NCBI RefSeq assembly: GCF_001418655.1
Contig: NZ_LIQZ01000087.1
Coordinates: 1-64,000, forward strand
Length of the DNA stretch: 64,000 bases
Origin: Streptomyces phaeochromogenes
GTDB taxonomy: Bacteria > Actinomycetota > Actinomycetes > Streptomycetales > Streptomycetaceae
Direction of reading: 5' to 3'
Under the pieces are notes generated by a model, which was not told the origin of the DNA, ran no database searches, and saw only the letters and a list, made by a program, of their open reading frames with translations. The translations under genes were made by a program, and so were the position numbers. Of the stretch, positions 1 to 64,000 are shown one piece after another (position 1 is the stretch's first letter; each line of letters starts with the position of its first letter).

Positions 1-2
1 CC

Positions 3-122
3 CTCACCCCCTCCGAGACCCGCCACATCCTCACCCCGGCGCTGCGCGCGGCGCTGGCCCCGAGGCCGCGCACCGGGGCAACCACCCGAGCGGGCCGTCG
101 GGGCTCGCCGACCTCTGGTTGA
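3..122 (+). CDS. C-terminal end of an unidentified protein (partial)
   Basis: An open frame enters from the left edge and stops with TGA at 120-122, giving about 39 residues. The stretch contains SETRHILTPALRAAL and then an Arg/Gly/Thr-rich tail. The helical part would fit the end of a regulator, but there is too little to name a family. A strong hairpin follows at 159-188. High-GC DNA often stays open by chance, so this is only a plausible gene end. Confidence 0.3.
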   Translation, partial: LTPSETRHILTPALRAALAPRPRTGATTRAGRRGSPTSG

Positions 123-158
123 GGGCGGGTGGTCGCAGTGTGGCTGCAGCAGGTGCCA

Positions 159-188
159 TCGGCCGGGGCAGGTTGCCGCCCCGGCCGA
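159..188. terminator. Strong hairpin, probable bidirectional terminator
   Basis: Bases 159-169 (TCGGCCGGGGC) and 178-188 (GCCCCGGCCGA) are a perfect 11-bp inverted repeat with an 8-nt loop. It lies just past the stop of the minus-strand propeller gene (ends at 200) and past the partial plus-strand frame, so it can serve both. There is no U-run, as is usual in Streptomyces. Confidence 0.7.
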
Positions 189-199
189 CGGTCCTTGGA

Positions 200-1552
200 T
201 CAGTCCTCGATTCGCGGCAGGAGCGAGACGATCCTGCTGTCGTGCCGGGCGACCAGAACGTCCTCGTAGAGCAGGAGCTGGGGCGGATTCCCGAAGGAGG
301 GCTCCGGCTTCTGGCTGCCGGTGTCGGAGTGGCCGCGCCAGACCTGCTTGCCCGTGCGCACGTCGAGGCCGGACAGGTCTCCGGTCGGGCCCACGAAGTA
401 CAAGACCCACTGGCTCGCCGACAGGACGGGCGCCGCGAGGCCCGTGATCGCGTCCTTGCCGGGCATCTTGACGCCCACCGGGACGGTCCACAGGGTCTTT
501 CCCGTGGTCAGCGAGTAGGCCGAGGCCTTGCCCTGCCAGGACACGGAGATCAGAAGATCACCGACGATGTCCGAGTTGGCCGGCTCTCCCTCGATCCGAT
601 AGGAGTGTGTGGTCTGCTCGCCGGAGCCGCTGACGTTGGTCAGCCGCAGGTCCTTGGTGCCCACGCTCTTCGCCGCGACCAGAACCATCCGGTCGCCCGA
701 GGTCCCGACGAGCTGCTGCCTGCCGGGCATGGTCACGACCTTCTCGGCACTTCCGGTGGCGGGATCGAGACGGAAGATGTCGGTGTCGCCCGGCTTCTCG
801 GTGTCCTGAGTGCACAGGAGATAGGGCACCCCGCTCAGCACCGCCCGCTCGCACACGATTCCCTTGTCCCAGGTGTGGCGCCACTTCTCCTCACCGGTCC
901 GCGGATCGAGGGCCGACATGGTGCGGAGCGAAGGGGTGTTCGCCAGGACCGCGCCGTCGATGAGCATGGCGGCCTGGTCGGTGCGGTCGTCCTGCGGCAT
1001 CTCGGCCGTCCACAGCACCTTGCCGGTGTCGGCGTCCACCGCCATCAGGTCCGTACCGCCGATGTAGTCACCGTTCGGCTCCTTGTCCGCGGTGTGATTG
1101 CGGTAGGCGTAGACCACGCCGTCCCGCACGGCGAACGCGTGGTCGGGCCCGTCGCCCTCGCGATTGACCTTGACGGTCCACAGCCGCTCGCCGGTGTTGG
1201 CGTCGAACTTCGCGACGTCGTACTTGGACCCGCTGCAGTACAGCGCGGAACCCTCCACCACGCAGCCCCGCTCGGCGGCGCCCGGGGCGCTGCTCTTCCA
1301 TGGTTTCCAACCGTCCGGTGACGCCGCCGGCCGCGCGGGCCGGTCATGCTCGGCCGTACCGCCGCCGAAGCCGAACACCGCCCCCACGGTGATCGCGGCA
1401 ACGGCCACCGCCGCCCCCGCGGCCTGCGAGTAACGGCGCCGACTGCGCCGCCGCACCACCGTTTCGGCCAGGTCCCCGGGCGCCCGTACCCGGTCCAGGG
1501 CGACCGCGCGCAGTGTCTCCCGGACCTTCTCCTCCACCTGCTCCGTCGTCAT
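200..1552 (-). CDS. Membrane-anchored PQQ-like beta-propeller protein, partner of the SigE-family sigma factor
   Basis: 450 residues. The start ATG at 1552 overlaps the sigma-factor stop (ATGA), so the pair is translationally coupled. Residues 1-42 are charged and cytoplasmic, and one membrane segment lies at about 45-65. The rest is extracellular, with repeated blade signatures of the type TGxxLW (GERLWTV, TGKVLWT, TGEEKW, TGKTLWT, TGKQVW), as in PQQ/BamB-like propellers. Coupled to an ECF-type sigma gene, it most likely acts as a sensor or anti-sigma partner, with the N-terminal tail meeting the sigma factor. That role is inferred from position. No classical zinc anti-sigma motif (HxxxCxxC) is present. 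Longer upstream readings of the frame lack a better start. Confidence 0.8.
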   Translation of the reverse strand: MTTEQVEEKVRETLRAVALDRVRAPGDLAETVVRRRSRRRYSQAAGAAVAVAAITVGAVFGFGGGTAEHDRPARPAASPDGWKPWKSSAPGAAERGCVVEGSALYCSGSKYDVAKFDANTGERLWTVKVNREGDGPDHAFAVRDGVVYAYRNHTADKEPNGDYIGGTDLMAVDADTGKVLWTAEMPQDDRTDQAAMLIDGAVLANTPSLRTMSALDPRTGEEKWRHTWDKGIVCERAVLSGVPYLLCTQDTEKPGDTDIFRLDPATGSAEKVVTMPGRQQLVGTSGDRMVLVAAKSVGTKDLRLTNVSGSGEQTTHSYRIEGEPANSDIVGDLLISVSWQGKASAYSLTTGKTLWTVPVGVKMPGKDAITGLAAPVLSASQWVLYFVGPTGDLSGLDVRTGKQVWRGHSDTGSQKPEPSFGNPPQLLLYEDVLVARHDSRIVSLLPRIED

Positions 1553-2100
1553 CCCTGGACCTCCTTCGGCGTGTAACTGAGCGACTGCACCTGTTCCGCG
1601 GGACTTTCGGGCCCGAGCTCCGGTACGAGCAGCCGGAGCTTGGCGAGCGACCGGTACGCCGTACTGCGCACCGTGCCGACCGGGCATCTCAGCAGCGCCG
1701 CGACCTCGGCCTCCGGCAGGTCCTCGAAGTAGCGCAGTACGACCACGGCCCGCTGCCGTTTCGTCAGCTTTCCGAGCGCCGCCCACAGCGCGATCCGCAG
1801 TTCGGTGTCCGACGCGGTGCCGGCGTCGCCGCCGGACTCGGGCAGTACGGGCACCGTCGTCTCGGCGCGGTGCCTGCGCAGCCGCCAGCGGTTGACCTGC
1901 TGGCGGTACATGACCTGGCGGACGTACGCCTCGGGCTGCTCGATATGAGCCCAGCGTCCGTAGGCCTTCATCAGCGCAATCTGCAGCAGGTCCTCCGCGG
2001 CATGCCGGTCCCCTCCGGTGAGCAGCACCGCGAGCTGCAGCAGCGCGGTGGAGCGCATCGCTACGAACTCCCGGAACTCGTCGTGACTTGTGGCCTCCAT
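1549..2100 (-). CDS. SigE-family ECF RNA polymerase sigma factor
   Basis: 183 residues. The chosen ATG at 2100 has a GGGAGG ribosome site just upstream; an upstream in-frame start would add 14 unrelated residues. Region sigma-2 spans about 8-75 (FREFVAMR..., AEDLLQIALMKAYGRW) and sigma-4 about 103-155 (LTKRQRAVVVLRYFEDLPEAE followed by a helix-turn-helix). No C-terminal extension of the SnoaL kind is present. Size and sequence fit the actinobacterial SigE family. The gene is the first of a two-gene operon with the beta-propeller membrane protein. It is divergent from the P450 gene, which could be a target, although I see no clear promoter motif to support that. Confidence 0.88.
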   Translation of the reverse strand: MEATSHDEFREFVAMRSTALLQLAVLLTGGDRHAAEDLLQIALMKAYGRWAHIEQPEAYVRQVMYRQQVNRWRLRRHRAETTVPVLPESGGDAGTASDTELRIALWAALGKLTKRQRAVVVLRYFEDLPEAEVAALLRCPVGTVRSTAYRSLAKLRLLVPELGPESPAEQVQSLSYTPKEVQG

Positions 2101-2292
2101 CGACCCTCCCCTTCTCGCAACCACCACGACGTGATGAACCACCCGTCGCTATCCCTCAGCGAGCGAGATTGTGTGTTCACACATGCCGTCGCCCCCGCGC
2201 GCGCCCCTGCCGTCTCCCGCGCCTTCGCCCAGGGCAAGATCGCACGTACCGTCACCGACGAACCGAAGACCCACGGGAATGGAGCCGCAAGC

Positions 2293-3471
2293 GTGACCGA
2301 CCCGTTGCAGGACCCGCGGTTCTTCGCCGATCCGTACCCGGCCTACGCCCGGCTGCGAGAGGCGGCGCCGGTGCGGAAGGTGCCCACCGGTTCAGGAGGG
2401 CGCGACAGCTACCTGGTCACGGGCTACGCGGAGGCCCGGGAGGCGTTCGCCGATCCTCGGCTCTCGAAGGACACCGTGCGGTTCTTCGCCGGGCGGCCGT
2501 CGCAGCGCGACCTCCATCCGGCCGTCTCCCGGAACATGCTTGCCACCGACCCTCCGCGGCACGCACGGCTGCGGGCCCTGGTGACGAAGGCGTTCACCAC
2601 CGGGGCCGTCGCACGGATGCGTCCGTACATCGCCGGCCTGGTCGACGAGTTGCTCGACGCCTGGCCCGACCGCGGACCGGTGGACCTCGTCGCGAGTCTC
2701 GCCGTCCCGCTGCCGGTCACTGTCATCTGCGAGATGCTGGGGGTACCCGAGTCCGACCGGCGGCTCGTGCGCACCTGGTCGAGCGAGCTGTTCGCCGCCG
2801 GAGATCCCCGACGGATCGACGCCGCCTCCCATGCCATCGGCGGCTACATGACCGACCTCGTCGCCGCCAGACGGAATTCGCCCGGCGAGAGTCTGCTCGA
2901 CGACCTCATCGCCGTACGCGACGGCCAGGATCAGCTGACCGAGGACGAACTCGTGTCGCTCGCCGTGCTCCTGCTCGTGGCCGGCCACGAGACCACCACC
3001 AACTTCATCGGCAACGCGGCCCTGGCGCTTCTCCAACACCCGGAGTCCCTCGCGCGGTTGAGGGCCGGGCCGCAGCTCCTCGGGAGTGCGCTGGACGAGT
3101 TGCTGCGCTTCGACTCGCCTGTCGGGATCGCCACGTTCCGTTACAGCACCGAGGAGTTCACGCTCGGCGGGACCGTGATTCCCGAAGGCGTTCCGGTACT
3201 CATCGCTCCCGGCGCCGCCAACCGCGACCCGAACCGATTCCCCGCACCGGACCAGCTCGATCTCGACCGCGGTGCCGCTGGGCATCTGGCTTTCGGCCAC
3301 GGAATTCACAGATGCCTGGGAGCACCTCTCGCGCGAGCCGAAGGCGAACTCGCACTCCGGGCTGTCATTTCCCGCTTCGACGACATTCGACTGGCCGTTC
3401 CCGCCGAGGAACTGGAATGGCGGCACACGCGATTGATGCGCGGCCTCGCGTCCCTGCCCCTCATCCTGTGA
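2293..3471 (+). CDS. Cytochrome P450 monooxygenase
   Basis: 392 residues with the usual class I bacterial P450 layout. The oxygen-binding I-helix motif AGHETT is at 230-235, the ExxR motif is ELLR at 269-272, and the haem loop is FGHGIHRCLG with the ligand Cys at 341. The GTG at 2293 is preceded by GGAG at 8-nt spacing and gives the normal N-terminus (DPRFFADPYPAYARL). Further upstream in-frame starts would add an atypical extension. It resembles the CYP105/107 group of Streptomyces, but the substrate cannot be read from the sequence. No ferredoxin gene is adjacent. It is divergent from the sigma factor and converges on the Nit1C operon end. Confidence 0.9.
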   Translation: MTDPLQDPRFFADPYPAYARLREAAPVRKVPTGSGGRDSYLVTGYAEAREAFADPRLSKDTVRFFAGRPSQRDLHPAVSRNMLATDPPRHARLRALVTKAFTTGAVARMRPYIAGLVDELLDAWPDRGPVDLVASLAVPLPVTVICEMLGVPESDRRLVRTWSSELFAAGDPRRIDAASHAIGGYMTDLVAARRNSPGESLLDDLIAVRDGQDQLTEDELVSLAVLLLVAGHETTTNFIGNAALALLQHPESLARLRAGPQLLGSALDELLRFDSPVGIATFRYSTEEFTLGGTVIPEGVPVLIAPGAANRDPNRFPAPDQLDLDRGAAGHLAFGHGIHRCLGAPLARAEGELALRAVISRFDDIRLAVPAEELEWRHTRLMRGLASLPLIL

Positions 3472-3489
3472 GGACGCGGGCGCGCGGGT

Positions 3490-4590
3490 TCACGTCGTGT
3501 CGAGCGAGCGGTAGAAGTCGAGGTGGCTGTGGGCCGCGGAGGCCCAGGTGTGGCGGGCGGCCAGGGCGCGGCCGGCCTCACGTCGCGCGGGGGCGTCCGT
3601 CGTGAGGGCGTGACCGAGTTCGGTGGCCAGGTCGTGGGGCGTGGCGGCGAAGCGGGCGGTGGGGCCGAAGACCTCGCGCAGGACGGGCAGGTCGCGTACG
3701 ACGAGCGGGACGCCGGCGGCCAGTGCCTCCATCGCGGCCAGGCCGAAGCCCTCCTTGACCGAGGGGAAGGCGAAGGCATCCGCGGCGGCCACCAGCGACG
3801 GCAGTTCGTCCTCGGCGACCTGGCCCAGCACGAGCGGTTCGACGCCGAGTTCGGCCGCCCGGTTCTCCCAGCGGGTCCGGTAGTCGCGGTAGTCGAAGAG
3901 GGTCTCGCCGCCCGCGATCACGAGCCGTACGGCCGGGTGCTCGGCGCGCAGGAGGGCGTACGCCTCCAGCAGGTCGAGGGAGCCCTTGCGGGGTTCGATG
4001 CCGCCGACGGTGAGGACGTAACCGCCCAGGCGGGAGCGCCAGTTCGCGCGGGCGGCCGGATCGGTCGTGGCGAAACGGTCGTACGCCACTCCGTTGGGGA
4101 CGACCTCCGCCTTGATGCCCCAGCCGTCGGTGAGTTCCGCGGCGACGGACGCCGACACGCAGATGTGCGCGTACGGCTCGACGATGGCGCGCTCGTGGCA
4201 GGCGGCCAGTTCGGGCGTGGTGAAGTGGTCGATGTGGTGGACCGTGCGGACGCAGCGGCCGTCCACCGCGTTGGCGCTGATGCAGTCCTGGGCATGGACG
4301 ATGTCGTACGCCGCCGCAAAGGGCTCGAAGGCCTCGCCGAGTACGGCGATGGAGCGCAGGATCCGCTCGCCGACGGACTCCTGCGGTGGGCCGTCCGGGA
4401 AAGGGACGATCCGCAGCCGTACGGCGGGATCCACGGGCCGGAAGAAGCCCGAGTCGCCGCCGCGGCCCAGCGTCCACACCGTGACGTCCTGCCCGGTCGC
4501 GGCGAGCGCCTCGGCGAGGGCGAGGGTGTGGACGACACCCCCGCGAGGCTTGGTGGAGTAGCTGAGCAGGGCGATCCCGAGCCCCGTCAC
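3490..4590 (-). CDS. GT4-type glycosyltransferase, MSMEG_0565 family (Nit1C locus)
   Basis: 366 residues; the GTG start overlaps the stop of the upstream gene (GTGA). A GT-B fold is indicated by the N-terminal LSYSTKPRGGVVHT loop, by GGIEPRKGSLDLLEAY at mid-length, and by the sugar-nucleotide site PSVKEGFGLAAMEALAAG with its E-x7-E pattern. The match to the MSMEG_0565 family of glycosyltransferases, which travel with nitrilase clusters, rests on the N-terminal signature and on the neighbours. It is the last gene of the nine-gene operon. The acceptor is unknown. A glycosyltransferase at the end of the operon suggests that the locus makes a glycosylated small molecule, but that is inference. 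Confidence 0.85.
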   Translation of the reverse strand: MTGLGIALLSYSTKPRGGVVHTLALAEALAATGQDVTVWTLGRGGDSGFFRPVDPAVRLRIVPFPDGPPQESVGERILRSIAVLGEAFEPFAAAYDIVHAQDCISANAVDGRCVRTVHHIDHFTTPELAACHERAIVEPYAHICVSASVAAELTDGWGIKAEVVPNGVAYDRFATTDPAARANWRSRLGGYVLTVGGIEPRKGSLDLLEAYALLRAEHPAVRLVIAGGETLFDYRDYRTRWENRAAELGVEPLVLGQVAEDELPSLVAAADAFAFPSVKEGFGLAAMEALAAGVPLVVRDLPVLREVFGPTARFAATPHDLATELGHALTTDAPARREAGRALAARHTWASAAHSHLDFYRSLDTT

Positions 4591-5423
4591 GAGGAGGTCT
4601 CCCGGTAGGCGTCCGGTCGCCGTTCGTCCAGGTGGCGCAGGATGCGGCGGGCGCGGTCGATCTCCTCCGCGACGTCGACCTCGGCGACGGCGAGGCCGGC
4701 CTTCGCCCAGGTGCGGGCGAGGATGTCGCCGCCGGGGCCGACCACCTTGGACTGGCCGAGGAAGCGCATGCCGCCCATCGCGCCGGTCTGGTTGGAGGAG
4801 GCCAGGACGACCTGGTTCTCGGCGGCGCGGGCCTGGTCGTACAGGTCGAAGAGCTTGGCCTGGCGGTCCTGCGCCATGCGCGGGGCGCGGTTGGTGATGC
4901 TGGTGGGCCAGGCGGACAGACAGGCGAGGATCTCGGCGCCGTCCAGGGCCAGGGAGCGGGCCGACTCGGGGAAGGTCTTGTCGTAGTCGATGAGCATGCC
5001 GAGACGGCCGACCGGGGTGTCGAAGGCGTCGAAGCGGTCGCCGGGGGAGTAGGCCGCCACCTCTCCGGCGGGCAGGTGGACCTTGCGGTGGCGGCCGAGG
5101 ATCCCGTCGCCGCTGACACAGACGGCGGCGTTGTAACGCTCGGTGCCGCCGTCCTCGCAGTAGCCGACGCAGACCACCATCTCGGCCGCCAGGCGCGCGA
5201 CTTGGAGGATCAGCGGGTCGTCGGGCTTCAGGGCCGGAGGCAGGGCCTCGGGGTCGGGGTGACGCAGGTCGGCGAGGTAACCGCCGAGGGCGGCGTCGGG
5301 CAGGACCAGCAGACCGGCGCCGGACCCCCTGGCGTCGTCGACGAGTTTCGCGATACGGGCCAGGTCGAACTCCAGGTCGCGGCCGAAATGGGCGGCCGCG
5401 GCCGCGATCCGGATGGTGCTCAT
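4587..5423 (-). CDS. Nitrilase-fold paralogue lacking the catalytic Cys and first Glu (probable pseudoenzyme)
   Basis: 278 residues, coupled by ATGA to the nitrilase upstream. It aligns over its whole length with the neighbour (opening IRIAAAAAHFGRDLEFD, HRKVH, and the closing RRPDAY). The carbon-nitrogen hydrolase triad is broken: the Glu position reads LPDAALGGY (Asp), Lys is kept in HRKVH, and the nucleophile position reads LIDYDKTFPE, with Asp where the neighbour has Cys in ICYDKAFPE. Codons checked on the minus strand are GAC at both sites. Length and fold core are intact, and there is no frameshift. It may be a structural or regulatory partner of the active nitrilase, since the family forms oligomers. 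Loss of nitrilase chemistry is firm; any remaining role is inference. Confidence 0.88.
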   Translation of the reverse strand: MSTIRIAAAAAHFGRDLEFDLARIAKLVDDARGSGAGLLVLPDAALGGYLADLRHPDPEALPPALKPDDPLILQVARLAAEMVVCVGYCEDGGTERYNAAVCVSGDGILGRHRKVHLPAGEVAAYSPGDRFDAFDTPVGRLGMLIDYDKTFPESARSLALDGAEILACLSAWPTSITNRAPRMAQDRQAKLFDLYDQARAAENQVVLASSNQTGAMGGMRFLGQSKVVGPGGDILARTWAKAGLAVAEVDVAEEIDRARRILRHLDERRPDAYRETSS

Positions 5424-6274
5424 GCGCTGACTGCTCCCGGGGAAAGGTCGTAGGTCTCGGGCCGCCGGTCGCGCAGATGCCCCATCGACCGGCGTGCGGT
5501 GTCCAGGGCCTGTACGACGTCGAGTTCGGCGACGGCGATGCCGGCCGTGACGCCGGTGTCGGCGAGGATCTCGCCGCCGGGGTCGACGACCTTGGCGCTG
5601 CCGACGAAGCGTAGCGACCCGAAGGTTCCCGACTGGTTGGCGGAGAGCCACACGATCTGGTTCTCCAGCGCGCGGGCCCGGTCGAACAGGTCGAAACGAC
5701 GCTTCCACCGGTCCTCTTCGAGGCTGGCGGCCGCGTTCGTACGGGATCCGGGCCACGCGGAGACGCAGACCCCGAGCTGCGCCCCGTCCAGGGCCAGTGC
5801 GCGGGCGGACTCCGGGAACGCCTTGTCGTAGCAGATCATCATGCCGATCCGGCCGGCCGGTGTGTCGAAGGCGTGGAAACGGTCGCCGGAGGCGTAGCTG
5901 GCGTCCTCGCCCAAAGGCTGGTGCACCTTGCGGTGGTTGCCGAGGACGCCGTCGCCGGTGACGCAGACGACGCTGTTGTAGCGCCGCCCGTCCGCCCCCG
6001 CCTCGCAGTAGCCCGCGACGACCGTCATCTCCCCGGCGAGGGCGGCCAGTCGGCGGATCTCGGGGCCGTCGAGAGCGAGGGCCGGCGGGCCCCCGTCCAG
6101 TTCCGTGTCGTCGTCGAGGCTCAGCAGATACCCGCCCAAGCACGCCTCCGGGAGCGCGAGCAGCCGTACGCCCTCCTCCCGGGCCTCCTTGATCAGCCGT
6201 TCGGCGGTCTGGAAGTCCTCCTCCAGGTCGCGGCCGAACTCGGCGGCGACGGCCGCCATGCGCAGGGCGGTCAT
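5420..6274 (-). CDS. Nit1-type nitrilase (carbon-nitrogen hydrolase)
   Basis: 284 residues. The catalytic triad is complete: Glu in LPEACLGGYL, Lys in HRKVH, Cys in ICYDKAFPE. Family members hydrolyse a nitrile or related C-N bond to acid and ammonia. This branch (sll0784/Nit1) is the core of the Nit1C cluster, which has been linked to nitrogen starvation in cyanobacteria and to cyanide assimilation in pseudomonads. The ATG at 6274 overlaps the stop of the GNAT-AIRS gene, and the stop overlaps the start of the inactive paralogue. The physiological substrate is not known for the family. Confidence 0.92.
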   Translation of the reverse strand: MTALRMAAVAAEFGRDLEEDFQTAERLIKEAREEGVRLLALPEACLGGYLLSLDDDTELDGGPPALALDGPEIRRLAALAGEMTVVAGYCEAGADGRRYNSVVCVTGDGVLGNHRKVHQPLGEDASYASGDRFHAFDTPAGRIGMMICYDKAFPESARALALDGAQLGVCVSAWPGSRTNAAASLEEDRWKRRFDLFDRARALENQIVWLSANQSGTFGSLRFVGSAKVVDPGGEILADTGVTAGIAVAELDVVQALDTARRSMGHLRDRRPETYDLSPGAVSA

Positions 6275-7782
6275 GCGGTCCCCATCCCGGTCACGCTGGA
6301 CGCGACCACTTCGGTGATCTCTCCGTCGGGCCAGCGCAGCCCGACCCCTTGTCCTTCGGCGAGTTCCCCGCAGACGCCGCCCGTGGCGGGTCCGGCCGGC
6401 AGGGGCGGTGCGCCCGGCTCGTCGGCCGTGAGCATCGCGAAGCCCGGGAAACAGGTGAACCAGTCGCCCACGGTCGCGGCCCGCGGTCGGGGCACGGCCG
6501 CCACATCGAGCACCGCGCGACAGCCGCTCGCCTCCGCGAGCATGCCGAGCGTGCCGGCGATCCCGGCCATCGACACGTCCTTGGCGGCGGCGGGCCGGGC
6601 GGCGGCCACCGAACCGGTCATCGCGCGCAGTTCGTCCGTACGGCGGTGGGTGGACGAGTCCCACTGGCGGCCCCGGTATCCGGGGCGCCAGCCGCCACCG
6701 AGGTCGGCGGTCAGCCGAACGGCGTGTCCTGGGCGTCCGCCGCCGCCCGGAACCGGGCGGTCGGTGCGACCGAGAGCGGTCACCGACAGGGCGGCCGGGA
6801 CGCCGAGCTGGGTGTGTCCGCCGAGCACCGGCACGTCGTACGACCGCGCTGCCCCGGCCAGTCCGGCGAGGACCCGAGCGGCGTGCGCCGCGTCGCGAGC
6901 GCCCACCGCGTCCAGCAGCCCGAGCGGTGAAGCACCCATCGCCGCAAGGTCGTTGACATTGACGAGGACCGCGCACCAGCCCGCCCACCCGGGGTCTCGC
7001 TCGACCATCGACGGCACGATCGCGTCGCACGCGGCGATCATGTCGGTGCCGGGGACGGGAGCCCCGTCGTCACCGACGAAGCCGGTACCTCCGAGGACGG
7101 CTCGCGCCGCGGTGCGCAGGGCCCCGCCGACAGGGTCCTGGGCGGCGGCGCGAACCGCCGGTTCACGGAGGGCCGTCAGGAGCGGCCCCAGGGCGGACTT
7201 CGTGCCCGCCGTGAGGGCGGCGATGCGGCCGATCGGCCAACGCATCAGTACATGCGGGGTGTTCGCGACCTCGACGTCCCGGACCCGCTGCCAGCCGAGG
7301 CGCCGGAACAGCGTCTCGCTCGGGGCCTGGACGGTCGCGTCGAACCGCAGCACGCCCTCCGCCTCCGCCCGGGCGCAGGCGGCTCGGACGAGCGCCGCAC
7401 CGATGCCGTGCGGGCCGCGCGCCCGGCGGGCGACGACCAGGCGACCGCCCTGCCACCAGCCGATGTCGGGGCCGTCGTCGACCGGGCCGAGACGCACCCC
7501 GCCGACCACGGCGCCCGCCGGATCCTTCGCGACCAGGACGACGGTCCGGGGGTCGCTGTCGCGGTCGTCCAGATCATGGCGGGCGAAGAGCCCCTGCTCG
7601 TGGACGAAGGCGTCACGGCGCAGCTGCCGGTAGGCGGCCACGTCCGTCGTGCCCTCCGCCTCCTCGATGCGGAAGGTGGGCAGCCGGGCGAGCGTGCTGC
7701 GGTCGCCCAGCAGAGCCAGGATGTCCTGCGGCCCGTCCACGGCGGGCCCGACGACGGAACCGTCGAGGTACACGCCGCTCAC
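6271..7782 (-). CDS. GNAT acetyltransferase fused to AIR synthase-like protein, MSMEG_0567 family
   Basis: 503 residues from the GTG at 7782, which overlaps the radical SAM stop as GTGA; another GTG at 7809 would add nine residues. Residues about 35-190 are a GNAT domain (motif A around ARGPHGIGAAL; a HEQGLF motif near 61). Residues about 195-500 are AIR synthase/PurM-like, with ATP-binding features such as VNVNDLAAMGASPLGLLDA and GGHTQLGVP. In cyanobacteria these are separate genes (sll0786 and sll0787); the fusion is the mycobacterial MSMEG_0567 form. The acetyl acceptor and the phosphorylated substrate are unknown. It lies between the radical SAM enzyme and the nitrilase in the operon. Confidence 0.88.
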   Translation of the reverse strand: MSGVYLDGSVVGPAVDGPQDILALLGDRSTLARLPTFRIEEAEGTTDVAAYRQLRRDAFVHEQGLFARHDLDDRDSDPRTVVLVAKDPAGAVVGGVRLGPVDDGPDIGWWQGGRLVVARRARGPHGIGAALVRAACARAEAEGVLRFDATVQAPSETLFRRLGWQRVRDVEVANTPHVLMRWPIGRIAALTAGTKSALGPLLTALREPAVRAAAQDPVGGALRTAARAVLGGTGFVGDDGAPVPGTDMIAACDAIVPSMVERDPGWAGWCAVLVNVNDLAAMGASPLGLLDAVGARDAAHAARVLAGLAGAARSYDVPVLGGHTQLGVPAALSVTALGRTDRPVPGGGGRPGHAVRLTADLGGGWRPGYRGRQWDSSTHRRTDELRAMTGSVAAARPAAAKDVSMAGIAGTLGMLAEASGCRAVLDVAAVPRPRAATVGDWFTCFPGFAMLTADEPGAPPLPAGPATGGVCGELAEGQGVGLRWPDGEITEVVASSVTGMGTA

Positions 7783-8900
7783 CCGCCCGCGGCCCGGAGC
7801 ACACTGCACGCCCCGCAGGCCGCGCAGCCGGCCTTCTGGTCGGCGCCGCTCATTCCGGCGGCACGCAGCTTCGCGGCGACGCCCTCGGTGACGTACGTCA
7901 GGAGTTCCGCGCCGGGCGCCGGGACGCCGTCGCGGGCGGCGAGCGTGCCGCTCATCGGGCGGAAGGGGACGACGAACGGATACACCCCTCGGTCGATCAA
8001 CCTGCCCGCTCCCGCGATGAGTTCGCCGGGGTCCTCACCGAGGCCGACGAGCAGGTACGTGGAGACGCGGTTCGGTCCGAAGACACGCACCGCCTCGTCC
8101 CACGCCGCCTCGTACTCGGCCATCGGAACCGTGGACTTGCCGGGCATCCAGCGCCGGCGCACCTCGTCGTCGAGGGACTCGACGTGGATCCCGACGGCGG
8201 TGGCCCCGGCGTCGTGCAGGGCGCGGATCCAGGCCAGGTCGCCGGGTGGTTCGCACTGCACCTGGATCGGCAGACCGGGTACGGCCTGCAGAACCGCGCG
8301 GACCGACCGTACGAGGTTGCGGGCGCCGCGGTCGGGTCCCGTGGTGGTGCCGGTGGTCATGACCATCTGCCTGACGCCGTCCAGCCGTACGGCGGCCTCG
8401 GCGACCTCGGCGAGCTGTGCCGGGGTCTTCGCGGCCACGGTGGCGTCGGAGCGCAGGGACTCCTCGATGGTGCAGAAGCGACAGCGGTCGGACTCGACGT
8501 AACGGATACAGGTCTGGACGACGGTGGTGGCCAGGACGTCCGAGCCGTGCAGGCGGGCGATCTGTTCGTAGCGGGTGCCGTCGGAAGTGGTCAGGTCGTA
8601 GAACCTCGGTCGCTGGACGGGGGTGAGGGAGATGCCGGTGTCCTGGAGACGGCCGTCCTCGTCCCCCAGCCACACCTTGCCGTCGCGTACGGAGAAGGGG
8701 CTGTCGGGGTTGCGGGGGAGTGCGGCGTTGACACCGTCGGCGTGACCGTGCCCGATCAGGAAGTGTCCGTCGTCGCTGGGCCCCGCGCCGTCCGGCCGCC
8801 GCACGGGCGCGTCCGACGCGACGCCGCGCAGGGCGAGTTCGGCGCGGGTCATGATCCGCACATCCACCGCCGTACTGCTGGTACCGGTGCCAACGCTCAC
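7779..8900 (-). CDS. Radical SAM enzyme, MSMEG_0568 family (Nit1C locus)
   Basis: 373 residues from a GTG at 8900 with GGGAG upstream. The iron-sulfur motif is C131-x8-C140-x2-C143 rather than the common CxxxCxxC, followed by a TIM-barrel pattern (VQCEPPGDL, GIHVESLDDE). A second Cys group, CAACGAC, ends the protein at residues 359, 362 and 365 and could bind an extra cluster. The family is distantly related to biotin synthase and HydE-like enzymes and is the most diagnostic member of Nit1C loci. Its reaction is unknown. It starts ten bases after the nitrogen-starvation protein gene and overlaps the GNAT-AIRS gene. Confidence 0.9.
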   Translation of the reverse strand: MSVGTGTSSTAVDVRIMTRAELALRGVASDAPVRRPDGAGPSDDGHFLIGHGHADGVNAALPRNPDSPFSVRDGKVWLGDEDGRLQDTGISLTPVQRPRFYDLTTSDGTRYEQIARLHGSDVLATTVVQTCIRYVESDRCRFCTIEESLRSDATVAAKTPAQLAEVAEAAVRLDGVRQMVMTTGTTTGPDRGARNLVRSVRAVLQAVPGLPIQVQCEPPGDLAWIRALHDAGATAVGIHVESLDDEVRRRWMPGKSTVPMAEYEAAWDEAVRVFGPNRVSTYLLVGLGEDPGELIAGAGRLIDRGVYPFVVPFRPMSGTLAARDGVPAPGAELLTYVTEGVAAKLRAAGMSGADQKAGCAACGACSVLRAAGG

Positions 8901-8910
8901 GGCGTGCTCC

Positions 8911-9441
8911 CTACAGCTGGTAGGTGGAGTTGATGATGGCGCCCTTGCGCGCGTAGTGGATCAGCGCGTCCTGGACGTCGAGCGGATGGGTGGGGATGAC
9001 GCCCTCGATGAGGTCCTCCTCGCGGGCGCCGTGCAGGGACAGACCGAAGCGGCAGCAGAAGACCTTGCCGCCCTCCGCGATGAACGTCTTGAGCTGGTTG
9101 TTGATGTTGTGCTCGCCGGGGAACGCGGAGTTGCCGACGGTCGGAAAGCCGCGGGTGGCAAGGCAGTTGAGCGAGCCCGGCCCGTAGAAGTAGATGGCGG
9201 TCTCGAAGCCCTTGCGCAGGGCGCGGGTGGCTTGCAGGACGGCGACGAAGGACACCGACGACTCGTGGGCTATGCCGTGCACGAGGGTGAAGTAGGTCTC
9301 CCCGTCCTCGGCCCGGTAGTCGGGGAAGACCTTGGTGGAGCCGTAGATGCTGGTGCCCTCGGGGAGCGAGGGGTGCGGGATCTCGTCGAGGGACTTCTGC
9401 TCGACGTCGGAGAGTTCGGCGGTGACGACGGATTCGGACAT
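8911..9441 (-). CDS. Nitrogen starvation response protein, MSMEG_0572/Sll0783 family
   Basis: 176 residues; ATG at 9441 with GGGAGA upstream. It has no recognisable catalytic domain. Conserved-looking features are the opening SIYGSTKVFPDYRAEDGE, a central FYGPGSLNCLATRGFP and a Cys pair in KVFCCRFGLSLHG. The fold resembles DsrE/DsrF-type small sulfur-relay proteins in its Cys placement, but I hold that loosely. In Synechocystis the homologue Sll0783 is strongly induced by nitrogen starvation and affects polymer storage. Here it sits between an amidohydrolase and the radical SAM gene. Confidence 0.88.
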   Translation of the reverse strand: MSESVVTAELSDVEQKSLDEIPHPSLPEGTSIYGSTKVFPDYRAEDGETYFTLVHGIAHESSVSFVAVLQATRALRKGFETAIYFYGPGSLNCLATRGFPTVGNSAFPGEHNINNQLKTFIAEGGKVFCCRFGLSLHGAREEDLIEGVIPTHPLDVQDALIHYARKGAIINSTYQL

Positions 9442-9501
9442 GGCTGTCTCCCTGTACGTGGTGTGGTCGTACGCGGTACGTGGCGTGGTCGGGATCGGTG
9501 G

Positions 9502-10317
9502 TCAGTCGTAGAGCGCGGCGAAGGTGTCCCGGAAGACCAGGTCGCCGAGTTCGCCGTCGCCGGTGGCCGCGGCGAGGCGGGCGTACTCGCCGGTGAAGTC
9601 GCCCCACGGCTGGTCGCTGGCGAAGAGCACCCGGTCATGGCCGATGCCGCGGCGCTCGATCTCCTGGGCCAGCCAGCGGGGAGTGAAGCCGATGGCCCAG
9701 GAGAGGTCGGTGTAGACGCGCTTGCCGGCGTCGATCCAGTCGAAGAACCGGGAGCCGGCGAGCTTGATGTGGCCGCTCATCCCGCCGCCGAAGTGCACGA
9801 GATGGACGGGGACCCGGTCGGCGTACCGGTCGACGAGGTGACCGACCTCGTCGATGTCGGAGGCGGCGCCGGGGGAGGTGTGGACGTGGACGACGAGGTC
9901 GTGCCGGGCGGCCTCGGCGAAGATGCGGTCGAGCAGGGGGCGGCAGTCGGCGTCCGTGGGGGCGCCGCCCAGCAGGAAGCTGAGCTTGAGCGCCTTCACA
10001 CCGGGTTCCCCGGCCAACTCCAGTGCCTGTGCGGTGCGTTGTTCGTCCTCGGGGCGCGGTGAGACCCACAGTCCGGCGCGGATCCGGTCGTCGGTCTGCG
10101 CGGCCTCGATCGCCAACTCGTTGAAGGAGAAGGCGATGGCGGGATCGGGGACGCCGTAGTTGGGGATGACCAGGGCGCGTTCGGTGCCCTCCGCGTCCAG
10201 GTCGGCGATGAGCTGCTTGACGGTGGCGCGGGCGGTGGTGTCGGGGTTGACGGGCGGGCCGCCGTAGAAGGGGTACGCGGGCAGGACGCCGATGTGGCGG
10301 TGTGCGTCGTGGACCAT
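9502..10317 (-). CDS. Amidohydrolase-family metal enzyme inside the Nit1C operon
   Basis: 271 residues; ATG at 10317 with GGGGGAGGAAGAGG upstream. It has a TIM-barrel amidohydrolase pattern: HRH at the N-terminus (DAHRHIG), a central HVHTS, then LVHFGGG and the metal or base Asp in ASDQPWGD. It is of the compact amidohydrolase-2 type (decarboxylase or hydrolase). It is not a member of the seven-gene core as first described, so it may be an accessory step of this lineage, for example hydrolysis or decarboxylation of the nitrilase product. That is inference. Spacing to its neighbours is 18 and 60 bases. Confidence 0.85.
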   Translation of the reverse strand: MVHDAHRHIGVLPAYPFYGGPPVNPDTTARATVKQLIADLDAEGTERALVIPNYGVPDPAIAFSFNELAIEAAQTDDRIRAGLWVSPRPEDEQRTAQALELAGEPGVKALKLSFLLGGAPTDADCRPLLDRIFAEAARHDLVVHVHTSPGAASDIDEVGHLVDRYADRVPVHLVHFGGGMSGHIKLAGSRFFDWIDAGKRVYTDLSWAIGFTPRWLAQEIERRGIGHDRVLFASDQPWGDFTGEYARLAAATGDGELGDLVFRDTFAALYD

Positions 10318-10335
10318 GTCTCCTCTTCCTCCCCC

Positions 10336-11652
10336 TCAGCCGATCGGGAGGGCGGAGGCGAGTTCGCTGGGTGCGCCGGTGAGCGTGCCGCACACATCGG
10401 CCAGGCGGCGCGAGGCGTCGATGTGGTCGGCGAGGAACCCGGCGTCGCGGCCCACCGCCTCGAAGCGGCCCGAACCCCACGAGTGCTGCCAGGGCAGACC
10501 CAGGAAGTGCAGACCCGGCGTGCTCGTCGCGCCGCGCCAGTGCATCGGGTAGCCGCGGCCGTCGAAGACGGGTGCCTCGATCCACCGGTGGTCGCGACGG
10601 AAACCGGTCGACCAGACGACGGAGGTGATCCCGGCGGCCTCCAGACCGAGAGAGCCGGGCTGCTCGGCGGGCTCCCACACGGGTACGTACCGGGGCTCGT
10701 CGGGGGCGGCGATGTCGTGTGCGCCGATGTACGCGTCGATGGCGTCCTTGATTCCCTCGGCGACCGCGTCCGCGTGGTCCAGGTTCACCTTCAGGTCGTC
10801 GGCGAACTCCAGTCCCGTACCGCTGATGCCGGTCAGCCGCCCGTACAGTCGCATGCCGTCGCGGGCGAAGGCGCGCAGGTCGATGTCGCGGCCACCGTCG
10901 CGCCCGGTCACGTAGTGGTTGACCCGCATCCGTACGGCACCGGCGTCGTCGAACTCGTCGATGCTCCTGTCGTAGTGGCCCATCTCGTCGAGCCAGGCCA
11001 CACAGTCGCGTCCGCGGTAGAAGCGGGCCACGCGCGGGGCGCTCCCCACGGCCAGGTGCACGGGCCGCCCCGCCAGATGCAGGTCCTCGGCTATCTGGCA
11101 CCCGGACTGGCCGGTGCCGACCACCAGGACCGCCCCGTCGGGGAGTTGGGCCGGGCCGCGGTATCGGGAGGAGTGGACCTGGACGACGTCGTCGGGCAGG
11201 CGCTGGGCCATCGGCGGGACGGACGGCGTGTGGTACGGGCCGGTCGCGACCACCACCTGATCGGCGGTGAAGTCCCCTGCGGTGGTGGAGAGTTCGAAGA
11301 CCCCGGCCGGTGTGCGCCGCAGCCGGGTGACCGACACCCCCTCGACCAGCGGCGGTTGGAAGAAGGCCACATAGTCCTCCAGGTACCGGACGATCTCGTC
11401 GCGGACCATGAAGCCGTCCGGATCGTCGCCCCGGTACGGGTAACCAGGCAGCTTGCACTGCCAGTTGGGGGTCACCAGACAGAAGGAGTCCCAGCGGCGC
11501 TCCCGCCACTCGTGCCCGACCCGGTTCGCCTCGATGACGACGTGCTCGACACCGCGCTGCCGCAGGCAGTAGCTCATCGACAGGCCCGCCTGCCCGCCGC
11601 CGACCACGGCCACCGGGAAGTGGGCACCGGCCGGCCGTATCGCCCGGCTCAC
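10336..11652 (-). CDS. Flavin-dependent oxidoreductase, MSMEG_0569 family (Nit1C locus)
   Basis: 438 residues; the GTG start overlaps the preceding stop (GTGA). The N-terminal FAD site is [11 protein letters not shown] second dinucleotide site, [17 protein letters not shown], lies at mid-length, as in flavoprotein monooxygenases of the FMO/NMO type. [11 protein letters not shown], the ATGYR-like motif, follows. It probably oxidises a nitrogen or carbon of the pathway intermediate using NADPH and O2. It corresponds to the FAD gene (nitH) of described Nit1C clusters and is second in the transcript. Confidence 0.88.
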
Positions 11653-11954
11653 CGGGCCCTCCCGTCGGCGCCGGTCAGGGACTCGACCGCGACCTTGGCC
11701 CCGCCGACGGCGCTGTAGGAGGCAGCGGTCCGCTCGATCTGCGCGAGCTGGTCGGAAGCGCCGGTGCAGAAGAAGCCGAACTTCTCCTTCACCCGCTCCC
11801 CGGCGATACCGAGTGCCGTGCGGCTGCGCTCGACGAATTCCGCGAGCTCGTATTCATCGCCGGGGGTGAAATAGTCTTCGACTACCGTGGAGGGGGAATA
11901 ACAGCGCTGTGTCACGCCGTCGGGCCAGCGCACATGGAAATACATCTCGGGCAT
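11649..11954 (-). CDS. Small nitrogen starvation response protein, MSMEG_0570 family; first gene of the Nit1C operon
   Basis: 101 residues; ATG at 11954 with GGAGG six bases upstream. Longer readings of the frame have no ribosome site. It opens [13 protein letters not shown] and contains [19 protein letters not shown]. Basic and acidic residues are mixed, and there is no signal peptide or membrane segment. Function is unknown; the family is recognised only by its constant linkage to Nit1C genes. It leads the operon, and its stop overlaps the start of the flavoprotein gene. A perfect inverted repeat lies 22 bases upstream of its start (11976-11993). Confidence 0.85.
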
Positions 11955-11975
11955 GACATCCTCCATGCCGGGCGC

Positions 11976-11993
11976 CGAGGTCTTGACACCTCG
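11976..11993. promoter_or_regulatory. Inverted repeat in the Nit1C leader
   Basis: CGAGGT (11976-11981) and ACCTCG (11988-11993) form a perfect 6-6-6 inverted repeat just upstream of the ribosome site of the first Nit1C gene. It may be an operator or a small leader hairpin. I find no convincing -35/-10 pair and no clear GlnR-type site in 11955-12135. Confidence 0.35.
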
Positions 11994-12135
11994 CCGCTGT
12001 CCGTGGAGAACAACTCCAGCCCTCGGAGATTTCCGAACGAAGTCATCCGGAATAAAGGGGAGTTGCCAGAATCTCACGCCGCAATGGAGATTGAGAAGCT
12101 GTGTCGGGGCCCGAGTTCGCGTGCCGGGCATCGGT

Positions 12136-12555
12136 TCATACGGTCGCGAGGGACACCTCGGTCGACTTGATCAGGGCGATGACGGCGGTACCGGTTCCCA
12201 GACCGAGGTCGGTGACGGCGTCCTTGGTGATCGCCGAGGTCAGGTTGCCGCCTTCGACGCTCACCTTCACGGAGGCCATGGCGCCGCCCGTGGCGATACC
12301 GGTGACCGTGCCCGGGAGCCGGTTGCGGATGGACAGGCCGTCCACCGGGCCGGTGGCCAGCGAGATCTCGGTGGACTTCACCAGGGCGCGGACGGCGGAA
12401 CCCTCGGCGAGACCGAGTTCCTCGACGGCCTCCAAGGTGATCGCCGCGGTGAGCTCCTGCCCGCCGTCGAGACGTACTTTGACGGTCGCCATGGCCTCGC
12501 CCGGGGTGACGGCGGTGACGGTGCCGGGGAGCTGGTTGCGGATGCTCAGACTCAT
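12136..12555 (-). CDS. Double-Mop (TOBE) molybdate-binding protein
   Basis: 139 residues made of two tandem Mop domains, about 1-68 and 75-139. The duplication is plain: SIRNQLPGTVT...KSTEISLAT and SIRNRLPGTVT...KSTEVSLAT. Proteins of this kind (molbindin) bind molybdate or tungstate at subunit interfaces for storage and buffering. ATG at 12555 is chosen over a GTG five codons upstream because the first domain begins there. It lies 158 bases after modC on the same strand and is the natural partner of the molybdate importer. In many Streptomyces the TOBE pair is fused behind a DNA-binding domain ahead of modA; here the two parts are separate. Confidence 0.88.
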   Translation of the reverse strand: MSLSIRNQLPGTVTAVTPGEAMATVKVRLDGGQELTAAITLEAVEELGLAEGSAVRALVKSTEISLATGPVDGLSIRNRLPGTVTGIATGGAMASVKVSVEGGNLTSAITKDAVTDLGLGTGTAVIALIKSTEVSLATV

Positions 12556-12713
12556 GACGGGATGCCTCACAGACTGCGTAGTTGATATGTCTCACTTTGC
12601 GGTGGTTGTGGGTTTCACCGTAGCCGGGTGGGGCGTGAGCCGTGGTGAGGCAGGTCGCATCCGCCGGGCGAATGACGTCGAAGACCTCGCGTGCCGTGGT
12701 GAGCGGGGGAGTG

Positions 12714-13895
12714 TCAGGCCGGGTAGGCGTGGGTCTGGGCAGCCTTGACCGTGGCCCAGACGATGGCCCCGGGGTGGAGGTCGAGTTCGGCGGCGGCGAC
12801 GGTGGTGAGGTCGGCGGCGAGCGGGAGTTCGCCGGTGAGGGCGGCCCGGATCTGGTCGCCGTGGGTCTCCAGACCGGCGACCTCGCACTGCCAGAGGTTG
12901 CGGGCGCTGGAACCGGTGGGGCGGTCCCTGTGGAGGGTGACCGCGCTCGGCGGGAAGGCGACGAAGACCGGGCCCGTCAGATCCTCCGTGGTGGTGATCG
13001 CCGGGCCGTCGTCCACGTGGACCGTGTGGTCCTCGGCCCGTCCCTTGTAGAGGTTCAGACCGACCAGGTGCGCGATGTAGTCCGTGCGCGGGTGGCGTGC
13101 GATGTCGGCGGGGGTGCCCTCCTGCACGACGCGGCCGTCCTCGATGACGACGAGACGGTCGGCCAGCACCATGGCGTCGAGCGGGTCGTGGGTGACGAGT
13201 ACGGCGACGGCCTCGAACTCGGCCAGGTGGCGGCGGAGTTGGGTCCGGACCTCCAGGCGGGTGCGGGCGTCGAGGGCGGCGAGGGGCTCGTCGAGGAGGA
13301 GCAGCCGGGGGTTGGTGGCGAGGGCGCGGGCGAGGGCGACGCGCTGGGCCTGACCGCCGGAGAGGCGGCGGGGCTTGGCACCGGCATGCTCGGCGAGGCC
13401 CATCCGCTCCAGCCACTCGGCGGCCTGGGCGCGGGCCTCCGCCTTGGTCGCGCCGTGGCAGCGCGGGCCGAACGCCACGTTGTCCAGGGCCGTGAGGTGC
13501 GGGAAGAGCAGGTAGTTCTGGAAGACGACACCGACCGGGCGCGACTCGGGCGCCGTACGCTCCAACGCCGCACCGTCCAGGCGGAGATGGCCGCCGTTGA
13601 GCGGCGTCAGGCCGGCCAGCGCGCGCAGGGCGGTGGTCTTTCCGGCGCCGTTGGGGCCCAGCAGCGCGACGACGTCGCCGGGTGCGGCGGTGAGCGCCAC
13701 GTCGAGCCGGAACGAGCCGCGGTCGACGACGAGATGGGCGTCCAGCCCCGCCGGAGCCCCTGCCGGAACCTCCGACGGACCCGGGCCGGGGACGCCCGTG
13801 GCCTCGTACGCGCCCTTCTCGCCCTTTTCACCCTTCTCGGCCTTCTCGGTGTTCTGAGTCTTCTGGGCCTTCTGGGTCTTCTCGGTGTGGGTCAT
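12714..13895 (-). CDS. modC: Molybdate ABC transporter ATPase ModC
   Basis: 393 residues; ATG at 13895 overlaps the modB stop (ATGA). Residues 1-33 are an unusual Lys/Glu/Gln/Gly repeat (KTQKAQKTQN, EKGEKGEKG). The ATPase runs about 60-280, with Walker A GPNGAGKTT, Q-loop VFQNYLLFP, signature LSGGQAQRVALARAL, Walker B LLLLDEPLAALD and H-loop VTHDP. The C-terminal 100 residues hold a TOBE/Mop domain ending HAYPA. It energises ModB for molybdate uptake. Order modA-modB-modC with overlapping ends marks one operon. Confidence 0.93.
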   Translation of the reverse strand: MTHTEKTQKAQKTQNTEKAEKGEKGEKGAYEATGVPGPGPSEVPAGAPAGLDAHLVVDRGSFRLDVALTAAPGDVVALLGPNGAGKTTALRALAGLTPLNGGHLRLDGAALERTAPESRPVGVVFQNYLLFPHLTALDNVAFGPRCHGATKAEARAQAAEWLERMGLAEHAGAKPRRLSGGQAQRVALARALATNPRLLLLDEPLAALDARTRLEVRTQLRRHLAEFEAVAVLVTHDPLDAMVLADRLVVIEDGRVVQEGTPADIARHPRTDYIAHLVGLNLYKGRAEDHTVHVDDGPAITTTEDLTGPVFVAFPPSAVTLHRDRPTGSSARNLWQCEVAGLETHGDQIRAALTGELPLAADLTTVAAAELDLHPGAIVWATVKAAQTHAYPA

Positions 13896-14770
13896 GAGGC
13901 GGTCATCCAACGGTCGCGCAGCCCGGCCAGGACCGCGACGGACACGGCGAGGAGCACCAGGCTGAGGGCGATGGCCGCCTCGGGATCGCTCTGCAGGGCG
14001 AGGTAGACGGCCAGTGGCATGGTCTGCGTACGGCCGGGGAAGTTGCCGGCGAAGGTGATCGTCGCGCCGAACTCGCCGAGCGCCCGTGCCCAGGCCAGGA
14101 CCGCGCCCGCCGCGATACCGGGCGCGATCAACGGAAGCGTGACGCGGCGGAAGGCGGTGAAGCGGGAGGCGCCGAGGGTGGCGGCGGCCTCCTCGTAGCG
14201 GGGGTCGGCGGCGCGCAGGGTGCCCTCGACGCTGATGACGAGGAACGGCATCGCCACGAACGCCTCGGCGATGACGACACCGGTGGTGGTGAACGGCAGC
14301 GTGATCCCGAACCACGCGTCCAGCCACTGCCCGACGATGCCGTTGCGGCCCAGCGCCATCAGCAGTGCCACACCGCCCACCACCGGGGGCAGCACGAGCG
14401 GCAGGGTGACCAGGGCCCGTACGAGCCCGCGTCCGGGGAACTCGACCCGGGCCAGCAGCCAGGCCAGCGGCACCCCGATCACCAGGCTCACCGCGGTCGC
14501 CGCCGTGGCGCACAGCAGGGACAGCTTCAGCGCCTGCCAGACCTCGGGGCTGGTCAGCTGGTCCGGCAGGCTGTGCCAGGGGGTGCGGACCAGCAGGGCG
14601 ATCAGCGGCAGCACCAGGAACGCCAGGCCGAGCAGCGCGGGCACCAGCAGGGGCAGCGGTACGCCCCGGCCGAAGCCCTTCCGGACGCGCCCGCGCCCGC
14701 GCCGCGGCCCACCCCGGAGGGTGTCGGCCGCGGCGGCGGGCGTGTCGGGCGCGTCGGTCGGGGAGCTCAC
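13892..14770 (-). CDS. modB: Molybdate ABC transporter permease ModB
   Basis: 292 residues from a GTG that overlaps the modA stop (GTGA). A basic Arg/Gly-rich cytoplasmic N-terminus (about 1-38) precedes five to six membrane helices. The permease EAA loop is seen around AEAFVAMPFLVISVEGTL and EEAAATLGASRFTAFRRVTLP, which docks on ModC. EFGATITFAGNFPG near the C-terminus is typical of ModB. The extended N-terminus is longer than in E. coli ModB and is Pro/Ala-rich. Confidence 0.93.
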   Translation of the reverse strand: MSSPTDAPDTPAAAADTLRGGPRRGRGRVRKGFGRGVPLPLLVPALLGLAFLVLPLIALLVRTPWHSLPDQLTSPEVWQALKLSLLCATAATAVSLVIGVPLAWLLARVEFPGRGLVRALVTLPLVLPPVVGGVALLMALGRNGIVGQWLDAWFGITLPFTTTGVVIAEAFVAMPFLVISVEGTLRAADPRYEEAAATLGASRFTAFRRVTLPLIAPGIAAGAVLAWARALGEFGATITFAGNFPGRTQTMPLAVYLALQSDPEAAIALSLVLLAVSVAVLAGLRDRWMTAS

Positions 14771-15591
14771 GGCTTGAGGAACCCGGCCTCGGTCAGGACC
14801 TTCTGGCCGTCGGCGGACTGCACGAGTGCGATGAACGCCTTGGCCGCCTCGGCGTTCGGGGCGTCCTTGAGCTGGACGATCGGGTAGTCGTTGATGGCGT
14901 CGGCCGACTCGGGGAAGTCCACGCCCTCCACCTTGTCACCGGCGGCGTTCACATCGGTCTTGTAGACGACGGCCGCGTCGGCCTCCTTGAGTTCGACCTT
15001 GGTCAGGGCGGCCTTGACGTCCTGCTCGTACGAGACCGGTGTGAGTTTGAGCTTGCTGGCATCCAGCGCCTTCTGGGCGGCGGCGCCGCAGGGCACGGTC
15101 TTGTCGCAGAGCACGACCTTCAGGCCCGACCTGGTGAGGTCCTTGAGGGAGGCGATCTTGTCCGGGTTGCCGGGCAGGGTGGCGATCTCCAGTTGGTTGC
15201 GGACGAAGGTGGCGGGCGTGCCCGACGCGTCGCCCTTGTCCGTGACGATGGCCATCGTCTTGGGGCTGGCGGAGGCGAACACGTCGGCCGGGGCGCCGCC
15301 GGTGATGCTCGCGGCGAGAGAGTCGCTGCCGCCGAAGCTGAAGGTCACCTTCGTGCCGGGGTGCTCCTGCTCGAACTCCTTGCCCAGCGCGGTGAAGCTC
15401 TCCTTCAGGGAGGCCGCGGCGAACACCGTCACCGTGCCGGACAGCTTGTCCGACGAGGACGCCGACGCGGAGGAGCCGGACCCCGTCGACGAGTCGTCGG
15501 AGGAGGAGCAGGCGCTCAGAGCCAGCAACGCGGCGGCTCCCGCACCGGCCACCTGCAGGGTCCGGCGGGTCCGGCGCGCGGAACGAGTCAT
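14767..15591 (-). CDS. modA: Molybdate-binding lipoprotein ModA
   Basis: 274 residues. ATG at 15591 gives a lipoprotein signal: Arg-rich start, a hydrophobic stretch and the lipobox LALSAC. The mature part is a periplasmic-type binding protein, with VFAAASLKESFTALG and FSFGGSDSLAASITGGAPADVFASAS, the ModA oxyanion-binding pattern, and YPIVQLKDAPN near the end. The frame stays open for 78 codons upstream of this start and there encodes a DNA-binding domain (15592-15765). A lipoprotein signal buried behind a helix-turn-helix would not work, so 15591 is the sensible start. Confidence 0.92.
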   Translation of the reverse strand: MTRSARRTRRTLQVAGAGAAALLALSACSSSDDSSTGSGSSASASSSDKLSGTVTVFAAASLKESFTALGKEFEQEHPGTKVTFSFGGSDSLAASITGGAPADVFASASPKTMAIVTDKGDASGTPATFVRNQLEIATLPGNPDKIASLKDLTRSGLKVVLCDKTVPCGAAAQKALDASKLKLTPVSYEQDVKAALTKVELKEADAAVVYKTDVNAAGDKVEGVDFPESADAINDYPIVQLKDAPNAEAAKAFIALVQSADGQKVLTEAGFLKP

Positions 15592-15765
15592 CACGGATCT
15601 ACTCCCTCTATTACTGGCATGGGCGGCGAGGACCGGCCCGGGGATGATCCGGCGGCCCGTCCCGTCGCGCTCGGCGGCGAGCTTCCCACCGTCGACCAGG
15701 CGCCTCACGGTGTCGGCGCTGATACCGAGCAGGGCGGCGGCGTCCCCGATCCGGTAGACGTGCAG
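15592..15765 (-). pseudogene. Relic of an excisionase/MerR-type DNA-binding domain, in frame with modA
   Basis: Read on the minus strand and in the modA frame, these 58 codons encode a complete winged-helix DNA-binding unit, including HVYRIGDAAALLGISADTV and GGKLAAERDGTGRRIIPGP. This domain normally begins the HTH-TOBE regulator found ahead of modA in Streptomyces. Here no ATG, GTG or TTG precedes it in frame back to the TGA at 15826-15828; CTG at 15765 is the only start-like codon. There is no stop between it and modA, and the TOBE part is absent. It is either a decayed regulator or a rarely translated HTH-ModA fusion. Confidence 0.55.
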
Positions 15766-15951
15766 TGCAGATGATACTGCCGCAAATGCAAGGCCAAAGC
15801 CTACTGTCTCATTGCATGAGCCGGATCATTGATTCGCAGAGCTGGAATGTGCGTTTGTACGAGACGGCTGCCCGGGCGCGGTCTTCCGGGAGCCGGTCGC
15901 CGTGACGAATCCGGTTGCCGGACGAAGATCCACCCGCCTACGGTCGGACGC

Positions 15952-16644
15952 ATGGCGGACGACGAATCCACGCGCGCGGCGCGCCTGCTGGGCGCCCAGG
16001 CGAAGGCCGAACGGCTCTTCGCGGAGATCGAGGAGCGCGGGCTCATCGCGCCGGGACAGGGGGAGCGGGCGGTCAGCGACCGGGTCCGGGACCTGGCGAA
16101 CGAGCTGTTCGGCACGACCCGCCACTGGCACAAGCGGATCGTGCGCTCCGGCCCGAACACACTGAAGCCCTACCGGGAGAATCCCCCGGACCGCGTGATC
16201 GGCGCGGACGACATCGTGTTCGCCGACTTCGGACCGATCTTCGAGGAGTACGAGGCCGACTTCGGGCGCACCTTCGTACTGGGCGACGATCCGGTCAAGC
16301 GGCGGCTGAGGGACGATCTGCCGAGGCTCTTCGCGGCCGGGCGGCGGTTCTTCGAGAGCGAGCCCGACATCACCGGCAAGCGGCTGTACGCCGAGGTCGA
16401 GCGGCTCGCCACCGACGCCGGGTGGGAGCTGGGCGGCTGGCACGCCGGCCACCTGGTCGGCGAGTTCCCGCACGAGTGGATCGACGGCGCTGACGTGGAG
16501 TCGTACATCGCGCCGGGCAACGACACCCCGATGCGGCGCACGGACAAGGCCGGGCGCCGCTGCCACTGGATCCTGGAGATCCATCTCGTCGACCAGGAGC
16601 GCGGGTTCGGCGGCTTCTACGAAGAACTGCTCGACCTGGGCTGA
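15952..16644 (+). CDS. M24-family (methionine aminopeptidase-like) metallohydrolase
   Basis: 230 residues; ATG at 15952. It has the pita-bread fold pattern with metal ligands visible as Asp in IVFADFGP, Asp in YEADFGRTF, His in WHAGHLVGEFPHEW and Glu in ILEIHL. It is shorter than Xaa-Pro peptidases, which have an extra N-terminal domain, and the N-terminus here is a helical stretch (RAARLLGAQAKAERLFAEIEE). It may be a peptidase or a creatinase-like hydrolase; the substrate is unknown. It is divergent from the mod operon and converges on the GH43-like gene. Confidence 0.82.
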   Translation: MADDESTRAARLLGAQAKAERLFAEIEERGLIAPGQGERAVSDRVRDLANELFGTTRHWHKRIVRSGPNTLKPYRENPPDRVIGADDIVFADFGPIFEEYEADFGRTFVLGDDPVKRRLRDDLPRLFAAGRRFFESEPDITGKRLYAEVERLATDAGWELGGWHAGHLVGEFPHEWIDGADVESYIAPGNDTPMRRTDKAGRRCHWILEIHLVDQERGFGGFYEELLDLG

Positions 16645-16711
16645 TCCGTCATGCCAGCGACGCCGCGGGGTTCCCGCGCCTCGGCCCGTCGAATTCGGAC
16701 GCCGCGCGGTG

Positions 16712-17731
16712 TCAGCCGCCGCCGTCGAGGTCGGCGCGTCGACGGAGCACCCGTAGCTCGTGGCCGCTGAGTTCCATCTCGTACAGCTTGCCCCGTGCGT
16801 TCTCGAAGGGGCGGTGGAGGATCATCATCAGCCGGCCGTCGAAGGTGTGGAAGAGCATGCCGTGGCCGCTGTCCTCGCGGACCAGCGGCCGGTGCTGCTG
16901 CCACGGCCCGGTGATGCTGCCGGACCTGGAGGTCGCGTAGGTCTGCACATAGCCGCCGCTGATGGACCCGTCCTGGCCGACCACGTTCTTCTCGTACGTC
17001 GACCACAGCATGAGCAGGGACCCGTCGGGGGTGCGGTGGAGCTGGGGGCCGTCGGTGACGTAGGGCGGGAGCTGGTTCGGCAGGCCGGCGGGGATCTGCT
17101 CGGTGATCCAGGACGCGTCCGAGGCCTTGAACAGGAGGACCGGGTCGCCGATCGTCCGGGTCAGGTCCGGGGCCAGCCGGATCGCCTCCATGGTTCCGTC
17201 GATGGTCTGCAGCCACTCGTGCGCGTACACCATCCAGGGTTGTCCGGACGGGTCGACGTGGAGCGTGCCGTCGAGGGTCATGAGGTTCTCTGGCGGGGTG
17301 GGGCGTGCGGGGTCGACGACGGTGAAGGGGCCCAGCAGCGAGTCGGAGACGGCCGTGATCGTGCCGCGCATGTAGGCCGGGATCTGGAACGGCACACCCC
17401 ACTGGTTGGGCGGAGGCACCGGAATCGACCGGTCCTGGTTGTGCAGCGTGGTGAACAGGTAGTACCTGCCGCCCCATTCGTGCACTTCCGGCGCCCAGCC
17501 GCCGTCGGTCGCCCAGAGTTCCCGCTGCTCGGCGGCCAGGAAGACCACGACGGGACGTGTCCAGTCGCGCAGGTCGTCGCTGCGGTAGACCATCGTGCCG
17601 GTGCCGTCCACGCCCGATACGGAAGGGTCGTTGGACGTGTAGAGGTGGTAGGCGCGCGTCTTCGTGTCGGCGACGACGAAGGGGTCGTGCAGCGGCATGT
17701 CGGGAAGGCGCATCAGTTCGCTCTCGGCCAC
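16712..17731 (-). CDS. Glycoside hydrolase family 43-like protein
   Basis: 339 residues with no signal peptide. The five-bladed propeller pattern of GH43/GH32/GH62-type enzymes is suggested by HDPFVV near the start (usual base Asp), RSDDLRDWT, GGWAPEVHEWGGRYYLF (the usual region of the second Asp), a DGTLHVDPSGQPWMVYAHEW block and YVTDGPQLHRTPDGSLLMLW. It would cleave arabinose- or xylose-containing sugars in the cytoplasm. The start is uncertain: GTG at 17731 or ATG at 17713, and neither has a good ribosome site. Confidence 0.8.
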   Translation of the reverse strand: MAESELMRLPDMPLHDPFVVADTKTRAYHLYTSNDPSVSGVDGTGTMVYRSDDLRDWTRPVVVFLAAEQRELWATDGGWAPEVHEWGGRYYLFTTLHNQDRSIPVPPPNQWGVPFQIPAYMRGTITAVSDSLLGPFTVVDPARPTPPENLMTLDGTLHVDPSGQPWMVYAHEWLQTIDGTMEAIRLAPDLTRTIGDPVLLFKASDASWITEQIPAGLPNQLPPYVTDGPQLHRTPDGSLLMLWSTYEKNVVGQDGSISGGYVQTYATSRSGSITGPWQQHRPLVREDSGHGMLFHTFDGRLMMILHRPFENARGKLYEMELSGHELRVLRRRADLDGGG

Positions 17732-17792
17732 GGCCGAAGACTACGTCGACAGGAGCCGAGAGCGGCCGGTTCGCCGGACGGACTCGACGCCG

Positions 17793-18566
17793 TCAGCCGA
17801 GACACACCACGAGCAGGCATATCTGCGACGGCGAGGTCGCGGTCGGCTCGGGGCTCGTCGACTGCGGCGGCTGCGAACTCGGCTCGGTGGCAGAGGGCGT
17901 GGGCGTCTGACTGGGCTGCGCCTCGTTGCGGTCGGAGGGCGTGTCCTCGGGGGCGGGCGAGGTCGGGGACGTCGTCTGCGGCTGAGCGGCCGACTCCGTC
18001 GTCGTACGCGGCGGCGCGGCCGAGTCGGTTCGCAGGTTCGAGGGCGTGCTCTGTGGCGGGGCGGCGGTGCGCTGTCGGCTGGGGCGCTCGGGCGCGGCCG
18101 ATGTGGGGGAGGAGGCGCCGGTGTCCGGCCGTGTCCCGGTCGACGGCGTGTAGGGCGTCGACGGTTCGTCCACGGTGTCCGTACTCGTGCCGGCCGACTC
18201 CGGTGCCGTGGCCGCCTGTGCGCGGTCGCCGGACTGCTGGTTCATCGCGGACACCGTCAGGCCGCCACCGACGAGTGCGACGGCGGTCGCCACGACGGCC
18301 CGGCGCTGGTTCTTCTTCCAGCGGGCCCGCTGGCGACGCCGTGCCGCCCGTCCCTGCGGGGCGGACGGCACGGGTACGAGGTCGTCGCCCGGGTCGGTCC
18401 GCGGGGCCTCCCAGACTGGCGCCGTGCCCGTCGTCGCCGAGGTGGGCGGGGCCGGGACGGTGTGACCGCCGGCGGTGATCGGGGCGATGTCCGGGGCGTA
18501 GGCGCCGCACCCGGGACACACCAGGGCGCCGTTGAGATGCCGGCGGCAGGAGGTGCAGTAGTCCAT
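17793..18566 (-). CDS. Zinc-ribbon membrane protein with Ser/Thr/Pro-rich extracellular tail
   Basis: 257 residues; ATG at 18566. A four-Cys zinc ribbon opens the protein (C4, C7, C17, C20: DYCTSCRRHLNGALVCPGCG). A linker and a strongly basic segment (RAARRRQRARWKKNQRR) precede one membrane helix at about 90-107. The outside part is low-complexity Ser, Thr and Pro and ends QICLLVVCLG. This is the SCO2400-like layout common in Streptomyces; the function is unknown. The tail composition fits a wall-spanning or glycosylated segment. Confidence 0.78.
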   Translation of the reverse strand: MDYCTSCRRHLNGALVCPGCGAYAPDIAPITAGGHTVPAPPTSATTGTAPVWEAPRTDPGDDLVPVPSAPQGRAARRRQRARWKKNQRRAVVATAVALVGGGLTVSAMNQQSGDRAQAATAPESAGTSTDTVDEPSTPYTPSTGTRPDTGASSPTSAAPERPSRQRTAAPPQSTPSNLRTDSAAPPRTTTESAAQPQTTSPTSPAPEDTPSDRNEAQPSQTPTPSATEPSSQPPQSTSPEPTATSPSQICLLVVCLG

Positions 18567-18759
18567 CTGGGGTCTTCCTGGGTTGACGCACCGTCGACCC
18601 TCCGGGCCGCGGCCCGGGCACGTTCGTACGTGGGATCGAGCGGCCTGCAACGCTAACGAGGCTTTCGAGGGACTGTGTGCAGTCTGTGTGAGACTCCTGC
18701 ACGGGTTCTCCGGGGGGTGTGTGGGTTACAGCGGTGTGCTCCGCCCGGCCGGAGCGGGC

Positions 18760-18930
18760 TCACCGGGGACCCTGCTCCGGCTGAACTGCTTCGTGCCCGT
18801 TGAGTGCTTCGGCCATCTGGCGCTGCGTCTGCTCGGCCGCCACGCGGGCTTCCTCCACGACGTCACCGCGCTCACGCACCAGGCTCTCGTAGACCGGCAG
18901 ATGGTCGTTCCGGGTTGAGCTGGGTATCAC
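18760..18930 (-). CDS. 56-residue hypothetical protein
   Basis: GTG at 18930 is preceded by AGAAGGA at good spacing. The peptide starts MIPSSTRNDHLPVYESLV and has a highly charged helical middle (RERGDVVEEARVAAEQTQRQ). It has no signal peptide, Cys or membrane segment. The NDHLPVYE-LV-ERGDVV-EAR pattern is one I associate with small conserved Streptomyces proteins. That recollection, the ribosome site and the codon use (third-position GC) are the support. The role is unknown. Confidence 0.6.
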   Translation of the reverse strand: MIPSSTRNDHLPVYESLVRERGDVVEEARVAAEQTQRQMAEALNGHEAVQPEQGPR

Positions 18931-19285
18931 AGGGCTGGTCCTTCTTCGTGTCGTACCCGGGTGAACGAGCGGTGTCGATGGAGCCATTCAACCGGCCGGA
19001 CTGAGATTCGCACGCAATTATGCCCGCCAATTGGTGAGGCAATCCCATGGCCCGGCCCGGTGGACAAATCGCGGTGGGCGGAACGCAATTGAGGAGAACG
19101 CGAAACAATTCTGTGCCCGTGGTGAAAACATTCTGCGGTGGTCCATTCCGCGTGTGCCGCCTCTGACGTGTCTGCCGCCTCTACCGCGTGTACCTGACGC
19201 GCCCCGGTGGCGGTGAGGGAGGCGCCACCGGGAAGTACCGGCGCGCACGCGGGCGTACGGCGGCACACCGGTAGGCGGCGGGCCA
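18931..19285. other. Intergenic stretch with lower GC and a hairpin
   Basis: No gene is visible in 355 bases. Bases 19000-19150 are less GC-rich than the surroundings. CCCGGTGGCG (19203-19212) and CGCCACCGGG (19223-19232) form a perfect 10-bp inverted repeat with a 10-nt loop, 54 bases before the ABC exporter start. It may be a leader hairpin or a terminator of incoming transcription. Confidence 0.45.
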
Positions 19286-21217
19286 ATGGCTGAGAAAAAC
19301 GCTTGGACTCCGGGGGTTCCGGCGCGGGACGATTTGGTTCCAGTCGGCACACAACACCACAGGGTTGGAATGGGATCGCCCGAATCGCGAGAGGTTCCGC
19401 GGAGCAAGGGGTCGGTGCTCCTTGCACTCCGATACTACGGACGGGAGTTGGCCCGGCTCAGATGGCTGACGGCACCCGCGATGCTGCTGCCCGCACTGGG
19501 CAACATCGGCATCAACTACATCGCGCCGCTGATCGTCGCGAAGCTCGTCGGCCGCATCGCCGGTGACGCAGGTATCGACCTCGGCTCGACGCTGCCGTAC
19601 GTTCTCGGCTTCGCCGGTGTCCTGCTGCTCGCGGAAATACTGTGGCGCATCGGCCTGCACTGTCTGAACCGCCTTGCCGCCCGCGGTATTGAGCGGCTGT
19701 ACGTGGTCGGCATGGACGAGTTGTTCGCCAAGGACGCGGCGTTCTTCCACGACAACTTCGCCGGGGCGCTGACCAAGCGGGTGCTGAGCTTCGCGTCCCG
19801 CTTCGAGGAGTTCGTCGACACACTGACGTTCCAGGTCGTGGGCAGTCTCGTGCCGCTCGTGTTCGGGTCGGTGGTGCTGTGGCGCTATGAACCGCTGCTC
19901 GTCGTCGGCCTGTTGACGATGATCGCGTTCACGGCGCTGATCGTGGTGCCCCTCATCCGCCGCCGTCAGGTGCTCGTCGACAAGCGCGAGGAAGCGATCG
20001 CCAGGGTGGCGGGCCATGTCGCCGACAGCCTGATGAACATGGACACGGTCCGGGCGTTCGCGGCCGAGGAACGTGAGGCCGCCGAGCACCGCTCCCGCGT
20101 CGCGCAGTCGCGACGGCTCACGCTGCGGTCGTGGGACTACGGCAACCTGCGCATCGACACGCTGGTCGCGCCGATGTCCGTACTGACCAACGCGCTGGGC
20201 CTGCTGCTCGCGGTCGCGCTCGGCGGGGGCAGCCTCGGCGTGGAGGCGGTCGTGGTCGCGTTCACGTATTACACGAACGCGACGCGGATCATGTTCGAGT
20301 TCAACCAGATCTACCGTCGCCTGGAGAGCTCGATGACGGAGGCCTCGCAGTTCACCGAACTGCTCCTTGCGCCGCCCACCGTGCTCGACCCGCCGTCGCC
20401 GGCGCCGCTGCCCGGGGCCGCCGACGTCCGCTTCGAGCAGGTGACCTTCGCCCACGGGGGTGGGCGGCCCCTCTTCGAGGACCTGGACCTGGCCGTGCCC
20501 AGCGGGACGAAGATCGGCCTCGTCGGACGGTCCGGCGGCGGCAAGACCACGCTCACCCGGCTGCTGCTGCGGATGACGGACATCGAGGCGGGCCGGATCC
20601 TGATCGGGGGCCAGGACATCAGCAGGCTGCGCCAGGCCGACCTGCGCGGTCTGATCGCCTATGTGCCGCAGGACCCGGCGATGTTCCACCGCACACTGCG
20701 GGAGAACATCGCGTTCGCCCGGCCGGACGCCACCGACGCCGAGATCCGCCGGGCGGCCGAGGCGGCGCACGTCGCCGAGTTCGCCGACGCGCTGCCGGAC
20801 GGCTTCGACACGATGGTCGGCGAGCGCGGCGTGAAGCTGTCCGGCGGACAGCGCCAGCGGGTCGCTCTCGCGAGGGCGATCCTGCGCGACGCGCCGATCC
20901 TGCTGCTCGACGAGGCCACCAGCGCGCTGGACTCCGAGAGCGAGATCCTCGTCCAGGAGGCGCTGTGGCGGCTCATGGAGGGACGGACGGCACTCGTGGT
21001 GGCGCACCGGCTGAGCACGGTCGCCACCATGGACCGGCTCGTCGTCCTCGACCGCGGACGCATCATCGAACAGGGCACACACCAGGAACTGCTCGCCTCG
21101 GAGGGCGCCTACGCGAAGCTCTGGCAGCACCAGTCGGGCGGCTTCCTCGACGAGGACGCCATCGACCCCGCCGACGACCCCCTCGACGGCAGCCCCGCCC
21201 GGGCCGACCTGCTCTGA
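19286..21217 (+). CDS. ABC exporter, fused membrane and ATPase domains
   Basis: 643 residues. The N-terminal 45 residues are polar, and a later in-frame ATG at 19370 is possible. A six-helix exporter domain spans about 60-340 and the ATPase about 375-610. The ATPase has Walker A GRSGGGKTT, Q-loop YVPQDPAMF, signature [14 protein letters not shown], Walker B ILLLDEATSALD and H-loop VVAHRLS, all intact, so it works as a homodimer. The substrate is unknown; no partner gene is adjacent. The stop lies inside a three-copy tandem repeat (21211-21280). Confidence 0.88.
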   Translation: MAEKNAWTPGVPARDDLVPVGTQHHRVGMGSPESREVPRSKGSVLLALRYYGRELARLRWLTAPAMLLPALGNIGINYIAPLIVAKLVGRIAGDAGIDLGSTLPYVLGFAGVLLLAEILWRIGLHCLNRLAARGIERLYVVGMDELFAKDAAFFHDNFAGALTKRVLSFASRFEEFVDTLTFQVVGSLVPLVFGSVVLWRYEPLLVVGLLTMIAFTALIVVPLIRRRQVLVDKREEAIARVAGHVADSLMNMDTVRAFAAEEREAAEHRSRVAQSRRLTLRSWDYGNLRIDTLVAPMSVLTNALGLLLAVALGGGSLGVEAVVVAFTYYTNATRIMFEFNQIYRRLESSMTEASQFTELLLAPPTVLDPPSPAPLPGAADVRFEQVTFAHGGGRPLFEDLDLAVPSGTKIGLVGRSGGGKTTLTRLLLRMTDIEAGRILIGGQDISRLRQADLRGLIAYVPQDPAMFHRTLRENIAFARPDATDAEIRRAAEAAHVAEFADALPDGFDTMVGERGVKLSGGQRQRVALARAILRDAPILLLDEATSALDSESEILVQEALWRLMEGRTALVVAHRLSTVATMDRLVVLDRGRIIEQGTHQELLASEGAYAKLWQHQSGGFLDEDAIDPADDPLDGSPARADLL

Positions 21218-21280
21218 ACGTGATGTGGTCGGATGCTCTGAATACGAGCCGGTCGGTGCTCTGAAGGCGTGCCGGTCGGG
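21211..21280. repeat. Three imperfect tandem repeats of 23-24 bp across a stop codon
   Basis: Units start GCTCTGAA at 21211, 21235 and 21258 and end in (G)GTCGG-type sequence. The first unit contains the stop codon of the ABC exporter, so each copy repeats the end of the gene. It looks like local slippage or duplication. Confidence 0.7.
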
Positions 21281-21282
21281 CG

Positions 21283-21714
21283 TCAGGCGGCGAAGACCTG
21301 GGAGTCGTCGGCGAACGCCTTGAACTCCAGGGCGTTGCCGGCCGGGTCGAGGAGGAACATCGTCCACTGCTCGCCGGTCTGCCCCCGGAAGCGGACGTAG
21401 GGCTCGATGACGAACTCTGCGTCCGCCGCGCGCAGCCGGTCCGCCAGCTGCTGGAACGCGGGGACCGTGAGGATCAGCCCGAAGTGCGGCACGGGTACGT
21501 CGTGGCCGTCGACCGGGTTGTGTATCCGCTGGGCACGCTCCGGCGCGAGGTGCGTGACGAACTGGTGGCCGTGCAGGTTCCAGTCCACCCAGGTGCCCGA
21601 GCTGCGGCCCTGCTCCAGGCCCAGCACCTCGCCGTAGAAACGGCGGGCGGCCGTCAGGTCGTCGACCGGCATGGCCAGATGGAAGCGCGGGACCGGGGAG
21701 TCGAGAACGGTCAT
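21283..21714 (-). CDS. VOC-superfamily (glyoxalase/dioxygenase-like) protein
   Basis: 143 residues; ATG at 21714 with AGGAGA upstream. There are two beta-alpha-beta-beta-beta units. Likely metal ligands are His in RFHLAMP, His in VPHFGLIL and Glu in NALEFKAF. The pattern DWNLHGHQFVTHL and the closing LLDPAGNALEFK are typical of small VOC dioxygenase- or resistance-like proteins. The substrate is unknown. It is convergent with the ABC exporter and divergent from the SDR. Confidence 0.85.
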   Translation of the reverse strand: MTVLDSPVPRFHLAMPVDDLTAARRFYGEVLGLEQGRSSGTWVDWNLHGHQFVTHLAPERAQRIHNPVDGHDVPVPHFGLILTVPAFQQLADRLRAADAEFVIEPYVRFRGQTGEQWTMFLLDPAGNALEFKAFADDSQVFAA

Positions 21715-21984
21715 GGACGTCTCCTGCCTCTCAGCGACGCGGGTCCGGCCCGCGCCTTCGAAGATTGTCCAGGGTCTCGTCAACGGCCCGGCTGCGGATG
21801 GGCAGCCGTATCGGTCGCCTGGATGACGCCTGGACGAGCAGCCGTGTCGCCTGCCTGTAGGCGGCTGACGGCATCTGTCGGTGATCTGTCGGAGGCCGTC
21901 GGGATCTTGGGGATGTGGGTGACGGGCCGTGAACGTACGGCCCGTCCGCCACCGCCAGATCGTCCCGAGCGCAAGGAGCGTGCC

Positions 21985-22935
21985 ATGTTGTCCGCAGTCC
22001 AGTCCCGACCGTGGTCCGTTCACCGGCTGCCGCGTGCCGACGGCAAGACCTTCCTGGTCACCGGCGGCAACGCGGGCATCGGGTACTTCGTCGCCGAGCA
22101 GCTCGCCGGCACCGGCGCCACGGTGGTGCTCGGCAGCCGCGACGCGGCCAGGGCCGAAGCGGCCATGGTCTCCATCCGCTCCCGCGTCCCCGACGCGCGC
22201 GTACGTCGGCTGAGGCTGGACCTCGCCGACCTGTCCTCACTGCGGGCCTGTGTGGACGCCCTGGAGGTGGACCGCCTGGACGCGGTGGTCCACAACGCGG
22301 GGGTCCTGATCGAAGAGCCGGAGCGCCGGGAGACCGCGGACGGCAATGAGTGGATGTTCGGCATCAACCACCTCGGGCACTTCGCGCTGACAGGATGGCT
22401 CGCGCCCCTGCTGGAGGCCGCGCCCGCCGGCCGTGTCGTCACCACCGGAAGCTTCACGGGCAAGTCCGTGCGGCTGGACCTCTCCGACCTGCAGAGCACC
22501 CGGGACTACCGGCCCAAGCGCACCTACTCCCGCTCCAAACTCGCGCAGATGCTCTTCGGCTTCGAGCTCGACCGCCGGCTGAGGGCCGCCGCGAGCACGG
22601 TGTCGAGCGTGGTGACCCACCCCGGCGGCGCGCTGGACTCCCTGACTCCCGAACGCGCGGACGTGCACCGGCGCACCACCGGCGAACGGCTGCGCGGCCT
22701 GCCCGCGGGTCTGCTCGTCCAGGGCAAGGAGCACGCGGCCTGGCCTGCGGTACGGGCCGTTCTCGACCCGTCCGTGAGCGGCGGGCAGCTGTGGGGACCC
22801 CGGGTGCTCGGCCTGCGAGGCGCGCCCGGACTCGAACCGGTCGGCGACCGGCTGGCCGACCGGGACACCGCGGCACGACTGTGGGAGGCCAGCCGCGACC
22901 TGACCGGGATCGATCCGACCTTCGGGCCCGCGTGA
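21985..22935 (+). CDS. Short-chain dehydrogenase/reductase
   Basis: 316 residues; ATG at 21985 with AAGGAG upstream. Rossmann features are the NAD(P) site TGGNAGIG, the LDLADL acidic turn, HNAG in VVHNAGVL, and catalytic Ser (TTGSF) with YSRSK as the Tyr-x3-Lys. It resembles retinol dehydrogenase/protochlorophyllide reductase-like SDRs. GSRDAAR after the second strand suggests NADPH. The substrate is unknown. It precedes pyruvate carboxylase by 200 bases but probably has its own transcript. Confidence 0.88.
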   Translation: MLSAVQSRPWSVHRLPRADGKTFLVTGGNAGIGYFVAEQLAGTGATVVLGSRDAARAEAAMVSIRSRVPDARVRRLRLDLADLSSLRACVDALEVDRLDAVVHNAGVLIEEPERRETADGNEWMFGINHLGHFALTGWLAPLLEAAPAGRVVTTGSFTGKSVRLDLSDLQSTRDYRPKRTYSRSKLAQMLFGFELDRRLRAAASTVSSVVTHPGGALDSLTPERADVHRRTTGERLRGLPAGLLVQGKEHAAWPAVRAVLDPSVSGGQLWGPRVLGLRGAPGLEPVGDRLADRDTAARLWEASRDLTGIDPTFGPA

Positions 22936-23138
22936 CTGTGCACCCCGTATCTGGGTAGCCGCCCGACCGCTCAAGAAGTTGACCGGTGGCCCGCTGTGCC
23001 ACTCACCGGGCGTCCTGCCCGGGTATCCGGCTGCTCCGGCGGCCGGAGGCATCCGGACGAGTGGCCCGGCTCACATGGCGCGGGGCGGGCGGGGCCGACA
23101 CGATGGTGCGCGTCACCGGGCAGGCTGAAGGGATCCAA

Positions 23139-26100
23139 ATGTTCCGCAAGGTGCTGGTCGCCAACCGTGGTGAGATCGCTATTCGTGCGTTCCGTGCCGG
23201 CTTTGAGCTGGGCGCGCGAACCGTGGCCGTCTTCCCGCACGAGGATCGCAATTCACTGCACCGGCTGAAGGCGGACGAGGCTTATGAGATCGGGCAGCCG
23301 GGACACCCGGTCCGGGCCTACCTCTCCGTCGAGGAGATCGTCCGCGCGGCGCAGCGCGCGGGAGCGGACGCGGTCTACCCGGGATACGGGTTCCTCTCGG
23401 AGAACCCCGACCTGGCGCGCGCCTGCGAGGAGGCCGGCATCACCTTCGTCGGCCCGAGCGCGGACACGCTGGAGCTGACCGGCAACAAGGCGCGCGCGGT
23501 GGCCGCCGCCCGCGCGGCAGGCGTGCCGGTGCTCGGCTCCTCCGCCCCCTCCAACGACGTGGACGAACTCGTCCGCGCCGCCGAGGACATCGGCTTCCCG
23601 GTGTTCGTCAAGGCCGTCGCGGGCGGTGGCGGGCGTGGCATGCGGCGGGTCGAGGAGCCCGCCCAGCTGCGCGAGTCCATCGAGGCGGCGTCCCGCGAGG
23701 CGGCGTCCGCGTTCGGCGACTCCACGGTCTTCCTGGAGAAGGCCGTCGTCGAACCCCGCCACATCGAGGTGCAGATCCTCGCGGACGGGGAGGGCAATGT
23801 CATCCACCTCTTCGAGCGCGACTGTTCGGTGCAGCGCCGCCACCAGAAGGTGATCGAGCTCGCCCCCGCGCCGAACCTCGACCCCGAGCTGCGCGACCGG
23901 ATCTGCGCCGACGCCGTACGGTTCGCCCGGGAGATCGGCTACCGCAACGCGGGCACCGTGGAGTTCCTGCTCGACCGCGAGGGCAACTACCACTTCATCG
24001 AGATGAACCCGCGCATCCAGGTCGAGCACACGGTGACCGAGGAGGTCACCGACGTCGACCTCGTGCAGTCGCAGCTGCGCATCGCCTCCGGCCAGACCCT
24101 GGCCGACCTCGGGCTCTCCCAGGAGACCGTCACCCTGCACGGCGCCGCACTCCAGTGCCGTATCACCACCGAGGACCCGGCCAACGGCTTCCGCCCCGAC
24201 ACCGGGAAGATCAGCGCCTACCGCTCGCCCGGCGGTTCGGGCATCCGGCTGGACGGCGGCACCACCCACGCCGGTACGGACATCAGCGCGCACTTCGACT
24301 CGATGCTGGTCAAACTCACCTGCCGGGGACGCGACTTCAACACCGCGATCGGCCGCGCCCGCCGTGCCGTGGCCGAGTTCCGCATCCGCGGTGTGGCCAC
24401 CAACATCCCCTTCCTGCAAGCGGTGCTGGACGACCCGGACTTCCGGGCCGGCCAGGTCACGACGTCGTTCATCGAGAAGCGTCCGCACCTCCTCACGGCC
24501 CGTCACTCCGCCGACCGCGGTACGAAGCTGCTCACCTACCTCGCCGACGTCACGGTGAACAAGCCGCACGGCGAACGGCCCGAGCTGAGCGACCCCGTCA
24601 CCAAGGTGCCGCCCGTGTCGGCCACGGAGCCGCCTGCCGGGTCCCGGCAGCGGCTCGTCGAACTCGGCCCCGAGGGATTCGCCCGGTGGCTGCGCGAGTC
24701 ACCGGCCATCGGCGTCACCGACACCACGTTCCGCGACGCCCACCAGTCGCTGCTCGCCACCCGGGTGCGTACCAAGGACATGCTCGCCGTCGCGCCCGTC
24801 GTGGCGCGGACCCTGCCCGAGCTGCTGTCCCTGGAGTGCTGGGGCGGCGCCACCTACGACGTCGCGCTGCGCTTCCTCGCCGAGGACCCCTGGGAACGCC
24901 TGGCCGCGCTCCGCGAGGCCGTGCCGAACATCTGTCTGCAGATGCTGCTGCGTGGCCGCAACACCGTGGGCTACACGCCGTACCCGACCGAGGTGACCGA
25001 CGCCTTCGTGCAGGAGGCCGCGGCGACCGGTATCGACATCTTCCGGATCTTCGACGCGCTGAACGACGTCGGGCAGATGCGCCCCGCCATCGACGCCGTA
25101 CGGGAGACGGGAACGGCGATCGCCGAGGTCGCCCTCTGCTACACCTCCGACCTGTCCGACCCGTCCGAGCGGCTCTACACGCTGGACTACTACCTCCGCC
25201 TCGCCGAGCAGATCGTCGAGGCAGGGGCTCACGTCCTGGCCGTCAAGGACATGGCGGGCCTGCTGCGCGCTCCGGCCGCCGCGACCCTCGTATCGGCGCT
25301 GCGCCGCGAGTTCGACCTGCCGGTGCACATCCACACCCACGACACCGCGGGCGGTCAGCTCGCCACCTACCTCGCCGCGATCCAGGCCGGCGCGGACGCG
25401 GTCGACGGCGCGGTGGCCTCGATGGCGGGCACCACCTCGCAGCCCTCGCTGTCGGGCATCGTCGCCGCGACCGACTACACCGAGCGGTCCACCGGGCTGA
25501 GTCTCCAGGCCGTGGGCGACCTGGAGCCGTACTGGGAGAGCGTCCGCAAGATCTACGCGCCCTTCGAGGCGGGGCTTGCCGCGCCGACCGGGCGGGTCTA
25601 CCACCACGAGATCCCCGGCGGGCAGCTCTCCAACCTGCGCACCCAGGCGGTCGCGCTCGGCCTCGGCGACCGCTTCGAGGAGATCGAGGCGATGTACGCA
25701 GCCGCCGACCGCATCCTCGGCCATCTGGTGAAGGTGACCCCGTCCTCGAAGGTGGTCGGTGACCTCGCGCTCCACCTGGTGGGCGCCGGCGTCTCACCGG
25801 CGGACTTCGAGGCGACCCCGAACAGGTTCGACATCCCCGACTCCGTCATCGGCTTCCTCCGCGGCGAGCTGGGCAACCCGCCCGGCGGCTGGCCCGAGCC
25901 GTTCCGCACCAAGGCACTTGAGGGCCGCGCCGCCCCCAAGCCGGTCGAGGAACTGACCGCGGACGACCGCGAGGGGCTGGTGAAGGAGCGCCGCGCGACA
26001 CTCAACCGGCTGCTGTTCCCCGGCCCGACGCGCGAGTTCGAGACACACCGTCAGACCTATGGCGACACCAGCGTGCTGGACAGCAAGCACTTCTTCTACG

Positions 26101-26513
26101 GGCTGCGTCCGGGGAAGGAGTACGCGGTCGACCTTGAACAGGGCGTACGGCTGCTCATCGAGCTGGAGGCCGTGGGCGAGGCCGACGAACGCGGAATGCG
26201 TAGCGTGATGTCCACCCTGAACGGCCAGTTGCGGCCGATCCAGGTGCGCGACACCTCGGTCGCCTCCGACGTCCCGGCCACGGAGAAGGCCGACCGGGCC
26301 AACCCAGGCCATGTCGCCGCGCCGTTCGCCGGAGTCGTGACCCTCGCGGTCGCCGAGGGCGACGAGGTGGCGGCCGGTGCCACGGTGGCCACCATCGAGG
26401 CCATGAAGATGGAGGCCTCGGTCACCGCCTCGAAGGCCGGAACAGTGTCCAGGCTGGCCATCAACAAGATCCAGCAGGTGGAGGGCGGCGACCTGCTCGT
26501 CGAGATCAGCTGA
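23139..26513 (+). CDS. pyc: Pyruvate carboxylase
   Basis: 1124 residues; ATG at 23139 with GAAGGGA upstream, which gives the standard start MFRKVLVANRGEIAIRAF. Biotin carboxylase covers about 1-455, with ATP-grasp loop KAVAGGGGRGMRR and ERDCSVQRRHQKVIE. The carboxyltransferase runs about 530-810, with DTTFRDAHQSLLATR and the metal site HIHTHDTAGG. A PYC/OADA domain follows, and the biotinyl domain ends the protein with EAMKMEA, biotin on Lys of about 1090. It converts pyruvate and bicarbonate to oxaloacetate using ATP, feeding the TCA cycle. The length is the norm for a single-chain enzyme. Confidence 0.97.
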   Translation: MFRKVLVANRGEIAIRAFRAGFELGARTVAVFPHEDRNSLHRLKADEAYEIGQPGHPVRAYLSVEEIVRAAQRAGADAVYPGYGFLSENPDLARACEEAGITFVGPSADTLELTGNKARAVAAARAAGVPVLGSSAPSNDVDELVRAAEDIGFPVFVKAVAGGGGRGMRRVEEPAQLRESIEAASREAASAFGDSTVFLEKAVVEPRHIEVQILADGEGNVIHLFERDCSVQRRHQKVIELAPAPNLDPELRDRICADAVRFAREIGYRNAGTVEFLLDREGNYHFIEMNPRIQVEHTVTEEVTDVDLVQSQLRIASGQTLADLGLSQETVTLHGAALQCRITTEDPANGFRPDTGKISAYRSPGGSGIRLDGGTTHAGTDISAHFDSMLVKLTCRGRDFNTAIGRARRAVAEFRIRGVATNIPFLQAVLDDPDFRAGQVTTSFIEKRPHLLTARHSADRGTKLLTYLADVTVNKPHGERPELSDPVTKVPPVSATEPPAGSRQRLVELGPEGFARWLRESPAIGVTDTTFRDAHQSLLATRVRTKDMLAVAPVVARTLPELLSLECWGGATYDVALRFLAEDPWERLAALREAVPNICLQMLLRGRNTVGYTPYPTEVTDAFVQEAAATGIDIFRIFDALNDVGQMRPAIDAVRETGTAIAEVALCYTSDLSDPSERLYTLDYYLRLAEQIVEAGAHVLAVKDMAGLLRAPAAATLVSALRREFDLPVHIHTHDTAGGQLATYLAAIQAGADAVDGAVASMAGTTSQPSLSGIVAATDYTERSTGLSLQAVGDLEPYWESVRKIYAPFEAGLAAPTGRVYHHEIPGGQLSNLRTQAVALGLGDRFEEIEAMYAAADRILGHLVKVTPSSKVVGDLALHLVGAGVSPADFEATPNRFDIPDSVIGFLRGELGNPPGGWPEPFRTKALEGRAAPKPVEELTADDREGLVKERRATLNRLLFPGPTREFETHRQTYGDTSVLDSKHFFYGLRPGKEYAVDLEQGVRLLIELEAVGEADERGMRSVMSTLNGQLRPIQVRDTSVASDVPATEKADRANPGHVAAPFAGVVTLAVAEGDEVAAGATVATIEAMKMEASVTASKAGTVSRLAINKIQQVEGGDLLVEIS

Positions 26514-26657
26514 GCCTCCCGGCGGTCCCGGTCGGCGAGTTGGGTGAGCTTGGAGGGTCGGCGGGTTCGGCGGGAATCGATGGGTCCCGGGGGCGGTTCG
26601 CCGTCGGGCATGATCAGCGGCGAACCCGTGGGCTCGTACCTCCACCGGCCGCTGGGA

Positions 26658-27740
26658 TCACTGCCGGGCCGTGAGCCAGCCCGTGTCCGACCAGACCGCC
26701 GTCGACGGGATCCGGTCCGCGTAGCCCGCGTCCTTCTCCAGCCGCGCGCGGACGCTCTCGTGCACGTGCGCGCCCTGGGGGAGTCCGCGGCGCCGGTAGG
26801 TGAGCAGGGCCCAGATCCAGCCCATCCGGTGCACGTTGCCCAGGGCGTCCTCGGGCACGAGGGTCACCTCGCGCTCGTAGGCCCGGGGTTTGAGGAGGAG
26901 GCGCGCTTCGGGCTCGCCGTCCCGTTCTTCGAGGGCGCCGTCCACGACCCACTTGAGGGTGATCGTCGGGAGCCGGGGATCGTCGTCGAAGGTCCCGCCG
27001 ACGTCGGAATGGACCCCGGCGAACCACACCTGCTCGACCGTCGACGGCACGGCCGGCTTCCTGTCCCCGTCGGCGGGGGTGACGAGGTACTCGCGGTAGG
27101 GCCTGCGCTTCTCGTCGATGGACACGGCGTGGCGGATGCGGCGGACGTTCGGGGCCTGTCGGGTGTACGGCCACCGCAGGTTCCAGCGCAGGAGGCCCGC
27201 GGCCTTCACGGAGTCCCAGATCCCCAGGTACTCGACGCGGATGCCGACCCGCCCGTCGACCGCGTTGCTGAACGCGCCCGCGAATCGGTGGAGTTGGTCC
27301 CAGTCCTGTCGCGTCCAGTCCTTGTTCCTCGCGTAGACGGACACGGCGTACGGGACGAGGTTCTCCATGCCGGGCCGCATCAGGCCGACCGCCTTGAGCA
27401 TGCCCACGAGGGCGCGGGCGGTGTAGGCCCCGCGGCTGAAGCCGAACACGTAGATACGGTCGCCCGGTTGGTAGTGCCGCATCAGATACGTGTAGGCCTC
27501 GGCGAGGTTGGCCCGCATTCCGGAGCCGAAGGCGAGACCGAGGAGTTTCGACAGATGCCGGCCCACAGGTGTCCAGGCGCCCGCGGCCGAGAACGTGCCG
27601 ACACCGGGGTCGTAATAGGCGATCTGCCGGGCGGGATCGCTGAGGTCCAGCATTTCGTAGAGCCGGACGACGTTGGTGTTCCCTTTCGCCTTCAACTGAT
27701 TGCCCGTGCCGTCCAGACAGACGACGAGATTCTTGGCCAT
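26658..27740 (-). CDS. DUF2235 alpha/beta-hydrolase-like protein
   Basis: 360 residues; ATG at 27740, preceded by GTGAGG; a GTG six codons upstream is possible. DUF2235 signatures: NLVVCLDGTGN at the start, YYDPGVGT, the nucleophile elbow FGFSRGAYTAR (GxSxG), FLGIWDSVK-like LGIWDSV and FAGVHSDVGG with the catalytic His/Asp area. The fold is shared with Tle1-type phospholipase effectors, but no type VI secretion genes are here and there is no export signal, so it is probably a cytosolic lipase or esterase. It is divergent from the caspase gene and shares its promoter region. Confidence 0.85.
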   Translation of the reverse strand: MAKNLVVCLDGTGNQLKAKGNTNVVRLYEMLDLSDPARQIAYYDPGVGTFSAAGAWTPVGRHLSKLLGLAFGSGMRANLAEAYTYLMRHYQPGDRIYVFGFSRGAYTARALVGMLKAVGLMRPGMENLVPYAVSVYARNKDWTRQDWDQLHRFAGAFSNAVDGRVGIRVEYLGIWDSVKAAGLLRWNLRWPYTRQAPNVRRIRHAVSIDEKRRPYREYLVTPADGDRKPAVPSTVEQVWFAGVHSDVGGTFDDDPRLPTITLKWVVDGALEERDGEPEARLLLKPRAYEREVTLVPEDALGNVHRMGWIWALLTYRRRGLPQGAHVHESVRARLEKDAGYADRIPSTAVWSDTGWLTARQ

Positions 27741-27778
27741 GAGGGGCCTCACGTTCACCGGGGAACACGGTCACTGGT

Positions 27779-27816
27779 GACATCTCGGGACATATTGGAT
27801 GTCTCAGGAATATAAT
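27779..27816. promoter_or_regulatory. AT-rich divergent promoter region with perfect TATAAT and an inverted repeat
   Basis: TATAAT at 27811-27816 is a perfect -10 box on the plus strand, pointing at the caspase operon 59 bases on. GACATC (27779-27784) and GATGTC (27798-27803) are a perfect 6-bp inverted repeat just upstream, where a -35 would lie, so it may be an operator. No good -35 is visible, and the region is markedly AT-rich for this genome. Confidence 0.5.
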
Positions 27817-27874
27817 AGGGAAAATGCTGCCTGCGGGCATGCTCCGGTGCGGTAGTAGGGGTTCCGGAGGATCC

Positions 27875-29047
27875 ATGGCCGGTTCCGTGGTCCACCTCGA
27901 TGAGCACGCCGGTTCTCCGTGCACCCACGCACTGGTCATCGGCGTCGGGAAGTATCCCCACCTCGCCGGGGGCGAGGCACCGGTCGCCGATTCCGACGGA
28001 ATGCGGCAGCTCAGTTCGCCGCCCATCTCGGCCCGCACTCTCGCGACCTGGCTGCTGGCCGAGTACCACGACCCCGGGCGACCGCTCGGCAGCGTCGCCC
28101 TGCTGCTCAGCGAGGAAACGCCGGCCCCGTTCGTGAACCCCCGCACCCAGCAGGCCCACGAGGTCGAGACGGCCACCATCGACAACATCCTCACGGCGGT
28201 CACCGAGTGGTACGACCGCGGCGACAGCCATGTCGACAACCGGCTCGTCTTCTACTTCTGCGGCCACGGCGTCTCGCAGGGCGACGACATGGCGCTCCTG
28301 GCCGCGGACATCTTCGCCGACGAGCACAACCCCCTCAACAGCGCACTGGACTTCGCGGGCCTGATGAACGGCCTCAAGCGGTGCAGGGCCAGCGAGCAGG
28401 TCTTCTTCGTCGATGCCTGCAGGTCCAACTCCGATGTCCTCATCGAGCGTTCGGGCGCGCGCTTCGCGGGGCGCTCGCCGCTCGGCGCCGGGACACGGCC
28501 CCTCGATCTGCCCCGCCGCTTCCACATCCCGTACTACGCCACCCTGTCCGGCGACCGCTCGCACGCGCGGCCCGGTCAGGTGAGCCTGTTCACCGAGGCC
28601 CTCCTGAAGAGCCTCGACGGCGCGGCCAGCGACGATCCCGAGGGCGACTGGCGCGTCGACACCTCCGACCTGCTGAAGGCCATCGACCACTTCATGCGCC
28701 AGCCCCGGTTCGCCGGGGCGGTCGCGGGCGTCCAGGTCCCCTCGGTCGGCGAACTGCCCGTGTTCGTCCTCCACCAGCTGCCAGGTCCGCCGGTCGTCCC
28801 GGTGTACGTCGGCTGCGATCCCGCCGAGGACAACGCCGAGGCCGAGTTCGTCTGCCGTGAAGACGGTCTTGAACGGCTGCATCGGGCCGCGGGCGACATC
28901 GACGGCGAGGACCCCCAGAGCGAGTGGGCCATCGAACTGCGCTTCGGGGACTACGACTTCGAGGCCAGACTCGGCGACCAGGACGTGCGGACCAAGTCCG
29001 TCACCGTACGTCCGGTGTTCCGCCGCGTGAAGTTGGAGAAGCCATGA
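27875..29047 (+). CDS. Caspase-like (C14/metacaspase) protease with C-terminal beta domain
   Basis: 390 residues; ATG at 27875 with GGAGG upstream. The caspase fold spans about 15-300. The His loop is FYFCGHG (His131) and the nucleophile loop VFFVDACRS (Cys182), with the normal order and spacing of about 50. ALVIGVGKYPHL is the first strand. Residues about 305-390 form a separate domain rich in short strands that may sense or anchor. It is probably a conditional protease that cleaves after basic or acidic residues; the substrate is unknown. It overlaps the next gene by ATGA, so the three-gene operon is coupled. No signal peptide. Confidence 0.88.
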   Translation: MAGSVVHLDEHAGSPCTHALVIGVGKYPHLAGGEAPVADSDGMRQLSSPPISARTLATWLLAEYHDPGRPLGSVALLLSEETPAPFVNPRTQQAHEVETATIDNILTAVTEWYDRGDSHVDNRLVFYFCGHGVSQGDDMALLAADIFADEHNPLNSALDFAGLMNGLKRCRASEQVFFVDACRSNSDVLIERSGARFAGRSPLGAGTRPLDLPRRFHIPYYATLSGDRSHARPGQVSLFTEALLKSLDGAASDDPEGDWRVDTSDLLKAIDHFMRQPRFAGAVAGVQVPSVGELPVFVLHQLPGPPVVPVYVGCDPAEDNAEAEFVCREDGLERLHRAAGDIDGEDPQSEWAIELRFGDYDFEARLGDQDVRTKSVTVRPVFRRVKLEKP

Positions 29048-30330
29048 GCGCGGGCCTGAGCGTCAACGTCGAACTGAGCCTCCACGAGGCCGACCTCGCC
29101 GACGGGGCCAAGGTGGTCGGCAACATCTACCCGTCCGAGGGCAGCGGCCCCGGCCACCGCGCCGTCCTCTTTCCCTGCGGGACCACGGCTCCTCCGGCGC
29201 GGTTCGAGGTCGCCCCCGGCCACTACATCGTGTCCGCCACACTGCCCTCCGGTGTCGTGCTCTCCAAGGACGCCGAGGTGGCGGACGGCGAGGAGAAGCA
29301 GGTGACGCTCCGCCCGGCGGCCTCGCCCTTCGAGTCGCACTCCTGGCAGCACCTCATGGGCAACATCGAGTCCTACGGCGCCTACCACGACGGGGCCCCG
29401 ATCCCCGTGCCCCGCTCCCTGGGCTCGCGGTCCGGGACCTGGGAGCGCGGCGCGTTCGTCGAACCCGGACACGCGGCCTGGGTCGGCGACCCGAAGCCGA
29501 CGAGCTGGCAGTTCCCGTCGATGCTCCGGCTGACCGACGGGCCCGCGAAGCAACTGGTCGCGTTCGAGATCGCCCGCTCCGAACCGCACTCCGTCGCCAG
29601 TCTCGAACTGGGCGACGCCGCCGCGCGGCTGTACCGCTTCGGCGAACACGGCCCGGTCGACGAGCGGGGCAGGCCGGTGCTCGACGTGCCCCTGGGCCCA
29701 CGCCAGTTCCTGGTCGTCTCGCTGGCCGGCACCGAGTACGTCGTGACCCTGCCCGCGCCCTGGGGTGCCGCGCAGATCGAGGTCCTGGTCAACGAACGGC
29801 AGAGCCCGACCGGCAGCGCTGTCTCGGTGTCCGTACGCGACAGCCGGGTGGGGCCCGCCCTGGCGTACATGGCCCGGGGCGCCTTCGACGCGGCGGCGAC
29901 GCTGGTCAGGGACGCGGAGGCCATGCTCTACGACGGCAGGATGACCAACCCGCTCGCGGCGGTGGCGGGCGCCTACGTCCTGGTCGGCAGCGAGCTGACC
30001 GAGCAGCCGCACCGCTGGGACCCGTGGCTGTCCCGGCTGAGGCACGAGTTCGACTGGATGAGCGACGGATCCCTGCTCTGGGCCATGCGGCACCTGCGCC
30101 GGGCCCACACCGAGCCGGAGCGGGAGGCGGCGCGGGACGCCCTGGTCGAGGCCTTCGACCGCGGAGTGCCGGTCTTCACTCTGGGGCTGAGCCGCCTCAT
30201 CCACGGACTCTCCGAGTTCCCCGACGACCCCGGGTGCGCCGCGCGGCTCGAACAGGCCCGCCGCCTGTCGTGGCGGGTCGACATGCGCGAGCCGTTCGTG
30301 ATCGCCGCTCTGCGAGGGAGTCAGCAATGA
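29044..30330 (+). CDS. Unknown protein between caspase and MBL-fold genes
   Basis: 428 residues; ATG overlaps the caspase stop. I do not recognise a family. Residues 1-95 look like a beta-sandwich (SVNVELSLHEADLADGAK, FEVAPGHYIVSATLPSG). The middle (100-280) is strand-rich with many Pro and Gly. Residues about 285-428 are helical and could be TPR-like (RGAFDAAATLVRDAEAML, DGSLLWAMRHLRRA). No membrane segment, signal or catalytic motif is visible. Given its tight coupling on both sides it may be the adaptor or sensor, or the protease substrate, of the module. Confidence 0.7.
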   Translation: MSAGLSVNVELSLHEADLADGAKVVGNIYPSEGSGPGHRAVLFPCGTTAPPARFEVAPGHYIVSATLPSGVVLSKDAEVADGEEKQVTLRPAASPFESHSWQHLMGNIESYGAYHDGAPIPVPRSLGSRSGTWERGAFVEPGHAAWVGDPKPTSWQFPSMLRLTDGPAKQLVAFEIARSEPHSVASLELGDAAARLYRFGEHGPVDERGRPVLDVPLGPRQFLVVSLAGTEYVVTLPAPWGAAQIEVLVNERQSPTGSAVSVSVRDSRVGPALAYMARGAFDAAATLVRDAEAMLYDGRMTNPLAAVAGAYVLVGSELTEQPHRWDPWLSRLRHEFDWMSDGSLLWAMRHLRRAHTEPEREAARDALVEAFDRGVPVFTLGLSRLIHGLSEFPDDPGCAARLEQARRLSWRVDMREPFVIAALRGSQQ

Positions 30331-31367
30331 TCCGGTTCATGATGATGCCCGGGGAGGACGGCGACTGCCTGCTCCTGGAGTACGGCGACGGCGGCTTCGT
30401 ACGCCGGATCCTCGTCGACGGCGGCCGTTCGGGCACGTACCCGCTGATCAAGCCCACGCTCGCCGGGCTCGACGGTCAGGTCGACCTGCTCGTCGTCACC
30501 CATGTCGACCAGGACCACATCCTCGGGGTGCTCGCCCTGCTGGACGACCCGGACCGGTCGGTGGAGTTCGGGGACGTGTGGTTCAACGGCTTCGACCATC
30601 TCCTCGACGCCGAGGGGTTCGGCGCCCAGGACGGGGAGAAGCTCACCAGCGCCCTGCTGGAACAGAAGGTGCCGTGGAACGACGCGTTCGGCGGACGAAG
30701 TGTCGAGGTCGGCCGGGAACTCGCGTGGTTCGACGACGGATCCACGATGGACGTGCTCTCACCCGACCGCAGGCAACTGGAGAAACTGGCGCCCGCCTGG
30801 ACCGCGGAATGCGCCAGACACGGTCTGATCCCCGGCAGGGATCCCGAGGAGAACGCCCCGGTCCCGGGCTTCGAGCACTTCGGCGGCGTGAACGTGGACC
30901 GGCTGGCCGCGTCGGTGTTCAAGCCGGACACGTCGAAGACGAACGTGTCGAGCATCGGTCTGCTCTTCGAGTTCGAGGACAAGCGGGTCGTCCTCACCGG
31001 TGACGCCGACGACCGCCGGCTCGTGGCGTCGATACGGCCCCGGGCCGAGGCGGAGGGCGGACGGATGCACGTCGACCTCCTCAAGGTCGCCCACCACGGC
31101 AGCGACCACAACCTCTCGAACGATCTCCTCGACCTGATCGACTGCGACCGCTACCTGATATCGACCAGCGGCGCGCGGCACGACCATCCCAACGAGATCG
31201 CGATCGCCCGGATCCTCAAGCACGGCGGGGTGGAGAAGGAGCTCGTCTTCAACTACCGCGACCGTGCGGCGCTGTGGGACGTCACGGGCCTGAAGGATCG
31301 CTTCGGCTACACCGTGAGGTCCCCGGCACCGGACGAGCCGGACGGGTTCGTCACTCTCGAACTCTGA
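30327..31367 (+). CDS. Metallo-beta-lactamase-fold hydrolase (ComEC-like type)
   Basis: 346 residues; ATG overlaps the previous stop (ATGA). N-terminal GDCLLLEYG and RILVDGG are the opening strands of ComEC-like MBL proteins. The metal loop reads THVDQDHILG (59-64 HxDxDH instead of HxHxDH), then VLTGDADD, then VAHHGSDHNLS. No membrane helices are present, so it is the stand-alone MBL. Relatives act as nucleases or phosphodiesterases; substrate unknown. It is third in the caspase operon and ends 16 bases from the convergent Nudix-like gene. Confidence 0.85.
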   Translation: MIRFMMMPGEDGDCLLLEYGDGGFVRRILVDGGRSGTYPLIKPTLAGLDGQVDLLVVTHVDQDHILGVLALLDDPDRSVEFGDVWFNGFDHLLDAEGFGAQDGEKLTSALLEQKVPWNDAFGGRSVEVGRELAWFDDGSTMDVLSPDRRQLEKLAPAWTAECARHGLIPGRDPEENAPVPGFEHFGGVNVDRLAASVFKPDTSKTNVSSIGLLFEFEDKRVVLTGDADDRRLVASIRPRAEAEGGRMHVDLLKVAHHGSDHNLSNDLLDLIDCDRYLISTSGARHDHPNEIAIARILKHGGVEKELVFNYRDRAALWDVTGLKDRFGYTVRSPAPDEPDGFVTLEL

Positions 31368-31383
31368 GGACGGGCGCCCGCCG

Positions 31384-31920
31384 TCAGGACAGGTGGCCGA
31401 TGTGCGCGAGGGCCTGCTTGAGGAGGGCTCCGGTGCCGCCCGGCATCTCGTTGATGACCACGGGCGACGCGGCCTCCTCGGGGCTGAACCAGACCAGGTC
31501 GAGAGCGTCCTGCCGCGGCCGGCAGTCACCGGACACCGGGACGATGTAGGCGAGGGACACCGCGTGCTGGCGGGGGTCGTGGAACGGCGTGACCCCGAGC
31601 GTCGGGAAGTACTCGGCGACGGTGAAGGGCTGCAGCGAGGCCGGGACGCGGGGGAGTGCGACCGGGCCGAGGTCCTTCTCCAGGTGGCGCAGCAGGGCGT
31701 CCCGCACCCGCTCGTGGTGCAGCACCCGGCCGGAGACGAGCGCGCGGCTGACCGTCCCGTCCGACCCGATGCGGAGCAGCAGTCCGATGCTGGTGACTTC
31801 GCCGCTGTCGTCGACGCGGACGGGTACGGCCTCCACGTACAGGATCGGCATGCGTGCGCGCGCCTGCTCCAGTTCGTCGTGCGGGAGCCAGCCGGGCGTG
31901 GTTTCGGTCATGTCAGACAT
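31384..31920 (-). CDS. Nudix-fold protein with a degenerate Nudix box
   Basis: 178 residues; ATG at 31920, or 31911 three codons on. The layout resembles the DUF4916 group of actinobacterial Nudix proteins. The Nudix box (Gx5Ex7REUxEExGU) is spoiled: the segment starts GRVLHHE and ends RHLEKDLG, so the Glu residues that bind metal are replaced by His, Lys and Asp. It may bind a nucleotide without cleaving it, or may have another activity. It is convergent with the MBL gene; whether it belongs to that module is unknown. Confidence 0.75.
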   Translation of the reverse strand: MSDMTETTPGWLPHDELEQARARMPILYVEAVPVRVDDSGEVTSIGLLLRIGSDGTVSRALVSGRVLHHERVRDALLRHLEKDLGPVALPRVPASLQPFTVAEYFPTLGVTPFHDPRQHAVSLAYIVPVSGDCRPRQDALDLVWFSPEEAASPVVINEMPGGTGALLKQALAHIGHLS

Positions 31921-32004
31921 TGGTTGATCATACTTTCAGGGTCTCGTGTCGCGAGCGTGTCGCGTGACACAGCCGGGGCCGGGGTCACGTGCGTGCCACA
32001 GCGG

Positions 32005-32037
32005 GTCCGGGGCCACGGATCGTCCGTGGCCCCGGAC
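32005..32037. terminator. Strong 15-bp hairpin terminator
   Basis: GTCCGGGGCCACGGA (32005-32019) and TCCGTGGCCCCGGAC (32023-32037) pair perfectly around a 3-nt loop. It lies just after the stop of the binding-protein gene (minus strand, ends at 32075) and closes the three-gene export/receptor unit. Confidence 0.85.
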
Positions 32038-32074
32038 CTCTGTATACATGCGCCGGGTGTCCGTGCGGACGTCG

Positions 32075-33139
32075 TCAGGACGTCGGCTCGGTGACCTTCG
32101 TGGCCGTGTCGCCGTCGACCGCCGCGCTCAGCTGCGGGACCAGGCGCTCCAGCATGTACGGCAGGCTCAGCACCGACACGAACGAGACGGCGTTGCCGTA
32201 GTCGCCCGCCTCCTTGACGAAGACCTCACGCCCCTGCTTCACCACGTTCAGGTCGGCGTAGAGGGCGTTCTTGTGAAGCGTGGCCGCGTCCTTGGTGGTG
32301 TCGCCGACGATCCACACGATCGCGTCGGTGTCCAGCAGGTCGGTGCGCTCCTTGCTGATGTTGGCCCCGAACTCGTCACCGATGACCTTGTCCAGGTCCT
32401 TGGGCAGCTCGAAGCCGAGGTCGGTCAGGATCCGCGAGCGCGGGTCCTGGCTGCCGTAGACGAAGATGCCCTCGTACGGGGTCGCCATCACGCCGGTGGA
32501 CTCGGCGAACTCGGGATTGTCCTCGGCCGTGGTCGCGATGTCGTCCTGGACGCCCTTGACCAGGTCCTTTGCCTTGCTCTCCTGGCCGAGCGCCTTGCCG
32601 ATGATCCCGGTCTGCTTCTGCCACGGCACACCGAAGTCGTTGTACTCCTTCGGCTGGGCCACGACCGGGGCGAACTTCGACAGGGTCGTGTACTGGTCCT
32701 TCGTCAGACCGCTGTAGACCGCGAGGATCAGATCGGGGCGGAGCGCGGCGATCCTCTCCGTCTGCGGGCCCGTGCCGGTGTCCTTCAGCACGGTCGGGGC
32801 CTCGGCGCCTCCCAGTTTGCCGGCGGCCCAGGGGCCGATGGCGCCCTTGTAGTCGCCGAGCCACTGGGTGGTGCCGACGGGCACCTTGCCCAGCGCGAGC
32901 ACGGGGTCCTGGTCGGTCAGCCCGACCGTGACGATCCGCTTCGGCTCGGACTTGATGGTCGTGCTGCCGTACTTGTGGGCGATGGTCACCGGGAAGGCGC
33001 TGTTCGCGGACGCGGACGAGTCCGGGCCCGCCTCGGAGCTGTCGTCCTCGGAGCCGCAGGCCGCGGCGGTGGTGAAGAGGAGGAGTGCCGACGCGAGCGC
33101 CGCGACGAGGCGTGTGCCTCTTCTGGAAGAGCCGGGCAT
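32075..33139 (-). CDS. Ferric-siderophore-binding lipoprotein (second set, CchF-like)
   Basis: 354 residues; ATG at 33139 overlaps the exporter stop. The lipobox is TTAAACG. FecB/BtuF-type binding protein: AFPVTIAHKYGSTTIKSEPKR opens the mature domain, then ERIAALRPDLILAVYSGL and the closing lobe. It resembles the cchF product here over most of its length, but the ligand-facing segments differ, so it may bind another ferric hydroxamate. It is the last gene of an operon led by the 36812-36830 iron box, and no permease is adjacent; importer genes lie at 39563-42550. Confidence 0.88.
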   Translation of the reverse strand: MPGSSRRGTRLVAALASALLLFTTAAACGSEDDSSEAGPDSSASANSAFPVTIAHKYGSTTIKSEPKRIVTVGLTDQDPVLALGKVPVGTTQWLGDYKGAIGPWAAGKLGGAEAPTVLKDTGTGPQTERIAALRPDLILAVYSGLTKDQYTTLSKFAPVVAQPKEYNDFGVPWQKQTGIIGKALGQESKAKDLVKGVQDDIATTAEDNPEFAESTGVMATPYEGIFVYGSQDPRSRILTDLGFELPKDLDKVIGDEFGANISKERTDLLDTDAIVWIVGDTTKDAATLHKNALYADLNVVKQGREVFVKEAGDYGNAVSFVSVLSLPYMLERLVPQLSAAVDGDTATKVTEPTS

Positions 33140-35088
33140 CAGTGGTCCTTCAGGGTGGTGGTGTCAGGGCGGTGGTGCGTGGGGGTCTGGTCGGCCGTGG
33201 CGCGGGTGCCGGACCACGCCTCCCACAGGGAGGCGTAGACGCCGGCCGCGGCGCACAGCTCGTCGTGGGTGCCGCTCTCCACGATCCGGCCGCCGTCCAT
33301 GACGACGATCCGGTCCGCGGTGGCGGCCTGGGTGAGGCGGTGCGCGACGACGAGCGCCGTACGGCCGTCCACCGCCCGGTCCGCCGCCTGCTCCAGGAGA
33401 CGGGCGCCGGTGCTCCCGGCCTCGGCCGTCGCCTCGTCCAGCACGGCCACCGGCGGATCGGCCAGCACGAGCCGCGCCAGGGCGAGTTGCTGGACCTGCG
33501 CGGAGGTGAGGCGGTGTCCGCCCTCGCCCACGACCGTGTCCAGGCCCTCCGGCAGCGCCACGACCCAGTCCAGAGCGGACACCGCTGTCAGTGCCGTGCG
33601 CAGTTCGGCGTCGGTGGCGCCGGCCCGCGCCAGGCGCAGATCGTCCGCGAGCGGTCCGGCGAAGACGTGCGTCTCCTGGGTGACCAGCGCGACCGGCACC
33701 CCGTCGCGGGACTCCCCGGCGCCGTTCGTCGTCACGCGCACCGAGCCGGCCGTCGGACGGTGCACGCCCGCTATGAGCTTGGCCAGGGTGGTCTTGCCCG
33801 CGCCGCTCGGGCCGACCAGGGCCACGCGCTCGCCCGCCCGGAGTGTGAGGTCCACGTCGTGCAGGACGGGGCGGCCCGGCTCGTACGCGTGATGGATGCC
33901 CGTCACGGTGACCGTGCCGCCCGCCTTCGCCTCGGCCTCAGCCGCTGTCCGGGGCCGCGGTGCGTGGGCCCGCTTCTCCGCTTCGGACTTCCCTGCTTCG
34001 GGCTTCTCCGGTTCGGGCGACGGCTGGTCGGCGACCCCGACGAGACGGGCCAGCGCCGCGGTCGCCGACTGCGCGTCGTCGAGGAGGACGAGCGCCGCGT
34101 TGACCGGCGTGAACAGGCTGTGGAAGTAGAGCGCGGCGGCCGTCGCGGTGCCGATGGACACCGACCCGCCGCGCACGAGCAGGAACCCGGTGACGAGGAC
34201 GGCCGCGAGCCCCGCGTACTCGGCGATGTGCAGCCGGTTGTAGAAGTCCAGCACCAGCCGCACGCCACGCAGCGTCAGTTCGACCGCCGCCGACGACCGC
34301 CGGGTCACCCGCTCGGTGTGCTCCTCCTCCAGCCGGAACGCCCGTACGGTGCCGGCGCCCGCGACGGTGTCCAGGAGCTGCTGTTGCTGGGACCCGGTGG
34401 CGATCCGCTGCCGGCCGTAGAGCGGCACGGCGTTGCGTACGTACCACCGCGCGGTGGACGCCTGGACGGGCACCGCGATGAGCGCGGCGAGGAAGAACCG
34501 CCAGTCCAGGGCCGCCATCGCGGCCAGGGTCAGCGCGATGGCCAGCAGGGAGCGGGCCAGTTCGGGCAGCGCGTCGCGCACCGCCTCGCCCACCACCGAG
34601 ACGTCCCGGGTGACCCGGGCGGTGAGGTCTCCGGCGCCCGCCTTCTCGACCTGTTCCAGGGGCAGCCGCAGCGCCTTCTCCACGAAGCGTTCGCGCAGCC
34701 GCGCCAGTACGGTCTCGCCGAGCCGGGAGACGAGGGACAGGCCCAGCGCGGTGGTCGCGCCCTGGGCGAGGGCGACCAGGACCAGCAGGACGACCGGGAG
34801 AGTGATGTCCCCCGGCGGGCGGTGGTCGGCGACGATGTCCACGATGCGGCCCAGCAGCGGCTGGACCAGCAGGCCCACACCGGTGGCCACGATCATCGCC
34901 GCGAAGCCGGCGACCGCCAGGCCCCGGCGCGGACGCACGAGTTCGCGGACCGCGGCGCGGGTGCGGGCCGGGGTCGCGGTGGGGAGCAGCTCGCGGCCGG
35001 CGGGCTCCGAGCCGAAGTCAAGCGCCGAGCCGTCGTCGGGGGCCGCGCCGGTCGGGCCCGTGGCCGGTGTGTCGGGGGAGTCGCTCAT
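33139..35088 (-). CDS. ABC exporter half with intact Walker motifs and degenerate signature (second set, CchG-like)
   Basis: 649 residues; ATGA overlap with the partner gene. The membrane domain spans about 60-340. A charged Lys/Glu/Pro linker (about 355-400) leads to the ATPase. Walker A is GPSGAGKTT near 430, Walker B VAVLDEATAEAG near 552 and H-loop VVAHRLT, but the signature LSGGQ is replaced by LTSAQ in the segment HRLTSAQVQQLALARLV. With its partner (35085-36779) it forms a heterodimer with one competent ATP site. It is probably a siderophore exporter, by similarity to the cchG product. Confidence 0.87.
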   Translation of the reverse strand: MSDSPDTPATGPTGAAPDDGSALDFGSEPAGRELLPTATPARTRAAVRELVRPRRGLAVAGFAAMIVATGVGLLVQPLLGRIVDIVADHRPPGDITLPVVLLVLVALAQGATTALGLSLVSRLGETVLARLRERFVEKALRLPLEQVEKAGAGDLTARVTRDVSVVGEAVRDALPELARSLLAIALTLAAMAALDWRFFLAALIAVPVQASTARWYVRNAVPLYGRQRIATGSQQQQLLDTVAGAGTVRAFRLEEEHTERVTRRSSAAVELTLRGVRLVLDFYNRLHIAEYAGLAAVLVTGFLLVRGGSVSIGTATAAALYFHSLFTPVNAALVLLDDAQSATAALARLVGVADQPSPEPEKPEAGKSEAEKRAHAPRPRTAAEAEAKAGGTVTVTGIHHAYEPGRPVLHDVDLTLRAGERVALVGPSGAGKTTLAKLIAGVHRPTAGSVRVTTNGAGESRDGVPVALVTQETHVFAGPLADDLRLARAGATDAELRTALTAVSALDWVVALPEGLDTVVGEGGHRLTSAQVQQLALARLVLADPPVAVLDEATAEAGSTGARLLEQAADRAVDGRTALVVAHRLTQAATADRIVVMDGGRIVESGTHDELCAAAGVYASLWEAWSGTRATADQTPTHHRPDTTTLKDH

Positions 35089-36779
35089 GCCAGCACCGCC
35101 GTGCGGTAGGTCTCATGACGGGCTATCAGGTCGGCGTGCGGGGCGGTGTCCGTGACCCGGCCGTCGTCGAGCAGCACCACCCGGTCGGTGACGGAGAGCA
35201 GCGCGGGACTGGTGGTCACCAGGACCGTGGTGCGGCCCTTGCGGATCTCCCGGATGCCGGACGCGATGCCCGCCTCGGTCACCGCGTCGACCGCGGTGGT
35301 CGGATCGTGGACCACCAGGACGGGCCGGTCGGCCGCCAACGCACGGGCCAGGGCGACCCGTTGGCGCTGTCCGCCGGAGAGCGAGCGACCGCGTTCACCG
35401 ACCGCCGTGTCCTCGCCGCCGGGCAGTGTCTCGGCGACCTGTGCCACCCCGGCCGCGGTCATCGCGGGTTCGGGATCGGCGGAGTCGGGGGCGCCGGCCG
35501 TGACGTTGTCGCGGACCGTGCCCTCGAAGAGGTCCGCGTCGTGCTCGGCCACCAGCATCGCCGTACGCAACTCGGCGGGATCCAGGTCCCGCAGGGCCAC
35601 GCCGTCCAGCTCCACCGTGCCGCTGTCCGGGTCGGCCCGCCGGGCCAGGCAGCGCAACAGGTCGGTGGCGTGCGCGGGGTCGGTCGCGACCACGCCCAGC
35701 AGCTCGCCGGACGCGATGTCCAGGTCTACCTCGCGCAGGCCCCCGTGGCTGACACCGGTCAGCCGCACCGCGCCGCGCACCGGCTGAGCCAGGATCCGGT
35801 CTCCGGCCGTGACGGTGTGCGGGGTCGCCAGGACCTCCGCGATCCGGGTGGCCGAGGCGCGGCCCTGGGCGAGCCCGGCGTTGACCCACGCGAGCACCTG
35901 AAGTGGTCCGAGCAGGAAGAGCGCGAGCCCCACCGCCGACACCAACTGGCCCAGGCTGATGGTGCCCTGCGCGGCCAGCCGCCCGCCGACCAGGGCGACG
36001 ACGGCGATCAGGCATCCCGTCAGGGTGAGCACCATGCCGCTCTGGAAGGCCTGCGCGCGAGCGGCCTTGAGTGTGGCCTGCAACGAGTCGCGGCTGGTGG
36101 TGCGGTAGCGGGCGATGGCCGTCGACTCGCCGCCGATGCCCTTGAGAATGCGCAGCCCGGCCACCAGATCCGCGGCGACGGCCGAGGCGTGCGCCGCGCG
36201 CTCCTGCTCGGTCGCGCTGCGGGTCTCCAGCGGCTTGCTCAGCAGATGCCCCAGCCAGAGCAGCACGGGCGTGCCGAGCAGGACGACCAGGCCGAGCGTC
36301 ACCGACGTACGCAGCAGGACGACAGCGGTGGTGAGGATGCCGACCAGGGCCGAGATCCCGTACATGACCGCCATGTTGACGGCGCCGACGCGCTTGGCGT
36401 CCTCGGTGGCGATGTTGGCGAGGGCGCCGGGCAGCCGGCCTTCCTCGGCCCCGCCGCCGGGATGCAGTACCCGTCGTACGAGGGCGATCCGCAGGGTGTG
36501 TTCCGCCCGGGCGGCGGAGCGGTCGCCGGACCAGGCGCCGAAGCGCCAGCTCAGCGCCAGCCCCACGTAGACCACGGCGAGGACGCCGAGCCACAGGACG
36601 AGGGCGCCGGTGTCGGACTTGGTGACGGCACGGTCGATGACCACACCGATCAGGACCGGGACCAGCGCCTCGCCCAGCTGATGCCCGGAGCCGAGGAGCG
36701 AGCCGAGGGCGACGTCCCGCCGTTGCCCTCTTACCGATTCCCGCAGGACGTCCCGCCCCGACGGAGTTGAAGGACTCAC
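35085..36779 (-). CDS. ABC exporter half with intact signature and degenerate Walker motifs (second set, CchI-like)
   Basis: 564 residues from a GTG at 36779 with GGAGG upstream. The exporter membrane domain spans about 25-310. The ATPase keeps the signature [16 protein letters not shown] (near 467), but the Walker A position reads VVATDPAHATDLL (near 366), Walker B is [12 protein letters not shown] with Pro for the catalytic Glu, and the H-loop His is missing (VTTSPALL). It can only supply the signature face to its partner. First gene of an iron-box-led operon. Confidence 0.87.
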   Translation of the reverse strand: MSPSTPSGRDVLRESVRGQRRDVALGSLLGSGHQLGEALVPVLIGVVIDRAVTKSDTGALVLWLGVLAVVYVGLALSWRFGAWSGDRSAARAEHTLRIALVRRVLHPGGGAEEGRLPGALANIATEDAKRVGAVNMAVMYGISALVGILTTAVVLLRTSVTLGLVVLLGTPVLLWLGHLLSKPLETRSATEQERAAHASAVAADLVAGLRILKGIGGESTAIARYRTTSRDSLQATLKAARAQAFQSGMVLTLTGCLIAVVALVGGRLAAQGTISLGQLVSAVGLALFLLGPLQVLAWVNAGLAQGRASATRIAEVLATPHTVTAGDRILAQPVRGAVRLTGVSHGGLREVDLDIASGELLGVVATDPAHATDLLRCLARRADPDSGTVELDGVALRDLDPAELRTAMLVAEHDADLFEGTVRDNVTAGAPDSADPEPAMTAAGVAQVAETLPGGEDTAVGERGRSLSGGQRQRVALARALAADRPVLVVHDPTTAVDAVTEAGIASGIREIRKGRTTVLVTTSPALLSVTDRVVLLDDGRVTDTAPHADLIARHETYRTAVLA

Positions 36780-36811
36780 CCGTATCCCTCCGGGACTAGG
36801 ACGCAGAAAAG

Positions 36812-36830
36812 TTAGGTGAGGCTACCTTAA
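36812..36830. promoter_or_regulatory. Iron box before the second exporter/receptor operon
   Basis: TTAGGTGAGGCTACCTTAA closely matches the DmdR/IdeR consensus TTAGGTTAGGCTCACCTAA. It lies 33 bases upstream of the GTG at 36779. Iron-bound repressor would be expected to block transcription of the exporter pair and lipoprotein. Confidence 0.85.
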
Positions 36831-36866
36831 GTTAATCGGTATTGCCCGGTGAGGGGGCGTGGAGTC

Positions 36867-36925
36867 GACGGCGGCCGTGCGGGTGGGACGACACATGGAT
36901 CCGTGCCGTCCCACCCGGCCGTCGA
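36867..36925. terminator. Hairpin after the second monooxygenase gene
   Basis: GGGTGGGACG (36881-36890) pairs with CGTCCCACCC (36907-36916), with further imperfect pairing outside (CGACGGC with GCCGTCG). It lies after the stop of the minus-strand monooxygenase gene and ahead of the next iron box, so it separates two transcripts. Confidence 0.65.
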
Positions 36926-36933
36926 GGGCGTCC

Positions 36934-38283
36934 TCAGCCGGTTCGCGCGGTGAGGTCGTCCGCCAGGTCGGCCGTGCGGTGGGCGAGCAGGGAGTCGAGG
37001 ATCTCCCCGGACCGGACCGCCGTGGTGGACAGCAGGGTCGAGGTCAGTCCGTGCGTGTGCTCGGTCGCGCCCTGCAGATAGATGCCCGCCGTGACGTCGG
37101 GCGTGAGCTCGACACGGTGATCGCGGCCGACGCGCACGGCGTCCTTGTCGTCCCGCAGGCAGAGTTTCGCGGTCCTGCCCAGGAGGGTGTCGAGATCCCT
37201 GGGGCGGTAGCCGGTCGCGTGGACGAGCAGGTCCGCGGAGATCACCTCCCGTTCCCCGGTGGGGAGATACTCGACGGTGACCTCAAGGTGGTCGTCGAGA
37301 CTGCGCACGTCCCGGATGCGGGACACGTTCCGCAGGCGCAGCCGCTCACGGCCCTGCACCTTCTCGCGGTACATCGTCGCGTACAGCGACTCGATGAGAT
37401 CCATGTCGACCACCGAGTAGTTGGTGCTGCGGTGGTAGTCGACCAGGGACTGCTTCACCTCCGGTTTGGAGCGGAAGTAGACGTCCACCGCCTCCGGGTC
37501 GAAGATCCGGTTGGCGAACGGGCTGTCGTCGGCGGGCGTGTACCCGTACTTGGCGAAGATCGCGCAGATCTCCGACTCGGGGAAGGACTGGTGCAGATAG
37601 TCCACGGCCTCGGCCGCGCTCTGGCCCGCGCCGAGCACCAGGACGCGGCCCACCGGGGTACCGGACTCGTTCAACTCGCGTACCCGCGGAACGAGTTGGC
37701 TGTTGTGCCAGATGCGGTCGGACAGGGCGGTGTCCGGTGGCAGGTGCGGCTCCAGACCGACGGCCACCGAGATGTTCCGGGCCCTGCGGGTGATGGTCCG
37801 CTCGGGGGCGCCGGGCACGCGGCTGACCACATCAAGCCAGCGGACCTCCCCGTCGGGTCCGGCCACCGGGTCGACCGACACGACCTCGTCGGAGTAGTCG
37901 ACGAGGTGGGCGACCCGGGCGGCGGCCCACTCGAAGTACTCGTGGAACTCGATCCGCAACGGGAACAGCGTCTTCGCGTTGAGGAAGTCGACCATCCTGC
38001 CCCGCTCCCGCAGGAAACACAGGAAGCTGAAGTCGCTGGTCGGGTTGCGCATGGTGACCAGGTCCTTGAGAAAGGACACCTGCATCGTGGCGTCTTCGAT
38101 GAGCATTCCCCGGTGCCAGCCGAACGACGGCTGGCGCTCCAGGAATCCCGCGCGGATCCGGTGCTCCGGAGCGACTTGGGCGTTGTGTTCCTCAACCGCA
38201 ATGGCCAGTGCGAGATTTGACGGCCCGAAACCTATACCGAGCACGTCAAGGATGGCGTCCGGCTCGTCATGCAGTGCGTTCAC
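36934..38283 (-). CDS. L-ornithine N5-monooxygenase (second copy, CchB-like)
   Basis: 449 residues. The GTG at 38283 is preferred because GGAAGGA lies just upstream and the frame then opens on the conserved IGFGPSNLALAIA; a GTG nine codons earlier is possible. It has FAD site GIGFGPSN, substrate-side FGWHRGMLIEDATMQVSFLK, NADPH site LVLGAGQSAAEAVDY and ATGYRPRDL. It hydroxylates the side-chain nitrogen of ornithine, the first step to hydroxamates. It is clearly homologous along its length to cchB at 43898 but distinct. It faces the iron box 38321-38339. Confidence 0.92.
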   Translation of the reverse strand: MNALHDEPDAILDVLGIGFGPSNLALAIAVEEHNAQVAPEHRIRAGFLERQPSFGWHRGMLIEDATMQVSFLKDLVTMRNPTSDFSFLCFLRERGRMVDFLNAKTLFPLRIEFHEYFEWAAARVAHLVDYSDEVVSVDPVAGPDGEVRWLDVVSRVPGAPERTITRRARNISVAVGLEPHLPPDTALSDRIWHNSQLVPRVRELNESGTPVGRVLVLGAGQSAAEAVDYLHQSFPESEICAIFAKYGYTPADDSPFANRIFDPEAVDVYFRSKPEVKQSLVDYHRSTNYSVVDMDLIESLYATMYREKVQGRERLRLRNVSRIRDVRSLDDHLEVTVEYLPTGEREVISADLLVHATGYRPRDLDTLLGRTAKLCLRDDKDAVRVGRDHRVELTPDVTAGIYLQGATEHTHGLTSTLLSTTAVRSGEILDSLLAHRTADLADDLTARTG

Positions 38284-38320
38284 CGCAACTTTCCTTCCCC
38301 TAGGCGCCACTGATGTTAAA

Positions 38321-38339
38321 TAAGGTTAGCCTTACCTTG
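38321..38339. promoter_or_regulatory. Iron box between the second monooxygenase and the formyltransferase relic/argB
   Basis: TAAGGTTAGCCTTACCTTG, a good DmdR/IdeR-type box, lies between two divergent starts (38283 minus, 38369 plus), so one site can control both directions. Confidence 0.82.
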
Positions 38340-38368
38340 CAATGGTGTGTCCTAGGAGAGGATCGACG

Positions 38369-38560
38369 ATGCGGGTCGTCATGTTCGGCCATCAGACATT
38401 GGGGCGCCGCACGCTCCAGGCTCTGCTGGACTCCGGCCACGAGGTGGTCACGGCCGTGGCCCACCCGAAGAGCGACCACGTATACGAGAAAATCTGGGAC
38501 GGCTCCGTGGCGGCCGACTGTTTCCGCACCGTGGGCGGCCACCTGACGGCACGTCCGTGA
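38369..38560 (+). pseudogene. Formyltransferase (cchA-like) gene with a large in-frame internal deletion
   Basis: 63 residues, ATG with AGGAGAGG upstream. Residues 1-46 match the N-terminus of the cchA product ([19 protein letters not shown] against MRVVMFGYQTWGHRTLQAL; both continue with HPKS, YEKIW). They are joined directly to the last 13 residues of the same protein ([12 protein letters not shown] against FTSMGGYLTTRP). About 250 residues, with all catalytic residues (NNW, HDSLLP, Asp loop), are gone. The frame and ribosome site survive, and its TGA overlaps the argB GTG, so it may persist as a translational leader for argB. Confidence 0.85.
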
Positions 38561-39471
38561 ACGGGGCCGTCGTGGCCGAATCGGCCACCTCCCTCGATGC
38601 CGCGTCTTCCGAGGTCACGTCCTCCGCGGCCGATCTCACCGATCGCCTCGCGGCGCTGGAACCCCTGCGCGGACACACGGTCGTCGTCAAGTACGGCGGC
38701 CACGCGATGACCGACGACACGCTCCGGCGGGCCTTCGCACAGGACGTCCTCACCCTGCGGCGGGCCGGTGTCAGACCGGTCGTCGTGCACGGCGGCGGTC
38801 CGCAGATCGGCGCCCACCTGGACCGGCTCGGCCTCAAGTCGTCCTTCCTGAACGGGCTCAGGGTCACCACTCCGGAGACCATGGAGGTCGTCCGCATGGT
38901 GCTGTCCGGCAAGGTCCAGAAGGAACTCGTCGGCCTGCTGAACGAGGACGGCCCGTACGCCGTCGGCCTCAGCGGCGAGGACGGGCGCACCCTCACCGCC
39001 GTCAAGCGGTATGCCGAAGTGGCCGGTGAGCCCGTCGACATCGGGCTCGTCGGGGACGTGGCACGGGTGAACACCGCGGTCGTACGCATCCTGCTCGACA
39101 GCGGTCACATCCCGGTGGTCTCCTCCGTCGGCCGGGGCGAGGACGGGCAGGTCTACAACGTCAACGCCGATACGGCGGCCGGGGCGTTGGCGGCGGCCCT
39201 GGGGACGCGGATCCTGGTCGTCCTCACCGATGTTCCCGGGCTGTACGCCGACTGGCCCGAGAGCGACCAAATCGTCGACCGGATCGGCGCGGGTGAGCTG
39301 GAGCGGCTGCTGCCGGGGCTGAACGGCGGCATGGGACCCAAGATGGAGGCCTGTCTGAGGGCCGTCAGGGGCGGGGTCGGAGCGGCCCGGGTGCTCGACG
39401 GGCGTGCGCCGCACGCGCTGCTCGACGGGCTGGCCGGTGTCGTCGGAACGGGGACGACGATCCTGCCCTGA
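38557..39471 (+). CDS. argB: N-acetylglutamate kinase
   Basis: 304 residues from a GTG that overlaps the relic stop (GTGA). Amino-acid-kinase fold: [38 protein letters not shown] and [12 protein letters not shown] are the ArgB signatures. It phosphorylates N-acetylglutamate, the committed step to ornithine. Outside an arg operon and downstream of an iron box, it most likely raises ornithine supply for hydroxamate synthesis in low iron. A housekeeping copy is expected elsewhere. The N-terminal 38 residues are Ala/Ser-rich. Confidence 0.92.
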
Positions 39472-39484
39472 AGCTCCGCAGGGA

Positions 39485-39558
39485 GCGGGGCTGTTCGGCT
39501 GCGGGTGTGTGGGGCCGGCCACGCCCCGCGGCGGAGCCGCACATCGGCACAGCCCCGC
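39485..39558. repeat. Intergenic inverted-repeat element, probable bidirectional terminator
   Basis: GCGGGGCTGT (39485-39494) pairs perfectly with ACAGCCCCGC (39549-39558), and between them lie further partly pairing GC-rich segments. It sits between convergent argB and the ABC ATPase gene. The sequence resembles the abundant GCGGGGCTGT...CGGCTCCGCC intergenic elements seen across Streptomyces genomes; that likeness is from memory. Confidence 0.65.
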
Positions 39559-39562
39559 GCCC

Positions 39563-40420
39563 CTAACGGGCCCGGGCTCCATGGTGGCGCCCTATCGGGA
39601 TCACCAGCGGGGTGCCGCTGACCGGGTCCGTCGTGATCTGGCAGGTCAGGTCGAAGACGTCCTCGACGGTGGCGGCGGTGATGACCTCCGCGGGACTGCC
39701 TTCGGCGACGATCCGTCCGGACTTCATCGCGACGACGTGATCGGCGTACCGGCAGGCCTGGTTGAGGTCGTGGAGCACCATGACGACCGTGCGGTTCTCG
39801 CGCCGGTTGAGGTCGGTGATCAGGTCCAGTACGTCGATCTGATGGGCCAGGTCCAGATACGTCGTCGGCTCGTCGAGCAGCAGTACGGGGGTGCCCTGGG
39901 CGACCGCCATGGCGATCCAGGCACGCTGGCGCTGGCCGCCGGACAACTCGTCGACGGGCCGGTCCGCGAGGTCCGTCATGCCGGTGGCGTCCAGGGCTCG
40001 GCGCACGGCCTGCTCATCGGCCTTCGACCACTGCCGCCACCAGGTCTGATGTGGTGAACGGCCGCGGTTGACCAGGTCGATGACGGTCAGCCCCTCCGGC
40101 GCGAGCGGACTCTGCGGCAGGATGCCGAGGCGCTGGGCCAGCTCCCTGCTCGGTATCGACCGGATGGCCCGGCCGTCGAGGTGGACGGCTCCCTCTTTGG
40201 GCGCCAGCAGCCGGGCGAGGGCGCGCAACAGGGTGGACTTGCCGCACGCGTTGGCGCCGACGATGGCCGTGATCCGGCCCGGTGGTACGGCCAGGTCGAG
40301 GCCGTCCACGACGAGCCGGTTGTCGTAGGCCAGCCGCAGACCGCTCGCGCGCAGGTCCGGGTCGGGGGCCGGCACGCGGCCGGCCGGCCGGGGATCGGCC
40401 GGCGTGGGATCAGCCGACAT
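39563..40420 (-). CDS. Ferric-siderophore ABC importer ATPase (second set, CchE-like)
   Basis: 285 residues; ATG at 40420. Walker A GANACGKSTLL, Q-loop LPQSPLAPEGLTV, signature [17 protein letters not shown], Walker B LLLDEPTTYLDL, H-loop VLHDLNQ. FepC/FhuC type, close to the cchE product at 47471. It begins 4 bases after the permease stop and ends the three-gene importer operon. It energises the two adjacent permeases. Confidence 0.92.
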   Translation of the reverse strand: MSADPTPADPRPAGRVPAPDPDLRASGLRLAYDNRLVVDGLDLAVPPGRITAIVGANACGKSTLLRALARLLAPKEGAVHLDGRAIRSIPSRELAQRLGILPQSPLAPEGLTVIDLVNRGRSPHQTWWRQWSKADEQAVRRALDATGMTDLADRPVDELSGGQRQRAWIAMAVAQGTPVLLLDEPTTYLDLAHQIDVLDLITDLNRRENRTVVMVLHDLNQACRYADHVVAMKSGRIVAEGSPAEVITAATVEDVFDLTCQITTDPVSGTPLVIPIGRHHGARAR

Positions 40421-40424
40421 GGGT

Positions 40425-41531
40425 TCAACCTCCTGAACCCGCGCGGTTGGCGCGGGCGAGCAGCCAGAGCAGGACCGGTGCGCCGAGCACTCCGGTGACG
40501 ATTCCGACCGGCAGTTCCGTGCCGGGGACGAGCGTACGGGCGACGAGGTCGCCGCCGAGGACCACCAGCGCCCCGGTCAGTCCCGAGGCGACGGTCGGCG
40601 GCCAGGCCGTACGGGCCAGCCGCTGGGCGATCTGCGGCGCGGCGAGCGCCACGAACGCGACGGGACCCGCGGAGGCGGTGGCGAACGCGATCAGTCCGAC
40701 ACCGGCGAGCAGGATGGCGAGACGGACGGGCTGTACGCGCGTACCGAGGCCGGTGGCCACGTCGTCGCCGAGCTGGAGGGTGCGCAGCAGCCGGCCGAGC
40801 AGCAGTGCCGTCGGCAGCAGCACCGCCAGCGCGACGGCGAGCGGGCCGACCTGGTCCCACGTACGGCCGTTGAGGTTGCCGACCAGCCAGCCGAGGGCGG
40901 CCTGTGCCTGGAAACGTCCGCCCTTGGCCACCAGGTAGTCGGTGGCGCTCGTGCAGATCCAGGCCACGCCGATGCCGACCAGGATGATGCGGTATCCGGT
41001 GGTGCCGCGCCGCCAGGCCAGCGCGTAGACGATCAGGGCCGTGGCCAGGGCGCCGAACAGTCCGAGGGCCTGGGTGCCGAGGCCGCCGTCCCAGCCCAGC
41101 ACGATGCCCGCGACCACGGCGGTGCCCGCGCCCTGGGTGAGGCCGATCATGTCGGGGCTGGCCAGCGGATTGCGGGTCATGGTCTGGAACAGGGCGCCGG
41201 AGACACCGAAGGCGATCCCGGCCAACAGTCCGACCAGGGCGCGCGGCAGCCGCAGTTCCCGCACCACGAGGACGGTTCCGGGGTCGCCGGAGCCCACCAG
41301 GGCTCGTACGACGTCGGTGAAGCCGATCGGATAGTCGCCGGTCGTCAGGCCCCAGCAGAACAGCAGGAAGGTGGCGGCGGTCAGCACCGCGCACAGGGCC
41401 ACCAGCCGGGGGCGGAAGACACCGGAGACGGGCGGCAGGGTCAGCCGGTAGGTGCGGAAGCGGGGGCCACCGGGCGAATCGTCGGGAACCGGGCGGGATT
41501 TGAGCGCCTGCTTCGGGTTCGGCACGTTCAC
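40425..41531 (-). CDS. Iron-siderophore permease, FecCD family (second set, CchD-like)
   Basis: 368 residues; the GTG overlaps the stop of the other permease. A 35-residue polar N-terminus is followed by about ten membrane helices. FecCD signatures: ELRLPRALVGLLAGIAFGVS, SGALFQTMTRNPLASPDMIG, and the ATPase-docking loop GDDVATGLGTRVQ. It pairs with the 41528 permease to form the channel for ferric siderophore. Confidence 0.9.
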   Translation of the reverse strand: MNVPNPKQALKSRPVPDDSPGGPRFRTYRLTLPPVSGVFRPRLVALCAVLTAATFLLFCWGLTTGDYPIGFTDVVRALVGSGDPGTVLVVRELRLPRALVGLLAGIAFGVSGALFQTMTRNPLASPDMIGLTQGAGTAVVAGIVLGWDGGLGTQALGLFGALATALIVYALAWRRGTTGYRIILVGIGVAWICTSATDYLVAKGGRFQAQAALGWLVGNLNGRTWDQVGPLAVALAVLLPTALLLGRLLRTLQLGDDVATGLGTRVQPVRLAILLAGVGLIAFATASAGPVAFVALAAPQIAQRLARTAWPPTVASGLTGALVVLGGDLVARTLVPGTELPVGIVTGVLGAPVLLWLLARANRAGSGG

Positions 41532-42550
41532 ACCTCCGCCAGATTGCGTCTGCGGACCATGGCGATGAAGAACGGGCCGCCGATGAAGGCGACCAGTACG
41601 CCCGCCTGGATCTCGGTGGGCCGTGCCACCAGGCGTCCGAGGATGTCGGCGGTGAGCAGCAGGCTGGGGGCGAGCATCGCGGACAGCGGCAGCAGCCAGC
41701 GCTGGTCGGGGCCGATGCCCGCCGACTGGGCGAGCACACGCGCGACATGGGGGACCACCAGGCCGATGAAGACGACCGGGCCGATGACCGCGACCGAGGC
41801 CCCCGTCAGCAAGGTGACCGCTGCGACGCCCGCGAGCCGGACCAGGCCGAGGCGCCGGCCGAGCGAGGCCGCGACGTCGTCGCCGAGGGCGAGGCTGTTG
41901 AGGGCCGGAGCGCAGGCGAGCGCCAGCACCGCGCCGATGACGAGGAAGGGCAGGACCCGCCACACCATGCCGTTGTCCGCGTCCGCGAGCGAACCCGCGG
42001 ACCAGAAGCGGAACTTGTTGAGCGCGTCCACGTCGGTGAGCACGATGGCCTGGGTGAACGACCACAGCATCGAGGTGACGGCGATTCCCGCGAGCGCCAG
42101 TTTCACCGGGGTCATCCCGGACCGCCCGAGACCGCCCAGCAGATAGACGGCCACCGTGGCGATCAGCGCTCCCGCGAACGCGAACCACACATACCCGTAC
42201 AGCGAGTTGATCCCGAGCACGCCGACGGCCAGCACGATGGCGAAGGAGGCGCCGGCGCTGACCCCGAGCACCCCGGGGTCGGCGAGTGGGTTGCGGGTCA
42301 GGGCCTGCATCAGTGCACCGGCCAGGCCGAGAGCCGCGCCCGCCGCGAGCGCGAGGGCGGTACGCGGGACGCGCGCGGTCCAGACGACGTTGTCCACGAA
42401 ACGGCTCGGAGCGTCGCCGAACAGGGCCCGGATCACCTGGTCCGGCGGGATGTTGGCCGCGCCGAGCGCGAGCGACAGCAGGCAGAGGACGGCCAGGACG
42501 ACACCCAGCAGCGCCACGAGAAGGGCAGGGCGCGCTCTCTTGCCTGTCAC
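41528..42550 (-). CDS. Iron-siderophore permease, FecCD family (second set, CchC-like)
   Basis: 340 residues from a GTG with AAGG upstream. It has about ten helices. Signatures are RVPRTALALAAGAALGLAGA, LMQALTRNPLADPGVLGVSAG and GDDVAASLGRRLG. First gene of the second importer operon (permease-permease-ATPase). It follows cchA on the same strand by 142 bases, with a hairpin between, and I see no iron box of its own, so regulation may depend on read-through from cchA. Confidence 0.9.
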   Translation of the reverse strand: MTGKRARPALLVALLGVVLAVLCLLSLALGAANIPPDQVIRALFGDAPSRFVDNVVWTARVPRTALALAAGAALGLAGALMQALTRNPLADPGVLGVSAGASFAIVLAVGVLGINSLYGYVWFAFAGALIATVAVYLLGGLGRSGMTPVKLALAGIAVTSMLWSFTQAIVLTDVDALNKFRFWSAGSLADADNGMVWRVLPFLVIGAVLALACAPALNSLALGDDVAASLGRRLGLVRLAGVAAVTLLTGASVAVIGPVVFIGLVVPHVARVLAQSAGIGPDQRWLLPLSAMLAPSLLLTADILGRLVARPTEIQAGVLVAFIGGPFFIAMVRRRNLAEV

Positions 42551-42616
42551 CTTGCTGTCTTCTCCAACGGCCGACTCCCTTGGGTGGGGCGGGCCCGAAT
42601 CGTAGAGGGAGCGCCC

Positions 42617-42650
42617 CCGCCGTGCGGAGACGGGAAGTTCCGCACGGCGG
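42617..42650. terminator. Hairpin between cchA and the second importer operon
   Basis: CCGCCGTGCGGA (42617-42628) and TCCGCACGGCGG (42639-42650) form a perfect 12-bp stem with a 10-nt loop. It lies after the cchA stop (minus strand). It may terminate cchA transcripts or attenuate read-through into the importer genes. Confidence 0.7.
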
Positions 42651-42692
42651 TGGCGTCCGGCCGGCCCTCGGGACCGTGCTGGGGCCGGGGTA

Positions 42693-43640
42693 TCAGGGGC
42701 GGGTGGTGAGGTAGCCGCCCATGGAGGTGAAGTACTGCGTCGCGGGCAGCTCGCGGCCGTCCTCGGTCCGTACGCGAGTGATGGCCAGGCCGTGGTTGCG
42801 GCCGGTGCGGGCGTCGGCTCCGGCGACGATCACCACGCCCTCGCCCTCGCGGTAGAAGATGCGGCCGGGCGTACCGCCGTAGCGGCCCTGGGACACCACG
42901 GCGGCGAGGACCTCGATGCGCTTGCCCTTGTGGAAGGTGAAGGCGCTGGGGTACGGCTCGGACTGGGCGCGGACCAGGCGCTCCAGGTCTTCGGCCGGCC
43001 AGGCCCAGTCGATGCGGATGTCCTCGGCGGCCCGCTTGTGGAAGAAGCTGGCCTGGGACCGGTCCTGCTTGGTGAACTCCGTCTGCCCGGCGGCGATGAG
43101 GTCGAGCGCGCCGACGGTGACCGGGGCGATGAGGTCGACGGTCTTGTGGAAGAGGTCGGTGGCGGTGTCCGTCGGTCCGACCGGAACGGCCTCCTGGCGG
43201 ACGATGTCACCCGCGTCGAGTTCGTCGTTCATCATGTGCGCGGTGACGCCCACTTCGGGCTCGCCGTTGATCAGGGCCCAGATCAGCGGGGAGAAGCCGG
43301 CGTACTTCGGCAGCAGCGAGTCGTGGACGTTCAGTGTGCCGTGGCGCGGCAGGTCGAAGATGCGCGGAGGGATCCAGGTCCGCCAGTTGTTGGCCACAAG
43401 GATGTCCGGGTCGGCCGCCTTGAGGCGCTCGAACAGCTCGTCGTCGTCGGGGCGGTTGCGGATCAGCACCGGGACGCCGTGCTCCTCGGCGAGGTCGGCG
43501 ACGGAGTCGCTCCAGATTTTCTCGTACGCGTGCTCGCTCTTGGGGTGGGTCACGACCAGCACCACGTCGTGTTCGGAGTCCAGGAGGGCTTGCAGGGTGC
43601 GGTGCCCCCAGGTCTGGTAACCGAACATGACGACCCGCAT
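42693..43640 (-). CDS. cchA: Hydroxyornithine formyltransferase CchA
   Basis: 315 residues; ATG at 43640 with GAGGAGG upstream. It is like methionyl-tRNA formyltransferase: VVMFGYQTWGHRTLQAL start, NNWRTWIPP, VHDSLLPKYAGFSPL (the H-x-SLLP site), DAGDIV, and a C-terminal OB-like domain ending MGGYLTTRP. It formylates N5-hydroxyornithine from formyl-tetrahydrofolate to give the building block for NRPS module 1. Divergent from cchB across two iron boxes, as in the known coelichelin locus. Confidence 0.94.
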   Translation of the reverse strand: MRVVMFGYQTWGHRTLQALLDSEHDVVLVVTHPKSEHAYEKIWSDSVADLAEEHGVPVLIRNRPDDDELFERLKAADPDILVANNWRTWIPPRIFDLPRHGTLNVHDSLLPKYAGFSPLIWALINGEPEVGVTAHMMNDELDAGDIVRQEAVPVGPTDTATDLFHKTVDLIAPVTVGALDLIAAGQTEFTKQDRSQASFFHKRAAEDIRIDWAWPAEDLERLVRAQSEPYPSAFTFHKGKRIEVLAAVVSQGRYGGTPGRIFYREGEGVVIVAGADARTGRNHGLAITRVRTEDGRELPATQYFTSMGGYLTTRP

Positions 43641-43680
43641 GGGGTTCCTCCTCGAAGGCAGGGGATGGACCGGGGTCAGT

Positions 43681-43699
43681 AAAGCAAGGCTTACCTTAG
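43681..43699. promoter_or_regulatory. Iron box before cchA
   Basis: AAAGCAAGGCTTACCTTAG lies 41 bases upstream of the cchA ATG. It matches the DmdR/IdeR pattern best on the minus strand (TAAGGTAAGCCTTGC). Confidence 0.78.
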
Positions 43700-43782
43700 T
43701 ATGCAACGGGGGTGCGTACTGCCCCAGTTGGCGACCGCCGGTGCCGGATTGCCCGGTTCGTCCGGTCGACAGCCTTATGAGA

Positions 43783-43801
43783 TTAGCTTAGGCTAACCTA
43801 A
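43783..43801. promoter_or_regulatory. Iron box before cchB
   Basis: TTAGCTTAGGCTAACCTAA is a near-consensus DmdR/IdeR box 97 bases upstream of the cchB ATG, in the cchA-cchB divergent region. It would control cchBCD and perhaps also cchA. Confidence 0.87.
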
Positions 43802-43897
43802 ATTCCCGGTGGGCTCGGCCCGTTGGCATGCCCGCCTTTCGCACCTCGTACCTTCCCCCCCGCCTGACAGGCGACTGCCCCGCACGATGGGAGTGAC

Positions 43898-45232
43898 ATG
43901 TCACAGGTTCTTCCTGATGACGCACCACTGGTCCACGACCTCATTGGCATCGGTTTCGGACCGTCCAATGTGGCCATGGCGATCGCACTCGGCGAGCACA
44001 ACGCCCGAGCCGGCGAGCAGGAGGCGATCACCGCTCACTTCTTCGAGCAGCAGCCGTGCTTCGGCTGGCACCGGGGCATGCTGATCGACGACGCGACCAT
44101 GCAGGTGTCCTTCCTCAAGGACCTGGTGACGCTGCGGAACCCGGCCAGTGAGTTCAGCTTCCTCTGCTACCTGAAGAGCAAGGGCCGGCTGATCGACTTC
44201 ATCAACCACAAGAACCTCTTCCCGCTGCGGGTCGAGTTCCACGACTACCTGGAATGGGCCGCGGCCCAGGTCGAGGACGCGGTCTCCTACGGCCACGAGG
44301 TCGTCGGCGTCGCGCCCGTCGTCCGTGACGGAGTCGTGGAGCACCTGGAGGTGACGGTCCGGTCGGCGGAGGGTCTCGCGGTCCACCGGGCCCGCAACCT
44401 GGTCCTCGGCACAGGGATGCGTCCGCTCATGCCGGAGGGTGTCGAGACGGGCGACCGGGTCTGGCACAACTCCGAACTGCTGGCGAAGGTCGACCAATTG
44501 GAGGGCACCTCGCCCTCCCGGTTCATCGTCGTGGGCGCCGGTCAGAGCGCCGCCGAGAACGTCGCCTACCTGCACCGCCGCTTCCCCGAGGCCGAGGTCT
44601 GCGCGGTCTTCTCCCGCTACGGCTACAGCCCCGCCGACGACAGCAGCTTCGCCAACCGGATCTTCGATCCCGCGGCGGTCGACGAGTACTTCGCGGCGCC
44701 CGAGAACGTCAAGCGGCGCCTGATGGACTACCACGGCAACACCAACTACTCGGTGGTGGACATAGACCTGATCGAGGACCTGTACCGGCAGACGTACCAG
44801 GAGAAGGTCCTCGGCACCGAGCGGCTGCGCTTCCTCAACGTGTCCCGGCTGACCGACGTCAAGGAGACCCAGGACACGGCCCGTGCCACCGTGACGTCCC
44901 TCGTCACCGGCGAGGAGACCGTCCTGGACGCGGACGTCGTGGTCTTCGCCACCGGCTACAGCCCCGCCGACCCCCTCGGACTCCTCGGCGAGGTCGCGGA
45001 CCACTGCCTGCGCGACGACGAGGGCCGCGTCCGCGTCGAGCGCGACTACCGCATCGTGACGGACCCCGAACTGCGCTGCGGCATCTACCTCCAGGGCGGT
45101 ACGGAGCACACGCACGGCATCACGTCGTCCCTGCTGTCCAACACCGCGACCAGGGTCGGGGAGATCCTGGACTCGCTCCTCGCCCGGGGAGTGAAGTCCC
45201 CCTCGGACGAGGCCCGGACGGTCGCCGCGTGA
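43898..45232 (+). CDS. cchB: L-ornithine N5-monooxygenase CchB
   Basis: 444 residues; ATG at 43898 with GGGAG upstream. FAD site GIGFGPSNVAMAIA, FGWHRGMLIDDATMQVSFLK, NADPH site VVGAGQSAAENVAYLH, NYSVVDIDLI and ATGYSPADPL. It makes N5-hydroxyornithine, used directly by NRPS module 3 and after formylation by module 1. The start codon lies within the palindrome GTGACATGTCAC. It is first in the plus-strand series of cch genes. Confidence 0.95.
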   Translation: MSQVLPDDAPLVHDLIGIGFGPSNVAMAIALGEHNARAGEQEAITAHFFEQQPCFGWHRGMLIDDATMQVSFLKDLVTLRNPASEFSFLCYLKSKGRLIDFINHKNLFPLRVEFHDYLEWAAAQVEDAVSYGHEVVGVAPVVRDGVVEHLEVTVRSAEGLAVHRARNLVLGTGMRPLMPEGVETGDRVWHNSELLAKVDQLEGTSPSRFIVVGAGQSAAENVAYLHRRFPEAEVCAVFSRYGYSPADDSSFANRIFDPAAVDEYFAAPENVKRRLMDYHGNTNYSVVDIDLIEDLYRQTYQEKVLGTERLRFLNVSRLTDVKETQDTARATVTSLVTGEETVLDADVVVFATGYSPADPLGLLGEVADHCLRDDEGRVRVERDYRIVTDPELRCGIYLQGGTEHTHGITSSLLSNTATRVGEILDSLLARGVKSPSDEARTVAA

Positions 45233-45284
45233 AACGCCCAGGCCATGCTTCTCCGGTGGATCAATAGGGATAACGTACTTCGCC

Positions 45285-46340
45285 ATGGGCACGACTGCGG
45301 TTGAGCGCCCCGCGCCCAGGGGCACAGACGCCCGCCGGCGGCGGGTGGTGGGTTTGGGCATGCTGGTGGTGGTCCTCGTGGCCGCGGGGGTGGTGTCGTT
45401 GGCTGTCGGTGCGCGCGCGTTGACCCCCGCCGAGGTGTGGCACGGGCTGTTCGCGGCGCCCGACTCCGACCAGCGGCTCACCGAGATCAGGCTCATCGTG
45501 CGGACCGTGCGGGTGCCCCGGACGGTGCTCGCGATCGTGGCGGGCATCGCGCTGGGGGTCGGCGGAGCGCTGATCCAGGGGTACACGCGCAACCCCATCG
45601 CGGACACGGGCCTGTTGGGCGTGAACGCCGGTGCCTCGTTCGCCGTGGTGTCGGTGATCGCCGTGTTCGGGCTCTCCAACCCGTTCCAGTACGTCTGGTT
45701 CGCGTTCCTGGGAGCGGCGGTCGCCGGCGTCGTCGTGTTCGGCCTCGCGAGCATCGGCCGGGGCGCCGGCAATCCCCTGACGCTCGCGCTGGCCGGGCAG
45801 GGGATCACGGTGTTCCTCGCGGCGATGACCACCGCGGTCGCGCTGACGGACCTGGCGTCGCTGAACGCGCTGCGGTTCTGGAACGCGGGCTCCGTGGCCG
45901 GCGTCGGATTCGACGTCATCTGGCCGGTGACCGCGTTCATCGCGGTCGGGCTGGTGCTGGCCCTGGCCATGCTGCCCTCCCTCAACCTGCTCAACCTGGG
46001 CGACGACGTGGCGCGGGGCCTGGGAGTGAACATCGCGCTGAGCCGGACCGTCGGCATCGTCGCCATCACCCTGCTCGCGGGCGCGGCGACGGCGGCGTGC
46101 GGCCCCATCGCGTTCCTCGGGCTCATGGTGGCCCACGTGGCCCGGTACCTGACCGGTCCTGACTACCGCTGGCTGGTGCCGTACGCGGGACTGCTCGGCG
46201 CCATCGTCCTGCTGGTCTGCGACATCGTGGGGCGACTGGTGGTGCGGCCGGGCGAGTTGGACGCGGGTGTCCTCGTCGCCCTCCTGGGCGCTCCGTTCTT
46301 CGCGGTCCTGGTGTGGCGCGGAAAGTTCAAGAACGCATGA
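45285..46340 (+). CDS. cchC: Ferric-coelichelin permease CchC (FecCD family)
   Basis: 351 residues, about ten helices after a basic N-terminus (ARRRR). Signatures: RVPRTVLAIVAGIALGVGGA, LIQGYTRNPIADTGLLGVNAG, and the coupling loop GDDVARGLGVN. It lies 52 bases after cchB, with no separate iron box seen, and overlaps cchD by ATGA. It pairs with CchD and CchE to import ferric siderophore delivered by CchF. Confidence 0.93.
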   Translation: MGTTAVERPAPRGTDARRRRVVGLGMLVVVLVAAGVVSLAVGARALTPAEVWHGLFAAPDSDQRLTEIRLIVRTVRVPRTVLAIVAGIALGVGGALIQGYTRNPIADTGLLGVNAGASFAVVSVIAVFGLSNPFQYVWFAFLGAAVAGVVVFGLASIGRGAGNPLTLALAGQGITVFLAAMTTAVALTDLASLNALRFWNAGSVAGVGFDVIWPVTAFIAVGLVLALAMLPSLNLLNLGDDVARGLGVNIALSRTVGIVAITLLAGAATAACGPIAFLGLMVAHVARYLTGPDYRWLVPYAGLLGAIVLLVCDIVGRLVVRPGELDAGVLVALLGAPFFAVLVWRGKFKNA

Positions 46341-47425
46341 ACGGGCCTGATGTGAAGAAGCCTGACGTGAAGCCAGACGTGAATCCATCGGTGGCGCCGG
46401 GTGTGCGGCTCGGCCAGGTCTCGTTCGTATGGCGGCCGTTGATCGTGTTCGTCACGCTGCTGCTGGCGGCGGCGACCTTCCTGGTGTTCTGCGTGTCCAT
46501 TGGCGTGGGGGACTTCCCCATCGGCCTGAACCGGGTGATCGCCACGATCCTCGGCCGGGGCGAACGGGTCGACGAGTTCGTGGTCATGGACCTGCGGATG
46601 CCGCGCGCCCTGGCCGGGCTCGTCGTGGGCATCGCCCTCGGGGTGTCCGGCGCGATCACGCAGTCCATCGCGCGCAATCCGCTGGCCAGCCCGGACATTC
46701 TGGGGGTCACCGGGGGCGCCAGCGCGGTCTCGGTGTTCCTGGTGACGGTGTCGGGCGGGACCGCGACGGCGATCGTCAGCTCCGTGGGCCTGTCCGCGGC
46801 GGCGCTCCTGGGCGGGCTCGGCACGGGTCTGCTGGTGTACTTCCTGGCGTGGCGGCGCGGGGTCGACGGCTTCCGGCTCATCCTCATCGGCATCTCGGTG
46901 AGCGCGGTGATGGAGGCGATCACGACCTGGCTGTTGGTCACCGCCGACATCCGGGATGTGGCCAAGGCCCAGGCGTGGCTGGTCGGTTCGCTGGACAACC
47001 GGTCGTGGGGCGAGGTCCGGATCGCGCTCTGGTGCACGCTCGTCCTCCTGGTCGTCGTGGCGAGCGTCGCGTTCCAGTTCAAGCCGATGCACTTCGGCGA
47101 CGAGATCGCCGCGGGCCTCGGCGTCCGGTACTCGATGGTGCGGGCCGTCCTGCTGCTGTGCGCGGTACTGCTGGCCGCCGCGGCGGTGAGCGCGGCGGGC
47201 CCGGTGCCCTTCGTCGCGCTGGTGGCGCCGCAGGTGGCGATGCGGCTGGCGAGATGTCCGACGCCGCCGATGGTGGCCTCGGGGCTGGTCGGGGCGCTGC
47301 TCCTGATCGGTGCGGACCTGGTGGCACGTACGGCACTGCCCATCAGTCTCCCGGTCGGTGTGGTGACCGCCGCGATCGGCGGCCCCTTCCTCGTCTATCT
47401 CCTGGTGCGGGCGAATCTCAGATAA
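46337..47425 (+). CDS. cchD: Ferric-coelichelin permease CchD (FecCD family)
   Basis: 362 residues; ATG overlaps the cchC stop. The cytoplasmic N-terminus is a small Pro-Asp-Val-Lys repeat (PDVKKPDVKPDV). About ten helices follow, with DLRMPRALAGLVVGIALGVS, ITQSIARNPLASPDILGVTGG and the docking loop GDEIAAGLGVR. It forms the heterodimeric channel with CchC. Confidence 0.93.
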   Translation: MNGPDVKKPDVKPDVNPSVAPGVRLGQVSFVWRPLIVFVTLLLAAATFLVFCVSIGVGDFPIGLNRVIATILGRGERVDEFVVMDLRMPRALAGLVVGIALGVSGAITQSIARNPLASPDILGVTGGASAVSVFLVTVSGGTATAIVSSVGLSAAALLGGLGTGLLVYFLAWRRGVDGFRLILIGISVSAVMEAITTWLLVTADIRDVAKAQAWLVGSLDNRSWGEVRIALWCTLVLLVVVASVAFQFKPMHFGDEIAAGLGVRYSMVRAVLLLCAVLLAAAAVSAAGPVPFVALVAPQVAMRLARCPTPPMVASGLVGALLLIGADLVARTALPISLPVGVVTAAIGGPFLVYLLVRANLR

Positions 47426-47438
47426 CTGGTACAAAGAG

Positions 47439-47452
47439 TTAGGCAGACCTAA
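47439..47452. promoter_or_regulatory. Short iron-box-like palindrome before cchE
   Basis: TTAGGCAGACCTAA is a perfect 5-bp inverted repeat of iron-box half-sites but with closer spacing than the 19-bp consensus. It lies 19 bases before the cchE GTG. It could be a weaker or differently spaced regulator site. Confidence 0.5.
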
Positions 47453-47470
47453 GTAGGCAGAGGGGGATTC

Positions 47471-48310
47471 GTGGCCGCGCAGCACATCGCCGAGGTCGAG
47501 GCCGGGGTCGGTGACACCTCGCGGCTGGCAGCAAAGGGCGTCACGGTCGGGTACGGCGGCCGGATCGTCATCGACGAGCTCGACGTGGCCATACCCCCAG
47601 GGGTGATCACCACGGTCATCGGCCCCAACGGCTGTGGGAAGTCGACCCTGTTGAGGACCCTGTCGCGACTGCTCAAGCCGACCAGCGGGACGGTCGTGCT
47701 CGACGGCGACGACATCGTCAAGCTCAGGACCAGGGACGTGGCCAAGAAGCTCGGGCTGCTGCCCCAGGCGCCGGTCGCGCCCGAGGGGCTGACGGTGTCC
47801 GACCTGGTCGCCAGGGGCCGCCATCCGCACCAGAGTTGGCTGCGGCAGTGGTCCTCGGACGACGTCGCCGTCGTGGAGCGCGCGCTGGCCATGACCGGGG
47901 TGTCCGACCTCGCCGACCGTCCGGTCGACTCGCTGTCCGGCGGACAGCGGCAGCGCGTCTGGATCTCGATGACCCTGGCCCAGGGCACCGACCTGCTGCT
48001 GCTCGACGAGCCGACCACGTACCTGGACCTGGCGCACGCGATCGACGTGCTCGACCTGGTGGACGACCTGCACGAGTCGGGGTGCACCGTGGTCATGGTG
48101 CTGCACGACCTCAACCTCGCCACGCGCTACAGCGACAACCTCGTCGTGATGAGGGAGGGGGCGATCCTGGCGCAGGGGCATCCGCGTGACGTGATCACCG
48201 CCGAACTGCTCCATGAGGCGTTCGGACTGCGCGCCAAGGTGATCGACGATCCGGTCGGCGACCGGCCGCTCATCGTGCCGATAGGCCGCGCTCACGTCCA
48301 ACTCGACTAG
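47471..48310 (+). CDS. cchE: Ferric-coelichelin importer ATPase CchE
   Basis: 279 residues; GTG at 47471 with AGGGGG upstream. Walker A GPNGCGKSTLL, Q-loop LPQAPVAPEGLTV, signature [17 protein letters not shown], Walker B LLLDEPTTYLDL, H-loop VLHDLNL. FhuC-type ATPase for CchC/CchD. It closely resembles the second-set ATPase at 39563, including PHQxWxRQWS in the helical domain. Confidence 0.94.
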   Translation: MAAQHIAEVEAGVGDTSRLAAKGVTVGYGGRIVIDELDVAIPPGVITTVIGPNGCGKSTLLRTLSRLLKPTSGTVVLDGDDIVKLRTRDVAKKLGLLPQAPVAPEGLTVSDLVARGRHPHQSWLRQWSSDDVAVVERALAMTGVSDLADRPVDSLSGGQRQRVWISMTLAQGTDLLLLDEPTTYLDLAHAIDVLDLVDDLHESGCTVVMVLHDLNLATRYSDNLVVMREGAILAQGHPRDVITAELLHEAFGLRAKVIDDPVGDRPLIVPIGRAHVQLD

Positions 48311-48332
48311 ATCCGCATAAAGATGATGAAGT

Positions 48333-48380
48333 TAGGCTAGGCTAACCTCACTTCGCCAGGATAAGGTTTGCCTGCCCTAA
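48333..48380. promoter_or_regulatory. Two iron boxes before cchF
   Basis: TTAGGCTAGGCTAACCTCA (48333-48351) and TAAGGTTTGCCTGCCCTAA (48362-48380) are adjacent DmdR/IdeR-type boxes whose starts are 29 bases apart. They lie 41-88 bases before the cchF ATG, so the receptor and probably the following exporter gene are iron-repressed. Confidence 0.83.
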
Positions 48381-48420
48381 GACAGGGTGCAGCGGACGGC
48401 GCTAAAGCAAGGGATCTGGG

Positions 48421-49473
48421 ATGTTCCTCCTTCGAACGACGCGTATGAAGCCCTGGCGGCGGTTGGCGGCGACGGTTTCCGCGGCGGCGCTCGGCGTCGG
48501 TCTTCTCGCGGGATGTGGTTCCGACTCGAAGGACGAGTCCGACGACAGCGCCCCGGCTGCCAAGTCCGGCGCGTTCCCGGTCACCGTGGAGCACGCGTTC
48601 GGATCCACGAAGGTCGCCGAGGCCCCCAAGCGCGTGGTCACCGTCGGCTACACGGACGACCAGAGCGTCCTGGCGTTCGGCATCAAGCCGGTCGGCATGG
48701 TCGACCAGTACCCGAACCCGGCGGGCCAGAGCCCCGACATCAACACCCAGTGGCCCTGGGTGAAGGACAAGTGGGGCGACACGAAGCCCGAGGTCATCAT
48801 GAAGAACGGTGACGCCGGCCCCAACTACGAGAAGATCGCGGCCCTGCGGCCGGACCTGATCATCGCGGTCTACTCCGAGGTCGACAAGGCCGCCTACGAC
48901 AAGCTCTCCCAGATCGCCCCGACGGTGGGCCGTACCAAGGCCGAGAAGGAGCCGTTCAGCGCTCCGTGGCAGGACAACGCGCTGCAGATCGCCAAGGCGC
49001 TCGGCAAGGCCGACGAGGGCGAGAAGATGGTGGCGGCTATCCAGGCCCAGCTCGACACCGCCAAGAAGGAACACCCGGAGTTCGCCGACCAGAAGGCCGT
49101 CGCGCTGTCCTGGTACAAGGACGCGGTCAACCCCTTCACCTCCACCGACGTGCGCGGACAGCTGCTGACGGGCATCGGCTACAAGTACCAGACCGAGATC
49201 GACAAGGTCGCGGACGGCAGCTTCTCCGTCGCGCTGTCCCCCGAGCGCATCGACCTGGTCGACGTCGACCGCATCTTCGTCATCAACGACAAGGCGGACA
49301 CGGCCGCCCTCAAGAAGTTCAAGCTGTTCACCAACCTGGACGCCGTGAAGAACGGCAAGGTCACGTACCTGCTGGACAGTGAGGGTCCGGCGATCGGCGC
49401 GGCCATCTCCCAGGGCACCCTGCTGTCCATGCCGTACGCGGTCGACGAGCTCGTCAAGTCGGCGGCCGGCTAA
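48421..49473 (+). CDS. cchF: Ferric-coelichelin-binding lipoprotein CchF
   Basis: 350 residues; ATG at 48421 with AAGGGA upstream. A second ATG eight codons on would also keep the signal. Lipobox LLAGC. The binding-protein core has AFPVTVEHAFGSTKV, PKRVVTVGYTDDQSVLAFG, KIAALRPDLIIAVYSEV and a closing lobe around VDVDRIFVINDKAD. It captures ferric coelichelin outside the membrane for CchCDE. Confidence 0.93.
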   Translation: MFLLRTTRMKPWRRLAATVSAAALGVGLLAGCGSDSKDESDDSAPAAKSGAFPVTVEHAFGSTKVAEAPKRVVTVGYTDDQSVLAFGIKPVGMVDQYPNPAGQSPDINTQWPWVKDKWGDTKPEVIMKNGDAGPNYEKIAALRPDLIIAVYSEVDKAAYDKLSQIAPTVGRTKAEKEPFSAPWQDNALQIAKALGKADEGEKMVAAIQAQLDTAKKEHPEFADQKAVALSWYKDAVNPFTSTDVRGQLLTGIGYKYQTEIDKVADGSFSVALSPERIDLVDVDRIFVINDKADTAALKKFKLFTNLDAVKNGKVTYLLDSEGPAIGAAISQGTLLSMPYAVDELVKSAAG

Positions 49474-49522
49474 GGATGTCGATGGTCAACGGATCCCGTC
49501 CCCGACCCGATCTGGTTGTGGT

Positions 49523-51310
49523 GTGAGCACTACCGACACACGCGTCGCCCCGGCAACTCTGCGTACGGCGACCGGGGGTGAAGCCTCCCGCTGGGTCGCG
49601 GCACACTGCCGCGAGGTGCCGTGGCTGACCCTCTCCACCGTGCTCACCACGGTGGTGGGGGCGGCGCTCCAGGTACTCCCGGTGCTCCTGCTCGGCCGGG
49701 TGGTCGACGGGGTGGTCGGGGGCGAGTCCCGCTCGATCCTGGTCAGGATCGGGGTGTTGATGGTGGCCGCCGCGGTGTTCGGCGCGGTGGCCACCGCGGT
49801 CTCGACGTATCTGATCGGGCGGCTGGGCGCGGATCTGCTCGCGCGGCTGCGCGAAGGGGCCGTCCGGGCGGTGCTCGGGATGCCGAGCGAACGGATCGAG
49901 CAGGTCGGCCGGGGAGACGTACTGTCCCGGGTCGGCGACGACGTCGCCGTGATCTCCAAGGGCATCCGGACGGCCATCCCCACGGTGTTCTCGGCGGGAG
50001 TGCTGGTCGCCATCGCCACGGTCGGCATGTTCGGCCTCGACTGGCGGCTCGGCCTGGCGGGCGCCGGCGCACTGCCCGCGTACGCGCTGGCCCTGCGCTG
50101 GTATCTCCCGCGGTCCGCCCCGCTCTACCGGAAGCAGCGGGTGGCCCAGGCCGACCGCGCGCAGGCGTTGATCAGTGGCCTGAACGGGATCGACACGGTC
50201 CGGGCGTACCGCCTGGAGGGTGCCGTCCGCGAGAAGGTCACCAGCGAGTCGTGGCGGGTGCGCGAACTCGGCATCGAGGTGTTCCGGTTCTTCGGCCGGT
50301 TCGTCGGCAGGGAGAACCGCGCCGAGTTCATCGGCCTCGTCCTGATCCTCGTGGTCGGGTACGCCCTGTTGGAGGCCGATGCCGCCACCCTGGGCGAGGT
50401 GTCGGCGGCCCCGCTGATGTTCCACCGGCTGTTCACCCCGTTGGGCGCCATCATGTTCACCTTCGACGAGGCGCAGAAGTCGGGCGCGAGTCTGACCCGG
50501 CTGGTCGGGGTGCTGGGGGAGGACGCGGAGGACCGGCTGGTGGGCGACGAGGCCGTCACGCCCGCGGACGCCGTGTCCTACCAAGTGACGGTGGAGGGGC
50601 TGACGTTCAGCTATCCCGACACCGAGGAACCGGTCCTGAGGGATGTCGGTCTGACGATCCCGGCCGGTGGTTCGCTCGCGCTGGTGGGGGCCACGGGCGC
50701 GGGCAAGTCGACCCTGGCCGCGCTCATCGCCGGCATAGGGACCCCGCAGGCCGGGTCGGTGCGCGTCGGCTCGACCGACCTCGCCGGTCTGGACGAGGCC
50801 GGGGCGCGGGCCCTGGTGAGCATCCTGACGCAGGAGACACATGTGTTCTCCGGTCCGCTCGCCGACGACCTGCGGCTGGCCGCGCCGGAGGCGACCGACG
50901 CCGAGCTGATGGACGCGTTGCGCACGGTCGGCGCCGGCGGCTGGGGCGACGCGCTGCCAGAAGGGCTGAACACCCTGGTCGGCGAGGGCGGCGAGCGCCT
51001 GGACGTCACCAAGGTCGCCCAGATCGCCCTGGCCCGCCTGGTGTTGGGCCGCGCGCCGGTGGTCGTGCTCGACGAGTCGACCGCGGAGGCGGGCAGTGAG
51101 GGCGCCGCAGAGCTGGAGCGGGCCGTGCTGGCCGCGTGCGCGGGCCGGACCACGCTGTTCGTGGCGCACCGGCTGACCCAGGCGATGGCGGCGGACCGCA
51201 TCGCCGTGCTGGACGCGGGACGCGTCGTTGAGCAGGGAACTCACGAGGAGTTGGTGGCTCTGGGCGGCCGCTACGCACGACTGTGGCGGGCCTGGCGCGA
51301 AGGCAGTTAG
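49523..51310 (+). CDS. cchG: Coelichelin exporter half CchG (intact Walker motifs, degenerate signature)
   Basis: 595 residues. The GTG at 49523 gives the expected cytoplasmic start, but its ribosome site is weak. Membrane domain about 35-320. ATPase: Walker A GATGAGKSTLAALIAG near 392, Walker B VVVLDESTAEAG near 515 and H-loop FVAHRLTQA, but the signature is replaced by ERLDVTKVAQIALARL. It pairs with CchI, which carries the intact signature. It probably exports the apo-siderophore. Confidence 0.88.
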   Translation: MSTTDTRVAPATLRTATGGEASRWVAAHCREVPWLTLSTVLTTVVGAALQVLPVLLLGRVVDGVVGGESRSILVRIGVLMVAAAVFGAVATAVSTYLIGRLGADLLARLREGAVRAVLGMPSERIEQVGRGDVLSRVGDDVAVISKGIRTAIPTVFSAGVLVAIATVGMFGLDWRLGLAGAGALPAYALALRWYLPRSAPLYRKQRVAQADRAQALISGLNGIDTVRAYRLEGAVREKVTSESWRVRELGIEVFRFFGRFVGRENRAEFIGLVLILVVGYALLEADAATLGEVSAAPLMFHRLFTPLGAIMFTFDEAQKSGASLTRLVGVLGEDAEDRLVGDEAVTPADAVSYQVTVEGLTFSYPDTEEPVLRDVGLTIPAGGSLALVGATGAGKSTLAALIAGIGTPQAGSVRVGSTDLAGLDEAGARALVSILTQETHVFSGPLADDLRLAAPEATDAELMDALRTVGAGGWGDALPEGLNTLVGEGGERLDVTKVAQIALARLVLGRAPVVVLDESTAEAGSEGAAELERAVLAACAGRTTLFVAHRLTQAMAADRIAVLDAGRVVEQGTHEELVALGGRYARLWRAWREGS

Positions 51311-51340
51311 GTAAACCTAATTTAGGTTAGGCTAACTTTC
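51307..51340. promoter_or_regulatory. Iron-box pair before the coelichelin NRPS gene
   Basis: TTAGGTAAACCTAA (51307-51320) is a perfect compact palindrome overlapping the cchG stop. TTAGGTTAGGCTAACTTTC (51322-51340) follows at once and fits the 19-bp consensus well in its left half. They lie 29-62 bases before the cchH ATG. Confidence 0.83.
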
Positions 51341-51368
51341 ATTACCTGGAAGGGACGCTGAGTCTTCG

Positions 51369-54300
51369 ATGATGGAACCGAGTGCTCGTCTCGTACTGCT
51401 TTCTCCCACACGCCTTGCCGACGTACGCAGGCGGACCGGCGACTTCTCCGACCGGACCATCGTCGAGGCGTGCGCCATCGGCCTGTCGTACTGGGCCACG
51501 GGTCAGAGCCCCGACGGCATCGACCTCACCCCCGGCACGCTGTTCGCCGACGTGCTCGCGTGGGTCGACAACGGCGGGGACGCCCCCGGCGGTGGGGAGA
51601 GCGGCGCTTGGGAGGCCGGCAGGGACGGCTGGAGCATCGCCGTCCCGGCGGGCACCATGCAGACCGACGCGCAGCTCGCGCTCGACGACCTGGCCGACTT
51701 CCCGGACCGGCCCATCGGCACCATCGGCCCGTCCGGCGTGGCGGCGCGGATCGAGGCCCTGGCCGAGTGGAACGACACCGAGGCCGACCGGGTCCGCCCG
51801 ACCATGGTGGAGATGTTCCGCGAGCAGGCGCGTACCAGGCCGGACGCCGTTGCCATCGTCGACGAGCACCGCTCCCTGACGTACCGTCAGGCAGCTGAGC
51901 TGTCCAGCCAGTTGGCGCACCACCTGATCGAGCGCGGACTCACCGCCGAACAGGTCGTCGGCATCTCGCTGGGCCGCTCCGCCGACATGGTGATCGGGCT
52001 GCTCGGTGTGCTCCAGGCCGGGTGCGCGTTCGTCCCGCTCGATCCGCAGTGGCCCGCCGCACGCCGGGCCGTCGTCATCGAGGACGCCCGGGTCGTGCTG
52101 CAGCTCAACGACTCCGGCGAGCAGGCCCCGGGCGAACCCGACGCCGTGCCCGTCGACCTCGGTGACTGGAAGTTCGGCGCCTATCCCACCGACGGGACCG
52201 GGATCGCCGTCCAAGGCGACGCCCTGGCGTACGTGATCTTCACGTCCGGTTCGACCGGGCGGCCCAAGGGCGCGATGATCCGTCACGAAGCCATCAGCGA
52301 GCGCCTGTTGTGGCAGGTCGACGAGATCCTCGGCTTCGGCCACGACGACGCGTCGCTGTTCAAGGCGCCGCTGTCCTTCGACATCTCCATCAACGAGATC
52401 TTCCTGCCGCTGGTCAGCGGCGGCCGGCTGGTGGTCCTGCGGCCGGGCGGCGAACGCGACCCGCACCACCTGCTCGGCGTCATCGCCGAACACCGCGTCA
52501 CCTTCACCTACTTGGTGTCGTCCATGCTCGACGTACTCCTTGAGATCGCCGGCGACTCCGGAGACCTGGACAGCCTGCGGCACGTGTGGTGCGGCGGCGA
52601 GGTGCTGACCCCGGAGCTGTACGAGCGGTTCCGCACCCGGCTCGACATCCCCATGTACCACGGCTACGGCCCGGCCGAGACGACGATCGGCGTCTCGCAC
52701 GTCATCTACCGGGGCGAGGCGGAACGCCTGTCGACGTCCATCGGCAAGGCCAACCCCAACACCCAGTTGTACGTGCTGGACGACGAACTGCGCCCGGTCC
52801 CGGTCGGAGTCGGCGGCGAACTGTACGTGGGCGGGTTCCTCCTGGGACGCGGCTACGTCAACGCGCCCGGCCTGACGGCCTCCCGGTTCGTCGCGAACCC
52901 CTTCGCCGCGGACGGGTCCCGGCTGTACCGGACCGGTGACCTCGCGAGGTTCGCCCCGGACGGTTCGCTGGACTTCCTCGGCCGGGCCGACAACCAGATC
53001 AAGATCCGCGGTATGCGGCTGGAGATCGAGGACGTCGAGGTCGGTCTCGCCGAACACCCCGGCGTACGGCACACCTGCGTCGTCGCGAAGAAGAACGCGG
53101 CGGGCGGCACCTACCTCGTGGGGTACGTGATCCCGGCCGCCGGGAGCGAGACCCTGCGCGCGGACGAGGTCAAGGCGTGGGCCACCGAGCACATGGTCGA
53201 GTACATGGTGCCCGCCCATGTCGTCGTGATGAAGGAGTTCCTGCTCACCGCGAACGGCAAGCTCGACCGGAACGCGTTGCCCGAACCCGCCGTCGGGACG
53301 GGCTCGATCGTCCCGCCCACCACCGAGAACGAGCGCGCGGTGTGCGCGGCGATCGCGGCGCTGCTGCAGCTGGACGAGGTCGGGGTCGACCAGGACTTCT
53401 TCCAGCTCGGCGGCGACAGCATCCTGGCGATCTCGCTGCTCAGCGCGCTGCGCGACGCCGGTCTCTACGTCACGACACGGCAGATCTTCACCCACACCCT
53501 GGTGGGGGCACTGGCGGCGGTGGCGAGCCGTGAGGACGTCTCCACCGTGGACCACGGGGATGTCGCGACCGGTGCAGTCGTGGGATCGCCCATCGTGCAG
53601 TGGCTCGGCGAGACCACGGACGCGATCGACGGCTTCGTCCAGTCGGTGGTGCTGAACACCCCGGCGGACCTGACCGGCGACGCTCTCGACGAGATCCTCG
53701 CCGCCGTGGTCGGCCGGCACGACATGCTGCGCGCCGTGCTGGTGCACGGCGAGCGCTGGAGCTTCGAGATACCGGAGGCGGGCCAGGCCGCCCCGGGATG
53801 GCAGGAGAGCGACCGGCCGCTCGACGAGTGCGTCTCCCTCGCCACCGACGGACTGGACCCGGCGAACGGCGCGATGCTGCGTGCCGTCTGGCGCCGCGAG
53901 GCCCGCCAACTCGTCCTGGTCGCCCACCACGTGGTGATCGACGGTGTGTCCTGGCGTGTCCTGATGGAGGACCTGGCCACGGCATGGCGGCAGTTCTCCT
54001 CGGGCACGCCGATCGACCTGCCCCCGGTGGGTACGTCCTTCCGGCGCTGGACGCAGCTGCTGGACCGCGCCGCCTTCGACGCGGACAGCGCCTACTTCCG
54101 GCGCCCCCTGCCGGGAGCGGACGAACCGGTGGGCAGGCGCGCGCTGTCCGAGGCCGACACCGTCGCACGCGAGCGGCTCCGGACCGTCTCGGTCGGCCCC
54201 GAGGTCACGGCCGCGCTGCTGGGCGAGATCCCCGCGAAATTCCACGCGGGCGTCAACGACGTACTGCTGACCGCACTCGCCGTCGCCCTCGCCCGCCGTC

Positions 54301-57300
54301 GCCGCGACCTCGGGCAGGACCAGACGTTCGCGCACATCGAACTCGAAGGCCACGGCCGCGAAGGACAGTTCGTGGCAGGCAGCGCCGGCTTCGAACCCGA
54401 ACTGTCCCGGACCGTGGGCTGGTTCACCACGCTGTTCCCGGTGACCGTGGACCCCGGCGCGGCGAGCGACCTCACCGCACCCGAGTACCTGGCCGCCGCA
54501 CTCAAGGCGGTCAAGGAGGACCTCGCCCGGGTGCCGGACAACGGCGTCTCCTACGGCGCCCTGCGCTACCTGGCCCAGAGCGAGTTCGACGCGCCCGCAC
54601 CCCAGGTGCTGTTCAACTACCTGGGCCGCTTCGACGCGGGCTCCTCCGGCGACTGGCAACTCGCGGGCACCACGGGCCAGTTGGGCGAGAAGCGCGACCC
54701 GAGGATGCGCCTGCCGCGCGCCCTGGAGTTCAACGCGATCGCCGAACCCGCCGCCTCGACCGGCGAGTACGAACTGGGCACCACCATCTCCTGGCCCGAC
54801 GGGATGTTCACCGACGAGGACATCACGACGCTCGGCGAGTACTTCCGGCTGGCCCTGGCTGGACTGGCCGCGCTCGACCAGGGCGGCCACACGCCCAGCG
54901 ACTTCCCCCTGGTGCCTCTGACACAGGCCGACGTCGACGCCCTGGACGGCCCGGAGCTGCGGGACATCCTGCCGTTGACCCCGCTGCAGGAGGGCCTGTA
55001 CTTCCACTCGGTCTTCGACGACGACTCCGCGGGCAGCTATGTCGAGCAGCAACTGCTCACGCTGGACGGCGAGGTGGACGCCGACCGGCTCGCCGCGGCG
55101 GCCACCCGCCTGCTCGCGCTGTACCCGAACCTGGCCGCACGGTTCGTGGCCCTCACCGACGGCCGCGTGGTCTCCGTACTGGACAGCGGTGTCGAGGCGC
55201 CCTTCACCACGCTGGACCGCCCCGGCATCACCGACGACGAGATACGCGACCACGCGGAACGCGACCGCCGCGCCGGGTTCGACCTGGCCACCGGACCGCT
55301 CATGCGGTACACGCTCGTCCGCGCGGGCTCCGGCCGCAGCGTCCTGGTGCAGACCGTGCACCACATCATCGCCGACGGCTGGTCGGTGCCGCCGATGCTC
55401 CGCGCGCTGCTGGCCGAGTACCACGCGCCGGGGACCGTGTACGCGATCGGCGGCTTCCCCGACTACGTGCGCTGGCTCGCCGGACGCGACGCCGACGAGA
55501 GCGACCGGGTCTGGCAGGAGGAGCTCGCCGAGCTGCCCGGCCCCTCCCTCGTCGCCGAGGGACACACCCCCTCCGACCGGTTCGACGACACCGCGGTGGA
55601 GCCGACGGACGACATCGACGCGGCCGTCCGGTCCGCCGGGGTGCCGCTGAGCGCGGCCGTGCACAGCGCCTGGGCTGTGACGTTGGGCGGCATCCTGCAC
55701 GGCAAGGACGTCGTGTTCGGCTCCACGGTGTCCGGGCGCGACGCTGAGGTGCCCGGCATCGAGAACATGGTGGGTCTGTTCATCAACACGATCCCCGTAC
55801 GCGCCCGTTGGGCCGGAACCACCACGGCGCGCGACCTGCTCACCTCGGTACGGGAACACCAGAGCGCGGTGCTGCCCCACCAGCATGTCTCGCTGGCGAG
55901 GATCGGCCGCCAGGCCGGTGCCGGCTCCCTGTTCGACACCCTGGTGGTGTTCGACGTCGCGACCGACGTGGACGCGCTGCGCGGGCCCGACGACGACCTG
56001 GTCATCACCGACATCGTGAACGAGGGCGCCCCGCACTACCCGTTGACCCTGGTGGTGGAGCGCGCGCTCGACGGCCGCCCGCGCTTCAACCTGATCTACG
56101 ACGGCGAACTGCTGCGGGAGGCGAGCGCCCAGGCGATCCTGCGTACGTTCACCCGGACCCTCACCGACCTGCTCACCCGGCCCGACGCCCTGGTCGAGGA
56201 CCTGGCGCCCGAGGACGGCAGGCGTCCCGCGCGCATCACTCCGACCACCCTGGGCGGACTCTTCGACGCCGCCGCGCGCCGGGACCCGGCCGCCACCGCC
56301 GTCACCCAGTGCGGTCTCGACGGCGGCACCAGGTCACTGACATACGGCGAACTGTCGGACGCGAAGGACGAGTTGGCCTCGGTGCTGCGTGCGTCCGGGG
56401 TCGGCCCGGGCAAGCGCGTCGCCGTCGCCGTGCCGCGTTCTCTTGAGCAGGTCGTCGCCCTGGTCGCGATCGTCGGCGCGGGCGGTGCGTATGTGCCGCT
56501 GGACCTGGCGTACCCGGACGAACGGCTGGAGTACATCCTCGCCGACTCCGCTCCGCAGGTCGTTCTCGTGGACCGCGAGCAGCGGGAACGCTTCACCCAA
56601 CTGCTGGCCCGGGCGGGCGTGCCGGCCCGCGTGCTCGTACAGGGGGACAAGTCACAGGGGGATCAGCAGGCGCAGGGAGATGGGCAGGCGCCGGGCCCCA
56701 ACGAGCCCGTTCCGGCGGTCAGTTGGCGCGACCCCGCGTACGTGATCTACACGTCCGGATCGACCGGTCGACCCAAGGGGGTCGTCGTCCCGCACTCCAG
56801 TGTGGTGACGCTGCTCGCGAACACCCGGCCCGACATGGGCTTCGGTCCGTCCGACGTGTGGGTCCAGTTCCACTCCTTCTCCTTCGACTTCGCGGTCTGG
56901 GAGCTGTGGGGGGCGTTGGCCCATGGCGGTGAGCTCCTTGTCCCGGAGTACGGGCTGACCCGCTCCCCGGTCGACTTCCACCGGCTGGTCCGCGAGCGCG
57001 GAGTCACCGTGCTCAACCAGACTCCGTCGGCGTTCTACCAGTTCATCGAGGCCGACCGGCATGCCGGCGAGCCCGTCACCGCACTGCGCCGGATCATCTT
57101 CGGCGGCGAGGCGCTGGATCTCGGGCGGCTGCGCGGCTGGGTCGAGCGGCACGGCACCGGTTCGCCCGAGCTGGTCAACATGTACGGCATCACCGAGACC
57201 ACCGTCCACGTCACCCACCGGGTGCTGACCGACGAGGACTTCGGCCTCGGCGACGACATCAGCCCCATCGGCGGTCCGATTCCCGGCCTCGCCACCTACC

Positions 57301-60300
57301 TGCTCGACGACCGGCTCCTGCCGGTGCCGCCGGGCCGGGTGGGTGCCATCTACGTGGCCGGCGACCAGGTGTCCCTCGGCTACCTCGGCAGGCCGGGGCT
57401 CACCGCGGGCCGGTTCGTGGCGAACCCGTTCGCCGACGACGGCTCCCGCATGTACCACACGGGCGACCTCGCCCGCCGTACGCTCGACGGCGAGCTGGAG
57501 TTCGCGGGCCGAGCCGACGACCAGGTCCAACTCAAGGGCTTCCGGATCGAGTTGGGCGAGGTCGAGTCCGCGATCAGGGAACTCGACGGCGTGGTCGACG
57601 TGGCCGTCACCGTGGCGGACAGCGGCGACCATCTCGTCGCGCACGTCGTGGGTTCGGTGCCCGGTGACCTCACCGGCCTCCTGTCCACGAAGTTGCCCGT
57701 GCACATGGTGCCGGGGCGGGTGCTGTCGGTCGACGCGCTGCCGTTGACGGTCAACGGCAAGCTGGACCGCAAGGCCTTGGCCGAGCGCGCGGGTGCGCCC
57801 CTCAGTGGCGCGGGGCCGCATCGATATGTGGCTCCGCCGCGGGGCGCGACCAGCCACGACGCACTCGCGGACAGCAACTCCACGCTCACCGAACTGGTCG
57901 GCATCTTCGCGGAGGCCCTGCCCGGCTCCGCCGCCGACGCCGTGGACGCCGACACCGACTTCTTCATGGCCGGAGGCGACAGCATCGTCGCCATCACCGT
58001 GATCAACCGGGCCAGGGCGCTGGGCCTGCCGATCGCGCCCCGGGACGTGTTCCTGTTCAGGACTCCGCGCGCGCTCGCCGAGCACGTGGGCACGCGCACA
58101 CCGCAGGCCACGGCGACGGACCCGGCACCCGCCCGCCGCGAGGACGGCCCGCTGACGCCGACGCCGATCATCCTGCGCCAGCGCGAACTGGGCGGATCGC
58201 TCGCCCGGTTCGCCCAGGGGAGGACGCTCGTGGCCCCCGAGGGCACCGGTTTGGCCGATGTCGAGCGCGCCGCGAACGCCGTAGTGGCCGCGCACCCGGC
58301 CCTCCGCCTGCGGCTGCGTGCCGAGCACGGGGTGTGGGCGCTGCGCACCGAGCCCGCCCGCGAGGTCACCGTCGTGGAGTCGGACGCGACCGACACGAAG
58401 GCCGCGACGACCGCGGCGAACGAAGCCGCCGGTCGGCTCGATCCCGAGTCCGGGGACGTCATCGCGTTTACGTGGCTGGCGGCGAGCCGGACCCTGGTCG
58501 TCACCGTGCACCATCTCGCCGTCGACTCGGTGTCCTGGCTGATCCTCCTCGACGACCTGGCCGCCGCCCTGCGCGGGGCGCCCCTGGCACCGCCGACCAC
58601 GTCCTACGCCGAGTACGCCGAAGCACTGACGCTGCAGGCCACCTCGGCGATCGACGACCTCGGGCACTGGGTCACCACGCTCCAGGCGCCCGAACTGCTC
58701 CCCGCGGTAGAGAGGTTGCGCGAGATCACGGTCGTACTCGCGCCAGACGTGAGCGACCGCGTGACCCGTACCGCGCCCGCCGCACTCGGCGTCGGTCTCA
58801 CCGAGCTGCTGTGCGGCGCCCTGCGCACCGCGCTGACCCGCGTCCAGCCGTCACCCACCGACCTCGCGGTCGAGCTGGAGCGGCACGGCCGGGTCCCGGC
58901 CCTCGACCACCACGACTACACCCGTACGGTCGGCTGGTTCACCTCCATCGCGCCCGTGCGGCTCACGGCGCACACCGACCCCGTCGCGGCGGCGCGCGAG
59001 CTCGCCGAACGCCAGCCGGACGAGTGCGGACACGTCGCCTACGGCGGGCTCAGGTACCTCAACCCGCAGACGGCACCGCTTCTGACCGCCCGCCCGCAGG
59101 TGCTGTTCAACTACCTCGGCCGGGGCAGCGAGTCCCAGGCGCTGCACATCACCGGCGGCGATCAGGGCAGCGCGTACGCCGTCGAGGTCAACGCCTGGAT
59201 CGACGAGGCATCCGGGAGCCTGCGCGCGGAGTTCGTCCTCGCCGAGGGCGTACCCGACGAGATCACCGAGCACTGGCTCGGCGCGCTGAAGGACATCGCG
59301 GACGCCTCCGTGACGGCCGAGCGCACGGCACCGGTCACTCCGCTCCAGCGGGGCCTGTTCTTCCAGGCCCAGATGGCGGGTTCGGCCGGACACTACGTCG
59401 CGCAGAGCTGGTTCACCTTCGACCGGCGGCTGGACACCGACGCGCTGGCCGAGGCGATGGCGTACGTGATCGGGCGCCACCCGGTCGTGGGCGCCGGCTT
59501 CTCCACCGACGACGACGGAAACCCGGTCCAGGTCCTCAGGGCGGGCCGACGGGTCGACGTACACACGGTCGAGCTGGCGACGGACGCCGAGGTCGACGCC
59601 CTGCGTGCCCGGGACCGGGACACGGGATTCGACCCGGGGGAGCCGCCGCTGATCCGGCTGACCGTGGTGCGGCTGCCCGACGGCCGCGACGGTCTGCTGC
59701 TGAGCTACCACCTGCTGCTGTGGGACGGCTGGTCCCGCGAGATCATGCTTCGGGACCTGTTCGACGCCTACCGGGCCGTCGTCGCGGGCGAGCCACTGGA
59801 CGCGGCTCCGGCCACTCCGAGCTTCGAGGACTACGCCCGGGCGCTCGGCGCCAAGGACCCCGCCGTTTCGGAACGCTTCTGGGCGGAGCACCTGGCGGGC
59901 CTCGCGGGCCCGACGCTGCTCGCCGGACCGGCGCCGTCCCTCTCGGACGACCTGCCGCAAGCGCTCGTGCACCAGATGTCCGAGGAGCAGTCGGAACTGC
60001 TGCGGGAAGCGGCCAGGACGCACGGCGTCACGCTGAACTCGGTGCTGACCGGCGCGTTCGGCCTCCTGCTCGGCGCCCGTACGGGCCGCAGTGACGCCGT
60101 GTTCGGCGTGACCGTCTCCGGCCGGGAGGGCGAGGGGCTGTCCGACATCGTCGGCGTGCTGCTCAACACCGTGCCCATGTGGACTCGGGCACGGCCGGAC
60201 GACACGGTCCGCCAGTACCTGTCGGCCGTGCAGACGGCCAGGGTCGAGGCGATGGAGCACGAGCACCTCGGCCTCGGCGAGATCCAGCGGGCCAGCGGGC

Positions 60301-62384
60301 ACGACACCCTGTTCGACAACCTGTTCGTGCTCCAGAACTTCCTGGACATGGACGCGTTCGCCGAGATGAACGCCAGACACGGCATCACCTCGGTGAAGGC
60401 CGACGACTCCACCCACTATCCGTTCACCTGGGTCGTCACGCCCGGCGACCGGCTCACGGTCAAGCTGGAGCACCGCTACGGCGACACCGACAACGCCCGC
60501 CGTCTCCTCGACGACTACCTGAGCGCCCTCGAAGACCTGGCCCGGTCGACCGGACCGGTGGGTGCACTGCGGGGCTTGGGCGCGGAGCCCGAGCCGGGCG
60601 AACGTACCGACGTCGGCACGGACACCGTGGTCGACCGGTTCGACCGGGCGGCCGACCGCGACCCGGAGCGGGTGGCGCTCGTCGCCCATGGCTCGACCAT
60701 GACCTTCGCCCAACTGCGGGACCGCAGCCGCGCGGTGGCGGGCGTGCTCGCCCAGCGGGGCATCGGCACGGAGACGAACGTGGGGCTCGCGATCCCGCGC
60801 TCCCTCGACTCGATCGTGGCGCTGTTCGCCGTGCTGCGCGTCGGCGCCGCGTACGTGCCGCTGGAACTGGACCACCCGGACGAGCGGATCGCCGCGATCG
60901 TCGAGGACGCCCGCCCGGACGTGATCCTCACCGTGAGCGCCGTCTCGCCCCGGCTGACCGGCGACCTGATCGAGCTGGACCGACCCCTGCCGGAGGCCGA
61001 GCCGTTCGTGACGTTCGCGCCGGACGACCCGGACCGGCTGCGGCACCCCGCGTACACGATCTACACCTCCGGTTCGACCGGGAAGCCCAAGGGCGTGGTG
61101 ACCGAGTACGCCGGGCTCACCAACATGCTGATCAACCATCAGCGCCGCATCTTCGAGCCGGTGTTGGCGGAGCACGACCACCGGGTCTTCCGGATCGCGC
61201 ACACCGTTTCGTTCGCCTTCGACATGTCGTGGGAGGAGCTGCTGTGGCTCGCCGACGGGCATGAAGTTCACATCTGCGACGAGGAGTTGCGCCGCGACGC
61301 GCCCCGACTGGTCGAGTACTGCCTCGAATTCGGGATCGACGTCATCAACGTGACCCCGACCTACGCACAACAGTTGGTCGCGGAAGGGCTGTTGGACAAC
61401 CCGGACCGACGGCCGGCGCTGGTGCTGCTGGGCGGCGAGGCCGTCACCCCGACGCTGTGGCAGCGGCTCGCCGAGACCGAGGGAACCGTCGGCTACAACC
61501 TGTACGGGCCCACCGAGTACACGATCAACACCCTCGGCGTCGGCACCTTCGAGTGCCAGGACCCGGTCGTGGGCGTGGCGATCGACAACACCGACGTGTA
61601 CGTACTGGACCCGTGGCTGCGCCCGCTTCCGGACGGGGTTCCCGGTGAGCTGTACGTGTCGGGCATCGGCATCGCGCGCGGCTATCTCGGGCAGCCCGCC
61701 CAGACCGCGCACCGCTTCGTCGCCTGCCCGTTCGGCGAACCCGGCGAGCGCATGTACCGCACCGGGGACCTGGTGGTCAGGCGGCCCGACGGCAACCTGA
61801 TGTACCTGGGCCGCACCGACCAGCAGGTCAAGATCCGCGGACACCGGGTCGAACTGGGCGAGGTCGAGGCCCTGTTCGCGGCCCACCCGGCGGTGCGGTT
61901 CGTCGCCGCGGTCGCCCAGCCCGACCCACAGGTCGACGGGGCGTACCGGCTGGCCGCCTATCTCGTGCTCGACGGCTCCGACCTGGCGGCCGTCGCAGCC
62001 GAAGTGGGCACCGGGCTCCCGGACTTCCTGCGCCCGACGCACTACGCGGAGGTCGACAGCATCCCGCTGACGGTGAACGGGAAGGCTGACACCAAGGCGC
62101 TGCCGGAGGCCAAGCCGCTGGGCGCGCTGACCACGGCGGGGGAGCGCGGACCGGAGACCGAGACCGAGACCACGGTGTGCGAGTTCTTCGCCGAGGCACT
62201 GGACCTGGACGACGACGAGGTGAGCGCTGTGAGCGACTTCGTGTCCCTCGGAGGGCACTCCATGCTGGCGGTACGGCTGATCGGGATGCTCCGCCGGGAG
62301 TACGGTCCTGTGATCACCATCCGAGACCTGTTGACCCTGCGAACCCCGGAAGCGATTGCCCACCATCTCGATGACAACTCCTGA
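51369..62384 (+). CDS. cchH: Trimodular coelichelin NRPS CchH
   Basis: 3671 residues; start ATG at 51369 or 51372. Residues 1-135 look like a vestigial condensation end. Then A1 (145-640), T1 (Ser684, GGDSI), E1 (735-1175, HHVVIDG); C2 (1197-1620, HHIIADG at 1331-1337), A2 (1625-2145), T2 (Ser2205, GGDSI), E2 (2258-2650, HHLAVDS); C3 (2655-3060, YHLLLWDG), A3 (3080-3585), T3 (Ser3631, GGHS). Pocket residues read by motif alignment give A1 DINYWGGIGK (formyl-hydroxyornithine), A2 DFWNIGMVHK (Thr) and A3 DMENLGLINK (hydroxyornithine). The T1 and T2 GGDSI motifs fit carriers before E domains. No thioesterase is present, so release needs a separate esterase (cchJ, beyond the window). Predicted product: D-fhOrn, D-Thr, L-hOrn, that is coelichelin. 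Confidence 0.96.
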
Positions 62385-64000
62385 CACGCAGCGGCCCCGA
62401 CCGGGGTCCGACATCCTCCGTACCGCTCTGCGCCGCAACATCGGCGCCATGGTCTGGGGCACCGTCCTCATGGGCCTTTACCAGGCGGGTGAGACGGCCT
62501 TTCCCATCGCGCTCGGCCTGATCGTCGAACACACGATGCAGGGCGACCGGACCCTGGGCGCGCTCGGCCTGTCGATCGGCGCGCTGGCCGTGATCATCAC
62601 GACCGTGTCGCTGTCGTGGCGGTTCGGGATGCGCGTCCTGCAGAAGGCCAACACGACCGAGGCACACCGCTGGCGGGTGCGGGTCGCGGCCTGCGGACTC
62701 CAGCCGGTGGCCAGGGACGTCGACCTCAAGTCCGGCGAGATCCTGACCATCGCCACCGAGGATGCCGACCAGACCGCCGACATCATCGAGGTGGTCCCGC
62801 TGCTGATCAGCTCGCTGGTCGCGGTGGTGGTCGCGGCGGTCGCGCTGGGCCTGGCCGACATCCGGCTCGGTCTGCTGGTGATCGTGGGAACCGTCGCGAT
62901 CCTGTCCGTCCTGAGCGTGATGTCCAAGCGGATCGGCGCCAGCACCCAGGAACAGCAGGCCCGGGTCGCACGGGCCGGGGCGAAGGTCGCCGACCTGATC
63001 ATCGGCCTCCGCCCGCTGCACGGCTTCGGCGGCAACCACGCGGCGTTCCGCTCCTACCGGAAGGTCAGCACGGAGGCCAAGCACCAGGCGATCACCGTCG
63101 CCAAGGTGAACGGCGTCTACGCGGGCACCGCGCTGGCCCTCAACGCGGTCCTCGCCGCCGCCGTGACCCTCACGGCCGGCTGGCTCGCGTTCGGCGGCGA
63201 GATCACCATCGGTGAACTCGTCATGGCCGTGGGCCTGGCGCAGTTCATCATGGAACCCCTCAAACTGTTCTCGGAGATGCCGAAGTACGTGATGATCGCG
63301 CGCGCGTCCGCCGAGCGGATGGCGCTGGTCCTGACCGCGCCGCCGGTGACGACGCCGGGCCCGGAGCGCCCGTCCGAGGGCGGAGCCCTGGAGATCGACT
63401 GTGTCCGGTACGGGACCCTGCGCGACGTGAAGTTCCAGGTGCCGGCCGGCGAGTTCGTGGCGATCGCCGTCTACCAGCCCCGCTCGGCGGCCGACCTCGC
63501 GTCGGTCCTGGCCGTGAACGTCCCGCCCGAGGCGTACGAGGGAGCCGTGCGGGTCGGCGGGCAGGAGCTCGCGGACCTGTCGGTCGAGGCGGTGCGCGAG
63601 CACATGCTGGTGAACCCCTACGACGGGGAGATCTTCGCGGGCACCCTCCGCACGAACATCGACCCGTCCGGCACCAGCCGGACCGTCCCCGAGGCCGTCG
63701 AGGCGTCCCTGCTGACCGATGTCGTCGCCCTACACCGCGAAGGCCTCGACCACGGCGTCCGCGACCGCGGCGCGAACCTCTCAGGAGGACAGCGCCAACG
63801 CCTGTCCCTGGCCCGCGCGTTGGCCGCCGACACCGACGTCCTCGTCCTGCACGACCCGACGACGGCCGTCGACGCGGTCACCGAACAACTCATCGCCCGC
63901 AACATCGCGAAACTCCGCCGAGGCCGCACCACCGTCGTCCTCACCAGCAGCCCGGCCCTCCTCGACGCCGCCGACCGAGTCCTGGTCCTGGACGACGGCG
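62371..64000 (+). CDS. cchI: Coelichelin exporter half CchI (runs off the right edge)
   Basis: 543 complete codons in the window; ATG at 62371 overlaps the cchH end by 14 bases. Membrane domain about 20-320. The ATPase keeps the signature [16 protein letters not shown] near 469, but Walker A reads [11 protein letters not shown], Walker [13 protein letters not shown] with Pro for the catalytic Glu, and the switch His is absent (LTSSPALL). This exactly complements CchG. It lacks only its last residues. Confidence 0.92.

Follow-up and report, generated by a model that had tools for sequence, protein, structure and literature searches.

Directly before an argB paralog in Streptomyces phaeochromogenes stands an open reading frame of 63 codons that lies behind an iron box and ends with its stop codon across the argB start. 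The question raised by this locus is whether the short frame is an ordinary pseudogene that has stayed open by chance, or what is left of an enzyme gene that now serves to bring ribosomes to its neighbor. The window analyzed here is the whole stretch of 64,000 nt taken from contig NZ_LIQZ01000087.1, in which the locus has the following parts:

36934 to 38283, minus strand: first ornithine monooxygenase (MOX1), the divergent partner (PF13434).
38321 to 38339, no strand assigned: iron box between the divergent monooxygenase gene and the relic (pattern match; conserved in relatives).
38354 to 38361, plus strand: Shine-Dalgarno site AGGAGAGG of the relic (duplex energy −14.4 kcal/mol).
38369 to 38560, plus strand: formyltransferase relic of 63 codons, a candidate translation leader for argB (open reading frame call, NF005414 match, full-length syntenic relatives).
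38505 to 38515, plus strand: zone of the deletion joint in the relic, with 756 nt absent (two-part placement on relatives).
38557 to 38560, plus strand: GTGA, the argB start overlapping the relic stop by 4 nt (shared by all 12 full-length loci and by the two other relics).
38557 to 39471, plus strand: argB paralog, acetylglutamate kinase, 304 aa (TIGR00761, 241 bits; cutoff 151.3).

The ancestor of the relic was a formyltransferase gene of 315 codons, and the loss was in frame. Residues 1 to 51 of the relic match the NCBIfam formyltransferase profile NF005414 (profile search; E = 1.4 × 10−6, 27.5 bits), a score far under the curated cutoff of 316, as expected because the relic is a fragment; no Pfam family was found in it at an E value of 0.01, a complete Formyl_trans_N domain being absent. 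The preliminary description had proposed a search for relatives with the full-length gene at the same place, and 12 related records have it (315 codons; 314 in Streptacidiphilus jeojiense). These records come from a search of 392 genomes of the genus (at least 7 with the argB paralog among the matches listed, window included), a scan of named genomes in which 80 of 111 relatives were kept (10 loci with the argB paralog, 7 of them new), and a plasmid of Streptomyces sp. NBC_01558 that carried one more full-length locus (among 10 of 37 records listed). Together they give 15 distinct loci, made up of 12 full formyltransferase genes, of which three (L041, L056, and L163) are mutually 98.8 to 99.8% identical, and 3 relics. 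A search of 61 relative genomes added none with the argB paralog, and a second genus search, centered on the relative G128, gave no new genome among the matches listed.

Placed in two parts on each of the 12 full-length syntenic genes, the relic invariably fits best with a deletion whose length is divisible by 3, namely 756 nt, or 753 nt where the reference is the 314-codon gene of Streptacidiphilus. The joint falls at nucleotides 137 to 147 of the reading frame (approximately 38505 to 38515 in the window), varying with the relative used. The preliminary description had the first 46 and last 13 residues joined in frame over a lost active center, with iron box, ribosome site and reading frame preserved and the TGA overlapping the argB GTG. 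We find about 46 to 49 plus 14 to 17 codons, the HDSLLP-type motif falls within the deleted part, all three preserved elements are present in the window, and the overlap is the 4-nt GTGA at 38557 to 38560; that account therefore holds. Its further proposal, that short direct repeats be sought at the joint, fared less evenly: the repeat at the window's joint is poor (GTGGC/GCGGC in most relatives, at most 4 to 5 nt), and the clear case is Streptomyces cavernae, in which the relic consists of about 8 plus 5 codons and the junction corresponds to a short repeat in its relatives, CGGCTACC flanking both sides in several of them.

The site at 38321 to 38339 was named by what we take to be the iron-box consensus. 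It matches TWAGGTWAGSCTWACCTWR without mismatch, and because that pattern was itself written to fit the site, the perfect match carries little weight; what carries the assignment is its conservation together with the shuffle count, since the pattern with at most 2 mismatches hits 5 sites (10 strand matches) in the window versus 0.00 expected in shuffled sequence. Further iron-box-like sites with 1 to 2 mismatches lie in the coelichelin-type gene set described below (43680 to 43698, 43783 to 43801, 48332 to 48350, and 51322 to 51340). The 85 bases upstream of the relic ATG are exactly the same in the window and G128, and 62 of the next 69 bases are identical; the identical 85-base stretch also serves the divergent monooxygenase gene. 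The longest open reading frame of MOX1 begins at 38310, and its probable start is the GTG at 38283, with AAGGAAAG upstream (read by eye).

Relics of 63 codons in the window, 36 in G128, and 13 in S. cavernae stand at the same place, and all are in frame. The G128 relic consists of the first 23 codons, pieces from near codons 50 to 55 and 276 to 281, and the extreme end. Its first inner piece was placed in the native frame against all 12 full genes, and the second took the same position against 9 of the 12 (the other three gave a best placement elsewhere, at 12 to 13 of 17). Because the window relic is without the pieces from codons 50 to 55 and 276 to 281, and G128 is without codons 24 to 46 kept in the window, the two deletions are separate and neither relic can have arisen from the other. 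Each of the three relics retains its ATG, its ribosome site, and the GTGA overlap. A Pfam scan of the eight open reading frames around the S. cavernae relic named one only. Across the genus, MOX1 was found at 60 places in 59 of the 392 genomes, and at the 30 of these 60 places that were examined, the formyltransferase gene beside it was full in 27, a relic in 2, and a pseudogene in 1. In one genome (G032, locus L175) the MOX1 match holds one in-frame TGA and the formyltransferase gene is whole.

An in-frame joint as proof of selection, at a chance of 1/3 for each relic, was considered and dropped, because a null model based on repeats puts the in-frame outcome at 0.53 to 0.97, depending on repeat length and deletion size. 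Direct repeats within the formyltransferase gene are mostly in phase, and simulated direct-repeat deletions of at least 600 nt left the frame open to the final TGA in 591 of 994 cases (60%) for repeats of at least 5 nt, 193 of 281 (69%) for at least 6 nt, 84 of 92 (91%) for at least 7 nt, and 35 of 36 (97%) for at least 8 nt; the null was drawn from the 12 full genes, three of which are near-identical and hence not independent. With 60 to 97% of simulated deletions staying open, three in-frame outcomes would arise fairly often without selection. This favors the main rival to a leader role, which we regard as doubtful but of real weight, namely that the relic is an ordinary pseudogene, in frame by chance because repeat-mediated deletions in GC-rich codon-periodic DNA are usually in frame, and that argB is translated from its codon 6 or that its expression is unimportant. 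Under random substitution, with 20 down to 5 changes, the window relic stayed intact in 34 to 76% of trials.

The start of argB bears on both readings. A stop/start overlap of 4 nt is found in all 15 loci, with an identical GTGA in each of the 12 that are full length. In all 15 coupled loci the Shine-Dalgarno energy at the overlapping GTG lies between −1.5 and −4.3 kcal/mol, as weak as at internal ATG/GTG codons of the window genes (median −4.4, n = 372), whereas the relic's or full gene's own site scores −9.9 to −15.7 kcal/mol in 15 of 15. A weak ribosome site is not unusual in itself, because among 14 starts chosen mechanically in the window 3 also scored −4.9 or weaker, and no common structure among the loci was found by folding around the argB start. 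A possible internal start at argB codon 6 (GTG, −6.8 kcal/mol, moderate), present in the window and G128, speaks for ordinary decay. Against it, S. cavernae argB has no in-frame ATG, GTG, or TTG from the overlap as far as the ATG at codon 31, which lies within the kinase core. Also against it, argB stays under purifying selection in all lineages compared: dN/dS is 0.14 between the window and G128 and ranges from 0.14 to 0.26 over all 21 pairs of seven sequences, which include the three relic lineages. For this comparison several argB and MOX1 segments were taken from the beginning of the tblastn match instead of the start codon, and the G128 MOX1 segment from after its frameshift. Elsewhere in the window's genome, contig C53 carries another argB, with 59% identity to the one in the window.

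That frameshift is a one-base insertion near codon 31 of the G128 MOX1 gene (L036, near 11493), the remainder of which is 98% identical to the window protein. A broken MOX1 means that the G128 locus may be dying as a whole, as a view of plain decay would have it.

Losses of the formyltransferase gene where argB is not coupled to it serve as controls. In another type of locus, argB has an iron box of its own and a GGAG ribosome site (Shine-Dalgarno energies of the uncoupled argB genes were computed in 3 of 5 loci, and GGAG was read by eye in L069 and L086). Two loci of this kind have lost the formyltransferase gene: in Streptomyces sp. NRRL B-1347 (L080) a stop interrupts it at codon 11 and what remains is scattered, and in S. 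longispororuber (L078) little is left of it past the ATG; both genomes have a second formyltransferase, 93% identical. A third case is the pseudogene of G022 (L152/L184), with a stop at codon 11, a one-base frameshift, and the final stop lost; no argB was found downstream of it and no second CchA-like copy in its genome. The frame is thus open in 3 of 3 coupled losses versus 0 of 3 uncoupled ones (one-sided P = 0.05, by hand), a comparison with imperfect controls, in that L078 and L080 are of a more distant type and G022 is without argB. Stops, a frameshift, or near-complete erasure in all three uncoupled losses and in none of the coupled ones argue against decay of the ordinary kind. The same G022 pseudogene, however, has a large deletion of 330 nt that is in frame, so in-frame deletions also arise without a coupling constraint, which is a point for the ordinary pseudogene.

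A further possibility is that the short peptide itself is functional, whether in regulation, as leader peptides can be, or by pairing with another protein; we regard this as very improbable. The reading frame is open, well initiated, and behind an iron box, but the three peptides, of 63, 36, and 13 residues, have only the initial MRVVMFG and the final RP in common, and residues that ought to be conserved have changed. Among the first 46 positions of the window relic, 5 of 34 residues invariant in 22 full genes are altered, as are 2 of 19 among the first 22 in G128, compared with at most 1 in each of the 22 full genes; the relic protein sequence does not look constrained. Nor do the three relics share the conserved peptide or regulatory codons of an attenuator-type leader peptide. 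Least probable of all is an assembly error that would make the window deletion false and the gene whole, for although the draft consists of 702 contigs, the assembly, which is 94% complete, gave no other copy of the missing core (a search at ≥75% identity matched the relic and the intact second gene at 42696 to 43640 and no others), the five invariant residues are altered in the part that remains, and differing in-frame relics occupy the same spot in the 3-contig genome of G128 and in S. cavernae.

The loss of the enzyme has a context in the gene sets on either side:

32075 to 36779, minus strand: substrate-binding protein and two exporter-type ABC proteins of the old cluster (NCBIfam matches under the curated cutoffs).
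39563 to 42550, minus strand: iron-siderophore ABC importer genes of the old cluster (39563 to 40420 and 41528 to 42550 examined).
42693 to 43640, minus strand: intact second formyltransferase, coelichelin-type (PF00551 above cutoff; NVHDSLLP motif starting at residue 104).
43898 to 45232, plus strand: second ornithine monooxygenase (MOX2) (PF13434).
51369 to 62384, plus strand: coelichelin-type three-module nonribosomal peptide synthetase (NRPS), 3,671 aa (3 AMP-binding and 4 Condensation stretches).

Two siderophore gene sets thus adjoin in the window (32075 to 62384), the coelichelin-type set standing in place of the old synthetase, and the arrangement in G128 is the same. The old-cluster synthetase follows the importer genes in 11 of 12 full-gene loci, the exception being S. 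albicerus. It carries methyltransferase domains, and its product is perhaps scabichelin-like, which is a guess of ours. When a 1,300-residue piece of this synthetase was searched for, G208 gave a match of 99% and G109 one of 81%; among the matches listed, those from the window's own genome, G128, S. cavernae, and S. albicerus did not exceed 53%. An open reading frame at 22986 to 26513 (1,175 aa) has a 76% identical relative immediately upstream of an argB in Streptomyces sp. 130 (L075). The relic is by origin a formyltransferase of the CchA type, the hydroxyornithine formyltransferase of the coelichelin cluster; its intact homolog lies about 4 kb away, and the relic differs from it in having no catalytic core. 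The 3,671-aa NRPS of the window agrees with the coelichelin synthetases tabulated in PMC5932044.

The coelichelin-type formyltransferase is intact in 3 of 3 relic genomes, 93 to 100% identical to the second gene of the window, and a second formyltransferase occurs in 1 of 11 full-gene genomes, that of S. albicerus (one-sided Fisher P = 0.011, by hand, over points that are not all independent because the window and G128 are closely related). Redundancy is nevertheless insufficient for loss, since S. albicerus and the genomes of L069, L086, and L088 keep both formyltransferase genes. Five genomes (G422, G424, G426, G427, and G428), out of nine examined with the coelichelin-type formyltransferase, have no MOX2 above 62% identity and retain a MOX1-type gene; losses therefore hit either gene set.

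Taken together, we think it most likely, with modest confidence, that a redundant enzyme gene has been turned into a translation-initiating leader for argB. The preliminary description had suggested that the mini-gene may be a coupling leader, and this is supported by its recurrence through different deletions, by the argB start without a ribosome site, and by the contrast with the uncoupled loci. In such a history the relic would descend from a formyltransferase gene that belonged to an older siderophore cluster, now without its peptide synthetase. The intact coelichelin-type cluster, bringing a second formyltransferase, would have made the old enzyme dispensable (the gene content is observed; the order of events is our reconstruction). 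Deletions took the core and spared both ends, on one side the start behind the iron box with its strong ribosome site, on the other the TGA that lies over the argB GTG. Ribosomes would then load on the relic and, having made a short peptide without meaning, terminate at the overlap and reinitiate on argB, so that what counts would be arrival at the overlap in the correct frame and not the peptide. ArgB, judging from its family and the iron box, may give extra ornithine precursor under iron scarcity. More tentatively, such hollowing out could be a way in which coupled operons lose genes repeatedly and under selection, deletions being tolerated only if the start and an in-frame path to the overlap remain. 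In that event no more than a leader might be left of the gene, enough to keep its neighbor translated, with the 63, 36, and 13 codons perhaps representing stages of the process.

The proposed coupling has precedents. PMC6728339 reports that 13 of 14 overlapping gene pairs were coupled and that removal of the Shine-Dalgarno motif substantially lowered reinitiation in 4 of 5 Escherichia coli pairs; for this reason restart on argB at the window locus may be inefficient. According to PMC10666635, the last 15 nt of the upstream gene were enough for coupling in the two E. coli pairs tested, and a spacing of about 20 nt almost abolished coupling in six pairs from two species. The window locus resembles the termination-reinitiation pairs of these two papers in its 4-nt stop/start overlap and its well-initiated upstream frame; it differs in that the relic is no working gene and that the argB start is without the Shine-Dalgarno motif most E. 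coli pairs use, the coupling itself being inferred here. Short upstream open reading frames that deliver a ribosome are a known idea, discussed in the review PMC12548453, and the role proposed here, starting translation of the next gene, is the same; unlike those described there, the relic arose by the gutting of an enzyme gene, and differently in related species. The MIRU elements of mycobacteria, as presented in that review, are also small open reading frames that preserve downstream expression by coupling at −4 spacing, but they are inserted mobile repeats, whereas the relic is the residue of a native upstream gene. Among titles and abstract openings, with subscription journals mostly outside that scope, we found no literature on an operon gene reduced to a coupling leader and none on an argB-formyltransferase siderophore operon. 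What the locus adds is the way in which such a leader would have come about, through the gutting of an enzyme gene, and the fact that related species arrived at three different results.

One operon thus offers a natural series of a gene shrinking to its neighbor's need, together with full-length relatives and uncoupled controls, in a setting where two siderophore gene sets are merging and redundant genes are dropped from either side. If the coupling is true, one source of the short upstream open reading frames of bacteria would be explained, and short in-frame pseudogenes within operons may be regulatory DNA.
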